From: Angiostrongylus vasorum
Taxonomy: Eukaryota; Nematoda; Chromadorea; Rhabditida; Metastrongylidae
Direction: 5' to 3'
Length of the DNA: 64,000 nucleotides
Assembly: GCA_018806985.1 (NCBI GenBank)
Contig: JADANN010000040.1
Span: forward strand, 156,001 to 220,000
Positions within the stretch are counted from its first letter, which is position 1. Each line of letters starts with the position of its first letter. A program made the position numbers and the translations under genes. Below are positions 1-64,000 of the stretch, in pieces. The notes under the pieces were generated by a model. The model was not told the DNA's origin. It made no database searches and saw only the letters and a program-made list of their open reading frames with translations.

Positions 1-969
1 ACATCAGTAGTCTCGTCATTCCGTAGTGTATCCGATCACCGCGTTCTACGTGAGAATATTCAATAAGCTGAGAAAGGGCTCCTGTCATCGCCCACCAAAA
101 ACATGGTAAGTCGTATATGAGGAAAACATTCCAGAACATTCTGAGTGAAATTCTATCTGGAGGTGAAAAGCAGATTAAGGAAGGCCGAAGACAAGGAGCT
201 GTTTGTCAAAGGACCTTCATGTTGTGCTTCACTGACCTTATTTCTTCAAGCAAAAATATCAGGTCGCTTCTTGATTACCACTATGATGTTGCTCAAAGAG
301 AAGGAAACTGAAGCTTGATCGGCCAAGCATGACCTGCTTTTCGGCGGCAATCAATCCTCCACCAGTCGATTTTTCATCAGCAAGAATATGGTGTGACTCT
401 ATCTTAACACCGACTTCCACTAATCCTCGATAAAAAAATAATCAAGACCTTCTTCTACTAAGATAATAAGTATGTACTGACTTCCACATTATCAGATTTC
501 CGCACTTTTCACACAAAAAGTCTGTTTTGTTCCTAGTTTTGTTCTTGACCAGCTGTATATTTGCTCTTTGTTGAAGCTCAACAAAGAGTGAAAAGCAGCA
601 GCACAATAAACGGTCAGGTTGACAAGGCAGTTGCTGCCTCTGAAAAGGGAAAACCACCAGAAGTAGCGTTTCATATCAGCTCAAACTACCCTATTTGTTG
701 TGGTCCTTTTTTTTCTTTTCATCTTTTTGAAAACGTGTTAACTTTGATTTGAATGTTATTGGAGGAGCTAATGGAGTCCCATTCTTCGCACGATGTATGC
801 GTAGAATATTTGACTACGATAGAATTTGGAATGTTTTTCGAATGAAGTGACTTCCATGTGGTTAGAAAAAATATGAGAATAATGAAAACATCTTTCAGAA
901 AAAAGAACTCAACTTGAAGCAACAACCAAAAGATGAGATAAAAAGTGCAACAGTGTTGGAGTAGAGTAA
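1..969. other. No gene recognised
   Basis: A 64-codon plus-strand ORF at 117-311 has no recognisable domain, signal peptide or supporting splice sites. No repeat shared with the rest of the window was noticed before the Penelope-like fragment that starts near 970. Confidence 0.4.
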
Positions 970-1517
970 AAACCTTTCATGGTGCAAACGAAAAACAAGA
1001 CTAAGTACCCTACTAGGGACGCATTGGATAGAAAAAACATGGCGGAGACGATTTCGATATTAAAGTCAATATCCTCGCACAGGACGCCAAAACACCAACG
1101 CGCAAACTTCTAAAGGATTTTTGGTTAAATACCAGGAACCCTAGAATGAACAGAAGGGGGAATGCCCGGAGATCACACCTTCGAATCGACTTTTGATGTG
1201 GGGTGGTGCATTTATCGACCATATGCGACTCTGATCAGCTGTTCTTCCTTAGTGGAAGGCACGTAATAAATGGTGGGTTTTTTCGAGAAGCTGTTGACCG
1301 TGTGATTGCGATTTAGATTTTTCATCTTTCTGTAGGCGTCATCGGAGCGTTTGACTTAGTAAATTGCCTATCAATATACCGTTCCAGGCTCTGAAGAAGG
1401 CGAGATCCGCCGAAACGTCAGCTTTAACGGATTAAAGAATAAAAGTAACACCTCGTGTTTGCTCAACAAGAATATCGAGAAGTATTTGATCAATGCCGTG
1501 GTTAATAGACAGTCGAT
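970..1517 (+). mobile_element. Penelope-like element, 3' fragment
   Basis: The 5' part resembles the end of the GIY-YIG endonuclease region of the other Penelope-like copies here, with frameshifts. Residues such as KTLEAFW-like and NPRMNRR-like stretches can be read across frames. It is followed by the element's 3' end: a hammerhead-like core at 1391-1418, then a terminal segment (about 1440-1515) that recurs at 6330-6392 and 22620-22675 and, inverted, at 5160-5250, 7540-7600 and 21570-21630. Reverse transcriptase is absent. The copy is 5'-truncated and dead. GIY-YIG coupled to this kind of terminal structure is the hallmark of Penelope-like retroelements (family knowledge). Confidence 0.7.
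1391..1418 (+). ncRNA. Hammerhead-ribozyme-like core in Penelope terminus
   Basis: The core reads CTGAAGA, then a short stem (GGCG / CGCC) with a small loop, then GAAA and CGTC. This matches the conserved hammerhead core CUGANGA - stem II - GAAA. Penelope-like elements are known to carry minimal hammerhead motifs in their terminal repeats. Stem III and the cleavage site were not convincingly resolved, so activity is unknown. Confidence 0.5.
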
Positions 1518-1519
1518 CG

Positions 1520-2030
1520 TGGGCAAAACCTTTTAGCTTGTTGACAAGCTTTTGTGAGGTTGTTATTAATCATTATCGTGGATGACGTTTTCGCGGTAGA
1601 ACATCGATCAGGTTGAGTGTTCAGAGCAGTTGTTTCTTCTTCTGATGTGGGTCTTCACAGTCATCGTATCAAGTGGAATCGAATAGAATGGATAACCGCA
1701 CAACTGAATGAGCATCACCCACTTTTTCCTTTTATGTAGGATGATTTTTTCCCCTGGAGTAAACCACCTCACTCGCCTGCTCCTTAGGATGAACAACGAA
1801 TCTAGGTCGATTAGGTCGATTACCATCCAAAATTACTAGTTTTGAGGATAACAATGTCAAGTCATTGCAAGTACATCCGACTTCATAAGGACTCCTCACA
1901 ACACCTTTTCAATTCACAAATGTCAGAGATCGTATTTCGATCGTATTAAGAAGTCCTCACTAGTCCTTTCAGAATTTTCAGGAAAACAACGCTCAATGCC
2001 GTTCTAGTATGTTAACCCACGCATATCAGG
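1520..2030. repeat. Diverged duplicate of 13265-13720
   Basis: This stretch is collinear with 13265-13720 over several blocks, for example the cagtcatcgtatcaagtgga region here and catagtattcgcatcaagtc there, followed by matching pyrimidine-rich and TTGGC/ATCCAAAATT blocks. By eye, identity is roughly two thirds, so this duplication is older than the 2967/17922 one. No convincing gene was found; the 72-codon minus-strand ORF at 1608-1826 is not conserved in the other copy. Confidence 0.5.
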
Positions 2031-2966
2031 AATGGAAGAAATGCTGCATAGCCTTCACAAGATTAAAAAGAAAAGGCACCTGTTCATCTAAATGTTCAAT
2101 AGCCATAGGAGTCATTCAAAAGTTTTTATAACTCGACAATGCCCTGTCGCACTCTGTGCATTTGTTATCATTCTCAAAGCTATCTAAGTGACATTTCACA
2201 GACCTTACCTTGAGATGCAGATAAGAATATACGCACCACAGGCCAAAAATGTAGAATTTCAACCAGATCTGTTATGCGTTCAGGCATTCCAGGAAATTCG
2301 CAGGTGAGAGGTAGAGATATTCCTGTAAGATGGCATAAACAGAATTAACCCAACTTTTAAAATCTTCCAATTAAGAATAACGGAGCAGGAGGCAGAGTAG
2401 ATTTTAAAATATGACACAAAAACAAGTTTCAGACAAGATTTCGCCTACTGCGTTTCAGCGTTTTCTTTGCAAAAACCACTTGTCGATGACCGTTTTGCTG
2501 ATAAGGCAAAAGGTGAAAAAAAATTATTAGAGTGTCGAAGAATTCCAACCAAAGTCAGGAGAACGAATATCTCGGAAATATTTCAAAAAAAGGGCAGCCG
2601 AATTGAAATCACCAGTGAAATCGCAGCTGAAGTTACCTTCTAGGAAATTCAGCAATCCAAGTTGCATGCAGTGCGGAAGCAACTTAGCCCAGTTCATACA
2701 TAACTGATAATAAATCTTACATGTTCTGCAGAAATTTTATCATGAAAAAATTTAAGTAACGTCGATAAAACGGTTGAAAGATAAAAATATAAGACTCGTT
2801 TGCATTAAGTGCTTTACAAAGACTAGAACACTGTGAAACTGTTGGAATTACTCCATTTTACTGGTAGAAGACGGCGGTGAAGCACCATAAACACGTAGAT
2901 GATGTGTTTGTCCTGTTCAAGTTTTATCTGTTAATGATCAGACGCACATAAGCAGATTGGCTTAAT
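2031..2966. other. No gene or repeat recognised
   Basis: AT-rich sequence without a long ORF, without a spliced model that I could support, and without a clear second copy in the window. Confidence 0.4.
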
Positions 2967-3574
2967 CTGGAATAGAAGTGCTTGTTGAGTTTTTGCATTA
3001 ACTACTGATAATTCATTGGAGATTATTCATGATACGCAGTTTCGTTGTGTTGTCGTGCTACGCGCTTTTCTTATTCTACCTTCACGTGTGGGTCCAGTGC
3101 ATCCTTAATTTCAGGACTTGAGCTACGAAATACGGTTTTCGCGTTAAATCAAAAGTTGCACAAAACTCATTTTTCACCGAAGTTGTGTGCGAGTATCAAA
3201 TAGTGCGCTACTTCCTTTACACCTCGTTAATAAGAATTTGATCCTTGTCAACGTGATACTGAAGTTCACGACATCAACTGTGCCATCTGGGATGTAGTTG
3301 TAGGAATTCGCTTCCAACGATGTATTGTGTGGAAGTAATAAGAACCAGCATATCCCCTTTACAACGAGCTTATATCCTGTAGGAAGAAAGATAGCATAGC
3401 TTCTCTTGAGCCATTCCCAATCAGCAGCTTATCATTGACGTTTGTGTGCAATAGTTTTCTTAAGACATAAGGTACCAGCTTGCAAGAGTTCTGAGCTGTG
3501 CAGCTTTAGTAAAACTTTTCTCTCTCAACTCTCTTGTCTTTTTTGTCGCCTACCAGATAGCTAACGGTGATTCC

Positions 3575-3838
3575 TCACAATATTTGGTCTACTGAGTTTC
3601 TCGAAGAAGTCGAGCTCCTTTTCTGGATAGTCGAAGCTGTTGAACGCTGAATAATAGATGTGCAGGGATACAGCTTTGAAATCTGATAGGATAGTGAAAG
3701 TCGAAAGTTTTCAAGAAGCGAAAAAAGTGGATAGACAACCACAGCTGTTGATAGCAACCACATAGCCGGTATCACAGATGCGAAATCCTTGCGACTTCTT
3801 GGCATAAGCATTGAGTTAATTAAGTACAGTTCGGTCAT
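3575..3838 (-). CDS. Unknown ORF kept in both duplicates (possible exon)
   Basis: An 87-codon minus-strand ORF begins at 3838 with residues MTELYLINSMLMPRSRKDFA, followed by a hydrophobic stretch (roughly residues 24-45) that could be a membrane segment. The first 44 or so residues are nearly identical in copy B (18519-18788). After that the frames differ, because copy A has an 8-nt insertion near 3708 relative to copy B. It starts 119 bp from the divergent secreted-peptide gene at 3957. I do not recognise the family. It may be an exon of a larger minus-strand gene or a chance ORF that looks conserved only because the duplication is recent. Confidence 0.3.
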   Translation of the reverse strand: MTELYLINSMLMPRSRKDFASVIPAMWLLSTAVVVYPLFSLLENFRLSLSYQISKLYPCTSIIQRSTASTIQKRSSTSSRNSVDQIL

Positions 3839-3910
3839 TGTTAAAACGCTCAGCAGTTTTTAAAAATTAGTCGTATTTATGAAGCTGTAATGAGCGTCTG
3901 AAGACTCCGT

Positions 3911-3918
3911 TATATAAA
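3911..3918 (+). promoter_or_regulatory. TATA box of the secreted-peptide gene
   Basis: TATATAAA lies about 39 nt upstream of the ATG at 3957. The same motif and spacing occur in copy B (18861-18868), and a TATA box at similar spacing precedes the micro-exon gene at 41263. Confidence 0.55.
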
Positions 3919-3956
3919 TCCCGTATTTGAAAACTATTCAGCTGACGAAACAGACA

Positions 3957-4331
3957 ATGCAACTACGCCTGTTGATCCTTCTGTGTTTCACCTCCAGGTC
4001 AGTCTCCCCATCGTTTTCTTACGCCCACCTAAATTTCATAGAGTCCCATATGATCTGCTGGATGAAGTCTCGTTTTCAGTTTTCCTTCAAGCGTTTAACA
4101 CCGTCGAATCCGGTGAGTTCTATAGTAACAGTAATGAGCATAGTACTAAGTAGAAAAACAGAAATTTGCGAACTAGAAGCAAAATTGAAACGGAATATTT
4201 CATGTAATTCAGCTATCGCCATGGATGGTCCTCGTCGAATACCAACTACGAAAGGTGTGCTGGAGCATTTTTCTGGTTTACGCAAAAAAATGTCTAAGGA
4301 CATAAATGAAACAACATTAGGAATAATATAA
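3957..4331 (+). CDS. Small secreted peptide, three exons, unknown family
   Basis: Exons are 3957-3997, 4042-4112 and 4213-4331 with GT-AG introns of 44 and 100 nt (phases 2 and 1). The predicted product is 76 residues. Exon 1 encodes MQLRLLILLCFTS, a compact signal-peptide core. Exon 2 encodes VPYDLLDEVSFSVFLQAF and a few more residues. Exon 3 is basic in the middle (DGPRRIP, LRKKMSKD), has one N-glycosylation sequon (NET) and stops at TAA. No cysteine follows the signal peptide, so it is not a disulfide-rich toxin-like peptide. I do not recognise the family. Support comes from the signal peptide, phase-consistent splice sites, a TATA box and retention in the duplicate at 18907. Possible distant relics lie at 28905-29557 and 38250-39125. 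The gene order suggests a short, single-promoter gene just upstream of SINE1. Confidence 0.6.
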   Translation: MQLRLLILLCFTSRSVSPSFSYAHLNFIESHMICWMKSRFQFSFKRLTPSNPVSSIVTVMSIVLSRKTEICELEAKLKRNISCNSAIAMDGPRRIPTTKGVLEHFSGLRKKMSKDINETTLGII

Positions 4332-4442
4332 TCACAATAATCATAATACGATGATGCTGAGATTTATGCAAAACTCCGGTCCGCAGGTGTACACCTTAGA
4401 GGGTCTAACGCATTCACCACTACGACATGGGATAGACCATAA
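4332..4442 (-). repeat. SINE1 fragment, inverted partner of 4443-4710
   Basis: Truncated minus-orientation copy: the block TTTATGCAAAACTCCGGTCC and the following element tail match the complement of SINE1. It abuts a plus-orientation copy and so forms a head-to-head inverted pair, also present at 19250-19616. Confidence 0.65.
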
Positions 4443-4710
4443 ATTACAGTGATTTATACTATAACTTTAGCCTAATTCGGTCCAATGCCGATTTCTACCC
4501 TCGACATTAATCGCGTTGATGGGTGATCGGTGATTGCACATATAACAGATGGCTGAGAGAAAGCCGAAACGAAAGACCGCATAGTGCACTGGTGAACGCG
4601 TCACACTGTGGCAAATTCGATCTCCAACGCAGACACTTCTGGTTTGGAATTTTGCAAATACCTCAGCATCACTGTGGTTATATTTCACAGCATACCTTGC
4701 AATGAAAAAA
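4443..4710 (+). repeat. SINE1, tRNA-like dispersed repeat
   Basis: Plus-orientation copy with leader, a tRNA-like A box region (GTGCACTGGTGAACGCG, diverged), a B box region (AAATTCGATCTCC) and the conserved tail TTTTGCAAATACCTCAGCAT. The family recurs at 25200, 25500, 30768, 31815, 33585, 44935 and 57390-58580. Confidence 0.75.
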
Positions 4711-5050
4711 GAATAGGCAGCAAATAAAAAGTGCTTACAGTACCAACAAGCCCAACTGAAACAACAGAAGGCTCCAGTACCGCTACACCACAGAGCCAGG
4801 GTACGCTTGAGTTTTTTGTTTCCCGCAATAATGAAGAAATGGCACAATAGTGTTTTATAGTCAATGTTAGTACAAATATCAGGCAGAAAAAAGAATAGAC
4901 AGCAGATAAAAAGTGCTTACAGTAGCAACAACGCCAACTGGAACGACGGAAGGCCCCAGTACCGCTGCACCAGAGCCAGGTACGCTTGAGTTCTTTGTTT
5001 CCGGCAATAATTAAGAAATGGCACAACAGTGTTTTATAGTCGATGTTAGT
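4711..5050. repeat. 180-bp tandem repeat, two units
   Basis: The unit begins GAATAGRCAGCARATAAAAA and recurs at 4711 and 4893 (182-bp spacing). It is derived from the sequence downstream of SINE1. Copy B of the segmental duplication has four units at 19617-20334. Confidence 0.85.
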
Positions 5051-5265
5051 AAAATATGATCATGTTTCAGCAAGTACTTTTAACTGAGCGCAGGCAGCAA
5101 TTCTGCTTTACTTTTTACATTGCTAAATCCCGTATTTGCCATTAATGACTAAAAGTTTAAATCACGTCCGACTTCCCATTAACCTCGGCACTGATCAAGT
5201 AATTATTTGTATTCTTGTTGAGCAAACACGAGGCGTTATTTTTGTTCCTTGTTCACGAACGGGCT

Positions 5266-5294
5266 GATGTTTCGGCGGATTTCACCTTCCTCAG
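5266..5294 (-). ncRNA. Hammerhead-like core, inverted 5' end of Penelope copy
   Basis: On the minus strand it reads CTGAGGA, a GG(T)G / CGCC stem, then GAAA. The stem has one G-U type substitution relative to the 3' copy at 6296. Confidence 0.45.
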
Positions 5295-6295
5295 AGCCTG
5301 GAAAGGCCGAAACCCAAGCAGTAAAAATAGCTTGGTTCATTACCTCTCCTCTCACCCCTCTCACACGAAGAGGGCGCTTGTAAGAAAAATGTTTCGAACA
5401 GCAACCAACGTGTGCACGGGAAGAGAGCAGAGAGAGGAGTCCCGGAACTTGGCGCGGCAAATAGCCATTTTTAATGGCTACGAAACTGTAGCTCGGGACA
5501 GGTGTAGAGGAAATCCTAGGCCTCCAAACGACAACTAAGGCGATAGAAAGGTCCCGTTTATCCTACCCTTCATCTGAAATGATGTAAGTGCAGCTGTATA
5601 AAACGCTGCTTAAAGAAGAGCGGATCTTGAGGATTCGGTAAACGTAGTTGAAATAACACCGAATAATCATGGGCGCCAGCTAGTTCGTAACCGCCTATAT
5701 GATCGTCTATGTGCAATCCAAAATTGCATAATTTGCCCTAATGGTAGAGACGGTGATTGCATGAGCTCGGGAACAGTTTATTTGATCTCCTGCAAGGCGT
5801 GCGGACACGACTAAATTGGCGAAACGGGAAGGCCACTCTATGTCCGCATAGAAGAACACCTAGCCGGTAAACGCAAACCAAATACCCCACTAGGCACGAT
5901 TAGGACCCAGAGACATAACGCGGAGGACTTTGAAGTACAGGTCACGATACTCGCACGAGAATCGCGAACACAAGCGCGCAGAACTCTCGAAGCGTTCTGG
6001 ATCAATTCCAGAAATCCGAAAATGAACCGCAGGGAAGAATGCCTCATTATCACACGTGATATTGGGCAATATATAAACCTATAATTCTGGTGGGAGGGCA
6101 CATTACGCTTCCATGTGAATTCTGTGTGGTTGGTCTCCAAGCGACATACTCGGTGGAAGACTCATAGAAAGCGGTGAGTGTGCAAAGAAGCTATTTCATG
6201 TTCAATGTGATTGAAATCTTGGTTCAGCGTTTTCTCTGTTTGGTTATGAAAGTGTTTGGGCGAATAGATTGCTGTCAACTTGACCTTTCCAAGCT

Positions 6296-6323
6296 CTGAG
6301 GAAGGCGAAATCCGCCGAAACGT
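6296..6323 (+). ncRNA. Hammerhead-like core, 3' end of Penelope copy
   Basis: CTGAGGA, GGCG / CGCC stem, GAAA, CGTC: all core positions of the hammerhead consensus that can be judged are intact. Confidence 0.5.
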
Positions 6324-6393
6324 CAGCTTGTTCGTGAATAAAGAATAAAAATAACACCTCGTGTTTGCTCAACAAGAATACGAATAATTACTA

Positions 6394-7250
6394 AAAGTTT
6401 AGGTCATCGCGAGATATGGGTTGGCGGATTTTCAGGTGTTTCCCACCTATCAGGGCTACTTTCATAACAATCTTCTATCTAAATAAAGGTTAAATCTACT
6501 GTGATTCTTTATCTCCAAATCTTTTACTCACATGCAAAGTTTTCAAGAAAGTTGCCTTAAGAATTTGCCAAAAACCGTCACCTGGCTTTCCAAAGTGGGA
6601 GAAAACGTACGCTGCTTAAAAATTATCTTCTGTTAGTTAGAAAAAACATTTGGACATAGTGATGGTCCACTGAACTTCCACAATCATTGATAGGCTAGGA
6701 TGCGAGGGCAGAACAAAGCAGAAGTAGCTGCACAAAAGATTATTCAAAAATACTATGAACACTAATTCAGCAAATTGAGAACTTAGTCTCTGCAAAAGTA
6801 CAATTTCATGGCAATGGGAAGAAGCTGAGCACATTATGGAAGTTCGGAGTGCGTATCTTCCGTTTTTGTAGCCTTACATTCACATAAGGAGTAGTTTTAA
6901 ACAACGAAGACTTTTCTTCCACCTATTTTAGGAATCAGTGAATGCATTAGATTTGTCTCATGATGTTAGTTTTTCTTCGCCAATTAACATAAGTGTCACT
7001 GCGACAGGAGGAATGTATTAGAACAACGTTATGTAACAATTAATTCGTTTTCAAAAACAGCTTGCTCAGTTCAGAATTCCACTTCACCGTAAGAAACCCT
7101 GTCAAAGAGTAAGTTAATCTATCCCAGAAAACGTCATTGCTCCTCAAAAAACAAAGCCTCAATCCCGTGAACTTACCACTAATCCACAGGTTCCGGCTTT
7201 CAGATGTCGTGAACAGCTGGGAATATCTTGTAATTCCTAAATAAAGAGAT
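6394..7250. other. Duplicated non-coding sequence
   Basis: Collinear with about 20420-21280 of copy B. Short ORFs on the minus strand (6637-6834, 7040-7321) have no recognisable domain, and their frames are not fully conserved in copy B. The first 60 bp resemble 8430-8490. Confidence 0.45.
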
Positions 7251-7254
7251 AACG

Positions 7255-7440
7255 TAATGCATATCTGGCCTGTAGAATGACATGCGGTGCCCTTCTGCAT
7301 ATCTGGCCCATAGAATGACATGCGGTGGCCTGCCGATGTGTCACGTCAGTGCTGCTACGCTCCCAAACGTTCTGGTACCAATTTTCCGATCTCAGATAGA
7401 AAGAAGGCTTGCTGAGTTCGAAGAGCAGGATCGAAAGCAT
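7255..7440 (-). repeat. SINE2 fragment with internal duplication
   Basis: Minus-orientation SINE2 body (GGTACCAATTTKCC, CATATCTGGC blocks). The segment CATATCTGGCC..GAATGACATGCGGTG is present twice in tandem. The same duplicated fragment is at 21285-21465. Confidence 0.7.
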
Positions 7441-7509
7441 TTACTTGTTAATTAGGTGAGGTATAGTTCGTGGAATCAATTAATGAAGCAGACACGTCTT
7501 GTAGCAAGT

Positions 7510-8295
7510 CCCACGACCGGCATCCTATTAACCTCGGTATTGATCAAATTGTTCTCGATACTCTTATTGAACAAATGCGAGGTGTTACTTTATTCCTTAT
7601 TAGGTTAAATCTGACGTTTCGGCGGATTTCGCCTTCTTCAGAACTTGCAAGGGTATACTGATACGTAATTCACTACGTCAAACGCTTCAATAACTCATAA
7701 AGAAACAAAGAAATCTAAGTCGCAATCACACGATCAACAGCTTCTTGAAAAACGCACTATTTATTGCCTGCCTTTCACTAAGGAAGAACAGCTGATCAAC
7801 GTCGCTTATGGTCCATGAGTGCGTCACCCCACATCAAAAGTCGTGGCCAAGACAAAATCCCTTTTCTATTGCCCTTCCTTAGCGATGAAGTAAGTGTAGC
7901 TATAAAACGGAGCTTGAGAACGGCAGCCCAACACTTTCGTCATCAGTTAATTCGTAACCGCTCATGTGGTCGCCTATGTGAAACACAAAGTTAGATAATT
8001 TGCTCTTACGGCAAGGACAGTGATTGCATTAGTCCAGGTGCGATATACCTGATCTCTTGCAATATTTGCGGAGATGAATATACTGGCGAAATGGACAGAC
8101 CATTATGTACGTGTAGAAGAACATCTAGATGGCAAAAGAAAAACGAAACAAAGTATCCCTCTCAATACCTCTAAACCCCCTAAATACCTCAAGGCACATA
8201 TTAATGAAAAAAAGTACGAAGACAGTTTTCGCATATTTCAGGTAGTACGACGGAACAATACACCACTACACCAAGCACGCCAACACGTACGTTAA
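7510..8295 (+). mobile_element. Penelope-like element, 5' inverted end and GIY-YIG remnant
   Basis: Starts with the inverted terminal segment (ATTAACCTCGGTATTGATCA near 7526) carrying a minus-strand hammerhead-like core. It then encodes a degraded GIY-YIG region (about 8030-8295) with VRVEEHLDGKRKTKQS. It lacks the element's 3' half, which survives in the partner copy at 21525-22680. Confidence 0.75.
7613..7641 (-). ncRNA. Hammerhead-like core in inverted Penelope terminus
   Basis: On the minus strand it reads CTGAAGA, GGCG / CGCC stem, GAAA, CGTC. The identical motif is in copy B at 21640-21668. Confidence 0.45.
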
Positions 8296-9275
8296 AGTTC
8301 TTCATTGTTGTTACGAATGAGTAACTCACACAATAGTATCGACAACAGTACGAAATGTCTTAAAATGACACAATTTTATGAAAGCAAAAAGGAAATCAAA
8401 TTTTCACGCTATTAAGTTTTCAATTCGTCATTAATTACTATAAGTTTAGGTTATCGTAATCTATGGGTTGGAGGATTTTCGGGAGTCATCTGGTTTCCGA
8501 ACGTGTTTTCATAAGATTTCTTATGCACATATAAAAATTAAATTTGCTGAAGTTCTGCATTTCGAAAGCCTTCGTCTGGACTTAGAATTTGTGAGATCAC
8601 TTCTTCAAGAATCTGGTAGGAACGATTGTCTGCTATTGCAAAATGGCGAGCTGTGAACGTATCAGAAAAAAGTGTCTTGTGTGGTTTGTTAGCAAAAACT
8701 AACGGCCTTAGGGTGTTAATCTAAAACAACAAGGACCAACGATAAGCTGTTATGTGGTGGCAGAAGAACACAAAAATAACTTCATCAAATGATATTCACT
8801 AAAGCAAGCTTAAATTTTACGAGAGTTCAAAATCAAAATAATGAGAAAGTGCGCTGTACATTTTTGAAGTTCTCAGTGATCACTTGCTGCTTTTATGACC
8901 CCATATGATCACATTAGGACTGGTTTGGAGTTTTCAGATGAAATGAAAGTTTTTCTTTCCATTACTTCATGAATAAACGGGGACACTTCCAGGACAGACG
9001 TATTTATTTCGTAACGAAGGCGATGGGTCCTTTCAAGCAGTCAGTCCACCAAAATGTAGTGAGGAAATCGTTGGTTGCGTGTGATGGTAGTTTTGCCACG
9101 CAGGTCTTCCTAATCTGTAGCTATTCGCAAAACCTCAAACTTGAGGAATAAAACCTCTTACAAGCGCAATATTTACAGGACAATGGAACGTGATTCGAAA
9201 TGCATGTACAACAAATTGTAAAGCAAAGTCTTTCAGTGGGCAGTAGTAAAATAGTTAACAAACTAATGTAGAACA
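8296..9275. other. No gene recognised
   Basis: AT-rich. Only the block near 8430-8490 resembles another place (6394-6450). The ORFs at 8468 and 8969 have no supporting features. Confidence 0.4.
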
Positions 9276-9575
9276 TTATTCAGTCAGCAATTTTATGAAG
9301 GTAAAGGGATAAATGATAAAGCTCTCGGCGTTGATCAATCGTTGAGAAATGCGCCATGTATTCGACTTTATTATGCATCGTTTAGAGCTGACTGAATGCA
9401 TACCTGGCCTTTGATGTATTGAGCCTGTGCTGCCATCTTGCCAAACAAATCTGGTACCAATTTGCCAAACTCGGAGAGATGGAAAGCCTGGCTTGGGCGT
9501 GGGGATTGATCCCACGTGTATTTCAGGGTGCCTCCGACCTCTGCAAGACACGCGCCCATATGAGGGTATGAGATA
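9276..9575 (-). repeat. SINE2, tRNA-derived dispersed repeat
   Basis: Near full-length minus-orientation copy. The family reads, on its sense strand, a tRNA-like head with A and B boxes, then CAAGCCTTCCATCYCTCC, an AATTGGTACCAGA block, GCATTCAGTC, and a 3' part ending TTGATCAACGCCGAGAGCTT. Compare the well-preserved heads at 28620 and 42440. Confidence 0.75.
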
Positions 9576-10259
9576 TAATTAGGAAACACTGTTTGCGTGA
9601 CAGTATTAGTAAAACTATAACAGTTTAATTAATTAGTGGTCACTCTGCAAGATTGAGATAGCGATAAGAGGGATGTTCTAGGAATGAGGAAGAAGATTCT
9701 GCGAGATAAGGTACTTATGAGCTGTTCAAGTATTTGAGACAATTGCAATACTAACAGCACCTAGTAATTACATGACAATTAGTAATAACATTTATATGTC
9801 ATTAATATATTGGTGACACAAGAGCTAAAGAGTTTATTTAACATTGTTCCCACCTAAGAAAATGGGTTTTAAGAGGAGAATATTAAAAAGGGGAGCTATG
9901 GGATGACGAAGGGCAACGGCGATTTTCACACGTTGTCTGGAGGCAAATGGCACTGCTAGGCGGCGTATCTACTTCCAAACGAATGGCAAAAGTGACTGGC
10001 TCCAACACCGAAGTAGCTTTGCCGTGCGCGGTAGCGTGCCTGTTGGTTAAGAAGGAGTGTTAAAGTAGGGCAGGCACACGCGTGTTGTGTCATTAACTTA
10101 TGGTACTATAGGTTACATGATAGGAATAATAGATACAAATAAATGATTAGTGAAAGACCTATTGATGTGAATGATAGAGGACATTTCTCGTGAAATGTTC
10201 TGTATAATCTGGGCATGGACCAATAGCTTTCTGCTTTGCTGTTGCACAGAAGACAGGCT
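9576..10259. other. No gene recognised
   Basis: A locally GC-richer patch (about 9900-10085) does not translate into a sustained frame and was not seen elsewhere in the window. Confidence 0.35.
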
Positions 10260-11110
10260 GTTATTGCAATATTTATTTCACGACAGCTAGAACTTCGGCA
10301 GGTTTCGGCTTCTTCAACGCCTGGAAAGGTCAAGGTTTACAACATAGTCAGTTATATACTTCCATAACCTCGGTGGAAAAGCTCGAATCCTAAGTTTTAA
10401 CTACTTTGTAAACGGCTTCTTCAGGCACTCACTGTTTTCTATGCCTTCACTTAAATGGTTTAGATCAACTGTGCAAAGATGACATGGATGGAACATGTGC
10501 CTCTCTCAGGTTAAAAGTGTGTAAAGTAGTTTAGTGGAATACTGCTTGTTGAGCCAACTTACGGTACCGAATTATCACTTAGCTCGCTGTATAATGCTCG
10601 CCTTCGCACGAGTTTGTCACGCAAGACTTTTCGTTGTTCTCACAGATCATCTCATACTTAGGCAGTTGAACCATTTATACCTCACAATAGTAACATAAGA
10701 ATGGTTACATGGCGATAAAAAGCTGTGAAAAATAAAAACACGTGATTACCTTCGCGAGTTATTGAGCTGATTATTAATGCCGGGTTTAAATGAGTGTTGG
10801 TTTGGAAAAGATTGATATTATAACCCAAAAAATCGATCTTCGATAAACCTCTGCATAAATATTCGATATATCGTTTTTCCGTTTCGTCTTTGGGCTTCTG
10901 AAATTTATCCAAAACACCTCTAAAGCCTTGCACGTCGATGTATTTGATTCCTGCGCTAGGATCCGAACATCAACTTCAAAATCATCAACGTCGTGCTTTT
11001 GTACCTATGCGTATCTAGAGGAGTACTTCGGAGGTTTTTAGCTTCCCATCTAGGTGTTCTTTTATGCGAACACAATATGTTCTACGGGTTTGCCTAACTA
11101 ATATTATATT
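10260..11110 (-). mobile_element. Penelope-like element fragment, minus strand
   Basis: Minus-strand translation near 11060-10880 shows VRIKEHLDGKLKTSE and, in a shifted frame, ALEVFWINF-like and PKM-like residues of the GIY-YIG domain. The 3' terminus near 10320-10275 retains a degraded hammerhead-like core (TTGAAGAAGCCG...CCGAAG). Frameshifts and stops make it dead. Confidence 0.6.
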
Positions 11111-11599
11111 TCAAAAGCCGTCTTTCTTTTAACCTCGGCAAGAGTATTCAACATGTCTTTAAAGTGTTGAGCTTAGTAATATTATACGTTATTGGCTACG
11201 AAAGATGGTCCAGCGGAATTGGCAGAGGAAATTGGTGTGCAGTCACAAATCAATAATGCCAGGTCTTATATCCCATCTGTAGGTAAACGGAGCACACAGT
11301 AATTCTAAACATGGCTGAAGATCACTAGGTGTAAACACAATTTCTGCCATCACGAAGCAGAGCTTACAGATATAACGTGCAGGTGGGTGGAGTACACCTA
11401 TGGTTGGCAGGATGGCAATGTGCACAATATGTTGTAAAACCGCTAGATGGCCGTCATTCGAGGATATATTATAGAAGTAATGTGATTTCGTTATATTAAA
11501 TTCAAAAATTAGGAGATCTCTAACAGTAGCCCGATGTAAACTAAAACCACAACGGTGTGGGAAATTCGAGATACATGATGTGTTGATAGACAGGGAAAA

Positions 11600-11665
11600 A
11601 ACTCGGAACGTCAATTCGGATTCGAACTCGCGATTACTTCCACTGGGAGCGACGCTGGGAGATTT
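11600..11665 (-). repeat. SINE3 head (tRNA-like B box)
   Basis: The minus strand reads GCGAGTTCGAATCCGAATTG, containing a consensus B box (GTTCGAATCC), then GACGTTCCGAGTTTTTTCC. The same tail motif follows a tRNA-like head at 30060-29965 (minus). Confidence 0.5.
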
Positions 11666-12208
11666 CTTCTACCACGTAGAAGAGTTGCAAATCTCCAAAA
11701 ACATTGGAGGTGCGGAAAACAACGTAGAGAATGCATAGGATAAGAGAAACGTGGAAATTTTATAAAAATGTAAGGAAGAAGAAAATTGTCTACTGGAACT
11801 CGCAATAAAACGGAAGGGGCCATCAAACTAGGAACCGCTGTAGCCGGTTTGCCGTTCGTAGGTTTTGAATAGGGCCACCTATTAGGCGTATTTCTGCGCG
11901 CCGAACACGAGAAATTGGGTATCGACGAGAATGTCTTAAGAAACATTTTAAAGTTGTGCTTGTCAATAAAGGCCTTGTTAAACGGAACTCTTATACTTGT
12001 ATCGTTTGTAAGATATGTGGCAGTTCGGCGTTTCATTAGTTGACAGAATAAATGCTGAAGTAGAGCATGCAGATGCTAGCTAACTGATTACTTGTTGATG
12101 AGTATCTGCTGAACACTCGCAGGTGGATCTATTCAGCCGACTGATTGAAACAATTGTAATGTATAGGTGTCACCCAATAACGATTGTGGTACTGTGAGCA
12201 AGAGTCAG

Positions 12209-12252
12209 GGAGAGAGAAATTGCATTGATAAGGTGCAACAATTTCTCTCTCC
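12209..12252. other. Perfect 14-bp hairpin
   Basis: GGAGAGAGAAATTG (12209-12222) pairs perfectly with CAATTTCTCTCTCC (12239-12252) around a 16-nt loop. It could be a chance purine/pyrimidine palindrome or a remnant of an inverted-repeat element. Confidence 0.6.
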
Positions 12253-12994
12253 GTCTTTCTCTGAGAACTAGGCAACAGTCGCCAAATGAACCTGCGACAT
12301 TGGGTTCTGGATAGAAGTGTTGAAGACTCATATTCTCCTTTGAACGAAGTAATAAACCATGATAGGCTGTTCGCTCATGTCTTTATGTGCTTGCTCTCTG
12401 TGTTCCGCCCTATGCAGATATTTTTATCGGTAGATTTACAACTTGTTTGGGAAACTTGGGAATAAAACCTTTATGTCAAAAATGCTGACGCGGTGGTAAC
12501 GATGTGATTATAACAAGAACGTTGTTGCGAAATTTTATATTATCATAATCAGAGTAGAGAATGCACAGCAACGGGAAACACTAGCAGTGGCAAAGCATCT
12601 TTCACAGCACTGCTTAAGTGATGTGAAGAATAAACGGTGATATTACAAACACTTAACTATTGAAGATATGGTCGGGCAGAAGCGTAGCAGGCTACTGGTA
12701 TGCAACCACGAACCAATTCCAGGCCTTATATACGGTTTGCGATGGACGAAACATGCAGCGTATTTGAGAGTTCCCGTTTACTTCAAGCCAACCAAACTTA
12801 TTCATCTTGGGTGAACATACGCGAAGCGCCCTTGAATAAGGCGGTAAACCGCTGGGAGGGCATATGAATGATAATTAGACAGCGATATAGACTCGTTCAT
12901 TGTCTGTCATATGAATGTTCAAAACCAATACATCTTCGATTGAAGCAAGTTCCTGGTAGTTGAAAAAGTACAACTTTCAAGGTGGAAGGCAGGA

Positions 12995-13195
12995 GTGTGT
13001 GTGGAGCAGCGGTTATAGGCATCCTGCAATACACATGAGTTTGATCACGCTCCCCAGGCTCACCAAGCCTTCCACCCTTCCAGGGACCGCATATTGGTAA
13101 CTCTGACGATATTTAATGGAGTGGAATGCATGGCACATCACTCAGTAATTGATCAACGCCAAGAGCTTTGTCTTTTTATCCTTCTAAGGTTGAAG
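12995..13195 (+). repeat. SINE2 copy
   Basis: Plus-orientation: tRNA-like head GTGGAGCAGCGGTTATAGGC, then CACCAAGCCTTCCACCCTTCC, GGAATGCATGGCACATC and GATCAACGCCAAGAGCTTTG. Confidence 0.7.
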
Positions 13196-13264
13196 TTGTC
13201 TTGAAACAGCAAACAAATGACGAGACGAAAACTTAATAAGATTTGAGCAGCATAAAACCTCTTA

Positions 13265-13720
13265 GTTTATTGACAACCCTATGAAAGGTCATTGTAAATC
13301 ATATATTCCTGAGAACTTCGATGAATCGGGTCTGCTGTCCACAACAGTTGATTATCCCATAAGAGTCTTCATAGTATTCGCATCAAGTCGAATCGTGTAG
13401 AACGGAGAACTTCAGAAACGAAGAAGGATCACCAGTCTTTTCTTTTTTTTACAAGGTGATTCTTTCCGCTGAAATGAACCCACCTCGATCAATTGCTGTT
13501 TGCAATAAATATGTCGATTGGCTTCAAAATTGCCAGTTTCAATGGTGACATTAGTGAGTTATGGTTAGGATAGACGCATTCCTAGAGCATCGCTTTCTGC
13601 TACTTTTGTAAATTCGCAAAAGGATTCCATTTTTTGTAGTGGTGACCTGAAATGAGTCCAACACTATTGCCTCAAAATTCCAGAAGCAACCGCTGAGATA
13701 GTGTTCTACATGTTAATCAG
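13265..13720. repeat. Diverged duplicate of 1520-2030
   Basis: Collinear with 1520-2030 in several blocks. No open frame is shared between the copies. Confidence 0.5.
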
Positions 13721-14289
13721 GAGACAAGACATCAGGCTGTCAAGTCACACTGTAACCAATGGATAACACCATCCATTTCATAAGTGACAGCTGTCATTCA
13801 ACGGATAGTGGAAGAAATACTTTTTGCTGGTTTTTTTGACAATAGATAACAAATTTTCGAGATATTCGCTATAACTATTCAAACTAAACAATAGTTGATT
13901 ATCAGTCAAATTACCAGCCAATAGATTCGTTCGAGAAGACGGTTTTTAGTATAAAATAGAGCTTTCCCTTATCAAACTCTCAGCCTTCCTCTCCCCCGCC
14001 ACCTCTCCCATAAAAACTCTTGGGTTGAAAAAGCTATTGCTGGAGTGCCAAAATAAACCATCTAGAAGAGACCTATACAGAGGTCATGTAGACCAGACGG
14101 GGCGCCGCTTATGAACATATGTCCGAAGTGGAGAATTCAACTTGACCATTTATCTGCTTGAAAAGTCTAGAAATCTCACAGACCGAAGATACGCACTAAA
14201 TGTAAAGATGTCAGAATGTCATCGAACAAGTTGTCTTACACACCACAGATTACTAGCCTTTGAAAATAAGTATATGGCAGGCATCCGTT

Positions 14290-15551
14290 GCTTAAGGGAG
14301 TGAGTAACCAATCGTTCCTCATAAACATCGTTTTTGTGAGATTTAGTAGAAGACCAAGAATTCCGCAAGCCTTATCAAATCGGCAAGCATTCGTTCCGCT
14401 CGGCTAATGTCTGGTGTTACAAGGATGATAACACCAGCAAAGCGAAGACGGTGTAATTGCCGACCATCGATTTTTCACTCTCATATTGTCCCATTGCAAT
14501 GTTCGCATGACGTTCGCGAGGGTGGCGGTAATAATTTTGGCGAGATGGTATTGCCTTGCCTAACTCCTCTTTTGACGTCAATGATAATATCGTCGTAGAA
14601 TGGTGATACCTTGGTTGAGAAATTTTTGTACAGCTCACGAAGAATCTTTATGTACTGAGTAGGAACCCCCTGAGTGTGAAGGGCTTTTATGATAGCTTCA
14701 TGTCAAATAAGACAGAAGTTTTCCTTAATCGATGAAATTGGAAGGGAGGGTTTCTTGTACTTTCGTACTATTTCAGTCTCTTTGAGTCCACTTGTCGTGT
14801 GGGTGTTTTCCATCACATTGAAATTCAAAAATTCCTGAATCCCTACTTGCTGGTATGGCTGTTAATCATCAGGTGTCCGATCTATTCTGTACAGGAAGAC
14901 TTGAGTGAAGATTTAATAGACGTCAGATGAGATGCAGAATGGACGATAGTTGCGGTCACACTACTTAAACAATAACGCAGTATTGCTGGTCTTCCAGTTA
15001 ATGGGGACTTGTATTCTGACAGGCAGCGTGTGAAAAGCAGCGCCAATGTGTTTATGACTGGCGGAATGTCCCTCAGGTGTTCTGATCTTATCCTGTCCGG
15101 ACATAGTGCTGTTCGATTTTTCACCGACGAAATAGCATGTCGCATTTCAGGAGGCTGAACCGGTGGCACGACGTATCCATCCTCGTGAGAGAAGGAAGAC
15201 TTGGCTATCGAAGAGATCTGAGTAGTATTCGTGAATGATTTTCTCCATTTCGCTTCTGGACGCCGTAACTGTTCCGTCTGGGCGTCGGAGTGCAATAATC
15301 TTGGTCTTGTAATTGGCGAAGCTTTGGTCGGCTTTGCGAATGCTTTTCCCTGCTTCTGCAGCTTCGACCATTACTGCTACTGTTTTCTCTTTAAGATTTT
15401 CTTTTATCACCTGTCTGCATTGTTTTGCAAGTTCGGACGTGAATTGGCTGCTGCCTGCAGCTTCTGCGATTCAAAGCTGGCGTATCAGCTCGGGTGTATC
15501 TGAAGACAGCTGTCTCTTGGTTGCTTTTGAATACATAGTTTTCACAGCGCT
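14290..15551 (-). mobile_element. RTE-type LINE, middle part (split element)
   Basis: Minus-strand RTE ORF2 sequence in broken frames: SKATKR near 15525, then VMVEAAEAGKSIRKADQSFA (15370-15300), ALRRPDGTVTASRSEMEKII, the VPPVQPPEMRHAISSVKNRT stretch (15170-15120) and reverse-transcriptase segments down to the region after the FADD motif near 14400. Homology stops near 14290, so the 3' part of this copy has been lost. Together with 16419-17240 this is one element, interrupted by the plus-strand RTE at 15552-16418. Confidence 0.82.
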
Positions 15552-16418
15552 AAGGTGATAATCGATGGTCGGCAATTACAAAATCTTTGCTTTGCTGATG
15601 ATATCGTTCTTATAACACGGAACATTATTAGCCAAGCGGAACGAATACTTGTCGACTTTGATAAAGCCTGTGGAAGGATTAGTCTTCGACTGAATCTCGG
15701 AAAAACCATGTTCATGAGGAACGGATTGGTTTCGCATGCCCCATTCACACTCAACGGAATGAATATCTCCGAATGCTCCAGTTATATCTATCTAGGTCGG
15801 GAAATCAATATGATGAACGACTTAGCTCCGGAGTTGAGCAGAAGGAAACGAAAGTTTTCAAGAGCATCGAGGATGTAGTGAAGAGAACAAAGAACACCCG
15901 ATTCCATGCAGACCTTTTCGACTGCGCGGTACTTCCTGCCTTAATTATGCATAGAAACCTAGTCGCTACATAAGCAGGATGAAAGATCACTCAGCATTAT
16001 TGAAGGTGCAGTTGAAAAGAGGATGCTAGGGGTATCCTGTGTCACGCAAGTAAAGGAAGGGATCCGAAGCTACGACCTGCGTCAATGATCAAAGATCAAG
16101 AATGTCGTTTTGTGCGCAAAAGAGTCGAAGATAAGGAGTGCCGAACACGTAATGCGTGTGAACGACAAGCGAAGGGCAAGAGCCTTTAGTGACTGGATTC
16201 CTCGGGATGTCAAACGAACTGCAGGAAGACACCGACCCAATCGTCAGAGATTTTTGCGAAGAGCGCAGAAAGAAGATATGATGCTCAACAAGTTCCTAGA
16301 AAGAGCAGAACCCACTGGATTGCTCTCGCACGCGGCAGAGAAAAAGGAGGATTTACTGGCTCTTGCACGGGTCGTTCGACGACGAACAGGAGTACAGGTG
16401 GTACAGATAATAAAGTGA
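15552..16418 (+). mobile_element. RTE-type LINE, 5'-truncated copy nested in another RTE
   Basis: The plus-strand ORF2 C-terminal part begins at IDGRQLQNLCFADDIVLITR (RT motif C FADD intact), then runs through LDFDKACGRISLRLNL-like and YLGREINMMNDLAPELSRRK residues to the maturase-like end (WIPRDVKR). It ends near CAGATAATAAAG. Frameshifts near 15830 and 16000 and internal stops inactivate it. It sits inside a minus-strand RTE whose two halves flank it, and the target CGCTAA / CGTGAAAATG matches the intact sequence of the copy at 36185 when joined. Confidence 0.85.
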
Positions 16419-17240
16419 ACGTGAAAATGTTGAGCAACGTGGTCGCATTCCTTATCGAGTTACCCGTAACTGCATTTTTCCAAGAGGCCACCAATGATTT
16501 AAATAAATCCCAGTTCATAGCGGTTATGAGACTTCGGTTTTTGAAGTTAGTGCCTTATCTCCTTCTTGCGAGAAGTGAAACCTTGTACAAAGGATTCGAT
16601 GGTCTGATGCTGTGTAGAATTTTGGGAAAACAGCGATATCGGTTAGGCAAAGCCTTCGATTTACTATGGAGCGGTCTATTTCGATATGTTGCTCACCATT
16701 GGGAGCCTCACACTAGCCGTGTAAAGGGTGAGGCTTCTGGAGCTGTGAGTTACCGTGAACGGTTTTATTCGCTGTGATAAACTCATGCAGCCACTTATCC
16801 TGCCCTTTCCATTCTAATCCATAGGTCTAATCCACAGGTGACGTCTTTCAGTTCTTCTCTGTCCAAAATTAGTGTTAAAATCTTCCCATGATGACCTTAA
16901 AGAATGTATGGTATTCCGTGTAGATATTCTCCTCGAGAACGTAAAAGTAGAACGCACCGGCCTAGTCTTCGTCATAGCTTGATTTCGGTGCGTAGAGGAC
17001 TAAAATTCTCTAAACCGGTGTTGATCCACATCCCTTCAACCGTGAACATCTGATTCGGTTTGTTAGCTCCCCGAATGAACCGATGTTCATGGACAAACTC
17101 GTGTTGACGAGAATGCCGACGCCGCCGACTCCCCTACTGTCGCATATTCCGAGGAACAGTTCTTCTCCGGTATTACAGGCCACTTTAAATGTGGTGTCGT
17201 GTCCTTTCAGCCATCCAATGACGTCATTTGCATTCCGTTA
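16419..17240 (-). mobile_element. RTE-type LINE, endonuclease part (split element)
   Basis: The minus strand from 17240 carries the apurinic-type endonuclease domain in broken frames: GVGVGILVNTSLSMNIGSF-like residues near 17120, KFYTASDHRI-like (the SDH motif) near 16590, and MNWDLFKSLVASWKNAV at 16518-16470. It continues across the nested insertion at 15551. 5'-truncated near 17240. The plus-strand ORF at 16415-16777 is a shadow. Confidence 0.8.
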
Positions 17241-17921
17241 ATGATTGCAAAACGTTAATGATTAGCTTCTCTATGGAGAAAGAGGATGCATGTGAAAGTG
17301 TATTAAAGGTAGATGCGGGCGGCCTCCTTAGTCCTTTGAGATTAGGCAGCTTAGAATGGTTCTGAGATTCCAACACTCCCTACACGCTGCATTGCGAATA
17401 ACTGGCATGAGATGCCTCTATGAGCGAGGCCCGTGTGATTGAGATCACTCGAAAACACTTCAGATAAGGGAATTAAATGCATGAATGAAATCGAAATTGA
17501 AATAATCTCACATGGAAACTATCCCGAAAACTTTCGAACAAATCCAAGGCAAGTTTATATGCATGCTTAATTTTTTTCTTCGTCTTCCCAATTTTGTGAT
17601 TCATATATAATAGGCTATAAATGTCGCGTGACCTGCTGAGATATTGCCCTGTTAATTAGAGAACAACTATAACACGGCTCCAGAACAAAACCATTTGCCT
17701 GTTCTTTTGCAGCGTAGGCTTTATTGGAACTGGTTTGTAAATGTAAATGAACAAGGAAAAATGAAGGAAATAAGCGCACACAGTGCTTGTGTCCTACGCA
17801 AATTATCTGTCGACGATTAGCACCGACGAAGAAAAACCTGAAAGTGAAACGATTCCTCTTTGATGTTGACGCATATTACTGAACCACGACACTTGTCTTT
17901 CGTTGAAGGGCTTATCATTAC
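17241..17921. other. No gene recognised
   Basis: Contains a short direct repeat (CGTTAATGATTGCAAAACGTTAATGATTAG near 17243-17270) next to the RTE 5' end. Nothing else was identified. Confidence 0.4.
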
Positions 17922-18518
17922 CTGGAATAGAAGTGCTTGTTGAGTTTTTGCATTAACTTCTGATAATTCAATGGAGATTATTCATGATAAGCAGTTTCGT
18001 TGTGTTGTCGTGCTACGCGCTTTTCTTATTCTACCTTCACGTGTGGGCCCAGTGCATCCTTAATTTCAGGACTTGAGCTACGAAATATGGTTTTCGCGTT
18101 AAATCAAAACTTGCACAAAGCTCATTTTTCACCGAAGTTGTGCGCGAGTATCAAAGAGTGCGGTACTTCCTTTACACCTCGTTAATAAGAATTTTATCCT
18201 TTTCAACGTGATACTGAGGTTCACGACATTAACTGTGCCATCTGGGATGTAGTTGTAGGAATTCGCTTCCAACGATGTATTGTGTGAAAGTAATAAGAAC
18301 CAGCATATCCCCTTTACAACGAACTTACATCCTGTGGGAAGAAAGATAGCATAGTTTCTCTTGAGTCATTCCCAATCAGCAGCTTATCATTGACGTTTGT
18401 GCGCAATAGTTTTCTTAAGACACAAGGTGGTACCAGCTTGCGAGAGTTCTGAGCTGTCCAGCTTTAGTAAAACTTTTCTCTCTCAATTCTCTTGTCTCTT
18501 TTGTCGCCTACTAGATAG

Positions 18519-18788
18519 CTAACGATGATTCCTCACAATATTTGGTCTACTGAGTTTCTCGAAGAAGTCGAGCTCCTTTTCTGGATAGTTGAAGCTGTTG
18601 AACGCTGAATAATAGATGTGCAGGGATACAGCTTTAAAATCTGATAGGATAGTGAACTTTTCAAGAAGCGAAAAAAGTGAATAGACAACCACAGCTGCTG
18701 ATAGCAACCACATAGCCGGTATCACAGATGCGAAATCCTTGCGACTTCTTGGCATAAGCATTGAGTTAATTAAGTACAGTTCGGTCAT
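18519..18788 (-). CDS. Unknown ORF kept in both duplicates (possible exon)
   Basis: Partner of 3575-3838. It is 89 codons, opens with the same 20 residues and hydrophobic stretch, and continues with SVSLHIYYSAFNSFN-like residues that copy A reads in another frame. The longer, less interrupted frame here suggests copy B is closer to the ancestral reading, if it is coding at all. No family recognised. Confidence 0.3.
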   Translation of the reverse strand: MTELYLINSMLMPRSRKDFASVIPAMWLLSAAVVVYSLFSLLEKFTILSDFKAVSLHIYYSAFNSFNYPEKELDFFEKLSRPNIVRNHR

Positions 18789-18860
18789 TGTTAAAACGCT
18801 CAGCAGTTTTTAAAAATTAGTCGTATTTATGAAGCTGTAATGAGCGTCTGAAGACTCCGT

Positions 18861-18868
18861 TATATAAA
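18861..18868 (+). promoter_or_regulatory. TATA box of secreted-peptide gene copy B
   Basis: TATATAAA, 38-39 nt upstream of the ATG at 18907, identical to copy A. Confidence 0.5.
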
Positions 18869-18906
18869 TCCCGTATTTGAAAACTATTCAGCTGACGAAA
18901 CAGACA

Positions 18907-19236
18907 ATGCAACCACGCCTGTTGATCCTTCTGTGTTTCACCTCAGGTCAGTCTCCCCATCGTTTTCTTACGCCCACCTAAATTTCATAGAGTCCTATAT
19001 TATCTGCTGGATGAAGTCTCGTTTTCAGTTTTCCTTCAAGCGTTTAACACCGTCGAATCCGGTGAGTTCTATAGTAATAGTAATAAGGGTTGAAACGGAA
19101 TATTTCATGTAATTCAGCTATCGCCATGGATGGTCCTCGTCGAATACCAACTACGAAAGGTGTGCTGGAGCATTTTTCTGGTTTACGCAAAAAAATGTCT
19201 AAGGACATAAATGAAACAACAGTAGGAATAATATAA
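18907..19236 (+). pseudogene. Small secreted peptide, copy B, frameshifted at exon 1 end
   Basis: Exons 18907-18946, 18991-19061 and 19118-19236 correspond to 3957-4331. Exon 1 is 40 nt instead of 41: ACCTCAG|GTCAGT here against ACCTCCAG|GTCAGT in copy A. It therefore ends in phase 1 while exon 2 still needs phase 2. Intron 2 is also shorter (56 versus 100 nt). Exon 2 carries substitutions (P to L, D to Y). Either this copy is a pseudogene or it uses an alternative splice site that I could not find. Exon 3 is open, with one substitution near its end. Confidence 0.6.
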
Positions 19237-19249
19237 TCACAATAATCAT

Positions 19250-19616
19250 AATACGATGATGCTGAGATTTATGCAAAACTCCGGTCCGCAGGTGTACACC
19301 TTAGAGGGTCTAACGCATTCACCACTACGACATGGGATAGACCATAAATTACAGTGATTTATACTATAACTTTAGCCTAATTCTGCCCAATGCCGATTTC
19401 TACCCCCGACATTATTCGCGTTGATGGGTGATCGGTGATTGCACATATAACAGATGGCTGTGAGAAAGCCGAAACGAAAGACCCGCATAGTGCACTGGTG
19501 AACGCGTCACACTGTGGCAAATTCGATCTCCAACGCAGACACTTCTGGTTTGGAGTTTTCCAAATACCTCAGCATCACTGTGGTTATATTTCACAGCATA
19601 CTTTGCCATGAAAAAA
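19250..19616. repeat. SINE1 inverted pair, copy B
   Basis: Minus fragment (about 19250-19350) followed by a plus-orientation copy (about 19351-19616), the duplicate of 4332-4710. Confidence 0.7.
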
Positions 19617-20334
19617 GAATAGGCAGCAAATAAAAAGTGCTTACAGTATCAACAACGCCAACTGAAACAACAGAAGGCCCCAGTACCGCTACACCAGAGC
19701 CAGGTACGCTTGGGTTTTTTGTTTCCCGCAATAATGAAAAAATGACACAATAGTGTTTTATAGTCGATGTTAGTAGAAATATCAGGCAGAAAAAAGAATA
19801 GACAGCAGATAAAAAGTGCTTACAGTATCAACAACGCCAACTGAAACAACAGAAGGCCCCAGTACCGCTACACCAGAGCCAGGTACGCTTGGGTTTTTTG
19901 TTTCCCGCAATGATGAAAAAATGACACAATAGTGTTTTATAGTCGATGTTAGTAGAAATATCAGGCAGAAAAAAGAATAGACAGCAGATAAAAAGTGCTT
20001 ACAGTAACAACAACGCCAACTGGAACGACGGAAGGCCCCAGTACCGCTGCACCAGAGCCAGGTACGCTTGAGTTCTTTGTTTCCCGGCAATAATGAAGAA
20101 ATGGCACAATAGTGTTTTATAGTCAATGTTAGTACAAATATCAGGCAGAAAAAAAAGAATAGACAGCAGATAAAAAGTGCTTACAGTAGCAACAACGCCA
20201 ACTGGAACGACGGAAGGCCCCAGTACCGCTGCACCAGAGCCAGGTACGCTTGAGTTCTTTGTTTCCGGCAATAATTAAGAAATGGCACAATAGTGTTTTA
20301 TAGCCGATGTTAGTAGAAATATGTTTATGTTTCA
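19617..20334. repeat. 180-bp tandem repeat, four units
   Basis: Units begin at 19617, 19796, 19975 and 20157 (spacings 179, 179, 182). Units 1-2 share the GGGTTTTTTGTTTCC variant and units 3-4 the GAGTTCTTTGTTTCC variant, so amplification was partly by duplicating neighbouring units. Confidence 0.88.
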
Positions 20335-21284
20335 GCAAGTACTTTTAACTGAGCGTAGGCAGCAATTCTGCTTTACTTTTTACATTGCTAAATCTCGTAT
20401 TTGCCATTCATGACTAAATGTTTAGGTCATCGCAAGATATGGGTTGGCGGATTTTCAGGTGTTTTCCGTCTACCAGGGCTATTTTCATAATAATCTTCTA
20501 CCTAAATAAAGGTTGAATCCACTGTGATTCTTTATCCCCAAATCTTTTACTCACATGCAAAGTTTTCAAGGAAGATACTTTAAGAATTTGCCAAGAACGT
20601 CACCTGGCTTTTCAAAGTGGGGAGAAAACGTACGTTGCTTAAAAATTATTTTCTGTTAGTTGTTAGAAGAAACATTTGGACTTAGTGATGGTCCACTGAA
20701 CTTCCACAACCATTGATAGGGTAGGATGTGAGGGCAGAACAAAGCAGAAATAGCTGCACAAAAGATTATTCAAAGAGTGCTATGAACACTAATTCAGTAT
20801 ATTGAGAACTTGGCCTCTGCAAAAACACAATTTCATGGCAACGGGAAGAAGCTGAGCACATTATGGAAGTTCGGAGTGCGTATCTTCCGTTTTTGTAGCC
20901 TTACAATAACATAAGGAGTAGTTTTAAACAACGAAGACTTTTCTTCCACCTATTTTAGGAATCAGTGAATGCATTAGATTTGTCTCATGACGCTAGTTTT
21001 TCTTGGCCAATGAACATAAGTGTCACTGCGATAGGAGGAATGTATTTGAACTACGTCATATAACAATGAAATCGTTTTCGAAAACAGTTTGCTAAGTTTG
21101 GAATTCCATTTCACCATAAGGAACTCTTTTAAAGAGTAAGTTAGATATCCCAGAAAACATCGTTGTTCCTCAAAAGACAAAGCCTCAATCCTATGAACTT
21201 ACCACTAATCCACAGGTTCCAGCTTTCGGATGTCGTGAACAGCTGGGAATATCTTGTAATTCCTAAATAAAGAGATAACGTAAT

Positions 21285-21465
21285 GCATATCTGGCCTGTA
21301 GAATGACATGCGGTGCCCTTCTGCATATCTGGCCCATAGAATGACATGCGGTGGCCGGCCGATGTGTCACGTCAGTGCTGCTACGCTCCCAAACGTTCTG
21401 GTACCAATTTTCCGATCTCAGATAGAAAGAAGGCTTGCTGAGTTCGAAAGAGCAGGATCGAAAGC
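21285..21465 (-). repeat. SINE2 fragment with internal duplication, copy B
   Basis: Duplicate of 7255-7440, including the tandem CATATCTGGC segment. Confidence 0.7.
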
Positions 21466-21639
21466 ATTTACTTGTTAATTAGGTGAGGTATAGTTCGTGG
21501 AATCAGTTAATGAAGCAGACACGTCTTGTAGCAAGTCCCACGACCGGCATCCTATTAACCTCGGTATTGATCAAATTGTTCTCGATACTCTTGTTGAACA
21601 AACGCGAGGTGTGACTTTATTCCTTATTAGGTTAAATCT

Positions 21640-21668
21640 GACGTTTCGGCGGATTTCGCCTTCTTCAG
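21640..21668 (-). ncRNA. Hammerhead-like core in inverted Penelope terminus
   Basis: Same as 7613-7641: CTGAAGA, GGCG / CGCC, GAAA, CGTC on the minus strand. Confidence 0.45.
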
Positions 21669-22578
21669 AACTTGCAAGGGTATACTGATACGTAATTCAC
21701 TACGTCAAACGCTTCAATAACTCATAAAGAAAGATAGAAATCTAAGTCGCAATCACACGATCAACAGCTTCTTGAAAAACGCACTATTTATTGCCTGCCT
21801 TTCACTAAGGAGAGAACAGCTGATCAGACGTCGCTTATGGTCCATGAGTGCGTCACCCCACGTCAAAAGTCGTGGCCAAAACAAAATCCCTTTTCTATTG
21901 CCCTTCCTCAGCGATGAAGTAAGTGTAGCTATAAAACGGAGCTTAAGAACGGCAGGCCGACACTCTTCGTCGTCAATTAATTCGTAACCGCCCACGTGGC
22001 CGCCTATGTGGAACACAAAGTTAGGTAAATTGCTCTTATGGGAGGGACGGTGATTGCATGAGACCAGGTACGACATGCCTGATCTCTTACAATACTTGCG
22101 GAGATGAATATATTGGTGAAATCTACAGACCATTATGTACAGTATAGAAGAACATCTAGATGGCAAACGAGAAACAAAACAAAGTATCCCAATAGAGACG
22201 CGTAGGATACAAAAACATAGCTTGGACCATTTTGATATAAAAGTCCTTGCACAGGGTGCCGAAATACCAGCGCACAAGCTTCTTGAGGCTTTTTTGGGTC
22301 AATACCAAGAACCCTAGAATGAATGGCAGGGAAGAATGCCTGGACATCACACATGATTTCGCCCCCTACCTTCGCATTCTCTTTTGATGTGAGCTGGGGC
22401 ATTCATCGATCATATGCGACGCTGATCAGATGTTCTTCTTCAATGGAAGGCACCTAATAAAAGATGAGTTTTCGAGAAGTTGTTGATCGCATGATTGCCA
22501 TTTATATTTTCATCTTTCTGTATGTGTTTTTGAAGCGTTTGACATAGTACATTGCCTACCAATATACCCTTCCAGGCT

Positions 22579-22607
22579 CTGAAGAGAGCGACACTGCCGA
22601 TACGTCA
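22579..22607 (+). ncRNA. Degraded hammerhead-like core
   Basis: CTGAAGA is kept, but stem II is disrupted and GAAA has become GATA, so this 3' copy should be inactive. Confidence 0.35.
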
Positions 22608-22689
22608 GCTTTAACGGGATAAAGAATAAAGTAACACCTCGTGTTTGCCAACAAAATATCGAGAACTAATGAAGCAGATTTTATCGGTT

Positions 22690-23429
22690 AGTTCAGTAAA
22701 GGGTGTTCGCCTTTGTGCGATTTAACACAGCAGACTTTTGGTTATCGCCCTTATTCTTGAGCAGTAATACCTTTATGTCAACACTGGTACGACAACAATG
22801 GCAAAATGAGTTTAATGTTGAAGACGATCTACATATCAGTAACAGTGCTTTCATGCATCAGTCTTTATAAGTGCTAAAGTATAAGTGCTTCTGTGAATTG
22901 AGAGCCGAACAACTGAATTGCACTACACAAATGTAATGGAATCTGTAAGGAGACGGTGACTATGAGAGCAGTATCCAAACGAAGAGGAAGATGACTGACA
23001 ATGCTGCCCATATGGTATAGTGGAGTCACAGGAATTACTACGCAGCTTGAGAGTTTCTATTCAGTTCGAGCTTACAGAGGTTTATTCAGTGTGCGTAAAC
23101 TCATCAGACATAACATTTTCTGTAAAGAGCTGCTTGTAATAGTGTTTGGCACATGTTACAGGGCACATTGACAAAACAATTTATAAAAACTGAAAAACAA
23201 GAAGAACTGTCGACAGATAAGAGTGCACAGTTTGCAAGGAGAGAAGATTAGATAATACAAGGCAAGGATGTGTACGCATAAACATGTGAAGCACGTACGA
23301 ACTGTAGAAAGAGGTAGAAATAGATAGGGAAAGAAAACGCACTAGAACAGGGCGAGAGAATAAGAATGAAGTAAGACAGAATGAAATAAAATCAATAGAG
23401 GAACAATTTGAATAACCTCACTCCAGGTT
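22690..23429. other. No gene recognised
   Basis: AT-rich, A-rich between 23170 and 23420. Neither ORF nor repeat support was found. Confidence 0.4.
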
Positions 23430-23830
23430 ACTACTTGGATACATGGGCGACCAGTCCTCACTAGTTGTGCGGACACCAACATAATCTCCACTTTTCAGAG
23501 TTTTGCTGGTTAAGGCATTGTGTTTCCTTGGAGTCTCGTGGTCATTCTAGCCAAAGTCTGCCCCAAGTCGTCACCACAACACACAGTCGCAGCCCTTGTG
23601 GATCAGAAAGAGATTTGCCACCATGACACTCGTATGATACCATGACGGTGGTCGATTCTGATATTCGTTTACTCTCACCTAGGCTTCGTGATGAAAAAAC
23701 CGGTCTCCTTCTCAGCTCCGAAGACGCTACCAGTGTGATCAATCTTCCAGCTGTCCATCGCACCCCGGCACTAAGGAACACCTCCCAGCCAGGCGGTAAA
23801 CTGTTGAGAGGCACTCCAGCTACCAAGAGG
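23430..23830 (+). repeat. R3 dispersed repeat (about 390 bp)
   Basis: GC-richer family with blocks GTTTTGCTGGTTAAGSCATT, AAAGTCTGCCCCAAGTCGTC, CAGCCCTTGTGGATCAGA, GATTTGCCACCATG and AACACCTCCCAGCCA. Other copies are at 31380 (minus), 38600, 52100 and 56130. No tRNA-like box was recognised. The ORFs inside are shadows. Confidence 0.75.
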
Positions 23831-25199
23831 AATTCAAAAAAGCAAGTATATAGTCCCTAACAAAACGGCAATTCAGGATGAAAACAGTTAGTTCGTGCAG
23901 TTCTCCTTTCTGCTCGATTTGCTTCGATGTCACGACTGCGAAAAGCTACATCTTACGAAGAAAAAACTGCTACGGGCACTCAATTCGGATCATAGTTGAT
24001 CATAAGAAGACGATGTCGTCTCAACCTCGGCTAAAACATATTTTTGATAATGTCGTTTAACCATGTAAGCTTATCAATAACCAGAAACACCCATTCTACC
24101 TGCCGTGGCTAAATAAAACTTAGCATTGAATTTTTCTAGAACTTCCATCCATTCAGAACACTGTGAGAACATCGTTGCATTCCAAAGAACTGACATTGTT
24201 TCGTTCTTTGGGTACAATTGTGCACGTTTTCTTCACCTTGATCTCTCTTTCTTAATTGTTTTTATTTTAAGTGTAACGGAGATCTATTCGAAAAAGTCAA
24301 AAACTGCTGGCGTTGAGGCAGAAGTGACGCATGACTACAATATAGAGCCGATTTAAGTACGACTTCACCTGTCTACTAGTCGTGATATGTCCTACCAATA
24401 GGTCATTCGTCATTTTTCTTCGTTCTCGACGTCAAATGGTCAACAAGCCTTTAGAAAGCATTTATTAGATGTGTTGATCTATATCACATGTAGTTATCAG
24501 GTCTTCAGCACTGGACCGAAAAAACATTTATACTCATTCGTTGTCTTGCTTCCTTAGCTTGAAGCCGGCTTGTTCTTGTTCTAATCTTCGCACTTTAATA
24601 CTGGAAGGCCTGTTTTGGACACCATTTGCAAAACAAACTTCTTTTGAATTATTGCACCGAAAACGATATAGAACACGGCAAGTTAATGCTTTGTTCATAT
24701 GAAAGGAACTGCATACAACACCTAGTACGGTTTCAACTCGAAGTATTTCTTATGGGAAGGAGTGAATGCTCTGTTGGCTAAGGCGTTTTTTCAGAGAATG
24801 GGGCTCGGAGTGGTATCGCATCTTTGGACCTCATGGGATTAAAGAAATAAACCTCGGAATTTGTCATATAATCAGAAAGTGCGGACGAAAACGGATAAAA
24901 ACATTTGAGTGGATATAGAAAAAAATCGAGCCAAGCCTGTGGTAATCCATTCATCAGATGTGCCTAAAACTTGTTTGTGATGCGGATAATCCACCTGTTT
25001 TCACACACATGAACAAAGTCAGATTCTGGCATAGCAGCCAAGACGTGAATCCAACCAATTACTTGTTATAAAAACCTGAATGAGTCTTTGAAATCTATTA
25101 TCCCTTCAAAATGTGGACAAAAAACATTATTAATATAATGTCTCCAGTTTTTATTTTTTCGCTCAATATTTTTTTAATAGCAGGGTATTTTTTTGAAAT
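23831..25199. other. No gene recognised
   Basis: Short ORFs at 23878 and 24126 have no recognisable features. No repeat shared with the rest of the window was seen. Confidence 0.4.
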
Positions 25200-25450
25200 A
25201 ACCATATTGTTGCTGAGATATTTGCAAAACCACGAACCGCTTGTGTCTGCGGTGGGGATCGAACACGGTATTACCCTTTCCGAGAGCTAACGCGTTCACC
25301 ACTACACCATGCGAACCCTTCGTTTCGCATGTCTCTCAGCTAGTTCTATCGATCAGTGCCGTCAGCAGTCACCCGTCAGCGGGATTGATCTGGGGAGCCA
25401 TATCAGCATGAACCCAGTTAAGCTGAGGCGATAGTATAAATCACAATGTC
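25200..25450 (-). repeat. SINE1 copy
   Basis: Minus-orientation: GATATTTGCAAAACCACGAA, GGTGGGGATCGAACACGG (B box complement) and CCACTACACCATGCG (A box complement), then the body to AACCCAGTTAAGCTGAGG. Confidence 0.8.
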
Positions 25451-25499
25451 GCCAATTTTTATTTCCTGCCTAATGATTTTTTAGTGGCAGGGTATTATG

Positions 25500-25790
25500 T
25501 GATATAATCATAATGTGGATGAGATATCTGCAAAACTCCAAATCAGATCCAGTTCAGAAACTGTGCTCCCCAGATCAATCCCGTTGACGGATGATTGCTG
25601 ATAGCGCCTGTAGGTCAATGACACAACTGAGAGACAAGCGAGGCGAAGGACTCGCATTCTGTGGTGGTGAACGCGTTAGCCCCCCGTAAAGGGTAATAGC
25701 GTGTTCGGTCCCCACCGCACACACCAGCTGCTCGGAGTTTTGTAAATATCCCAGCATTATTGTACTTTGTATTTGACATAGTTCATACAT
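25500..25790 (+). repeat. SINE1 copy, opposite orientation
   Basis: Preceded by a minus tail (GATGAGATATCTGCAAAACT at 25513), then a plus copy with ATCAATCCCGTTGACGGATG, A box region TGTGGTGGTGAACGCG, B box region GTGTTCGGTCCCC and tail GAGTTTTGTAAATATCCCAG. Together with 25200 it forms another inverted arrangement. Confidence 0.75.
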
Positions 25791-25909
25791 CATTTCTGGA
25801 GAATTTTATTCAGCTCACGTATGATCTTCCAAAACAGGTTTCTCTAGTAAGCTTTTCACATGAACAAAACATTATTAAGTCCATGGGGCTACGTGGCTTT
25901 CGCTAAACG

Positions 25910-26040
25910 TTAAAGAAGTGGATTTGAGTAATCGGCATTCCCACAACCATCATCAGATCCAGAAATATCTCCAGACCCATCTCCAGATCCATCTCCGGAG
26001 CCGCAACCATCACCTGATCCAGAACCGTCATTGTGGTCTT
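25910..26040 (-). CDS. Gly/Ser/Asp-rich terminal exon, minus strand (partial)
   Basis: On the minus strand an acceptor AAATTTAG precedes 26040, and an open frame of 43 codons runs to TAA at 25910-25912 in phase 1. The residues are a low-complexity run of SGDG-type repeats with two CG pairs (for example GSGSGDGCGSGDGSG), ending NADYSNPLL. An AATAAA-type signal (TTTATT on the plus strand) lies near 25803. I could not locate upstream exons. It may be the last exon of a secreted repeat protein or a relic of one. The acidic, ordered repeat argues against chance. Confidence 0.4.
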
Positions 26041-26212
26041 CTAAATTTTCCGTTATGAACATTCATCGTTTCACGTCTACAAAAAAATTCTGTTGAATGA
26101 TGACGTTGGAATACTTTAGCTCCTTGGTTGATGCTGTTTAAAACACTGCACCTCCAACCACTTCTTCGATAAGTAACGGTATTTTTCGATCATTAGCATT
26201 TGAAGATTTCAG

Positions 26213-26217
<5 letters not shown>

Positions 26218-26278
<61 letters not shown>
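26218..26278. repeat. (AT)n microsatellite
   Basis: About 60 bp of uninterrupted alternating A and T. Confidence 0.95.
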
Positions 26279-26283
<5 letters not shown>

Positions 26284-26569
26284 AGGAAGTTGTGACTTAT
26301 CATATTAATGGCACATGCTATTTTCCTACAAGAACAAAAGTATGAACCATGCATTCGAGACACCATTATATCATGCTTAACGAAATTCTGACCGTTCTAA
26401 TTTCTAACTAACTGCTCATCCTTTTTCGAAAGAAGCTATTATGTGAAATACCGGACAAAAAATGCTGAAATATGAACAAATGTTGGAACCTTACTTGAGT
26501 TTGAACGTACAGTTACCTTCACCTGTAGCTCACGTGCTATCCACTGCAGCAACCAAAGCCCTTGCAGTG

Positions 26570-26660
26570 GCTTTCTCTCAGCCATGTTTTTACTTTATCG
26601 GTGCTATCAGCAATCACCCGTCAGCGAGAATGAAGTGTAGATCGTAAATCGGCATTGAAC
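26570..26660 (-). repeat. SINE1 fragment
   Basis: Matches the distal part of SINE1 (GCTATCAGCAATCACCCGTC, AATCGGCATTGAAC). Confidence 0.55.
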
Positions 26661-27279
26661 GCATTTAGAAACGTGTTGCGAAGTTTGCTCATAAAGCAGT
26701 ATCCCATCTTGCCTGTGCCAAAATTGGTGGAAACATTTGCCTTCAAAACCCCACTGTGGCGCATGCCGCCAATGTAGTCCGAGAGCTAATCTCGCTGTGG
26801 ATTTGCTTCATAAGGTCTAGATGAATATCTTAAGTTACTTTTCAGCATAGACAGCCTTGTTGGAAAAAAATATTAAAGCATCCATTGCAGGACTAATGAA
26901 GAATATGAAATAGTATCTCGCTATACATGAAGATGACCCCACTGGACCGAGTCAGCCGTTTATAATCGAAATTATGTCAATCTATGTCGATTCTCTCTCG
27001 TAGTACCCGTTGCCTAGGACTCATGTACAGAGAAAACCACAGCATTTAAAAGCTGAAGGATGGCGACTTCATAAGTAACCCTATCTCAAGAAAATGTCTG
27101 AGGGTCGCATCGAGACCTATTAGCTAAAATGAATGGGGACATTGAACAAGACTATCTACATATGCATCAAGGCCATTCATGGTGATGGAAGTTATGTTTA
27201 ACTGAAATATTAGTGAGCCAGACATTTGTGCTCCCGGAAAATGGGACAGGATCGCTGTTTTTTCATAGTAAGAAGAAAA
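26661..27279. other. No gene recognised
   Basis: No sustained reading frame or repeat could be supported here. Confidence 0.35.
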
Positions 27280-27784
27280 TCAGAAATTTATTTAAAATCT
27301 TCGTGGTGCCGGTTGTGAAAAAATTTTGCTTTGGTGGAATGAGTACGTAATCTGTTTGGATTACGACAGTATTTCACACCTAATGAGGTTGCATCCTTAG
27401 GTATTTGTGTTCATTTTTTGTATATGAATTTAAAGCCGTCTTGCTGAGGTATTTAGAATTTCCTTGCAAGATGAGTAGAAAAACTTTCTTACCGGTTGTA
27501 TCAGAAGTTCCACTCTCCGTGGTGGTACGTAGTCCACCTGAAGTGTTGGAAAATTATGCGTGTCGGTAGTACTGTTGACCATGCTTCACTAGTAAAATAT
27601 TCGGATTGCGGTAATTTGCATTCATGGATAACAATTTCACACCACGAAAATTCAAGTTTTACCCGATACATTAGTAGATCCTTCATTATCATTACCTTCC
27701 ATGCCTACATTTAAAATATGTTATGTTATGCAGAGTGGCATGTCATTGAAATTTGCAGTGTTTATCTTATAATATATCCCTTGA

Positions 27785-27930
27785 AGAAGTGGGTGCAGAC
27801 AAGCACGATGAAAGATCAGTCTGTGATGCTGAGCGCGACCCTTAGAGTTAAATCCGGTTTATTGCAACTTGGAGAACTAATACGGAGTTCTCGTTGCGTC
27901 CGCGAATCACGGTCGATGTGGTATTTGTTA
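27785..27930 (+). mobile_element. RTE relic shared with 34090-34245
   Basis: AAGCACGATGAAAGATCAGT and the following 100 bp align with the ORF2 C-terminal region of the RTE at 37706-37840. It is heavily degraded. Its presence in both P and Q dates it before that duplication. Confidence 0.5.
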
Positions 27931-28619
27931 GGATATTGTAAATAATAGTAACGATAACAGTAATAATGTTATTAACATCTGCGGCCGATCAGTCTTCGAC
28001 TGGAGGAGTTAGAGAGGTGTAAAGGACTTGTTTCTGGCAGATGGCAAGCGTGTAACAGGTAGAGCACAGACTCGATTGGAAATCTTCACTGAAACCCCGA
28101 GACAGAAGATGGTGATCTCCTACTCCCTCTCCCAAACAGGATCAACTAGACCGCTGAGTCGTGCAGCAAGGTGAAACAGTCTTCCTGAAATCCTCTCGAG
28201 TCGATCAGCGATCAAAGGCGAACAGGTGGAATATCAAACAAAGCCTTTTCGCTCTGAGACTGCTCTAATTTGCTGGGGCATTGAGGTAAGTTCAAAATAA
28301 TTCCTCGACATTGCTGGATACTTCTGGAAAAAGGTGTGGACGAACCCAAAACGAGTCATAAAAGGTCTACTATAGCGAAGTACATTTCATTTGTAGGAAC
28401 AAGTGTTTGGGTTTGCACTCTTCTGCTTTCTTAACAAATACTTCCGGGGCTCATTTCTTAAATAATCCCACTAGGCTGAAACTATGTATGATCTAAGCCC
28501 ACTAGCATTTATAAAACTAGTAGAACGAAAAAAATAAGGTTGACCAATTCACAAGCAAAGATTTTCAAATTTTTTTCCTCTGTCCCTTCCAATTTCTTAC
28601 ACCTATTGTTATTGTCTTA

Positions 28620-28875
28620 GGGGAGCGCGTGGCGCAGTGGGTAGAGGCGCCACTGCGACACACACATGGAACAGATCCATGCGCCCATGGCCCACCAAGC
28701 CCTTCATCCCTCCACTGTTAGCAAATTGGTACAAGACTTGCCCGAGAAGGTTAGCAGCAGTCATTGTAAAGATTAGATATACATTCAATCATCTCCTACG
28801 GTGATTAATTAAGTCGAATGCATGGCTCATCCCTCGAAGACTGATCAACGCCGAGAACTCTATCCTTTATTTTTT
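28620..28875 (+). repeat. SINE2 with well-preserved tRNA-like head
   Basis: Begins GGGGAGCGCGTGGCGCAGTG, a near-consensus tRNA 5' end and A box. The B box region is diverged (GGAACAGATCC). Then come CACCAAGCCCTTCATCCCTCC, AATTGGTACAAGACTTGCCC and GACTGATCAACGCCGAGAAC. Confidence 0.8.
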
Positions 28876-28904
28876 AGCGTTTATTGTTTCTGTCTTTAAC
28901 GTGA

Positions 28905-29557
28905 TCTCTTTACGTTTCAGCTTTTTTCGAACGTTTCACTGTTATCATAAATTTTGTTGAACTGACCATATTCGACTGTTTCGAGCACTTGAAGGAGAAC
29001 TGAAAATTGAAACTTTAATTGAATTTGTAAATGTGATGTGAACGAGAATTTTGATGATGAAAGGCACAAGAGACTTGCTGTTTATTTCTGCCAAATTAAA
29101 TAGTAAGCAGACAATTTTGGAAACTAACCCTTGACACTTCACTGCTTTATTGCAATGACTTACATTTTCTCTTCTTTTCTCCTGTTTTACTGAAGCATGA
29201 ATGTGTTTTCAGTAAACAGTAAGTAGGATAACCGATTTTGGTAGTGCTTGACTGGAACGAGATAAAGAAATCGGATAACTTACGCAAAGTGAGGCACAAG
29301 AAGATCGACAGGCGTTGTTGCAGTGAAGGCATCGCCAACTGGTGATGGGATGCATAGGTTTTTGCCATTTTTGTTCCGATTTATATATAGCGAAAATTAT
29401 TTCATGCATTTGTTACCTCCACATGAGTACAGGATTACAGTGTACAGCAATCCCTAACCGGAAACTGTAGAGCCACAAATAACAATAAGCCAAATATATT
29501 CAAATACCTATGCGCTTTTGCTCAGATAGTATGTAAATTTTGTTCAAGTTATATAGG
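28905..29557 (-). pseudogene. Relic of a short secreted-peptide gene, minus strand
   Basis: Reading the minus strand: a TATA motif (29557-29547), then 40 nt later a hydrophobic stretch NIFGLLLFVALQF without a preceding ATG. Further down, a segment ending in a strong donor (TTGC|GTAAGT near 29279) follows a Cys-rich frame. Finally TCAGTTCTCCTTCAAGTG ... GTCGAATATG|GTCAG (29002-28967) closely resembles exon 2 and its donor in the gene at 3957 (TCAGTTTTCCTTCAAGCG ... GTCGAATCCG|GTGAG). The partner copy at 38250-39125 keeps the hydrophobic stretch and this block. No complete gene can be built, so I call it a relic. The link to the 3957 family is an inference from one short block. Confidence 0.35.
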
Positions 29558-29959
29558 ATGTGTAATCACTATCGATAGTTGCTGTTATGTTCAAACGTCG
29601 AGTATGTGGAAATTTTGGCTTTCTACCAGGAAGTGAAACTCATGTTCCAGCAGATTTAATTACTGTATGTGGTCAACATAAAACCATCGGCACCTTCAAC
29701 AATGCACAGAAGAACATCGCTCTCGTCACTAACAGATAACCTGCCTGGAATCAAGCCAGTGTTGATAAAATTTTACCCTTTTTTCACGGCTAACACTTAG
29801 CGTTCGAAAAACTTATTTCCAGAAAGAAGGCGTGAGAGCGCTCAAAAGTATTACTGAGCTTTGAAGAAGAATTAAATGCTACAACTAATAACAATGAACT
29901 GAAGGTCATTTAGCCCATAAGATTGCTATAGGCACTATAGCTTCCATTTTAATCTGAAA

Positions 29960-30062
29960 GGATGCTCAGACATGAGGAAAACTCGGAACCTAGGTTGGGC
30001 TTAGAAATCGCGAATACCACATGCGGAAGCTTGCGTGCTACCCACCGCACCATCTGAGACAT
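29960..30062 (-). repeat. SINE3 copy (tRNA-like)
   Basis: The minus strand reads CAGATGGTGCGGTGGGTAGC, an A-box-like tRNA head, then a decayed B box (GCGATTTCTAAGCC) and the GTTCCGAGTTTTCCTC tail shared with 11600. Confidence 0.55.
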
Positions 30063-30164
30063 TGTGATAATGACGTAGCTTCACCTTAATAGGGTTCAAA
30101 ATACCGACCTGTTTGCTTATAGTATCGATATAATAAAAAAACTGCCCGAGAGAAAGGCAAGCAA

Positions 30165-30245
30165 GGGCCTCAGTGGTGCAGCCCGTAACATATGAGCCCC
30201 TGAAAGGGTAATCGCGAGTTCAAAGGTAATCTGAGCTACCGAGTT
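30165..30245 (+). repeat. tRNA-like SINE head
   Basis: GGGCCTCAGTGGTGCAGCCC followed by GCCCCTGAAAGGGTAATCGC and GAGTTCAAAGG. It is intermediate between the SINE1 and SINE3 heads. Confidence 0.45.
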
Positions 30246-30249
30246 TGTT

Positions 30250-30767
30250 TCATGTCCTAGAATCTTTGTGCTTGTCGTTCGCATCATATTCTGGCCTGAG
30301 AAGGAAAAAATTAGGCGTTTCTGCATTCATCAGTCAGAGTTGAACTGAGGACGAATTTCGGCTATCTTCAGCTGCTTTCTCACTAAGAGGTAAACATTCT
30401 ACTGAAATCAATTACATCTTAGAATTTTAATCAATTCAAATTTGTAGCTACCTTGCACACTTTCGATGTTCTGAAACTTAAATGAACGCTATAAACTGAA
30501 GCTAAGAAACACGAAAAAGCTGTTCCTCGCTTAGGAATTGATCGACTCCCTGAAAGCCTGACCCATTTATTGCCTACACTATTTTTCGAAGTATTTCAAA
30601 GCCATCAATAAGAAGTCGAATCAAAACAAACGGAAATTTTTTTGCATTTTTGATGAAAATTTTATTCCTTTAATCACTAATTGGCACAAAGTCATCAATA
30701 GCTAGCATGTTTTACAACGGGATCCAAAGGCAAAGATAATTCATAATACTGTAAAGCATAACTTCAG
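30250..30767. other. No gene recognised
   Basis: No supported ORF or repeat. Confidence 0.35.
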
Positions 30768-31055
30768 TGATGCTGAGATATTTGCAAAACCCCGGACCGC
30801 AGGTGTCTGCGGTGGGGAACGAACGCGCTATTGCCCTTTCCGTGAAGTAACGCGTTCACCACCACACCATGCTGGTCCTTCGTTTCGCCTGTCCCTCAGC
30901 TAGTTCTATCGATCTTTTGCCATCAGCAATCACCCGTCAACGGGATTGATCTGGGGTGCCAAAATCGGCATTGAACCCAGTTAAGCTGAGGGCGTAGTTA
31001 TAATCACAATTTGAACCTTTTTACTTACTGCCTACTCTTTTTGATGGCAGGGGTG
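30768..31055 (-). repeat. SINE1, near full-length
   Basis: One of the best copies: GATGCTGAGATATTTGCAAA, GGTGTCTGCGGTGGGGAACG, AACGCGTTCACCACCACACC, CGGGATTGATCTGGGGTGCC, TTGAACCCAGTTAAGCTGAG, then TTACTGCCTACTCTTTTTGA. Read on the minus strand, it places an A-box-like TGGTGTGGTGG about 46 nt before a B-box-like GTTCGTTCC, close to tRNA spacing. Confidence 0.85.
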
Positions 31056-31379
31056 GAAAATTAGCACAGCCCATTTAAGAAAGAAGCTCTATAAATATGA
31101 ATAAAAATACACTACAAAAAGCGACTGGTTGGATACAATTCGGTGAATAATTTACTAACCTTGGAGCTGTAGACGGTTTGGATAGAAAGGGCGAAGAATT
31201 GAACTAAAAACTGCATATGCACTGCAGAGCACTTCTGATCAACGCGCTATACGGATTATCATTAATCGTAGTTCAATAGATCATATTCAACGTCATGGGG
31301 TTGCACTGGAATGGTAACCATGTGGAGTACTGTAGCTTTCATCGACGAACTAGCTGTACTTCGTACTTGGTACTATTCC

Positions 31380-31640
31380 CCCTCTACTAGTGCTATACAG
31401 TTTCCAACAGTTTACTGCCTCATCGTGGCTAGGAGACGTTCCTGGGTGTCGGGTTGCGATGTCCAGCCGGGGCATTTATCCCCCCCCGGCAAGGTCTCCC
31501 AAGTTGAGAAGGAATCCGGCAGGAAGCCCAGCTAATAGTAAATCAACACCTGGATCCACCACCTTCTTGGTATCAAATTAGTTGCACGGTGGCAAATATC
31601 ACTCTCTGATCCACAAGTGCGGCGACTAACTTCCTGTAGA
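31380..31640 (-). repeat. R3 dispersed repeat fragment
   Basis: Complement of the R3 3' two thirds: GTTTACTGCCTCATCGTGGC, CAAGGTCTCCCAAGTTGAGA, CTGGATCCACCACC, TGATCCACAAGTGC. The ORFs at 31311 and 31390 are shadows of it. Confidence 0.75.
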
Positions 31641-32740
31641 GGTGACGACCAGGGGCATTCTTTTTTTCTTTCTCATTCTTGAGAATGACAACAAACAATT
31701 TTGACGAAATGGGATCGCCTTACCAGAGCATGTTTTCACGTGGATATTAATATCGTTGTAGAATGCTGATATCTTGATTGTGAAATTTTTTGTATTGCTG
31801 ACGAAGAAGAAGAAGAACCACAGTGATATTGATATAGTTGTTAAACTCCGGAAACAGGTGTCTGCAGTGGTGATCGCACACGCTATTACCCTTTCCGGGG
31901 GGCTAACCGCTTCACTACTACACAATGTGGGTCCTTTGTTTTTTGTTTCTGCATGTTTTCTATCTAACAGTGCCATGAGCAATCAGCTGTCAACGGCATT
32001 GATCTGGGGAGCATAAATCGGCATTGAACCCCTTAAGCTAAAGCTATAGTCGTAATCACAATTTCAACTTTTTTTATTTATTGCCTACCACATTTTTTTT
32101 TCACGACAGGGTGTTCTGTGAAATACAATTATAATGATGCTGAGTTATTTGCAAAACTGCTCACCGCAGGTGTCTACGGTGAGGATTAAACACGCTTTTA
32201 CCCTTCCCAGCGGTTAACGCGTTCACTACCACACTATGCTGGTCATTCACTCCCCCTTTCTCTCTTTATATACTTAGTAGGGCGACCTGGATGTTTAGGG
32301 CTTCCATGACTGCTTCTATCTTAACTGAGTCAAAAAGCTTTTTCTAAAGTCGATGGAAGTTGGAGAGAGCCGTTTCGTGTACTCTTTCGATGCTTCATTG
32401 AGTCTTATTGCCATGTGGATATGGTCCATCGTACCATATTTTCTTTGAAACCTTGGTTGCTCAAATGACTATCCTTCGTCCAGGGTTCTGTCAATTCTGC
32501 TTAGCACGACTCGCATGAAAAGTTTGTTGGCGACAGACATTAACCAGATTGTGAGTTATTAGCCCATATCGTGGCGGTCACCGTTCTTAAACAATAGTAC
32601 GATCTTGCTTTTCTCAAACATGCATTCTGACAGGAAATGTGTAAATAGCCGTGGCGGCGTGTTTATGAGGGGTGGCTTCCACTTTTATCTGCACGCATGG
32701 TCCAGATAATTTTAAAATCTCAGCAATGGCATATGCTGCT
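31641..32740 (-). mobile_element. RTE-type LINE fragment, split by SINE1
   Basis: The minus strand at 32740-32270 carries reverse-transcriptase sequence (SVKIEAVMEAL-like residues near 32300, the CTATTTACACATTTCCTGTC region, the IDRTLDEG block near 32490). It resumes at 31812-31641 with NFTIKISAFYNDINIHVK and QNCLLSFSR-like residues, matching 37140-37290 of the best copy. The 450 bp between are SINE1 sequence inserted later. Frames are broken. Confidence 0.75.
31815..32268 (-). repeat. SINE1 copies nested in RTE
   Basis: About one and a half minus-orientation SINE1 units in tandem: 31840-32085 (GGTGTCTGCAGTGGTGATCG ... CCCCTTAAGCTAAAGCTATA) and 32090-32268 (GATGCTGAGTTATTTGCAAA ... CACTACCACACTATGCTGG). 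Confidence 0.78.
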
Positions 32741-33449
32741 CGTATCAAGTAAAAAAATTTTTGAAATTCATTTAAGTTTGTACCAGGGTGCTAGGCCTTA
32801 ATGGACACAATGCTGCCTTTAAAGCTCATTCATTAGCTAATGATCGTTTCCGTGCGTGATCGACCGGATTGACGTCGAACTTCACAACATGAGCTTTGTT
32901 ATCTGTGAAAGAGTGGAACGAATCCGTTTTTAGGTGTGAACTGAATGGACATAACAATTGCAAAAGTATCCACATCAAAGGGTTTGCAACTTGACTGCTA
33001 GCCTTAATAATCAATACTTTCGTACACTACTAAGCTAACATGAAGTTCTTGCAAAACTTTTACACGACTAACGCATAGCGCTTTCAGCTTAAAAATGCTG
33101 GCCCTTCGACTAGTCCTAAGCAGCCGCCAATCGTCAGCTTATGCGTTTTTTGCCAAACAGCTTTCTTCAGACAAAAGGTGCTTTTTCGGGAGTGCCTACG
33201 ATTGTTCATCTGTATTAAACTTTGTCACTTTTGTCGTTCACCGAGTCGGTGTCATACGGTAGAATACAGCTTATAGATAAAGAACAGTTAGTGAAGGTGA
33301 AGTTGCTTCAACTTTAAGCTTTTTGTTTTCCTTTCATAAATGAATATACAAATCAAGAAAAACTTATTCGAAACTAGTGTGATAGGGACATGACTGTGAT
33401 GTTTGACTGAAAAGCTGGTGAACAGGAGATCGAAGTATTAATGAAAGAT
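32741..33449. other. No gene recognised
   Basis: No supported coding frame; possibly unrelated flank of copy Q. Confidence 0.35.
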
Positions 33450-33584
33450 TGAACTGTATTGCGGTCATTCGTGGTTCGAAGGAAACGAGGATTTCATTTA
33501 GAACTTCTTGGTGTTCTTTTTGATAAGTTTGCTAAATGGTGGAACGAGTACGTAGAGTTAACCTTTTGTTTACTGCATATTATA

Positions 33585-33775
33585 ATTTTTTTAGGACAGG
33601 GTATTATGTGTGACTCGACCACAATGATGCTGAGGTGTTCACAAAACTCCAGACCGCAGGTGTCTGCGGTGGGGAACGAATGCACTGTTATCGTTCCCAG
33701 GGCTAACGCGTTCACCACCACACCACGCGGGTCCTTCGTTTCGCCTATCTCAACTATAACTAAGCAATTTCTATG
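33585..33775 (-). repeat. SINE1 insertion in copy Q
   Basis: GACAGGGTATTATGTGTGAC, GATGCTGAGGTGTTCACAAA, GTGTCTGCGGTGGGGAACGA, AACGCGTTCACCACCACACC. The copy P sequence runs through this point without it. Confidence 0.78.
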
Positions 33776-34089
33776 AAATAAGACAGTATTTCATACACCT
33801 AATAAAGGCGGTTTTCTTATGTTTTTATGCTTATCTTTATTTCCGAATTTAAATTCTAGTTGCCATTTTATTTGCAATTTCCACGCAAAGACGAGTACAA
33901 AAAACTTTACTGCTGGCTGTGCCAGTAGATCTGCTATCTGTAGTACTCCGTAGTCCACCTAAAATACGAGGAAATTATGGATGTGAATTGCATTTTCAAG
34001 CATGTTCTATTACCAAATTTTGTACATTGGATTTTTGCATTCATGATTGATATTTTGTCGTCCACTGAAAAACCACTTCTGAAAGGGCT

Positions 34090-34245
34090 CAAGACCCACT
34101 ACATAACTAGGATGAAAGAACAGTCGGAGTCACGTAGTGCGTGGTTAGGAGAATGATGCTAAATCCTCGTATCACGCAAGGGAGAGAAGTGATCCGCACT
34201 TCCACTTGCGTTGAGACGGATCACAGATGATGTCGCATGTAGAGG
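34090..34245 (+). mobile_element. RTE relic
   Basis: AGGATGAAAGAACAGTCGGA ... ATGCTAAATCCTCGTATCAC ... GGGAGAGAAGTGATCCGCAC aligns with ORF2 codons around the SVIERAVERAMLGV segment of the RTE at 37700-37830. Confidence 0.6.
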
Positions 34246-34719
34246 GATATCAAATATAATATAGGGAGCTGTACTAGCGAAGAAGTGATAGCCAGTTGTT
34301 CCCACAGGGGTATTAAGTGCACAACAGGAATACCACTCGATTCATTGGCTGAACGTCTCTAGGAAGAGCTTGTAAAAGGAAATGGTCACTCGATAGAGTT
34401 AAGCCACCAAATCGCCAAGCAGGAGGTACTGATCAACTGATAGTTCCTGAAGTTTTTCCGAACTGATAGGCGATTACCAAAGTGAATTTCCCTACAGAAA
34501 AAACCCTTTTTGTCTCGAACCTCTTCTAGTTTGCTTAGACACTAAATGCGTTAAATATAGGAAAAAGGTTACTAAATCATGCAATATCGCACATATGACT
34601 TTTCTAGGAACTTCACTAGGTTCCCAGGTAGAAACTGATTGATTTGATACTCTGCCGTTTTCAAAACATTTATTCCCACCAGTGACTTCTAAATTGTTTC
34701 ATTGAAGTCAAGCTGTTCG

Positions 34720-37700
34720 TTGTACTACCCCAATAATATGTGGAAGATGAACAAAACCGGTTAGTCGCGAGGCTACGTGGCGCGTCCCAAGGTGGCGGAT
34801 AGGGGGTTAATCGCGGACCAAAAGCGACGTTTGCTTCCCTGAGACGCAGGTGGATCCAGGGGATGGACTCCCTGTTTCTGCTGCGCCGATTTGGCACATA
34901 GTTTCTGCATTTACGGATAGTATTCATGCACGCGTGTGTGGGTGCGTTCTGTTTTGTGCAGATTGTATTCTACGAGTCAACTCGGCCAAAAAGCCTGCAT
35001 TCAAGTGATAGGGGAAGTATATGGGAGGCGGTCTGGAGTCGCCTCCAATAAATAAGCTCCATGTCCCACTCTGGGAGAGCCTGACAAGCTACCTGTGAGT
35101 ATACCAAGCCCCCCACGTTCAGAGCCCAGCATACTATACGTGAGTATCAAAAATGCTAAACACAGTAAAAAAAACGGGCCTCATTCCCCTGACCCCGAAA
35201 AGAGGCCCCAATTTCAGCAGCGTTGGGTAGGACGAATACGAAGAGGCTGCTAAAATCTCAGGGCCAATGGAAGCTGCCCGGATTTCAAAGAACTATGGTG
35301 ACGATCTGTACCTACAATGCACGTACACTTGCATCCGAGTCCTCCATAGAAGACTTGCTCATTCAAGTAAGAAGGATAAAGTACGACGTCATAGGGCCTG
35401 GCCGAGACGAGAAGACGCCAGCCTTTCAACGCCGTCTATGACACCGGAGAAGAACTGTACCTCGGAACATGCGACAGTAGAGGGAGTTAGTGGCGTCGGC
35501 GTTCTCGTCAACACGAATTTGTCCATGAACATCGATTCATTCGAACAACTTACAACCCGAATCGGACGTTTACGATTAAAAAGATGTGGATCAATTCCCG
35601 CTTTGAAAATCTTCGTCGTTTACGCGCTGACATTAAACTATGACGAAGAAGAAGTCGAAGCGTTCTATATAGACTTGGAGAAGTTCTACAGAGAAAACCA
35701 CACATTCTTCAAGGTCATCATTGGAAATTTCAACGCCAAGATTGGACTAAAAAGAACGTCTGAAGAACGTCACATTAGGGACCCACAGATTAGAATGGAA
35801 CGAACAGGGTGAGCGGCTATCTGAGTTTATCATGACGACCAAGACAATCCATGGTAACTCACAATTCCAGAAGCCCCACCCTAAGCGCTGGACGTGGGAG
35901 TCTCCCAATGGAGAGTACCATGACGAAATAGACCACGTCATAGCAAATAGAAGCTTTTGCCTAACCGATGTCGCTGTTGTTCCAAAATTCTACACGGGAT
36001 CAGACCACCGTCTCCTTCGTGCAAGATTCTATTTCTCGCGGAAAGAAGAAAAAAGCCGCCAAATTCAAAAACCGAAGTCCCAGAACCACCGTAAACTGGG
36101 ACTTATTCAATTCATTAGTCGGCTGTTGGGAAGATGCCGTTGTCGATAACATCGACGAAGAATACGATCGGCTCATTCAACATTTTCACGTTAGCGCTAT
36201 GAAAGCTGAGAGTTCGAAAGCTACCAAGAGACGTCTGTCTCCAGAAACACTCGAGCTAATACGCCAGTGTAGGATCGCACGAGCTGCAGGCAACCGCTAA
36301 CTAACGTCCGAACTTGCAAAACAGTGCAGACAGGCGATAAAAAGAAGATCTTAAAGAGAGAACAGTAGCAGTAATGGTCGAAGCTGCAGAAGCAGGGAAA
36401 AGCATTCGCAAAGCCAACCAAACTTCGCCAATTACAAGACCAAGATTATTGCACTCCGACGCCCAGACGGAACAGTTACGGCATCCAGAAGCGAAATGGA
36501 GAAAATCATTCACGAATACTACTCGGATCTGTTCGATAGCCACGTTCTCCTTCCGTCATATGAAATAAAGGAGGATGGATATGTTGCACTATCGGTTCTC
36601 CCCTTCTGATGTCGGACATGTCATTTAGTCGGTGACAAATCAAACAACACCAGCTCCGGAGAGGATAAGACCAGAACACCTGAAGAACCTTCCGCCAGTC
36701 CTCATAAACACACTGGCTCGGTTCTTCACACGTTACCTGTCCGAATGCAAGGTCCCTACCCACTGGAAGACCAGCAAGACTGTGTTATTGTTCAAGAAGG
36801 GTGACCTACAGGATATCAGCAACTATCGTCCAATCTGCTTATGTCTGTCATCTAGAAACTTTTCACTCGAGTCATCCTAAATAAGATTGACAGAACACTG
36901 GACGAAGGACAGCCATATGAGGAGCAATCAGGTTTTCGAAAAGCATTTAGTACGATGGACCACATCCACACGGTAACAAGGCTCATTGAAGTATCGCGAG
37001 AATACAAAAGACGGCGCTGTCTCACTTTCATCGATTTACAAAAGGCCTTTGATTCAGTCGAGATAGAAGCAGTCTCGGAAGCTCCCGGATTGTCAAGGAG
37101 TCCCTACTCAGTACATAAGGATTCTTCTTGAGCTGTACAATGATTTTACAACCAAGGTATCACCATTCTACGACGCTATTATCATTGACGTCAAAAAGAG
37201 GAGCTAGGCAAGGCGATACCATCTCGCCAAAATTATTTACCGCCACCCTCCAGAACTTCATGCGAACATTGGAATGGGATAATATTTGAGTGAAAATCGA
37301 TGGTCGGCAGTCACACCATCTTCGCCTAGCTGGTGACATCGTCCTTATAACACCAAACATTAGCCAAGCGGAACGAATGCTTACCGACTTTGATAAAGCC
37401 TGTGGAAAGATTGGTCTTCAACTAAACCTCATAAAAACGATGTTCATGAAGAATGGATTTGTTTCGCATGCCCCATTCATGCTCAATATCTCCGAATGCT
37501 CCAGTTATATCCGTCTAGGTCGGGAAATCAATATGGTGAACGACCTAGCTCCAGAGCTGAGCAGAAGGAAACGAGCGGCTTGGGGTGCTTTCAAGATCAT
37601 CGAGGATGCAGTGAAGAGAACAAGGAACATCCGACTCCGTGCCCACCTTTTCGACTCAACGGTACTTCCTGCCCTCACGTATGCGTCAGAAACTTGGTCG

Positions 37701-38155
37701 CCGCGTAAGCACGATGAAACGTCACTTAGCGTTATTGAACGCGCAGTCGAAAGGGCGATGCTAGGAGTATCCCGTTCCACACAAGTAAGGGAAGGGATCC
37801 GAAGCTCCGATCTACGTCGACGATCAAAAAATCAATAGATGCCGTTCCGTACACCAAACAATCGAAGATAAGATGGGCCGGACACGTAATGCGCATGAAT
37901 GACAACCGATGGACAAGAGCCGTTAGTGACTGGATTCCTCGGGATGTCAAACGTACTGCAGGAAGACCACCGACCCGATGGTCAGAGTTCTTCACAAGGA
38001 GCCTTGAAGAAAGATATGATGCTTGACGAGTCCCTTGAGCGAGCAGAACCCATTGGGCTACTCTTGCACGCGACAGGGGAAAAATGGAAGACTTACTGGT
38101 GCCCTCTCCAGTCACTCGACGATCAACGGGACTGCAGGTGATACACGTGATTTTT
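34720..38155 (+). mobile_element. RTE-type LINE, most complete copy, inactivated
   Basis: The 5' region (34720-35290) is GC-richer and non-coding here. The ORF2-like body starts near 35294 with VTICTYNARTLASESSIEDL. The endonuclease domain follows in shifted frames: GVGVLVNTNLSMNIDSFEQL (35490), GNFNAKIG where GDFN is usual (35733), RWTWESPNGEYHDEIDH (35888) and YTGSDHRLLRARF (35993). The linker has VNWDLFNSLVGCWEDAV. Reverse transcriptase has KTSKTVLLFKKGD (36770), FIDLQKAFDSVE (37030) and, at motif C, LAGD instead of FADD (37327). The C-terminal part has YLGREINMVNDLAPELSRRK-like residues and WIPRDVKRTAGRPPT. At least five frameshifts and several stops make it non-autonomous. It sits within copy Q of an older duplication. 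This order (endonuclease, then RT, no second ORF) is that of RTE-clade LINEs. Confidence 0.9.
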
Positions 38156-38249
38156 CTCATTTTTTACACCTTTCGCTCCTTTTTTCACCCCACTTTTTGT
38201 ACATTTCTGTTTTTAATTTCTTCTCATAAACATCGTTGGCTTTATTAAA

Positions 38250-39125
38250 CTAGCCGTACTCGACGGTTTTGAGCTCCTGAAGGAGAATTGAAATTTTTTT
38301 TCGTATTTCTAAGTACAGAATAGAGTTTTCCCGACTAACGCCCAACATAAAGTCTCCGTTCTGTAAACTACCATTTGCTAGCAAAAAGTGTAGGAAGACA
38401 GTTCTGTCCGTTAAAATAGACGACAGGAAACAAAATGGCACCTATAGGCGTCTTGCGATCCAGTGCCGCAAAACCTTTCTGCGTCACTTTTCGTGAAAGT
38501 CTTAAAAAAGAGACGCAACAAGATGAACAGACGGCTTTACATTGACGCACCGTGAATTGGTGATCGGCTGTGTAAGCTTCGTCAATCTTATTGTAATTAA
38601 GTTGGATACTTGGATACTTGAACAGCCCGTCCTCACTGATTGCGCTTGCCTCGGCATATTCTCCATTTTTCTGAGTTTTGCTGGTTTAGCCATTGTGCTT
38701 CCCTGGTGTACTAAGGTCAGCCTAGCCAAAGGCTGCTCCAAGTCATCACCAACACAGACAGTAGCAGCCCTTATGGATCAGAGGAATGTTTGCCACAGAG
38801 GGAGATTTGCCACCATGCGACTTTGATATGAGGACGGTGGTGGATCCTGGTATTGGTTTACTCTTAGCTGGGCTTCCTGATGGAAACGCCGGGCTCCCTC
38901 TCAGCATGGGAGACCCTGCCGTGTGGATAAATCTCCTTGCTGAACATTGCAGCCCGACACCCTGGAACATCTCCTAACCACCATGATACGGTAAACCGTC
39001 GGGCGGTGTTGTGATTTATGCAGCAAAAACCATTTAATGCATTGTTACGTCCAGATAATAGTAATTTCCTACCTGGAAATTGTAAAACCACGAATAACAG
39101 TGAGCCAAATATATTCAAATAACGA
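38250..39125 (-). pseudogene. Relic partner of 28905-29557, split by R3
   Basis: The minus strand keeps the hydrophobic stretch NIFGSLLFVVLQFP followed by a donor-like G|GTAGGA (39118-39060) and the block ILLQELKTVEYG (38293-38256), which matches LLQVLETVEYG in copy P and, at DNA level, exon 2 of the gene at 3957. No ATG precedes the hydrophobic stretch. An R3 repeat lies between the two parts. Confidence 0.3.
38600..39000 (+). repeat. R3 dispersed repeat, full-length
   Basis: TTGGATACTTGAACAGCCCG start, then AGTTTTGCTGGTTTAGCCAT, GCAGCCCTTATGGATCAGAG, GAGATTTGCCACCATGCGAC and GGAACATCTCCTAACCACCA. The ORFs at 38542-38977 are shadows. Confidence 0.8.
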
Positions 39126-39520
39126 TGTGCTTTTTCCTTAGAAACTAAGTAAATTTTGCTCGAGTGATTTTGGATGTATACTCGCTACCGATAGCTGTTG
39201 CAATGTTTAAACCTTCTAGGCTTTATGGAGAGTGATCCCTCCTACCGAAGAGTGAAGCTCGTGTTCTTGCACTTTTAATTACAATGTTTGGTCAAAGTAA
39301 GACCCTCGACAGTGTCAGCAATCCAAAGAAGGGCATCGCCCCCTTCGAAAAGCGGTGATTTACTTGAAGCGAGCCATTGTCGACAAGGATTTTGGTCATC
39401 TTTACCGGCTCACGCTTGACGTGTGGAGATTTGTTTCGCAGCAGAGAACCTTAGCGTGCCTAGGAAGCATTATACTGTAGTTTAAAGAAAAAAGGAGTGA
39501 TGCAACTAGCAATGATGGTT

Positions 39521-41205
39521 GCTCTTACTGAGCACTGACGGTGTCTTCAGATCGAGAAGTAGTGATATCTACATTAGATATCTTCACAGTGGTCCTACTC
39601 TAGCGAAGTGGCGAAGACATGAGCAATGGTGGAAGTGGAAGAATGAATCATGTAGACTTACTTCCGCCTGTCCCAATGTCTTCGAAGTGTTTTTCTGGAA
39701 GCATATTCTAAACTCTACTTTACTAATGTTCTGAGCGTTTTCATCTAGGCGGTTTGCGTGATGTTCGATATCTTGATTCCAACGGAAGTGCATTATGTTT
39801 CAGAATTCTGCAAGCCTTATAGATATGAGTTATTGCTTCATATAACCCAATATGTGCATCAAGAGCCCTCAAATTCACCTCATGTATCCTTCAAAACACG
39901 CCATAAAGACGTTTTTTTTCAGTTTATGGCATACTTGATGGATGGCTCTAACAGAAACCTTGAGCTAGGTAGTAACAAGGCTATGTGTTACGTCCAGTGG
40001 TAGTGCACATGTTTACACGAACTTTTCACTAAACTTTATTGGACCAGTGTCTCAACGTCATCGCCTTCTTCGGAACCGCAGTGGTTCGAGATGAGTGCTC
40101 TTCTCGGTTAGATCATGCGACCTAATCTTCGTAGTGATATCGGGTTTGATCGAATGGAAGGGACACCGTGAGATTGGATTGATATCAATAGTCGAGGTCT
40201 TTTCGATTAACTCAACGAGAAACATGACCGAACCTTTTGTGAGAAAAATGGACAAAAGTTCGAGTGCTTACAGCCCCTCTTTCATTTAAAAATACATAAA
40301 GGTGAGCTTAAGTATCGTAAAATGTTTGGCGACTTTGAAGGACAACTTTAGTAATGATCTCTTCTCTTACTACTTATATTACAAAGGACCCACCAAGATG
40401 ACACCAGAAAATTCTCTATTCTCCCTGACAGAATAGATTGGTATCTGGCTGGATTTGCGTGCTTGACTTGAACGAAAACCATCACACCTTCCATACAGAA
40501 GCCACTGTTTTTTACTGATTTTAGTAACAATTAGCCACGAGCAGTATTCCACCGCTTCCATAGAAGCGCACAGTTTTTACAAGTTAGTTTTCATAGTGCC
40601 TAGGAGTAGAAGCTGAGCTAAGATAATTTGTTCGAATCTATTATGAATCACCTACTTTGTACCCCCAAATTACCTTGCCTTGATCATTTGTTGCATGCAC
40701 ACAAAATAGTTTGGTCACTCGTAAGCATACCCATATACGCAAGTACGAATCATTAAGCGTATAGAGAAGGTTCTACTGATTGTGCTGAATCGCACCTGAT
40801 CGATTACCGCAAAAATCCCTGCCTTTCTGGAAAAATCCTCGCTGCAATGGCAAGGCAGCAAAATTATTTACCATCTAAATTGTCCAGAAGAAGATCTTAA
40901 TACGTTTCAACGATACCACGCTCACGTTTTCTGAAGAAAAGCACGACAAATTTTGACTCTGATCTCTGATTTATAACTAGATGTGCAGTGGCACATGAGC
41001 ACTGTGTGATTGGAAAATGAGGAAGTAGAAACACTACAACAGCTACTGACAACAGAAACATGAAATGTCAACAGTGCGAAATTTACATAGTACCTGCTCA
41101 CAAGCACTTCGGTATTTGAATAGATTTGACTTGCCGCTGTTTGTTGTTTCACAGTTTCCAGATTTAACTGGTAATGAGATGGTTTTGCTGAATGTGTGAG
41201 GCGAT
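39521..41205. other. No gene recognised; one terminus-like motif
   Basis: ORFs at 39519 and 39758 lack recognisable features. Near 40035-40080 the complement reads CCGAAGAAGGCGATGACGTT followed by ACTGGTCCAATAAAG, which resembles a retroelement 3' end but lacks the hammerhead GAAA, so I leave it unassigned. Confidence 0.35.
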
Positions 41206-41210
41206 CATTG

Positions 41211-41220
41211 CTATATAAGT
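41211..41220 (+). promoter_or_regulatory. TATA box of the micro-exon gene
   Basis: CTATATAAGT, about 45 nt upstream of the ATG at 41263, the same layout as the secreted-peptide gene at 3911. Confidence 0.6.
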
Positions 41221-41262
41221 CAGGAACAGAGTAAGACAAACTAAACAGTTGCCAAGCCGACG

Positions 41263-44200
41263 ATGCATAAGCCACTGGTCTTCGTCTTCAGTGTTACAAT
41301 AGGTCAGTTAATTGATTTTTGTTCTTCCATAGTTCAACAAAAATTAGCCCGACTCTCTCGTCGTTTGAAAGAAAAAACATCATTCATTAATATATTAGCA
41401 CATTTAAGTCGAGCGAAAAAGTTTGCTTTATTATGAAAAACTCCTTGTGATGAAGCAGTGGGTTTTTCCAAAACCAGTTTCTTAAATTTTCTATTTGGTA
41501 AGTTTAGAATCTTCTCGTTTCAAGTCGTAACGAACGCTTCCACTCTAAATTTACGACATAACATGACTTTTCAGCTCTTCTTCAACTACTCAGTACCGTT
41601 CAGTCTGGTCAGTTTTGTAATTGTTTGAATTGTTAGGCGCTAAGAACTTTTGTTTTTTTTTCGAATGTATCTTATTTACAAAATAAATACAAACGCTTCC
41701 TTGCAAGGTATTCACTGCCATTGAAAATCTGGTTTGAAAAATAGAACAGGGAGGGAAGCCACCAGCTTATTCAAAGCCCATAGTTTTCCAAAGAAGAGCC
41801 AGATTTTCAGAGAACACGAGAACACGAATATGCACAATGGAACCTTTATACTTTTGATTAAAGTAAAGAGCTAAAATTTGGGCTGAAAAAACAGCGTAAG
41901 AAGGAGTAAATATGATACAGTTAAGGTCCAAATTATCTCTGTTCGGTATGAAATCCAAAACAAGGAAATATAGTAAGCTCTTTAGTCGCAAAAACAATAA
42001 AAATTTTAAAGTCTAATATTCACATATCTCAGATGAACCCACTACAAGCAGTAGTAGCAACGGAACTACGGAGATAACTGGTACGATGAGTTTTTTGTAA
42101 TCTGCTTGGTGTAAAACTACAAACTGCTAATGTAGAAATCACTCAATAAGGATAAAGGATAAAGTTCTCGGCGTTGATTAATCCCTGAGGGATGCGCCAT
42201 CCATACGACTTTACTAATAAGTATCGTTGGAGGTGATTGAATTCATATCTGGCTTTGACAATGACTCTTGCTGGCCTACCGATGTATCGATCCAGTGCTG
42301 CTATCCTCCTAGACAAGTCTGGTACCAATTTGACGACCTTGGAGGGATGGAAGGCTTGGTGGAGCCACGGGCGCCAGGTTCGATTCCACGTGTGTGCCGC
42401 AGTGGCGCCTCCAACCACTGCGCGACACACGAAAGCACTTATATTCGTATATTTGCCAAAGACAGAAAAAAATAATTCCTTTGTATTTCAGCAGAAACAA
42501 CAACAAGCGAAAGTAGCAATGGAACAACTGAGATTACCGGTACGAGACCGTTTTTTGTCTGTTAGGCACACAGTATGAATAATATGTTACAACAATATAC
42601 ATTGATTTCAACACGTATCTTAGCAGAGGCTTGTGGATGATGAACTCTGATCTCAATGAAATTCCCTTTCAGTAATTAGTTATCAAGTTAAAAACTAGCA
42701 AGGCTTACTTGTAATATTTGTTGTTCTGTTTAATCCGTACCTCACCTAGCGAAATTTGTGTGGTATGTGGCCTGTGAAATTTCACATTTGTAATTCATAG
42801 AAAACAGGCTATCCAGCGCACTTACTGGTCTATGGAAAAGGATTGCTGTAGGAAACGCCAAGATATTTCTTCTGTATTTAAACGCTGGTGTCTAGTCTTT
42901 AGAGACACCTTTCGGCTACTGTAGAAAATCATGGCACTTACCAACTCTTTATTGTTACTGTAATCTTCTATTATTTCTTTAAACACTCTCTCAAAACGTA
43001 CAATTCAAAATCCAAGAATCTGGAACTCTTGCATTCAAAACCTCTTGCATACAGGTCACATTTTCACCAAAAAATCTGGACTTCCTACCAAAAGATGCAA
43101 AAGTTTGCGGAACACTTTTGAAAGAATTCAAGCCGATGTAAGTCAACACCATCCCAGATCTGTCTCTCTTATATAATTTTTTTTGCAATAGCACGGCAAA
43201 CGAAATGGTGAGTGCTCCCACCCCCTTCTTTAGGTGAAGATTGATTGAATGTTTTCGTTTCCCAAACAGTTGCTGTATGCTGTGCAAATTTCTACTTAAA
43301 GCAATGATCAAAGCACATTTTCATCTCTGGAACAGATTCCCATAAAACTTACCTTTCTTGCGTTTATCTTATCGTCCCCTTCATTACCGCCTTCTCACTG
43401 TTAGCCATACCTTAAATAACTAGTTCTGGGTTTACAAACAAAAGCTCTTAATCCACCACAGATTCTCTAACATTGAAGCCCTAGGATTCATGAACAACAG
43501 TGTTCGTCCAGTCACCACTGACTTCACCCTCATTATCCTTCTCCTCAGACACCGATTTCCGATTTCGCTCAGACTTGCTGAAAGATAGCGTGGAAATTTG
43601 CGCATATCTCTCTGCATCTTCAGCTTCCTCTTCGTCATTTTCCACAAGGAGTCTATTGCTGTTAACTTCTTAAGCTGCTGTCATGATGAAAGGCCAAATC
43701 CTAATTTTCCAGCGCTAAAATCCATTAAACGTGATAAAATCAGTACTTCACTACAATGTAAGGAAAACCAAATAGAGGAGCGATAGCACGGAAAAGTTTA
43801 AAAAGCGCTTTGACATTTAAAGTTCAAAGCCGAGACAAAATTTCGGAATTTTTTAGATCGCTTGAATTTTGAGCAATTCTGTAGTTTAAGAGGCATTGTA
43901 CAAAAAATTCTGCGTATACCCACTACCATAGATCAGATTCCCCTCCTAGTGTGCCTCTCAACATCTCAGCTTCCCTCAGTGATTGGGAAATTACTGGTTC
44001 TTATGGACAACAGTCATCGCTTTTTAAAATCCTAATCGTGCCAAACTTAGAGCCATTTTAAGTTGCTGTGCTCAATCACGTTTCTCGCATGGGATAGGCT
44101 GGTGCAAGAAAAGACAGCAAAATTGTCCCATTACAGTGATAATGGTAGGACCACAATGATGCAAACTAATGACACAATAGCTGGTAGCAATGTCGTTAGT

Positions 44201-47200
44201 TGCTGCACGAGTTTTCATAAGTCCTCAAGCAATGAAAAGTTAGACTTGCACCGCAACAAATAGAAATTCGATTCTATCGCCAACGTATTTTAATACATTA
44301 ATATTTAAATTAAAATTAATAGAAACTTTACAAGAATAAAATTCATAGCAACAAGAATTAAAAAAGGATGATTCTGACCCTTTTAGGTGAAACTACAACG
44401 AGCGGTGAATGCAATAGGACTACAGGAATAACTGGTACAGTAGAGTTTTTGCGGTCTCTTTGATGTAAAGCTGCAAAGTGCAAACATATCAGAAGTTTTA
44501 CGTCTTAAATACAACTAAAAACGCCTTTTTATATTAAGCCGAAACAACTACGAACAGTACTAGCAATGGAACCACTGAGATTGCCGGTAGGGTTCTTTTT
44601 ACTCAGTCGCTTTGATATGAAATCGCGTAGTAAAAAGTTCAAAACAGGCTTCATTTTTCAATTAAAGGCATAAAAAAGCCTCTCATAATTCCTTGAAAGC
44701 ATTACAAGAGGTAGTAGCAATGGAACTACTCAGATTAGCCGTAAGGTTTGTTTTGAAGTTTTCTTAGGTATGAAGGAGTACAAAGGAATGAATGAACATG
44801 GGATGATAATGCACAAAATAAGAGCACTAAGCAAAGTGGAATATACCACCTACAAGGGGAAAAAGTTGGGGTAAAATATTGGCCGAGAGGAAAGAAAGAC
44901 AGGAGCGTCGATTGGTAAAGTGGATAACACGTGCGCACCTGAAAAGGTGATCGAGGATTCGAAGCCGGCCTGAAGTCTGAGTTTTGCAAATATCGCAACA
45001 TCATTGTTGTCGTGCTTCACATTATACCTGTCATGAAAAAAGAATAGGCAGCAAAGGCTCAGTGTAAATGCCAGTCCTTTAAGGAAAATAAAAGTGTGGT
45101 TCTCGTATATTTTAGCAGAAACCACCATCAATGGTGAGAGCGATGGAGCCACCGAAATAACTAGTAAGAAACACTTCTTTGGCTGATTTGGTATAAAAAG
45201 GGTGCAATAGAAATTAGATAGGTGATTTATATTTGAAAGACCTAAAGATATGATTTTTGCGCATTTCAAGTGAAGCCACTGCAAGTGCTGGTAACAGTGA
45301 ACAACTGGGATTAGCGGTGACATATTTTTGCAGTTCTGCTGTGCGAGACTAGAGTTTATTACAATTTCTACATTTGTAAAGGTAGTAATGACAAATACCA
45401 CTTCCATGTTCCAGGTGAAACCACGACAGGTTGGAGCAATGGAACAACCGAAATAACAGGTACTGTAGATTCCCTTGAAGCTAGTTTGAAATTAAGCTGC
45501 GAAATGACAATTGAATATAAGTTTCATTTATGTAACGACAACATAAATTCAAATAGTTCAGGTGAAACCACTACGGGCGGTTGGAGCAACGGAACTGCCA
45601 GTATAACTGGTACAGGAAATTTCTTCATAACTGATTCAGTATCACACTGTGGAATGACAACTAAATAGAAATTTCATACTTGTAAAGGCAAAAAAAACTT
45701 TTGTAAAAAAACATGGTTTTCACATATTTCAGGTGAAACCACGGCAACCGATTGGAGCAATGGAACTACGGAGATAACCGGTACGGTAAATTCCTTCATC
45801 ATTGATTTGGTACGAAGCTGTAGAATGACAACTTAATAGAAGTTTCATACTTTTAAAGACAACAAAAGTTGGTAAGAAAGGATGGTTCCAACGTACTTCA
45901 GGTGAAACCACAATAGGAAGTTGGAACAACGGAACTACTGAAATAACTAGCACGGTGGATTCCCTCAAAGTTAATTTCATATTAAACTGTGAAGTGGTAA
46001 TTGAATATAAGCCTCGCGTTTGTAAAGATAACGTATATCCCGGCAAATGTCTGGTTTTCAAATATATCAGGTGAAACCACGATAGCCGGTTGGAGCAATG
46101 GAACTACTGAAATAACCAATACGCTAGATTCCCTTAAAGTTAATTTGACATTGAACTGTCAGATGACAATCGAATATAAACCTCATGTCTGCAAAGATAA
46201 CGTATTTCCCGTAAAAAAGTATGGTTTTCAAATATTTCAGGTGAAACCACGACAGCCGGGTTGGAGCAATGGAACTACCGACATAACCGGTACATAAATT
46301 CCTTTATTATCATGTCATTATGAAGCTGTAGAAATATAACTTGCTAGAAGCTTAATATTTGCAAAGACAACAAAAATTTGCAAAAGAAAACATGTAGTTT
46401 TTAAATTATTTCAGGTGAAACCACCTGGAGCAGTAATAGCAATGGAACTACCGAAATTACTGGTATAATAACTTTTTTTGCAGTCGACTTTGCATAAAAA
46501 AAAGGATAAAGCTGTGGGCATTGATCAATCCCTGAGGAATGCGCCATGCATTCGACTTCATTAGAGCATCGTTGGAGATGATTAAAGGCATATCTGGCTT
46601 TTACAATGACTTGTGGTGGTCACCGATGTAACGAGCCAGTGGTGCTCACCTCCCAGACAAGTCTGGTAGCAATTTGCCGACCCCGGAGGATGGAAGGCTT
46701 AGTGGGCCACGGACACGGGGATAGATTCCATGTGTGTGTTGCATAGTGCATAATAATAGTTGAGCACATATTCAACTTTCGAAAATATAATAATGGTAAT
46801 TAAGACTTCCATAATTTTCAGGTGAAACCACTGTAAGCGGTACTAGCAGTGGAACAACCGAGATAACAGGTACGACATATTTCTTCCTGGTTGGATGAGC
46901 GCGGCAGAATCAAAATAGGTATTTTTAAAAAATTTATCTCTCAGAACTTATTTTAGGTGAGACGACTAGAAGCAGCGGAGGGAATCAAACTACCGAGAAA
47001 GCCGGTATGACTAAGAATCTTATGGACGGTTCGGTATAGAAATTCGAAATGAGTGGACTTATTAAGCCTATTTCGCAAAGATTACTAGTAAAACATTTCG
47101 AATTTCGAAGGTCCGGTGATAGGTGTGGTTGCTATCAAAATGAACGTTTGTCCATGTCGTGTGCTCGAATTTCGCCTACTTTCCCATATTCATGGGTAGG

Positions 47201-47610
47201 TTGCCGAACATTCGCTGAGGGACGTTGGGACTCTTTGTTGAAGGGCTCTCCGAACCTATTTCCCAGCCATTTGATAGCAACCATTTCGCCATAGTGTGAG
47301 TAGCATGCCTATATGCTATGGTAACTTGTAGCGCGGTGGTTAGAGCTGCTCTTCAAAAACAGATTCAATCGCTCGATCGATGGTTGGATCCCGCAAGTTA
47401 GGCTCACTAAGCCTTCCATAGTAAGAGCCTTTCGACCAATTTCATCTCAATACCTGGGCAGACAGCCAATCCCAGTATTTATGCATCGAAGATTTGCTAC
47501 TTATAGTTTTTATTGCTATGACAATCTGTTCAATGTGTAAAAAGTAATTCTTTATAAGAAATTTAGGAAGCGGCAACGAAATCGGCGGCGAATTCCTGCG
47601 TGTTGTTTGA
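41263..47610 (+). CDS. Secreted mucin-like micro-exon gene
   Basis: Exons: 41263-41302, 41575-41607, 42033-42080, 42492-42539, 44397-44444, 44539-44586, 45116-45163, 45415-45459, 45562-45609, 45733-45780, 46415-46462, 46822-46869, 46957-47004 and 47567-47610. All junctions are phase 1 with AG acceptors and GT donors. The joined model is 642 nt, 213 residues. Exons 1-2 encode a signal peptide (MHKPLVFVFSVTI, then ALLQLLSTVQS). Eleven 45- or 48-nt exons each encode one variant of GETTTSGSSNGTTEIT. Nine of the eleven carry an N-glycosylation sequon (NGT, NRT or NQT), and Thr/Ser richness suggests O-glycosylation. The last exon encodes GSGNEIGGEFLRVV and stop, 35 nt before AATAAA. Because every exon is a multiple of three in the same phase, any can be skipped without a frameshift. 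The layout recalls parasite micro-exon genes; no known family was recognised. Five further degenerate exon copies lie in the array. Confidence 0.77.
42143..42450 (-). repeat. SINE2 in intron of the micro-exon gene
   Basis: Near full-length, minus orientation. The head near 42430-42370 reads on the minus strand GTCGCGCAGTGGTTGGAGGC and GTGGAATCGAACCTGGCGCC, good A and B box candidates. Confidence 0.85.
43481..43668 (-). CDS. Possible acidic C-terminal exon, minus strand
   Basis: Within a long intron of the micro-exon gene, the minus strand has about 60 open codons ending TAG at 43481-43483. The composition is charged: LVENDEEEAEDAERYAQ, then SKSERNRKSVSEEKDNEG, then SGDWTNTVVHES. It looks coding, but the acceptor is weak (CTTAAG) and no upstream exon was found. 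It could be an exon of an antisense gene or a processed fragment. Confidence 0.3.
44693..44740 (+). pseudogene. Degenerate 48-nt micro-exon, acceptor lost
   Basis: Aligns over 48 nt with the repeat exons (GGTAGTAGCAATGGAACTAC core) and keeps a donor (C|GTAAGG), but the acceptor AG is replaced by CC (ATTCCTTGAAAG). Confidence 0.6.
44935..45055 (+). repeat. SINE1 fragment in intron
   Basis: GTTTTGCAAATATCGCAACATC and GAAAAAAGAATAGGCAGCAAA match the SINE1 tail and the beginning of the 180-bp unit. A GATTCGAAGCC B-box-like motif precedes it. Confidence 0.6.
45270..45316 (+). pseudogene. Degenerate micro-exon, acceptor and frame lost
   Basis: GTGAAGCCACTGCAAGTGCT ... GGGATTAGCG|GTGACA. The acceptor CAG has become CAA and the exon is 47 nt, so inclusion would shift the frame. 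Confidence 0.6.
45902..45949 (+). pseudogene. Micro-exon with GC donor
   Basis: Acceptor TTCAG and 48 open nt (ETTIGSWNNGTTEIT), but the donor is GCACGG instead of GTACGG. It may be a tolerated GC-AG intron or a dead exon. Confidence 0.5.
46071..46118 (+). pseudogene. Micro-exon with AT in place of GT donor
   Basis: Acceptor TATCAG and 48 open nt (ETTIAGWSNGTTEIT), but the donor reads ATACGC, so normal splicing should fail. Confidence 0.55.
46241..46289 (+). pseudogene. Micro-exon with 1-nt insertion
   Basis: Acceptor TTTCAG and donor GTACAT are present, but the exon is 49 nt (CCGGGTTGG where the others have CCGGTTGG), so inclusion would frameshift the message. Confidence 0.6.
46490..46755 (-). 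repeat. SINE2 in intron of the micro-exon gene
   Basis: Minus-orientation: GGCATTGATCAATCCCTGAG, GAATGCGCCATGCATTCGAC, CATATCTGGCTTTTACAATG and the complement of the head near 46700-46745. Confidence 0.8.
47325..47490 (+). repeat. SINE2 head fragment
   Basis: TGTAGCGCGGTGGTTAGAGC (A box) and GGTTGGATCCCGCAAG (B-box-like), then GGCTCACTAAGCCTTCCATA. Confidence 0.6.
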
Positions 47611-47644
47611 ACGTCAGATCGAAATGATGAGCCATTTTGGCGGA

Positions 47645-47650
47645 AATAAA
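47645..47650 (+). terminator. Polyadenylation signal of the micro-exon gene
   Basis: AATAAA, 35 nt after the TGA at 47608-47610. Confidence 0.55.
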
Positions 47651-49557
47651 GGCTAAATTTGCTGTTCTGTTACAATTCTGAGACTCGATTCACATGTAGG
47701 ATATCGAACGACAAGAATCTTTGAACTAGTTGCCTAAAAGGATTTAAAGACATCATACATACGTTTTTGAGAAGCAAAAAACTCGGGCCAAGTAGTTCCT
47801 TAACAGTCGTGATCAGAAATTACCTGAAGGAAGCATGGTAGATAACAGAAACGTTTCCACAAAGAATAAATTTAGAACCATGGAAATCTGTTTTTTAAAT
47901 CACTCTCTCTTAAAAAACTAATGAAGTTTAAACTATTGTTTCAAACCGCGCCAAGATTTTTGTATTAAAGATTCAACAAGCCTCATTGATTTGGGAGCAG
48001 TCCATACAATACTTAAGCCGGATATGCATTTGATGCTTCACGAAGCCGAATGAGTGGCGCAGGAAATTATCAAAACCAGTCGGCTCTTCCTCTAAATTTT
48101 TATCCATTCAAATCCGTAGAGCTACTGAAACAAATTGTTGTAATAGAAGTAATCCACAAGGGAATTTGTAGATGGCATAGCGCTTATTGTCTTTGCTAGG
48201 GAAAGCAATCTATTTTTTTCCGCACTCATTTGAAATGCGAAATCGTTCCCGGCTTAATCAAACGAAAACATCCACAACTATGCGTTGTGATAGATAGTAG
48301 CTGTCATGCTGGAAACCTATTCTTTATTTACCTCGGTGTGGCTAATCAACATCGATTCTTTCATGGACAGGCTAAAACGATGTTGACAAAAAACCTTGAA
48401 AACTTCGTTATGAAGCCTATGCTGTCTAATAAAATGAAAAAATAGATGTGCCTACTTATTTGGTAACGAAGGATAAATCCTTGGGTGTGTGGCTCTTTTT
48501 CTGAAGCTATCCTGAGAAACTATCTTCTTACTGCCATCGGAAATCGCTGTTACATTTCCCACACCTATTTAAGCGCTTTTTCGATCTGAAAGTATCTTTC
48601 AAAAAAAGTGTGGAAATTTATTTTAGGGTGACCTCCTGTCTGAGTGAACTGTGTTTAAATGGTGAGAAACTAAGAACCACTGTGGAAAAAAATTCATTTT
48701 TTATTCATTATCTGCCCTGGAATCACCTGTTTTACACTGCGAACATCAAAGAACTTGCACTCGATCCGCTTCGTCGCGTACACGTACACCGTCCACGAAG
48801 GTCTTGAAACTTTTCGTTTTTGGGTGCGGATTCGGCTGCAACTTGAGAATTCCCTTTTCATAACGAATGTCATTGATTACTAGTTGAATCGATTTTCTCC
48901 GGAATCCGATCGGAGACAGTCGTGCTCGAGCGTTCCCGGTTGGATTGGAGGCATTCAGCTTTTTTCTATACAAGCCCAATGGTAACCTTCCTACCGTGGA
49001 GGGATGAGAAGCCCGGTTGGGCCCAGAGCGATGACGACCCTGGACACAAGTAGGTTGCGCCGTCCGCGTAACAAGCGGGATCACTGTCACTGCGCTACCC
49101 GATCTTTGCACACAAATAAGTAAATATTTAACTTTAAAGTCCAAAGTAAAAATTATGTTCTGATTAGTCTGTTTTCGTACACCACGAGTTTCCCTTTTCC
49201 GTGGGTTTCCCGGTTTACTTTGTAACTTAGTAGAAATACGTCTTTTCTTTGTGAGCCTAATGAATGTCCAGAGCACTTTTTCTAGCCAATGGTATGCAAA
49301 ATAACAACCTCAATGTCTTAGAGTGAATTCATTATTATGTTTACAATACTGCCGTCAACAAGAATGCAATAATGTTGCTAAATGAATGACGTTTCTGGAT
49401 GGTCGATTAGATTTGAGGGTTCGACGACTCTGTGTTCGATTCCGCATCTGGCAGTGGGTGTCTGTTCCACAGCCGCCATTTGCTAGATGACGGCAAGCTT
49501 ACATAAACATAAGAGGGTAGCCGTACGACCAGCCACAGAGCAAGCCATAGCCGTGTC
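47651..49557. other. Intergenic; one tRNA-like repeat fragment
   Basis: A 176-codon minus-strand ORF at 48746-49276 runs through a SINE2-like segment (48960-49090) and has no recognised domain. A B-box-like GTGTTCGATTCCGC is at 49433-49446. No gene could be supported before the ATG at 49558. Confidence 0.4.
48960..49095 (-). repeat. SINE2-like fragment
   Basis: The minus strand reads GGCCCAACCGGGCTTCTCAT and CCCTCCACGGTAGGAAGGTT, the SINE2 body with a different head. Confidence 0.5.
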
Positions 49558-52500
49558 ATGCCATCGTACTGGACGGTGCTTCTATTCCTCATTTACGACG
49601 TTCGGAGTGTTCAAGTAAATCAGCACCATCGAAATGCCGGTATTTATTTCCGTGTCAATCAAAAAGCTGTCGACTACATAACAGGTGAGCTTACTTTATG
49701 AACAATTCAAACCATACAAAGAAGTACTAAAAGAATACGCCCATCTGCCGGCGTAATGGGATGAGATATCGAAAACGAGTTTTTAACAAGTCGCTAAGTT
49801 TTGTGACAAGTTTGATAGCTCATGTGGAAAAAGTATTTTTAACATTTATAATTTGAACAATTCCATTACTCTTCATCATTCCTGAGAACAGTTTGGAATT
49901 ATTCTTTGGATGGCCTATATTCGCAATTGTTAAACAATCTATGACTAACTCCGCTTCCCTGGCATCATGCTGACAGGACAATTTTTCCAGAGCTCTGAAG
50001 TTATCGGGTTGGAGCTTACCAGATTACCATCACCACAAGTAGTCAGCACGCCTAACGATTGGGAAGGAGTTTTGTTTCGGCTCCTAGCCAATAGGTTTCT
50101 TCTAGGACAACAGCAATTCTTTTGCGATAATGAGTGTAGTACAATTTTAATATTTCTACCAGATGGGCTGCTATTCGTCAGTTGATTTTCCCGAATGATA
50201 AAAGTCTCTCCTCATTCCGGGAGCAGAGTGCGAATCACATAGCATAAATCACGAATGCAGTAACGTCTCCTTCCTGAGCACTCTACAGATTTTTTTCTCG
50301 AATCGAAGAAAGTTTTATCGCAGCCGAGTAACTCATATGGATACGAAGGCAGTTAAACTGCTGCTTCCAAGTACTGTGTAGGCCTCACTATTTCTACTTT
50401 TCGAGTAGTAGCCGTAATCTCTGGAGATGATCCTATCTTTTGGTGGGCTGGTCACAAGTGGAAGGTCTGTCATCTATCCTAGTAGGCATGCTGATTGTTG
50501 GTTGAACACGTATTTTCCTGAAATATTCAAGTCTTCAGGACCTCGTCGGCGTGGGTTCAGGTGATTTTTTTAACTTCTGACTAGGAGTCAAACACAATCT
50601 AAGCCATTCCGAGCGTTGCTTTACTTTTTGATTTTTTGTCAGTTGGACTTTCAAACTGAGACAAAAAGCATCAAATACTTCAAGAATATTGCCTTCATTT
50701 TAGAGCTGGCGAGCGATGCAATGCCTCAAATTCTCAACAACATGCACCTGCCAGATGTATCAGTCAGTTTGGCTACGATTTCAAAAATCCACATCAACAG
50801 AGTAGAAAGACCAACAATTCAAGCAAAGTTCATCCGCGACAAAGGTAAGTGGAATGTTGAAATGATGTGATGCTTTTTTTACTGCAACACTCCTTCCAGT
50901 CGTTAAAAAAGACTTGAAATAGCCAAAAAATCGAGGATTGGTTTTGTCTACATAGTAATCATTGCCTCGAATTAACGCAGTTGTCCAATATTCGATGAAG
51001 GTGATCCACCTTTGAAATCGACAATGTTGTCAAATATTGATTGGTTGGATGAAAGTAAGACACGACTTAGGTGTTCGAGCGAATGTGAGCTTACCGTTCC
51101 TGAGAACAAGTGCCGATTGCGCTGTCGACTACTTTATCCCACTTGACGGTTGGTATCGATTTTTTTCTAGTTTTTTCCACTACTTTGAATAGCTTTTTAT
51201 TAGTGAAATGAAGGGCATTTGATTCATTACATTCTTTTAGAATAATGAATTTTCAACTCCGTGTTAAATCTAGACAGAAATTTTTTAAATTTCTCCTGCA
51301 TGAACAACAGAAAGTTTTTACGCCAAAAACTTTCACACGCTAAATTCACATTTTCCTTCAAGTTTCTGGGGTTCTGGAGTCTCTTGTATCCCTTAGTGTT
51401 TTCTTCTTTTTCCAAACAAATTCTTTAAACTACGGTACCGTTGAGAGTGAATCAGCACGGGGAGCTTATGTTTACATCACAGCGGGTACTGTTTATCAAC
51501 ATTTTGTGCCACGATTTTATTTATGGTATTTTAGCGCCATAAAAACGATAACACATATCTTCTAGGGTTTTTTAAGAGGATCCGATATTTCTTAATAACA
51601 GCTACACTTTTGATTTTTTTCTGGAAGCTTTAGTTTCAACGAGCTCGTCTGTCCTTTGTTTTTTCAACAGAATTGTTTCTTTATAGGAAGTTTTGTTGTC
51701 GAACTACATAATTTCACTGTCGATTTGGAGCTGCACATAAGTAGAAATGAATCTTCCGGTGCAAACATCATCGAGGGCAAGTGTGATCTCACGAGTCAAT
51801 CGATATTTGAGGAAAAAATTATTATTTAATAGATCACTTGTTTTCGAAGTAAATATTAAATTCTACTTGAACTACAATGTTTTGAGGCAGAAAGCTAATC
51901 TTCTTCACGAGGAATTTTGGCAACTCATGAAACGACTTGACATTTTTCAGTTATTTTGAACTAATCAATAAAAGAAAGGATCCTGATGCGTAGCAAAGAA
52001 TTCGTAAAATCCTTCAAAGAAACTTTTGAAACAGCAGGTTGACACGTGGAAGAAATTATAAGCCGAATGGTTCGAATATTGCGATATTCTTGATAATTGG
52101 TACTTGAACGGCCCATCCTAAGTGGTTGTGCGAGCTCCAGCACAACCACCATTTTTAGGAGATTTGCTGGTTAAGCCATTGTGGTTCCCTGGAATCCCGA
52201 GGTCAGCCTGGCCAAAGTCTGCCCCCAGGTCTCCACCACCACAGGCAGTCGCAGCCCTTGTGGATCACAGGGAGATTTGCCACAGAGGGAGATTTGCCAC
52301 CATGCGACTTTGATATCAGGACGGTGGTGGATCCTGGTGTTTGTTTACTCTTAGCTAGGCTTCCTGATGGAAACGCCGGACTCCGTCTCAGCTTGGGAGA
52401 TCCTGCCGGGGGAATGAATCCCCTGGTGTACATCGCAGTGCGATACCCAGGAACACCTCCCAGCCACGATGAGGCGGTAAACCGTGGGGAGGATTGCGAT

Positions 52501-55500
52501 ATTCGAGACCATTTCATTGTTTCTGTTAATGACGTACTCTTTCTCGTAGATAGATATCATTTCTAGGCAAGAAGCTTCCCTGTAGGTCAGAAAGGTCTAA
52601 AAAATTCTGTTACAGGTTTATGGAAAAAATTTAAAGCATATGATATCCCATAAATGAAATAGTCGAAAACAAATTCTATTGGTTTAGGTTCCTCACTGTG
52701 AGACAACACATTCCGACGTCGCAGTTCTACTTGACCAGGATTCATTGCTGATGATGGTTCAAGGAATATTACAGTCAACCGTGTGTTGTAAAAGCAAATA
52801 ACCTTATCTAGTATGATTAGACAAAAATCAGTTAGCTTTTACACACAAATGGATGTTTGCCTTCACGAAGATCTTTCGGGAAACTCATCCCCCTTTTACG
52901 AAGTTTTTAAAACTCACCACTTTTTTTCAACTTAGAACATAAGAAATACTAATGATCAAAAACTCTATTGAAAGTTAACCTAGTGTGGTAATTTTACCAA
53001 GTTTGGCAATTTGGTTTACTTCAGATCTCTGACGCTGTAAAAACGAAAATCTGCGAAGTTATTCTGGATGCCGTAAAGTTTGTTGACGCTCAAGAGATAC
53101 AGGTCTTTGCAGTTATTCTTGTTTTTCCTCTTACCTGTAATCCCGTCAAACATCAAGTAACGTGAGCTGGTAGCAGTAAAGTCTTCAGGAATCCTTGCCT
53201 TATGCTAAACCTTCCCATTGGGATCCTCAATTCAAAGGATACGGAGAACTGCAAAATTTTTTACACGAAGCACTGTATTCTTACCGTTTGCTCACGACGG
53301 AAAGATAGTCCTAGTTCATCCGTCGGGTTCTGTCTAGCCGAAATTTTCATAGCACAGCAACCGTTCTGTGCATTCGACGGATGCGATGAAGTGGTAAATT
53401 ATATAGAGCACTTGAGCTGATATTCCGTAAAATCTGATCTTCTAGCAGATATCTGGCAAATTACAGCCCTAAATAAAACAAGGCTTTTCTATTCGGCGAA
53501 TTAATCCTTCTACTTTTGCACAACATTTAGACGAATTTCTGTTCTATTCTAGTCAATGGACGGCTTCACAACAACCTCCTCAATGGACGGCTTCACAACA
53601 ACCACCATTGCAACATCAGCCGATTTCGCATTTAATCCCGTAGAATTTGGAGCGAGCCTTTGCGAGGAAGGTTTTTTTCAAGATTTTCTTGTTTATAAAT
53701 TCTACAGGATCTTTCTGTCGCACTGTCCTTCTTTTTTCTATTCCATGGTCCCTACGTAACTTGGTCTATTTCGCTCTTGAAGATGAGATTTTAATGTTCG
53801 TACATACGCTTACTTCTCTATGAAATGTTTAGAACTTACAGATTGGGCGACTTCAAGAACCTTCGACTACATTGGCCAATGTGGTAGAACCAACTAGTAA
53901 CACAACATCTTCTGGTACTTGGACTGTCAACTTGGACGTTATCTCTCCGCCAAAGTTTAGCAACGAGGTAACCTTAAATGAAGTGGTCTTATAGATTTGC
54001 AAATGGTAAGACATTCAAGCAAAAAACCTAAAAAAAATATCATCGGGCAATTCAATTCTATATTTGTTTTTTTTTGGGTCATGGCGCATTTCCGTTTCCG
54101 TACGTCCTTATATAGACGGTCCTTCGTAACGTTGTTTCCACTGGAGTTTCATTTCAAAGACACAACAAAATTTGTAAAGGTTGAAGTTTAAATATGGATT
54201 TTGCGTCGATGAAGACTTTCATAAGTCCGTAGGTGGATCTGCTACGAATCATGGAGGGATGAAGGGTCTAGTTAGCTCGAGGCCTTGGTCGAACCAAGAA
54301 TAGAGTGGACATTAGTGGCAAAAACCGTATTGCTTTACAAACTAAAGAAAAAAAAAGGTAAAAAATTTTCAACAATTTCTCAAAGCAATATTTTCAGGAT
54401 GTTGTATTCGGTATTGACGGCGGTTTATTGTTCAATGGCTCACCAGCTGAAAATGTTGACTTCCCGACAAATCTGAATACAAGCGTTCTTCAAGAGAAGG
54501 TTTGTTTCAAGAGAGGTTCACAAGTAAACCATTTTGCGGTGTGATTCTCAAATCGACATACGATTTCACCTGAAAATCACCAACGCTATCCATTGGATAT
54601 CAAACATCAACAGCAGTTTACAGCAGCGATAGATGCAACAATCATTAAGGGACAGTAGAAATGAATAGGTGGCGGGTGGTGCTGTGGTAGTGATGATGAT
54701 TTTCACGAGCACGGTGTTAGCTCCATCCCGCCTCGGGCTCACTAGGGTCTCTCATACCTCCTGAATGGAAAAAATTGGTGCCATGCTTATCTGGAAAAAG
54801 TTCAGTCTCTACAATCCAAGTGAGAATGCTCTACCCGACTATCCGTGGACTCCAGAAAGAATCGTCTCGACAAGCATTCAATGACAATCATGACGAAAGG
54901 AAAATCCTCAAGCACCAGCAGAATCCATACGGAAAAGTTAAAGGACATTTGTGGATAATGCATGCTGGAAAAAAAAGAATCGAAGTTAAGAATTGCTGTG
55001 GTCTTCACAGTAGACGTGAAAGACGGGTCATGTGAAAAAAAATAATGAATACTCTAACACTTCAAACACACGCTCCATGCCCATGCTTTCCCGATATATT
55101 GTGGCTTAGGGTGTTCTTCGACGCCAAATTTAGACGTAGATCTAACGCTCAGCATGCTGAAGTTGAGGAGATCGAAATTTAAAGCCGGTATGACAAACTC
55201 GGAATAAATCTATGTTACGGTGAGACGCAGAAAGCTGCACTGGCTAGAATGTCAAGCACCATCCCACAAATGTAATCTTCGTCATTAACAATGAACGAGT
55301 GAAGCTCATTGCTCAGTTTTGAAATCCCACCAGTACAAATAGAGCTAGATGGTACAGGCTTTCTCAAGTTTCCAGATAACTAATGAGATGGTAACTAGTG
55401 TAAATGCTACAGGTGAGTAATAAATGTCTTCGAGGACACCGAAAGTTCTCAAAAAGACAGTACTTTCAGACTGATTTTGCAACAAAGGCAAGGACTTCCC

Positions 55501-58500
55501 CAGTATTATGAAAATCAAAGTACGCATGTCAATAATATATTTGGCCACATGAATAGTTGTACGGCACAGGTGCGAAGAATCCCTGTGAGCTCCACCACAG
55601 AGATTCCTATTTCACTGATGAGCACCTGGTTGGAAAAAGCTTTTCTGTCCTTAAAGTCCTGAAAGCGTTACGCTTTCCCAATTCATCAATACTTGTCAGT
55701 TACCGCAGTTACCGATAATTTTCTTGGAAGTACGGGTTCTGGATGGAAATAATCTCGGGATTTCCTGCTGCTGACTTCAATGCTATTCGATACCACGGAA
55801 CATCATGGAAAAAGATGATACGATAAAGCGTAAAATATTACAAGTACAAATTAATACTAATGTATAACTTCTGTCCTAAAGGAACATACTCAATGTTGAT
55901 ACACTGCATTGCCACATAACATTTATATTAATTGTTATAAAACTTCAGATGATTGGTATTCTTCTAACCGACAAGGTACCAAACACATTTTTCTCACATA
56001 TTTTTGCTAACAGAATGGGTACTGTGCACCACAGGTATGTCTAATACTAACAGTTTGACTTTTTATTTTAATCATATATTTTCATTTCCATCACTTACGT
56101 GGCAGACAAAATAGCCCTACCTACTTACTTGATAGTTGAACGGCCCGTCCTTACTGGTTGTGTGGGCCCCAGCATAATCTCCACTTTTCGGAGATTTGCT
56201 GGATAAAGCCATTGTGGTTCCTTGGAATCCCGAGGTCAGCCTGGGCAAAGTCTGCCCCAGGTCTTCACCACCACAGGCAGTAGGAGCCCTTGTGGATCAG
56301 AGGGAGCTTTGCCAACATGCGAGTTTGATACCAGGACGGTGGTGGATCCTGGTATTGGTTTACTCCTGGTTCCCTAATGGAAACGCCGGACTCCTTCTCA
56401 GCTTGGGAGACCCTGCCAGGGGATGAATCCACCGCTGTACATCGCAGCCCAACATCGAGGAGTACATCCCAGCCACTCTGAGGCGGTAAATCGTTTGGAG
56501 GAGTCCTATATCTTAAATCGAATATAGTTTTGTTAGCTTCCCTCTATTTTCCTCATCAACCACTAATATTTTAAGTCGTACCTATGCAAAAAAAAGCTAG
56601 ACGTTTGTTCTTAATGTTAGATGTGTGAAATCTTCCCTAAATTTTTTGAGAAGGCCAAAAAACATGCATTTATCAAGGGCATCTTCCTATAATTCTGCTA
56701 AGCAGTGCTTCCAAGAGAATTCTATTCAAAAGCAGTTTGCTCATTTGGTTTCGAGTCTATACTTTGCTTTATTTTTTGTGAAAAAAATTGTTTAGGTTTG
56801 AAAGTGAACACCTTCCGAAACCGATCAGAAGATTCGCCCACATGATGTGCTCTAAGTGTTTCCTGGATATCTCGGCAAATATCACAGAGTACGATTTTCT
56901 GAACGAAAAAGAGAACAAAACAAAAGAAAATACCTTCTTCATTCGTTCATTTTTAGGTGTTAGGTTATTGATTTGTCGTTTCATAAAACCTTTTGACAAT
57001 GTAGACTACACGGGTTGACGAAAAAAATTTGTATTTTAGGCAACCTCGGGTTGAAATTAGTGGGAAACACGGAGTTCGAGTTGAATTGGCTGGAAATGTT
57101 CTGATACAATTTAATGGCCGTGACGACCTTTACAATTTAATTCACGCTAACACAAAACTTCATGTCACCGTAAGTACTTGATTATTCAGCGCTGTTGAAA
57201 ATAATCAGTACTTAAAGCTTTTAAAGGTGCCAACAAATATTAGTTTTCCAACATGGCTGTAGAGCAGTTGAAAAAAAAAGTTACTGAGTTCAGTAAATAC
57301 CCACTTAACCCACAACGCATGCGCTACGCTTGCGGCGGCTATCTATGGAATACGAACAGTTTTTTTTATCGAAATCACAATGTTTCCTTTCCATTTTCTG
57401 CCTACTACAATTTTCTTGGCAGGATATCATGCGAAGTGCAACCACACAATGCTGAGATATTTGCAAAACTCCAGATCGAAGGTGCCTGCGGTGGGGAACG
57501 AAAGCGCTATTGTCCTTTCCGGGAAGTAACGTGTTCACCACCACCCCATGGGGGGTCCTTCGTTTCGCCTGGCTCTCAGCTAGTTCTATCGATTTCTTTC
57601 ATCAGAAATCACCCATCAACAGGGATTGATCTGGGGGAGCCCACATCGGCATTGAACCCAGTTAAGCTGAGGCTGTAGTTGAATTCACAATGTTTAGTTT
57701 TTTATTTTCTGCCTACTATAATTTTTTACCGCAGGGTATTAAGCGAAATACAACCACAAGATTGCTGAGATATTTGCGAAACTCCGGACTGCAGGTGTCT
57801 GCGGTGGGGAACGAACGCGCTATTGACCTTTCCGGAGGCTAACGCGTTCACCACCACATCATCAGGTAGATCAATCCTATTGACAGGTGATTGCTGATGG
57901 AACTGATCGATAGAACTAGCTGAGAGACAGGAAAAACGAAGGATTCGCATGGTGTGGTGGCGAACGCGTTAGCCCAGAGAAAGGTTAATAGCATGTTGGT
58001 TCCCCACCGCAGACACCTGCGGTCTGGAGTTTTGCAAATATGTCGGCATCATTGCGGTTGTATTTCGCATAATATCCTGCCGTGGAAGTTGTACTAGGTA
58101 GAAAATAAAAAGTAAACACAATTTTAACCTTTTTTACTTACTGCCTACTCTTTTTGATGGCAGGGTATATTGCGAAATATAACTTCAACGAAGCTGAGGT
58201 ATTTGCAAAACTCTGGACCGCAGGTGCCTATGGTGGGGAACCAACATGCTATTAGCCTTTCTCTGGGCTAACGCGTTCGCCACCATGCCATGCGGGTCCC
58301 TTTTCGTTGTCGGGTGATTGCTGATGGCAAAAAGGTCGACAGAATTAGCTGAGATACAGGCGAAACGAAGGACCAGCATGGTGTGGTGGTGAGCGCGCTA
58401 CTCCCCGGAAAGGACAATAGCGCGTTCGTTCCCCAACATAGGCACCTACGTTCCAGAGTTTTGCAAATGTCTCAGCTTCATTGAAAAAGTAAACATTGTG

Positions 58501-60911
58501 ATTTCAACTACACCCTCAGCTTAACTGCAGTTCAATCCCATTGACGGGTGATTGCTGATGGCGCAAATTTTCTGTCTGTTGCGGCCTTTCTAGTTTTCTA
58601 AAAATAAAAAGTAATTTTACAATAATCAGATCGCATTAGGGCTTATGAACATCAGAGCATTGTGTGAGAAACTTTGCTTTGTCGTTGTATTGTTATGTAT
58701 GGTAGGGATGCTAATGTTTAATGGGTACTACTGTGGTCCATTATGCAAATACATTTAGTACTTGGAAGTAGAGGTAAAGGAAAACGTCTCATAAGAAAAA
58801 AACCATCGTAGTACAAAAAAGTCATTTCGGTAAGTACGGTATTTATTTCCTTATTTACGAATTGCGAGTCCGCAGTTATACCATCGAGTTACTGCAATTA
58901 ATTTACTTGTTTCAAATAAAATCCTTTACACACAGAAAGCAACGTGAGCTATAGAGGGCTCATAAACACTTAAACACTACATACGTTTTATACATAAACA
59001 TTAGTATTGATCTGTCATCGTACTGTTCTGCTCCAAAGAATTGTTTATTGAAGTGAAATATTTAACATCAAACACGTTTCGTCGACAGAATGTTAAACTG
59101 CACTCATTTCAGTTGAAACCGACGATCAGACGCTCACAACTTTACGGTGATGTCTCGCTTACGCATGTCGACGTTAAGGTTTTTGACGTCAGTGACGTTT
59201 TTAACTTGTAATAGCGACCGTTTTGTTTTCCTATTGTTTCGAACACTTTATTCTTTCCCAGACTTTCATACTTCATTTCTTCTTCTTTTGGTAATTTTCA
59301 ATGGAAAAAATTTAGATATCACTTCAAAGGTCTTGCTTGACAAAAAGGGGCAACATTTCAAGCACACCTTGTTTGACTATGAAAACAAGAAAAACGTTCC
59401 AGCTTGGAGTCGGCGGAATATTATCGAAGCCGATCGAGAAACTCGTCTCATTCGTTGTACCACGAGTATTATGGCCACAAGTGAAGAAACGCATACGATT
59501 TGCTTTCAATAAAAGAGGTCCTTTCACTTTCTTTCTAACATTTTGGCGATATCTAACAATATTAGGAAATTTACTGATACGATTCGTTCACCTCTCTTAA
59601 AACAATCACCACCGTTTTTCACATTTTTCAGAGAGAACTTAGCTGATAGTTTATAGGAAGAGAGGTTTGCAGAATGAACTGGAAAACATGGAGTTTAAAT
59701 TATGACCCTATGGGTGATCCTCCAACCTAAGTAAGCGAAAAAAATTGTTGAAGCCCTATAAGCTTTCCGCAAAGAAAACTCTGTCTTCAGGAATTATTGG
59801 ATTAAGTCGAATCATTTGAGCAAGCAGAATTTCGACATAGACCCCTCTTTATGGACCATATCCAAACCCCGTGGTGCGTGCAGCTCAGTGGTTAAAGGTA
59901 CTCTCCAATAGAGACAGGGTCGATTATTTCGTCGATGACATGCTCCAGACTCACCTAGCCTTTCACTATTATTTCAATTTCATTATTATTTTTTATTTAG
60001 GAAGATTTTAACTTCATTATTATCATTATTTGGGAAGGTTACATGACGCATTCCTGAAGGATTGATCAAGGCCGAACGCCTTACCCCTTATTATTTATTT
60101 AAACCGTGATGTACAGTGAAGCAAGTGCACGTTATAATGAATAAAGATCTTAGCTAACGGTAGCCTAAAATGTTGCTTTTAATGTTTAAATCCTTCGAAG
60201 CGTTTGCTACCCTAATTGGGGTTCCAGTTGAGATTCCTTTAAGCAAGCAAATCATTTTAAACACTTTTGTTTCACCAAAACTAAGAGCATAACAAGAACC
60301 TTAACGCGGTGATGGACTAATTCTAAAGTCGTTGCACGCGATAGCCCATCACCATCCGCCCATCCTCTTCAATTCATTTATGAAGTCGACGAACAGATTT
60401 ACACCAGATTGAGAAATCGCTTCCAAAAGTCAAACCTCGAAAAAAGAAAGACTTGTATGGAAAGGCAAAGAATTACTGAAAGACGGTCTATTTCTTCATA
60501 TGGTCAGTTACGTTCCATCTTTTCCATTAGGACTAATACCGAATCTTCATCAGTAGTGTATAAGCGTTATTACACGGAGAAACTCCATCTGAAGAACCGA
60601 GTAATTCAAACATCTTTTAGTTCTTTGATGGAAGCTTTCTTCCAAACTTGAGAAATAAAACGGTGGAACGAGGTTTCTCATCGTGAATGTATGCTTGGAT
60701 TATCGTAGAACATTGTTTTGTTCTAGGAATACAACTGCCCGTCCTGTGCGGTGTCACGCTGGATGGTCTCTCATTGTCCTATATCGACCACGCCGCTGTC
60801 GTCAACACTGATTTCACTTTCGATTTACCTTTATTTGTTCATAAATTTAAATTGTATCTCATTAAAAAAGCTGAGATGTTCAACGGCTTACCTACTTATG
60901 TCGAAATTTAA
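49558..60911 (+). CDS. BPI/LBP/CETP-family lipid-binding protein, secreted
   Basis: Exons: 49558-49684, 50704-50844, 51687-51780 or 51794, possibly one near 52836-52885, then 53025-53102, 53553-53670, 53858-53967 (or 53842-53967), 54398-54499, 55949-56034, 56796-56888, 57040-57169, 59113-59187, 59403-59517 and 60727-60911. About 490 residues, usual for the family. Exon 1 gives a signal peptide (MPSYWTVLLFLIYDV) and NAGIYFRVNQKAVDYI, the typical BPI N-terminal start. Exon 2 has LPDVSVSLATISKIHI. 53025 has ISDAVKTKICEVILDAVKFV with the conserved Cys. The C-terminal barrel starts at DVVFGIDGGLLFNGSPAE, with VPNTFFSHIFANRMG, MMCSKCFLDISANITE, PRVEISGKHGVRVELAGNV, LKPTIRRSQLYGDVSLTHVD, VSFVVPRVLWPQVKKRI and DHAAVVNTDFTFDLP. 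The family binds lipids such as lipopolysaccharide or phospholipid in two pockets. Introns hold many repeats. The join between 51794 and 53025 is unresolved. Confidence 0.88.
52100..52505 (+). repeat. R3 repeat in intron of the BPI gene
   Basis: Full-length copy with an internal tandem GGGAGATTTGCCAC duplication (also in the copy at 38787). It lies in the interval where one BPI exon is hard to find. The ORFs at 52122-52566 are shadows. Confidence 0.82.
54663..54795 (+). repeat. SINE2 head fragment
   Basis: GGCGGGTGGTGCTGTGGTAG head, then GGGCTCACTAGGGTCTCTCA and AAAATTGGTGCCATGCTTAT. Confidence 0.55.
56130..56515 (+). repeat. R3 repeat in intron of the BPI gene
   Basis: TTGAACGGCCCGTCCTTACT, AGATTTGCTGGATAAAGCCA, TCTTCACCACCACAGGCAGT and TGAGGCGGTAAATCG blocks. 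The ORF at 56196 is a shadow. Confidence 0.82.
57390..57700 (-). repeat. SINE1, near full-length, in BPI intron
   Basis: Minus-orientation copy from TTTTCTGCCTACTACAATTT to AACCCAGTTAAGCTGAGGCT. Confidence 0.82.
57701..58118. repeat. SINE1 inverted pair in BPI intron
   Basis: A minus fragment (57701-57868: GGTGTCTGCGGTGGGGAACG, CACCACCACATCATCAGG) is followed directly by a plus copy (57869-58118: ATGGTGTGGTGGCGAACGCG, GACACCTGCGGTCTGGAGTT). Confidence 0.8.
58119..58585. repeat. SINE1 inverted pair plus fragment in BPI intron
   Basis: Minus fragment (58130-58305), plus copy (58306-58480: ATGGTGTGGTGGTGAGCGCG) and a further plus fragment (58490-58585: AGTTCAATCCCATTGACGGG). Complementary arms could fold into long hairpins in the pre-mRNA. 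Confidence 0.75.
59868..60095 (+). repeat. SINE2 in BPI intron
   Basis: GTGCGTGCAGCTCAGTGGTT head, CACCTAGCCTTTCACTATTA, then GACGCATTCCTGAAGGATTG and ATCAAGGCCGAACGCCTTAC. Confidence 0.65.
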
Positions 60912-61934
60912 GCAAAACAAACTATTTTATACATGAGAAGTCCGATTTCATGTGTTATGGATGCAGTTTTTGGCCAAAATATGAAGTATTTTTCGAGAGC
61001 TCTCTGTGTTAAGGTTTTGATTTCATGAGAAAGTATCGTCCATATCAGTGTGGAATTGAGAAATACCCAGCATGGAAAGAATTATCACGTCTATTCAATC
61101 GTTGTTGCAACTGGTTTACCGCCACATAATGGCCAAGGGGTGTTTCTAGTCATCAAGAGTTCAGTTTGAGGTTCCTCCCTCATCAGGGCCAACTAAGATG
61201 TTCATCTCCACATTTCCATTCGGGAGCACAGCTAAAGCTATATTACAAAGCCTAAAGAGCTACGTCTTAGGCGAATAATGTGTTCTTGTTCCTTGAACGA
61301 ACCTGCTTGATATCTCTAACGTGCGACAGGGACGAATAATCATTTCACCTACCGCTACGAGCTTGAGTTAGTTGATAGCTGACGAGATTACAGGTGACAC
61401 AGTTGCTAGTGGTGATAGAGTAGGCTTCGGTTCATTGCGTCGATGACCACGACATGAAGGATTTAATACTGCAACATCCTTGATCACTACGGATCGCATT
61501 GCCGTGTAATTTTTATTTTTCCTCTCAACGTCACTTCCATTTATATCGCTTCCTACTCTTCTATTCAACCCAGCGCATTCTTCCAAGTTTCCTATTTATT
61601 GCAGATGTGGTTTATTGCAATTTTGAAAGGACAAGGAAGTAAGAGAAATCCAAAGAAATAACCTACTAAATAAATCCACCTTTTTTTATATCATTACCAC
61701 TTTTTTTGACGTAGGAATTTTCTTTAAAGCAGTTACTGAAGTTTCTTTGACCAGGTAAACTTTAGTGGTAGCAGGATAATTCAGAAGATAGCCTCATGGG
61801 GGATTTGTCTCGCTGACCGCGGTATAGGAGATTGTTGCCAACAAAGTGCCCTGCTAACATTGACATCGTCCGTACCGTTGGAAGTACGACTTTATTTCAT
61901 GAATTCTGACATAGCAACGTTGTTTAAAAACACC
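60912..61934. other. No gene recognised downstream of the BPI gene
   Basis: No canonical AATAAA directly after the stop. The minus-strand ORF at 61368-61586 has no recognisable domain. Confidence 0.4.
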
Positions 61935-62205
61935 ATATCGCTCGCGATAGCGCAATGGCTTGAAGTGTCCTACAATACATGCCAGAGCAGTCACAGACTC
62001 AGTCCAAAGCACTGAGCCTCAGTGAGTTTGGAGATAGGAAATTCGTGCAGTAGTTCCTTGAAAGGATAAAAAACAGCGATATGACACATTGGTAGGCCGC
62101 AATAAGGTTGTACTACATGGGCTAGCTATGCTGTGACTGAGGTAGAATGAAAGTTCATCCCTCAGCAATTAATCAACACTGAACGCGTTAGCATACCAGT
62201 TTACA
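61935..62205 (+). repeat. SINE2 copy, diverged
   Basis: TCGCGATAGCGCAATGGCTT head, GAATGAAAGTTCATCCCTCA and CAATTAATCAACACTGAACG 3' part. Confidence 0.55.
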
Positions 62206-62607
62206 AATTAAAAAAGCTTCTTCTTCTCTACGACCGCAACTTCGTGTGAGGATCTCTAAACGAATAATGAATCCGTAAAAAAGCCTGATTTATCCACGAG
62301 AGTAAGCGATGGCTTGTTGTAACAATTTGAAAATTCCCAAATATCTCTTTTCGGAAGGACTATCAAAAAGCTACTAACAGATGCTAACTTTTTATTTGCT
62401 GCCTGAGATAATTACTACTAACAGACTTTCTTGCTGGAAGCTGTGCTGGATTTGTAAGAAGCGGTAATAGCGAATGTTTGTGCATTTTCGTGCAGTCTAA
62501 TCAACCGATTTGGGCAAGGTCAGCTTCAATTCAGACAGAAGCATTTTTCTGATCAAAAGTATATCCGATTGATTCCTTACCGCTGCAAACTTTAATCCTG
62601 TTTTAAC

Positions 62608-62885
62608 AAGGTACGTGTAGCATAGTTGGTAGAAATGAATACACCCCTCAGTACACATGATCCATGGCTCAAGCACATTTCTTGGGTAAATCAATTCTTA
62701 CAACTTTCTGGGAACGGTGCCAGATTTATAAGAGTCTATGAATACACTGAAATGATATGTCGGTGGATTATTTGAAGTACACTGTACGCGCAAATTTCAA
62801 CGCTACGAAACTAAGTTTATTCGAATGCATGGCGTACGTCTAAGGGATTGATCAACGCAAGAGGCCTTATTCAGATTTCCAATAG
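62608..62885 (+). repeat. SINE2 copy, diverged
   Basis: GGTACGTGTAGCATAGTTGG head with A-box-like sequence, and GAATGCATGGCGTACGTCTA, GGGATTGATCAACGCAAGAG at the 3' end. Confidence 0.6.
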
Positions 62886-63286
62886 TGTTAGCAGTACCGT
62901 ATTCAACAAGATGCCACTAAGAGATTTTGTTATCGGCTTTGTTCATATTCATGAGTTTGTAATACAATTAGAATTAGCATGTTATCACATTGTTGAGGCT
63001 TCATTGCCGAGCTCGCCCTCGTGCTGGCGATGACGACGTTCACGGTTCGAGTGATTTCGATTTTTCACGTTGTTTTGCTTCCACTTTCTTATTGTATCGT
63101 TTAATCATCCCAACGTAACTTTCCATATATTCGTTGAATTTCGAGTCTCTTGGCAAAACATTTTCCTGAAACATATTTCTTTACTGTTTTCACCAATATA
63201 GCTGTCTTTGAATGCTTCATTGTTTTGCTTTCCTTATATTCATTTCGTCGAAAGGTGTTAGCTTACAGTAATATAAGCTAATAACA
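62886..63286. other. No gene recognised
   Basis: AT-rich flank of the tetranucleotide array. Confidence 0.4.
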
Positions 63287-63909
63287 ATGTATGTATGTAT
63301 GTATGTATGTATGTATGTATGTATGTATGTATGTATGTATGTATGTATGTATGTATGTATGTATGTATGTATGTATGTATGTATGTATGTATGTATGTAT
63401 GTATGTATGTATGTATGTATGTATGTATGTATGTATGTATGTATGTATGTATGTATGTATGTATGTATGTATGTATGTATGTATGTATGTATGTATGTAT
63501 GTATGTATGTATGTATGTATGTATGTATGTATGTATGTATGTATGTATGTATGTATGTATGTATGTATGTATGTATGTATGTATGTATGTATGTATGTAT
63601 GTATGTATGTATGTATGTATGTATGTATGTATGTATGTATGTATGTATGTATGTATGTATGTATGTATGTATGTATGTATGTATGTATGTATGTATGTAT
63701 GTATGTATGTATGTATGTATGTATGTATGTATGTATGTATGTATGTATGTATGTATGTATGTATGTATGTATGTATGTATGTATGTATGTATGTATGTAT
63801 GTATGTATGTATGTATGTATGTATGTATGTATGTATGTATGTATGTATGTATGTATGTATGTATGTATGTATGTATGTATGTATGTATGTATGTATGTAT
63901 GTATGTATG

Positions 63910-63940
<31 letters not shown>

Positions 63941-64000
63941 TGTATGTATGTATGTATGTATGTATGTATGTATGTATGTATGTATGTATGTATGTATGTA
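63287..64000. repeat. (ATGT)n tetranucleotide array running off the window
   Basis: At least 714 bp of ATGT repeat with one visible irregularity, an extra A near 63940 that shifts the register. The 217-codon MYVC open frame across it is an artefact of a 12-bp period without stop codons. Confidence 0.97.

Follow-up and report, generated by a model that had tools for sequence, protein, structure and literature searches.

The question raised by this locus is whether a run of very small open segments, each bounded by AG and GT, is a protein-coding gene and, if so, whether it stands alone and whether it makes one product or many. It lies in a 64,000-nucleotide stretch of Angiostrongylus vasorum contig JADANN010000040.1 (positions 156,001 to 220,000), the whole of which we call the window. 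A sequence-only reading had proposed a nematode gene encoding a secreted, glycosylation-rich repeat protein one micro-exon at a time. The nematode origin agrees with the presence of tandem SL1-like RNA genes, and the leader sequence is intact in the one SL1 gene examined. A retrotransposon fragment was also seen, and the organisms named among the 120 matches listed for it were strongylid worms. We consider it probable, at roughly 0.85, that the locus, here gene C, encodes a protein from micro-exons and belongs to a nematode family of small secreted proteins, within which it has expanded furthest.

Anatomy and predicted product of gene C

The TATA box, ATG, leader exons of 40 and 33 nt, 44-nt terminal exon, stop and AATAAA listed by the earlier reading are all present (Table 1). 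Its eleven intact 45- or 48-nt phase-1 exons were likewise recovered: the unit occurs sixteen times between 42033 and 47004; 11 of these copies are 45 or 48 nt long with AG before, GT after and no stop in phase 1, and five are not intact in this sense. Joined together, the leader, the 11 intact exons and the terminal exon form an open frame of 642 nt (213 codons plus stop), and the two remaining frames hold 9 and 24 stops. The predicted introns range from 87 to 1847 nt, and 87% of the coding region lies in short exons divisible by three.

Exons 1 and 2 would encode a signal-like leader, a hydrophobic stretch of 24 residues whose frame is continuous across the two exons and which has small residues at -3 and -1 (VQS), consistent with the split signal peptide that had been suggested. 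Among the 14 plus-strand 40+33 exon pairs in 264 kb, this pair ranks second in hydrophobicity, behind that of gene B. Cleavage is predicted after T-V-Q-S, at the exon 2/3 junction, so that the mature protein would be assembled wholly from small exons. Each module has 15 or 16 residues, in which a conserved frame, GETT....NGTTEIT, encloses a middle that changes freely. Sequons occur in nine of the 11 intact exons, as had been counted, and total ten versus 5.6 expected from composition (88 of 10,000 shuffles were as high), an excess that fits the claimed richness in glycosylation sites. The predicted product is a Ser/Thr-rich protein (Ser/Thr 42%) that carries roughly one N-glycosylation sequon for each module and, in its mature form, one cysteine. 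We infer that gene C is transcribed and that its product is secreted and glycosylated.

Each module exon opens and closes in phase 1 and encodes one module, and since such exons are phase-neutral, exon-plus-intron units can be gained or lost without breaking the frame. The array probably grew to its sixteen copies by duplication of units, five of which later decayed. The copies starting at 45562, 45733, 45902, 46071 and 46241 are exon-plus-intron repeats spaced 169-171 nt apart, and over 45548-46424 the array repeats in tandem with a period of 169. The introns of the array also hold repeats that have relatives elsewhere in the window. The copy with a GC donor may be either dead or using that donor; a GC donor also follows exon 4 of gene F.

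Table 1. Positions in the window of gene C, its array copies and its relatives
Feature	Position	Strand	Details
Gene A	3957..6467	+	exons 3957-3997, 4080-4112, 4213-4254, 4741-4800, 4923-4979, terminal 6403-6467
A2	8242..8514	+	45-nt module exon 8242-8286 (by eye), 65-nt terminal exon 8450-8514
Gene B	18907..20490	+	40+33+42+4x57+65 nt; exons 18907-18946, 19029-19061, 19118-19159, 19647-19703, 19826-19882, 20005-20061, 20187-20243, 20426-20490
Gene D, incomplete	27493..29332	-	exon 1 29332-29284 (49 nt), exon 2 28999-28967 (33 nt)
Gene D module exon	27537-27493	-	45 nt, GGLRTTTESGTSDTT
E, exon 2 relic	38253..38287	-	donor altered
Third copy of upstream block	39068..39212	-	no adjoining coding exon recognised
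Gene C, upstream block	41079..41159	+	76.5% identity to gene D 5' side 29540-29460 (self-comparison)
Gene C, TATA box	41212..41218	+	TATATAA, 51 nt 5' of ATG
Gene C (whole)	41263-47650	+
Gene C, exon 1	41263..41302	+	40 nt, leader first half, MHKPLVFVFSVTI
Gene C, exon 2	41575..41607	+	33 nt, leader second half, ALLQLLSTVQS; predicted cleavage at end
Micro-exon 1	42033..42080	+	48 nt, DEPTTSSSSNGTTEIT
Micro-exon 2	42492..42539	+	48 nt, AETTTSESSNGTTEIT
Micro-exon 3	44387..44434	+	48 nt, GETTTSGECNRTTGIT
Micro-exon 4	44539..44586	+	48 nt, AETTTNSTSNGTTEIA
Degenerate copy	44692..44743	+	no acceptor; bounds approximate
Micro-exon 5	45116..45163	+	48 nt, AETTINGESDGATEIT, no sequon
Degenerate copy	45271..45316	+	46 nt, out of frame (not divisible by 3)
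Micro-exon 6	45415..45459	+	45 nt, [G/S]ETTTGWSNGTTEIT
Micro-exon 7	45562..45609	+	48 nt, GETTTGGWSNGTASIT; second in-frame GT at 39 nt
Micro-exon 8	45733..45780	+	48 nt, GETTATDWSNGTTEIT
Array copy	45902..45949	+	donor GC replaces GT
Degenerate copy	46071..46118	+	no donor
Degenerate copy	46241..46289	+	49 nt, out of frame
Micro-exon 9	46415..46462	+	48 nt, GETTWSSNSNGTTEIT
Micro-exon 10	46822..46869	+	48 nt, GETTVSGTSSGTTEIT, no sequon
Micro-exon 11	46957..47004	+	48 nt, GETTRSSGGNQTTEKA
Gene C, terminal exon	47567..47610	+	44 nt including TGA; homology to family 65-nt terminal exon uncertain
Gene C, AATAAA	47645..47650	+

Coding selection on modules and leader

The module exons of gene C are coding, and selection is seen in both the modules and the leader. 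Mean identity among the 55 pairs of intact exons is 0.70, versus 0.54 and 0.56 in the 60-nt flanks on either side and a baseline of 0.47-0.48 for random segments. Across the ten intact 48-nt exons, thus without the 45-nt one, pN/pS is 0.39 (bootstrap 0.23-0.60), with none of 2000 column permutations as low and with values of 0.95 and 1.24 in the other frames. The eight dispersed copies gave 0.34, again with 0 of 2000 permutations as low. Within the module, the ratio is 0.19 in the frame codons and 0.83 in the middle codons. Conservation that runs up to the splice sites and differences that are mostly silent bear out the earlier proposal of a coding micro-exon gene. For the leader of genes B, C, F and G, pN/pS is 0.46 (3 of 1000 permutations as low), and 0.87 and 1.60 in the other frames. 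The shared 65-nt terminal exon (0.81, 347 of 1000; 0.71, 117 of 1000 when gene A is omitted) and exons 1-4 of F compared with G (0.61, 188 of 1000) were indistinguishable from chance. The excess of silent changes at gene C shows past, not present, selection.

Scanning 264 kb on both strands (2,500 nt being N) for AG-exon-GT units of at least 36 nt in at least three similar copies recovered the arrays of gene C (11 units) and gene B (4 units). The scan also picked up a Gly-rich repeat without interruptions and three clusters of three copies, these on the strand opposite the two arrays.

Relatives of gene C

Gene C has relatives, namely A, A2, B, D and the relic E in the window and F and G on contig C375; none of them appears in the sequence-only reading. 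The leader exons measure 40+33 nt in B, C, F and G, 49+33 in D and 41+33 in A, and gene A is frame-broken as read because its 41-nt exon 1 is one base off the family length. Gene C thus has the family leader, a 40-nt exon 1 followed by a 33-nt exon 2, but it lacks the 65-nt terminal exon common to A, A2, B, F and G and has its own 44-nt end exon instead. That exon resembles the terminal exon of B (4 of 1000 random sites were as good) and, weakly, that of A (42 of 1000), and is unlike those of A2, F and G (636, 239 and 388 per 1000). An exon 1 pattern made from B, F and G did not recover exon 1 of gene C. No 65-nt terminal exon was found for gene D, and a search for the 5' part of A2 found none. 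In the genes with this exon an AATAAA lies 13-14 nt past the stop, except in A2; gene B has an open frame of 408 nt, with AATAAA 14 nt after its stop.

The expanded module differs by gene, being 48 nt in C and 57 nt in B, whereas F and G have six exons each, with two 48-nt exons and an exon 5 of 81-87 nt. By eye, the predicted proteins of B and F contain no sequon and that of G contains one (NTT); the sequon belongs to the module of gene C and not to the family.

Genes F and G came from a genome-wide search with an exon 2 pattern built from A/B, C and D, the C375 sites not being used in building it; both new sites have a 40-nt exon 1, 48-nt phase-1 exons and a 65-nt terminal exon. In plain DNA searches, the array and the 5' ends of genes C and A matched their own contig only. 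The module repeat of gene A matched four places on its own contig and gave 27 short matches elsewhere, 26 of them against its first ~50 bases, and was taken as a dispersed element. The surroundings of F and G, considered as module arrays, yielded only three two-copy clusters, two of which are one pair of places; these lie in a repeat present elsewhere in the window, so F and G are not arrays. A retrocopy search with the spliced gene C protein found no match spanning an exon join among the 20 candidates scored; its ten matches, of 20-23 residues, each fall within a single array exon.

The block upstream of gene C can be aligned with the 5' side of D and with the third copy at 39068-39212, and its likeness between C and D also speaks for our preferred explanation. 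The 5' flank of gene D, searched genome-wide as DNA, returned only D itself and the 39-kb copy of the upstream block and missed the block of gene C, so the sensitivity of that search was limited. Genes A, B, C and D have a TATA box no more than 110 nt from the ATG; F and G have none in that range.

Alternative readings and comparison with known systems

Nearly an even chance attaches to the reading in which the exons of gene C are real and always spliced together, giving a fixed mucin-like repeat glycoprotein without notable variants. The symmetry of the exons would then be a trace of duplication, as the regularly spaced exon-plus-intron copies suggest, and the intact exons have kept good splice sites. 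Equal phase at both exon ends is required after tandem duplication and is therefore no argument by itself for exon skipping. The wide range of predicted intron lengths does not favor fixed splicing, however, and the degenerate copies must be skipped to hold the frame, so that splicing would already jump over units. On balance we lean slightly against the splice variants of different length that the earlier reading had thought possible. A broader proposal, that a micro-exon system arose in nematodes separately from that of flatworms and that its combinatorial splicing lets a single locus release a mixture of secreted variants, seems unlikely to us; in such a system a common secretion leader and a partly common promoter block would be fused to gene-specific phase-neutral modules, each with a conserved frame surrounding a freely varying core.

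It is improbable that the locus is a decaying array, formerly coding, whose expression has been lost. In its favor, five of the 16 copies are damaged, a point that also counts against our preferred explanation, and the family includes gene A with its 41-nt exon 1, the incomplete gene D and the relic E. No homologue of the gene C protein was found at E ≤ 0.01 among the 7,995 candidates sharing most words, and none of the family alignment at E ≤ 1 among 7,997, the database including strongylid proteins. This negative result, too, counts against the preferred explanation, as do the exon 1 pattern that missed gene C, the unlikeness of its terminal exon to those of A2, F and G, and the chance-level pN/pS values of the shared terminal exon and of F compared with G. 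The 11 intact exons, leader, TATA box and poly(A) signal nevertheless leave a complete open frame, and silent changes dominate even in the dispersed copies, although selection so shown is past. A non-coding satellite or transposon repeats resembling exons by chance, a reading to which the period-169 tandem and the repeats in the introns might point, is very improbable: conservation falls beyond the splice sites, the silent-change excess is frame-specific, and the array core is confined to the locus, with 11 matches in the array and four elsewhere in 280 Mb versus five for a reversed control. Descent from flatworm micro-exon genes is hardly credible. The style of gene is alike, with its signal peptide, symmetric small exons and changing secreted product, but the searches above gave no protein match, the module exons are 42-60 nt (81-87 in exon 5 of F and G) versus 6-36, and by eye the schistosome FL..F......W motif, as given in PMC10526429, is absent after the signal peptide. 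Those protein searches were word-based and scored the best-sharing candidates only, and so are weak evidence of the absence of flatworm relatives. Gene C matched no Pfam family, and F had no match by sequence in PDB; matches of New_glue (4e-4) to one row of the four-row family alignment and of SelP_N (0.041) to F were read as composition.

Nematode mucin-like surface and secreted proteins carry Ser/Thr-rich repeats on which glycosylation is expected, and gene C resembles them in its repeats but differs in having one repeat per small exon and no Pfam family. Davis et al. (1988) reportedly described tandemly repeated 81-base exons in Schistosoma mansoni; compared by title, these too are tandem exons encoding repeats, with a unit of 81 bases versus 48 in gene C. 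The bicycle proteins of aphids, named after paired Cys-Tyr-Cys motifs, are unrelated by phylum and set apart by description from the mature gene C protein with its one cysteine. According to PMC9168663, bicycle genes are putative effectors with many small internal exons starting at codon position 2, as in gene C, and their gene structure outlasts their sequence.

Micro-exon genes are described from flatworms in PMC7653826, PMC5825161, PMC10526429 and PMC4350168. As defined in PMC7653826, such a gene has seven or more exons, of which half or more are micro-exons (below 70 nt and divisible by three), with a run of four or more. Gene C, whose 14 exons include 12 micro-exons in a row (one of 33 nt followed by those of 45/48 nt), and gene B, with six in a row among eight exons, fall within that definition; F and G with six exons each, and D with three exons found, fall outside it. 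The stricter description in PMC5825161, of about 80% of the coding region in symmetric 6-36 bp exons, does not cover gene C, in which only the 33-nt exon 2 is in that range. Micro-exon genes encode secreted or membrane-exposed proteins, and the secreted products of the schistosome and tapeworm genes have an N-terminal signal peptide where gene C has a signal-like leader. These genes share with gene C a coding region made mostly of short exons divisible by three, and tandem-duplication clusters, difficult annotation and rapid change. They differ in phylum and in exon size, and the modules within B and within C repeat one another; no sequence similarity was found, and alternative splicing, which gives protein variants in micro-exon genes, is hypothetical for the nematode family. 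The nematode genes thus appear similar in build to the flatworm ones, without detectable similarity. If such a same-build nematode family is real, worms arrived at this gene design more than once, and it may be missed elsewhere, since gene finders overlook such exons.

The leader-exon pattern offers a concrete search route, having found two genes on another contig that DNA searches based on the array and on the C and A 5' ends had missed. Further matches to the exon 2 pattern at three mismatches occur in C150 and C429, and to the terminal-exon pattern at two mismatches in C174 and C355.

The module exons of gene C

Every part that the sequence-only reading listed for gene C, the micro-exon gene under study, is present within 41263-47650. 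After two leader exons come small repeated phase-1 exons (module exons), 11 of them intact, ten of 48 nt and one of 45 nt; as that reading had claimed, all 11 are preceded by AG and followed by GT. They are also free of stops in phase 1. Spliced from the intact exons, gene C comprises 642 nt, or 213 codons and a stop, and Ser and Thr make up 42% of the predicted product. The count of sequons in nine of the 11 module exons was borne out, with ten sequons in total against 5.6 expected from composition (88 of 10,000 shuffles were equally high). There are 16 module copies altogether, five of them degenerate; the copy at 45902 deviates at its donor, having GC where GT is expected, and might still be spliced.

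Mean identity between intact module exons is 0.70 (55 pairs), compared with 0.54 and 0.56 for the 60 nt upstream and downstream of them and 0.48 for random segments. Restricted to the eight copies that lie apart from the recent tandem block (28 pairs), the values are 0.68 for the exon, 0.54 upstream and 0.55 downstream. Changes between copies fall predominantly at the third codon position (0.25, 0.23 and 0.49 for the three positions). With the 45-nt exon left out to avoid gaps, the pN/pS of the other ten intact exons was 0.39 (95% column bootstrap 0.23-0.60; none of 2,000 column permutations was as low), and that of the eight dispersed copies was 0.34 (again 0 of 2,000), while the alternative module frames gave 1.24 and 0.95. 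The conserved frame of the module, ETT plus NGTTEI, has a pN/pS of 0.19, and its five-residue middle is weakly constrained (0.83). Judged by these substitutions, the module exons of gene C are shown to be coding and under constraint.

Positions of features of gene C and its relatives in the window
Feature	Position	Remark
Gene C TATA box	41212	TATATAA
Gene C start ATG	41263	first two exons 40 nt, then 33 nt
Gene C degenerate module copies	44692, 45271, 45902, 46071, 46241	
Gene C end exon		44 nt; TGA at 47608-47610
Gene C AATAAA	47645	
A/B duplication segments	2967-5057 / 17922-19961; 6387-8159 / 20410-22190	93-94% identical
A2 module exon	8242-8286	no recognisable 5' part of A2
A2 terminal exon	8450-8514	
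Relic E	38253-38287	exon 2 pattern with three mismatches

Relatives of gene C in the same genome

A core pattern of the gene C array had 11 matches at the locus and four elsewhere in 280 Mb, and a reversed control pattern had five. By this measure the array stands alone in the genome; gene C itself has relatives. Genes A and B, whose leader resembles that of gene C and which likewise carry small repeats as exons, were recognised by reading the window. A scan of 264 kb of the contig for 40+33-nt leaders returned 14 pairs on the plus strand and 16 on the minus strand. The plus-strand pairs that ranked highest by hydrophobicity were those of gene C and of gene B (at 18907); they alone had a TATA box among the 28 pairs listed, which comprised all but two minus-strand pairs of low hydrophobicity. 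Exon 2 of gene D, 33 nt as in the other leaders, sat inside one minus-strand pair, linked there to a different ATG, and its exon 1 (49 nt) was picked by eye. The promoter-side blocks of D and C are 76.5% identical over 81 nt. A further copy of this block lies at 39068-39212 (minus strand), with no gene recognised adjoining it.

A pattern that combined the exon 2 sequences of A/B, C and D found nine places genome-wide (control, one): A, B, C and D exactly, relic E, two sites on contig C375 at one mismatch each, and two more with three mismatches. The C375 places played no part in building the pattern, and both are genes of the same build as gene C's family, here called F and G. Two other patterns served to bound the family in the genome, their exact matches being by construction. 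That for the terminal exon (from A, A2, B, F and G) found these five without mismatch and two others at two mismatches (control, none); that for exon 1 (from B, F and G) found these three and A at three mismatches (control, none), with C and D absent from its genome-wide matches.

The family plan is a leader (40+33 nt), a variable number of phase-1 module exons (42-60 nt; F and G include one that is longer) and a terminal exon. In both F and G the 40-nt exon 1 (MHHRLLILLCFAS and MHQRLLIFLFFTS; the gene B counterpart is MQPRLLILLCFTS) is followed by a 33-nt exon 2, two 48-nt phase-1 exons and a longer His-containing exon of 87 nt in F and 81 nt in G. The expanded modules are the 48-nt unit of gene C (16 copies) and a T/P/E-rich 57-nt unit in gene B (four copies). 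A 65-nt terminal exon is common to F, G, A, B and the fragment A2, and was looked for at C and D and not found. In A, B, F and G an AATAAA lies 13-14 nt past the stop; none turned up in A2 within 200 nt. The end exon of gene C, a possible homologue, resembles the terminal exon of B as well as only 4 of 1,000 random sites do, and that of A as well as 42 of 1,000; it has no resemblance to those of A2, F and G (636, 239 and 388 of 1,000). Directly 3' of gene F exon 4 (C375:1562596-1562643), as after the gene C copy at 45902, there is a GC (AG|GCAAGT), which suggests a GC-AG intron within the family.

The leader of B, C, F and G has a pN/pS of 0.46 (0.87 and 1.60 in the other frames; 3 of 1,000 permutations equally low), and by this estimate is under purifying selection. 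Neither the shared terminal exon of 65 nt (0.81, 347 of 1,000; without A 0.71, 117 of 1,000) nor exons 1-4 of F against G (0.61, 188 of 1,000) gave a value distinguishable from chance. The last residues of the leader are T-[VA]-[QE]-S, or TVEY in D. Signal cleavage follows a -3/-1 rule, and when this is applied to the sequence the leader ends of B, C, F and G fit it; cleavage is therefore predicted at the exon 2/3 junction, so that the whole mature protein would derive from the module and terminal exons. We regard the anatomy of gene C and, through its leader, its membership of this family as shown.

The alignment of A with B shows a segmental duplication with 93.7% identity across 2.1 kb. Exons 1-3 differ by one substitution and one gap column in 115 aligned bases, and the sequence outside them by six substitutions and 45 gap columns in 290, a contrast that by itself would be no proof of constraint on substitutions. 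The exon 1 of gene A, at 41 nt, leaves A with a broken frame as read. Between A's last module exon and its terminal exon there is some 1.2 kb of additional sequence.

Possible splice variants and likeness to micro-exon genes

We suggest that gene C would be transcribed from its TATA promoter and spliced at 13 introns of 87-1847 nt, and that its product would be secreted and glycosylated. Growth of the array by duplicated exon-plus-intron units can be seen at 45562-46289, where copy starts are 169-171 nt apart. Within a gene, a duplicated exon preserves the frame only when it is symmetric, and symmetry is therefore expected with or without variants. That symmetric exons yield a set of variants is thus no more than a possibility, and we judge splice variants of gene C to be conceivable at somewhat below even odds.

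Gene C works like a micro-exon gene and falls within one published definition. B and C come under the working definition of PMC7653826, and F and G fall below it, their exon number being too low; the module exons of gene C lie outside the 6-36 bp of PMC5825161, and PMC10526429 gives 3-81 bp. Shared-word searches, which unannotated genes would escape, found no protein relative of gene C at E<=0.01 (7,995 candidates scored) and none of the family alignment at E<=1 (7,997 scored), and descent of gene C from flatworm genes is unsupported by sequence. Aphid bicycle genes, as described in PMC9168663, have their design and the codon position of exon starts in common with gene C's family. Among the open-access papers listed in the literature searches, no title or abstract beginning reported such a micro-exon gene in a nematode, and a prior report is possible, most subscription papers lying outside; none of the papers searched matched Angiostrongylus with micro-exon. 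Passages of PMC4054779 use the term only for a mapping option, and passages of PMC4413821 state that no antigenic variation of the type known from single-cell parasites had been found in helminths.

Organism signs and other elements

SL1-like RNA genes stand in tandem at C462:1836620-1849736, with at least 19 matches, all under the Rfam SL1 cut-off (50 candidates scored). The 22-nt leader GGTTTAATTACCCAAGTTTGAG, the nematode SL1 sequence, is intact in the single SL1-like gene examined. A retrotransposon fragment at 37290-37835 is closest to Angiostrongylus cantonensis proteins (82%) and next to those of other strongylids, among the best 120 of 1403 matches. Reverse-transcriptase element copies lie at 14306-17225 and 34759-38145, their RVT_1 matches being under cut-off. 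A repeat of ~240 bp (42154-42396, 46501-46738, 28629-28870 on the opposite strand, and 9307-9554) occupies two gene C introns and the vicinity of gene D, and has relatives near F and G. Elsewhere on the contig, C40:107727-108060 is an uninterrupted 36-nt repeat encoding Gly/Tyr-rich repeats of the GGYNPYGG type, which are not micro-exons, and the right end of the window (63287-64000) consists of 178 copies of ATGT.
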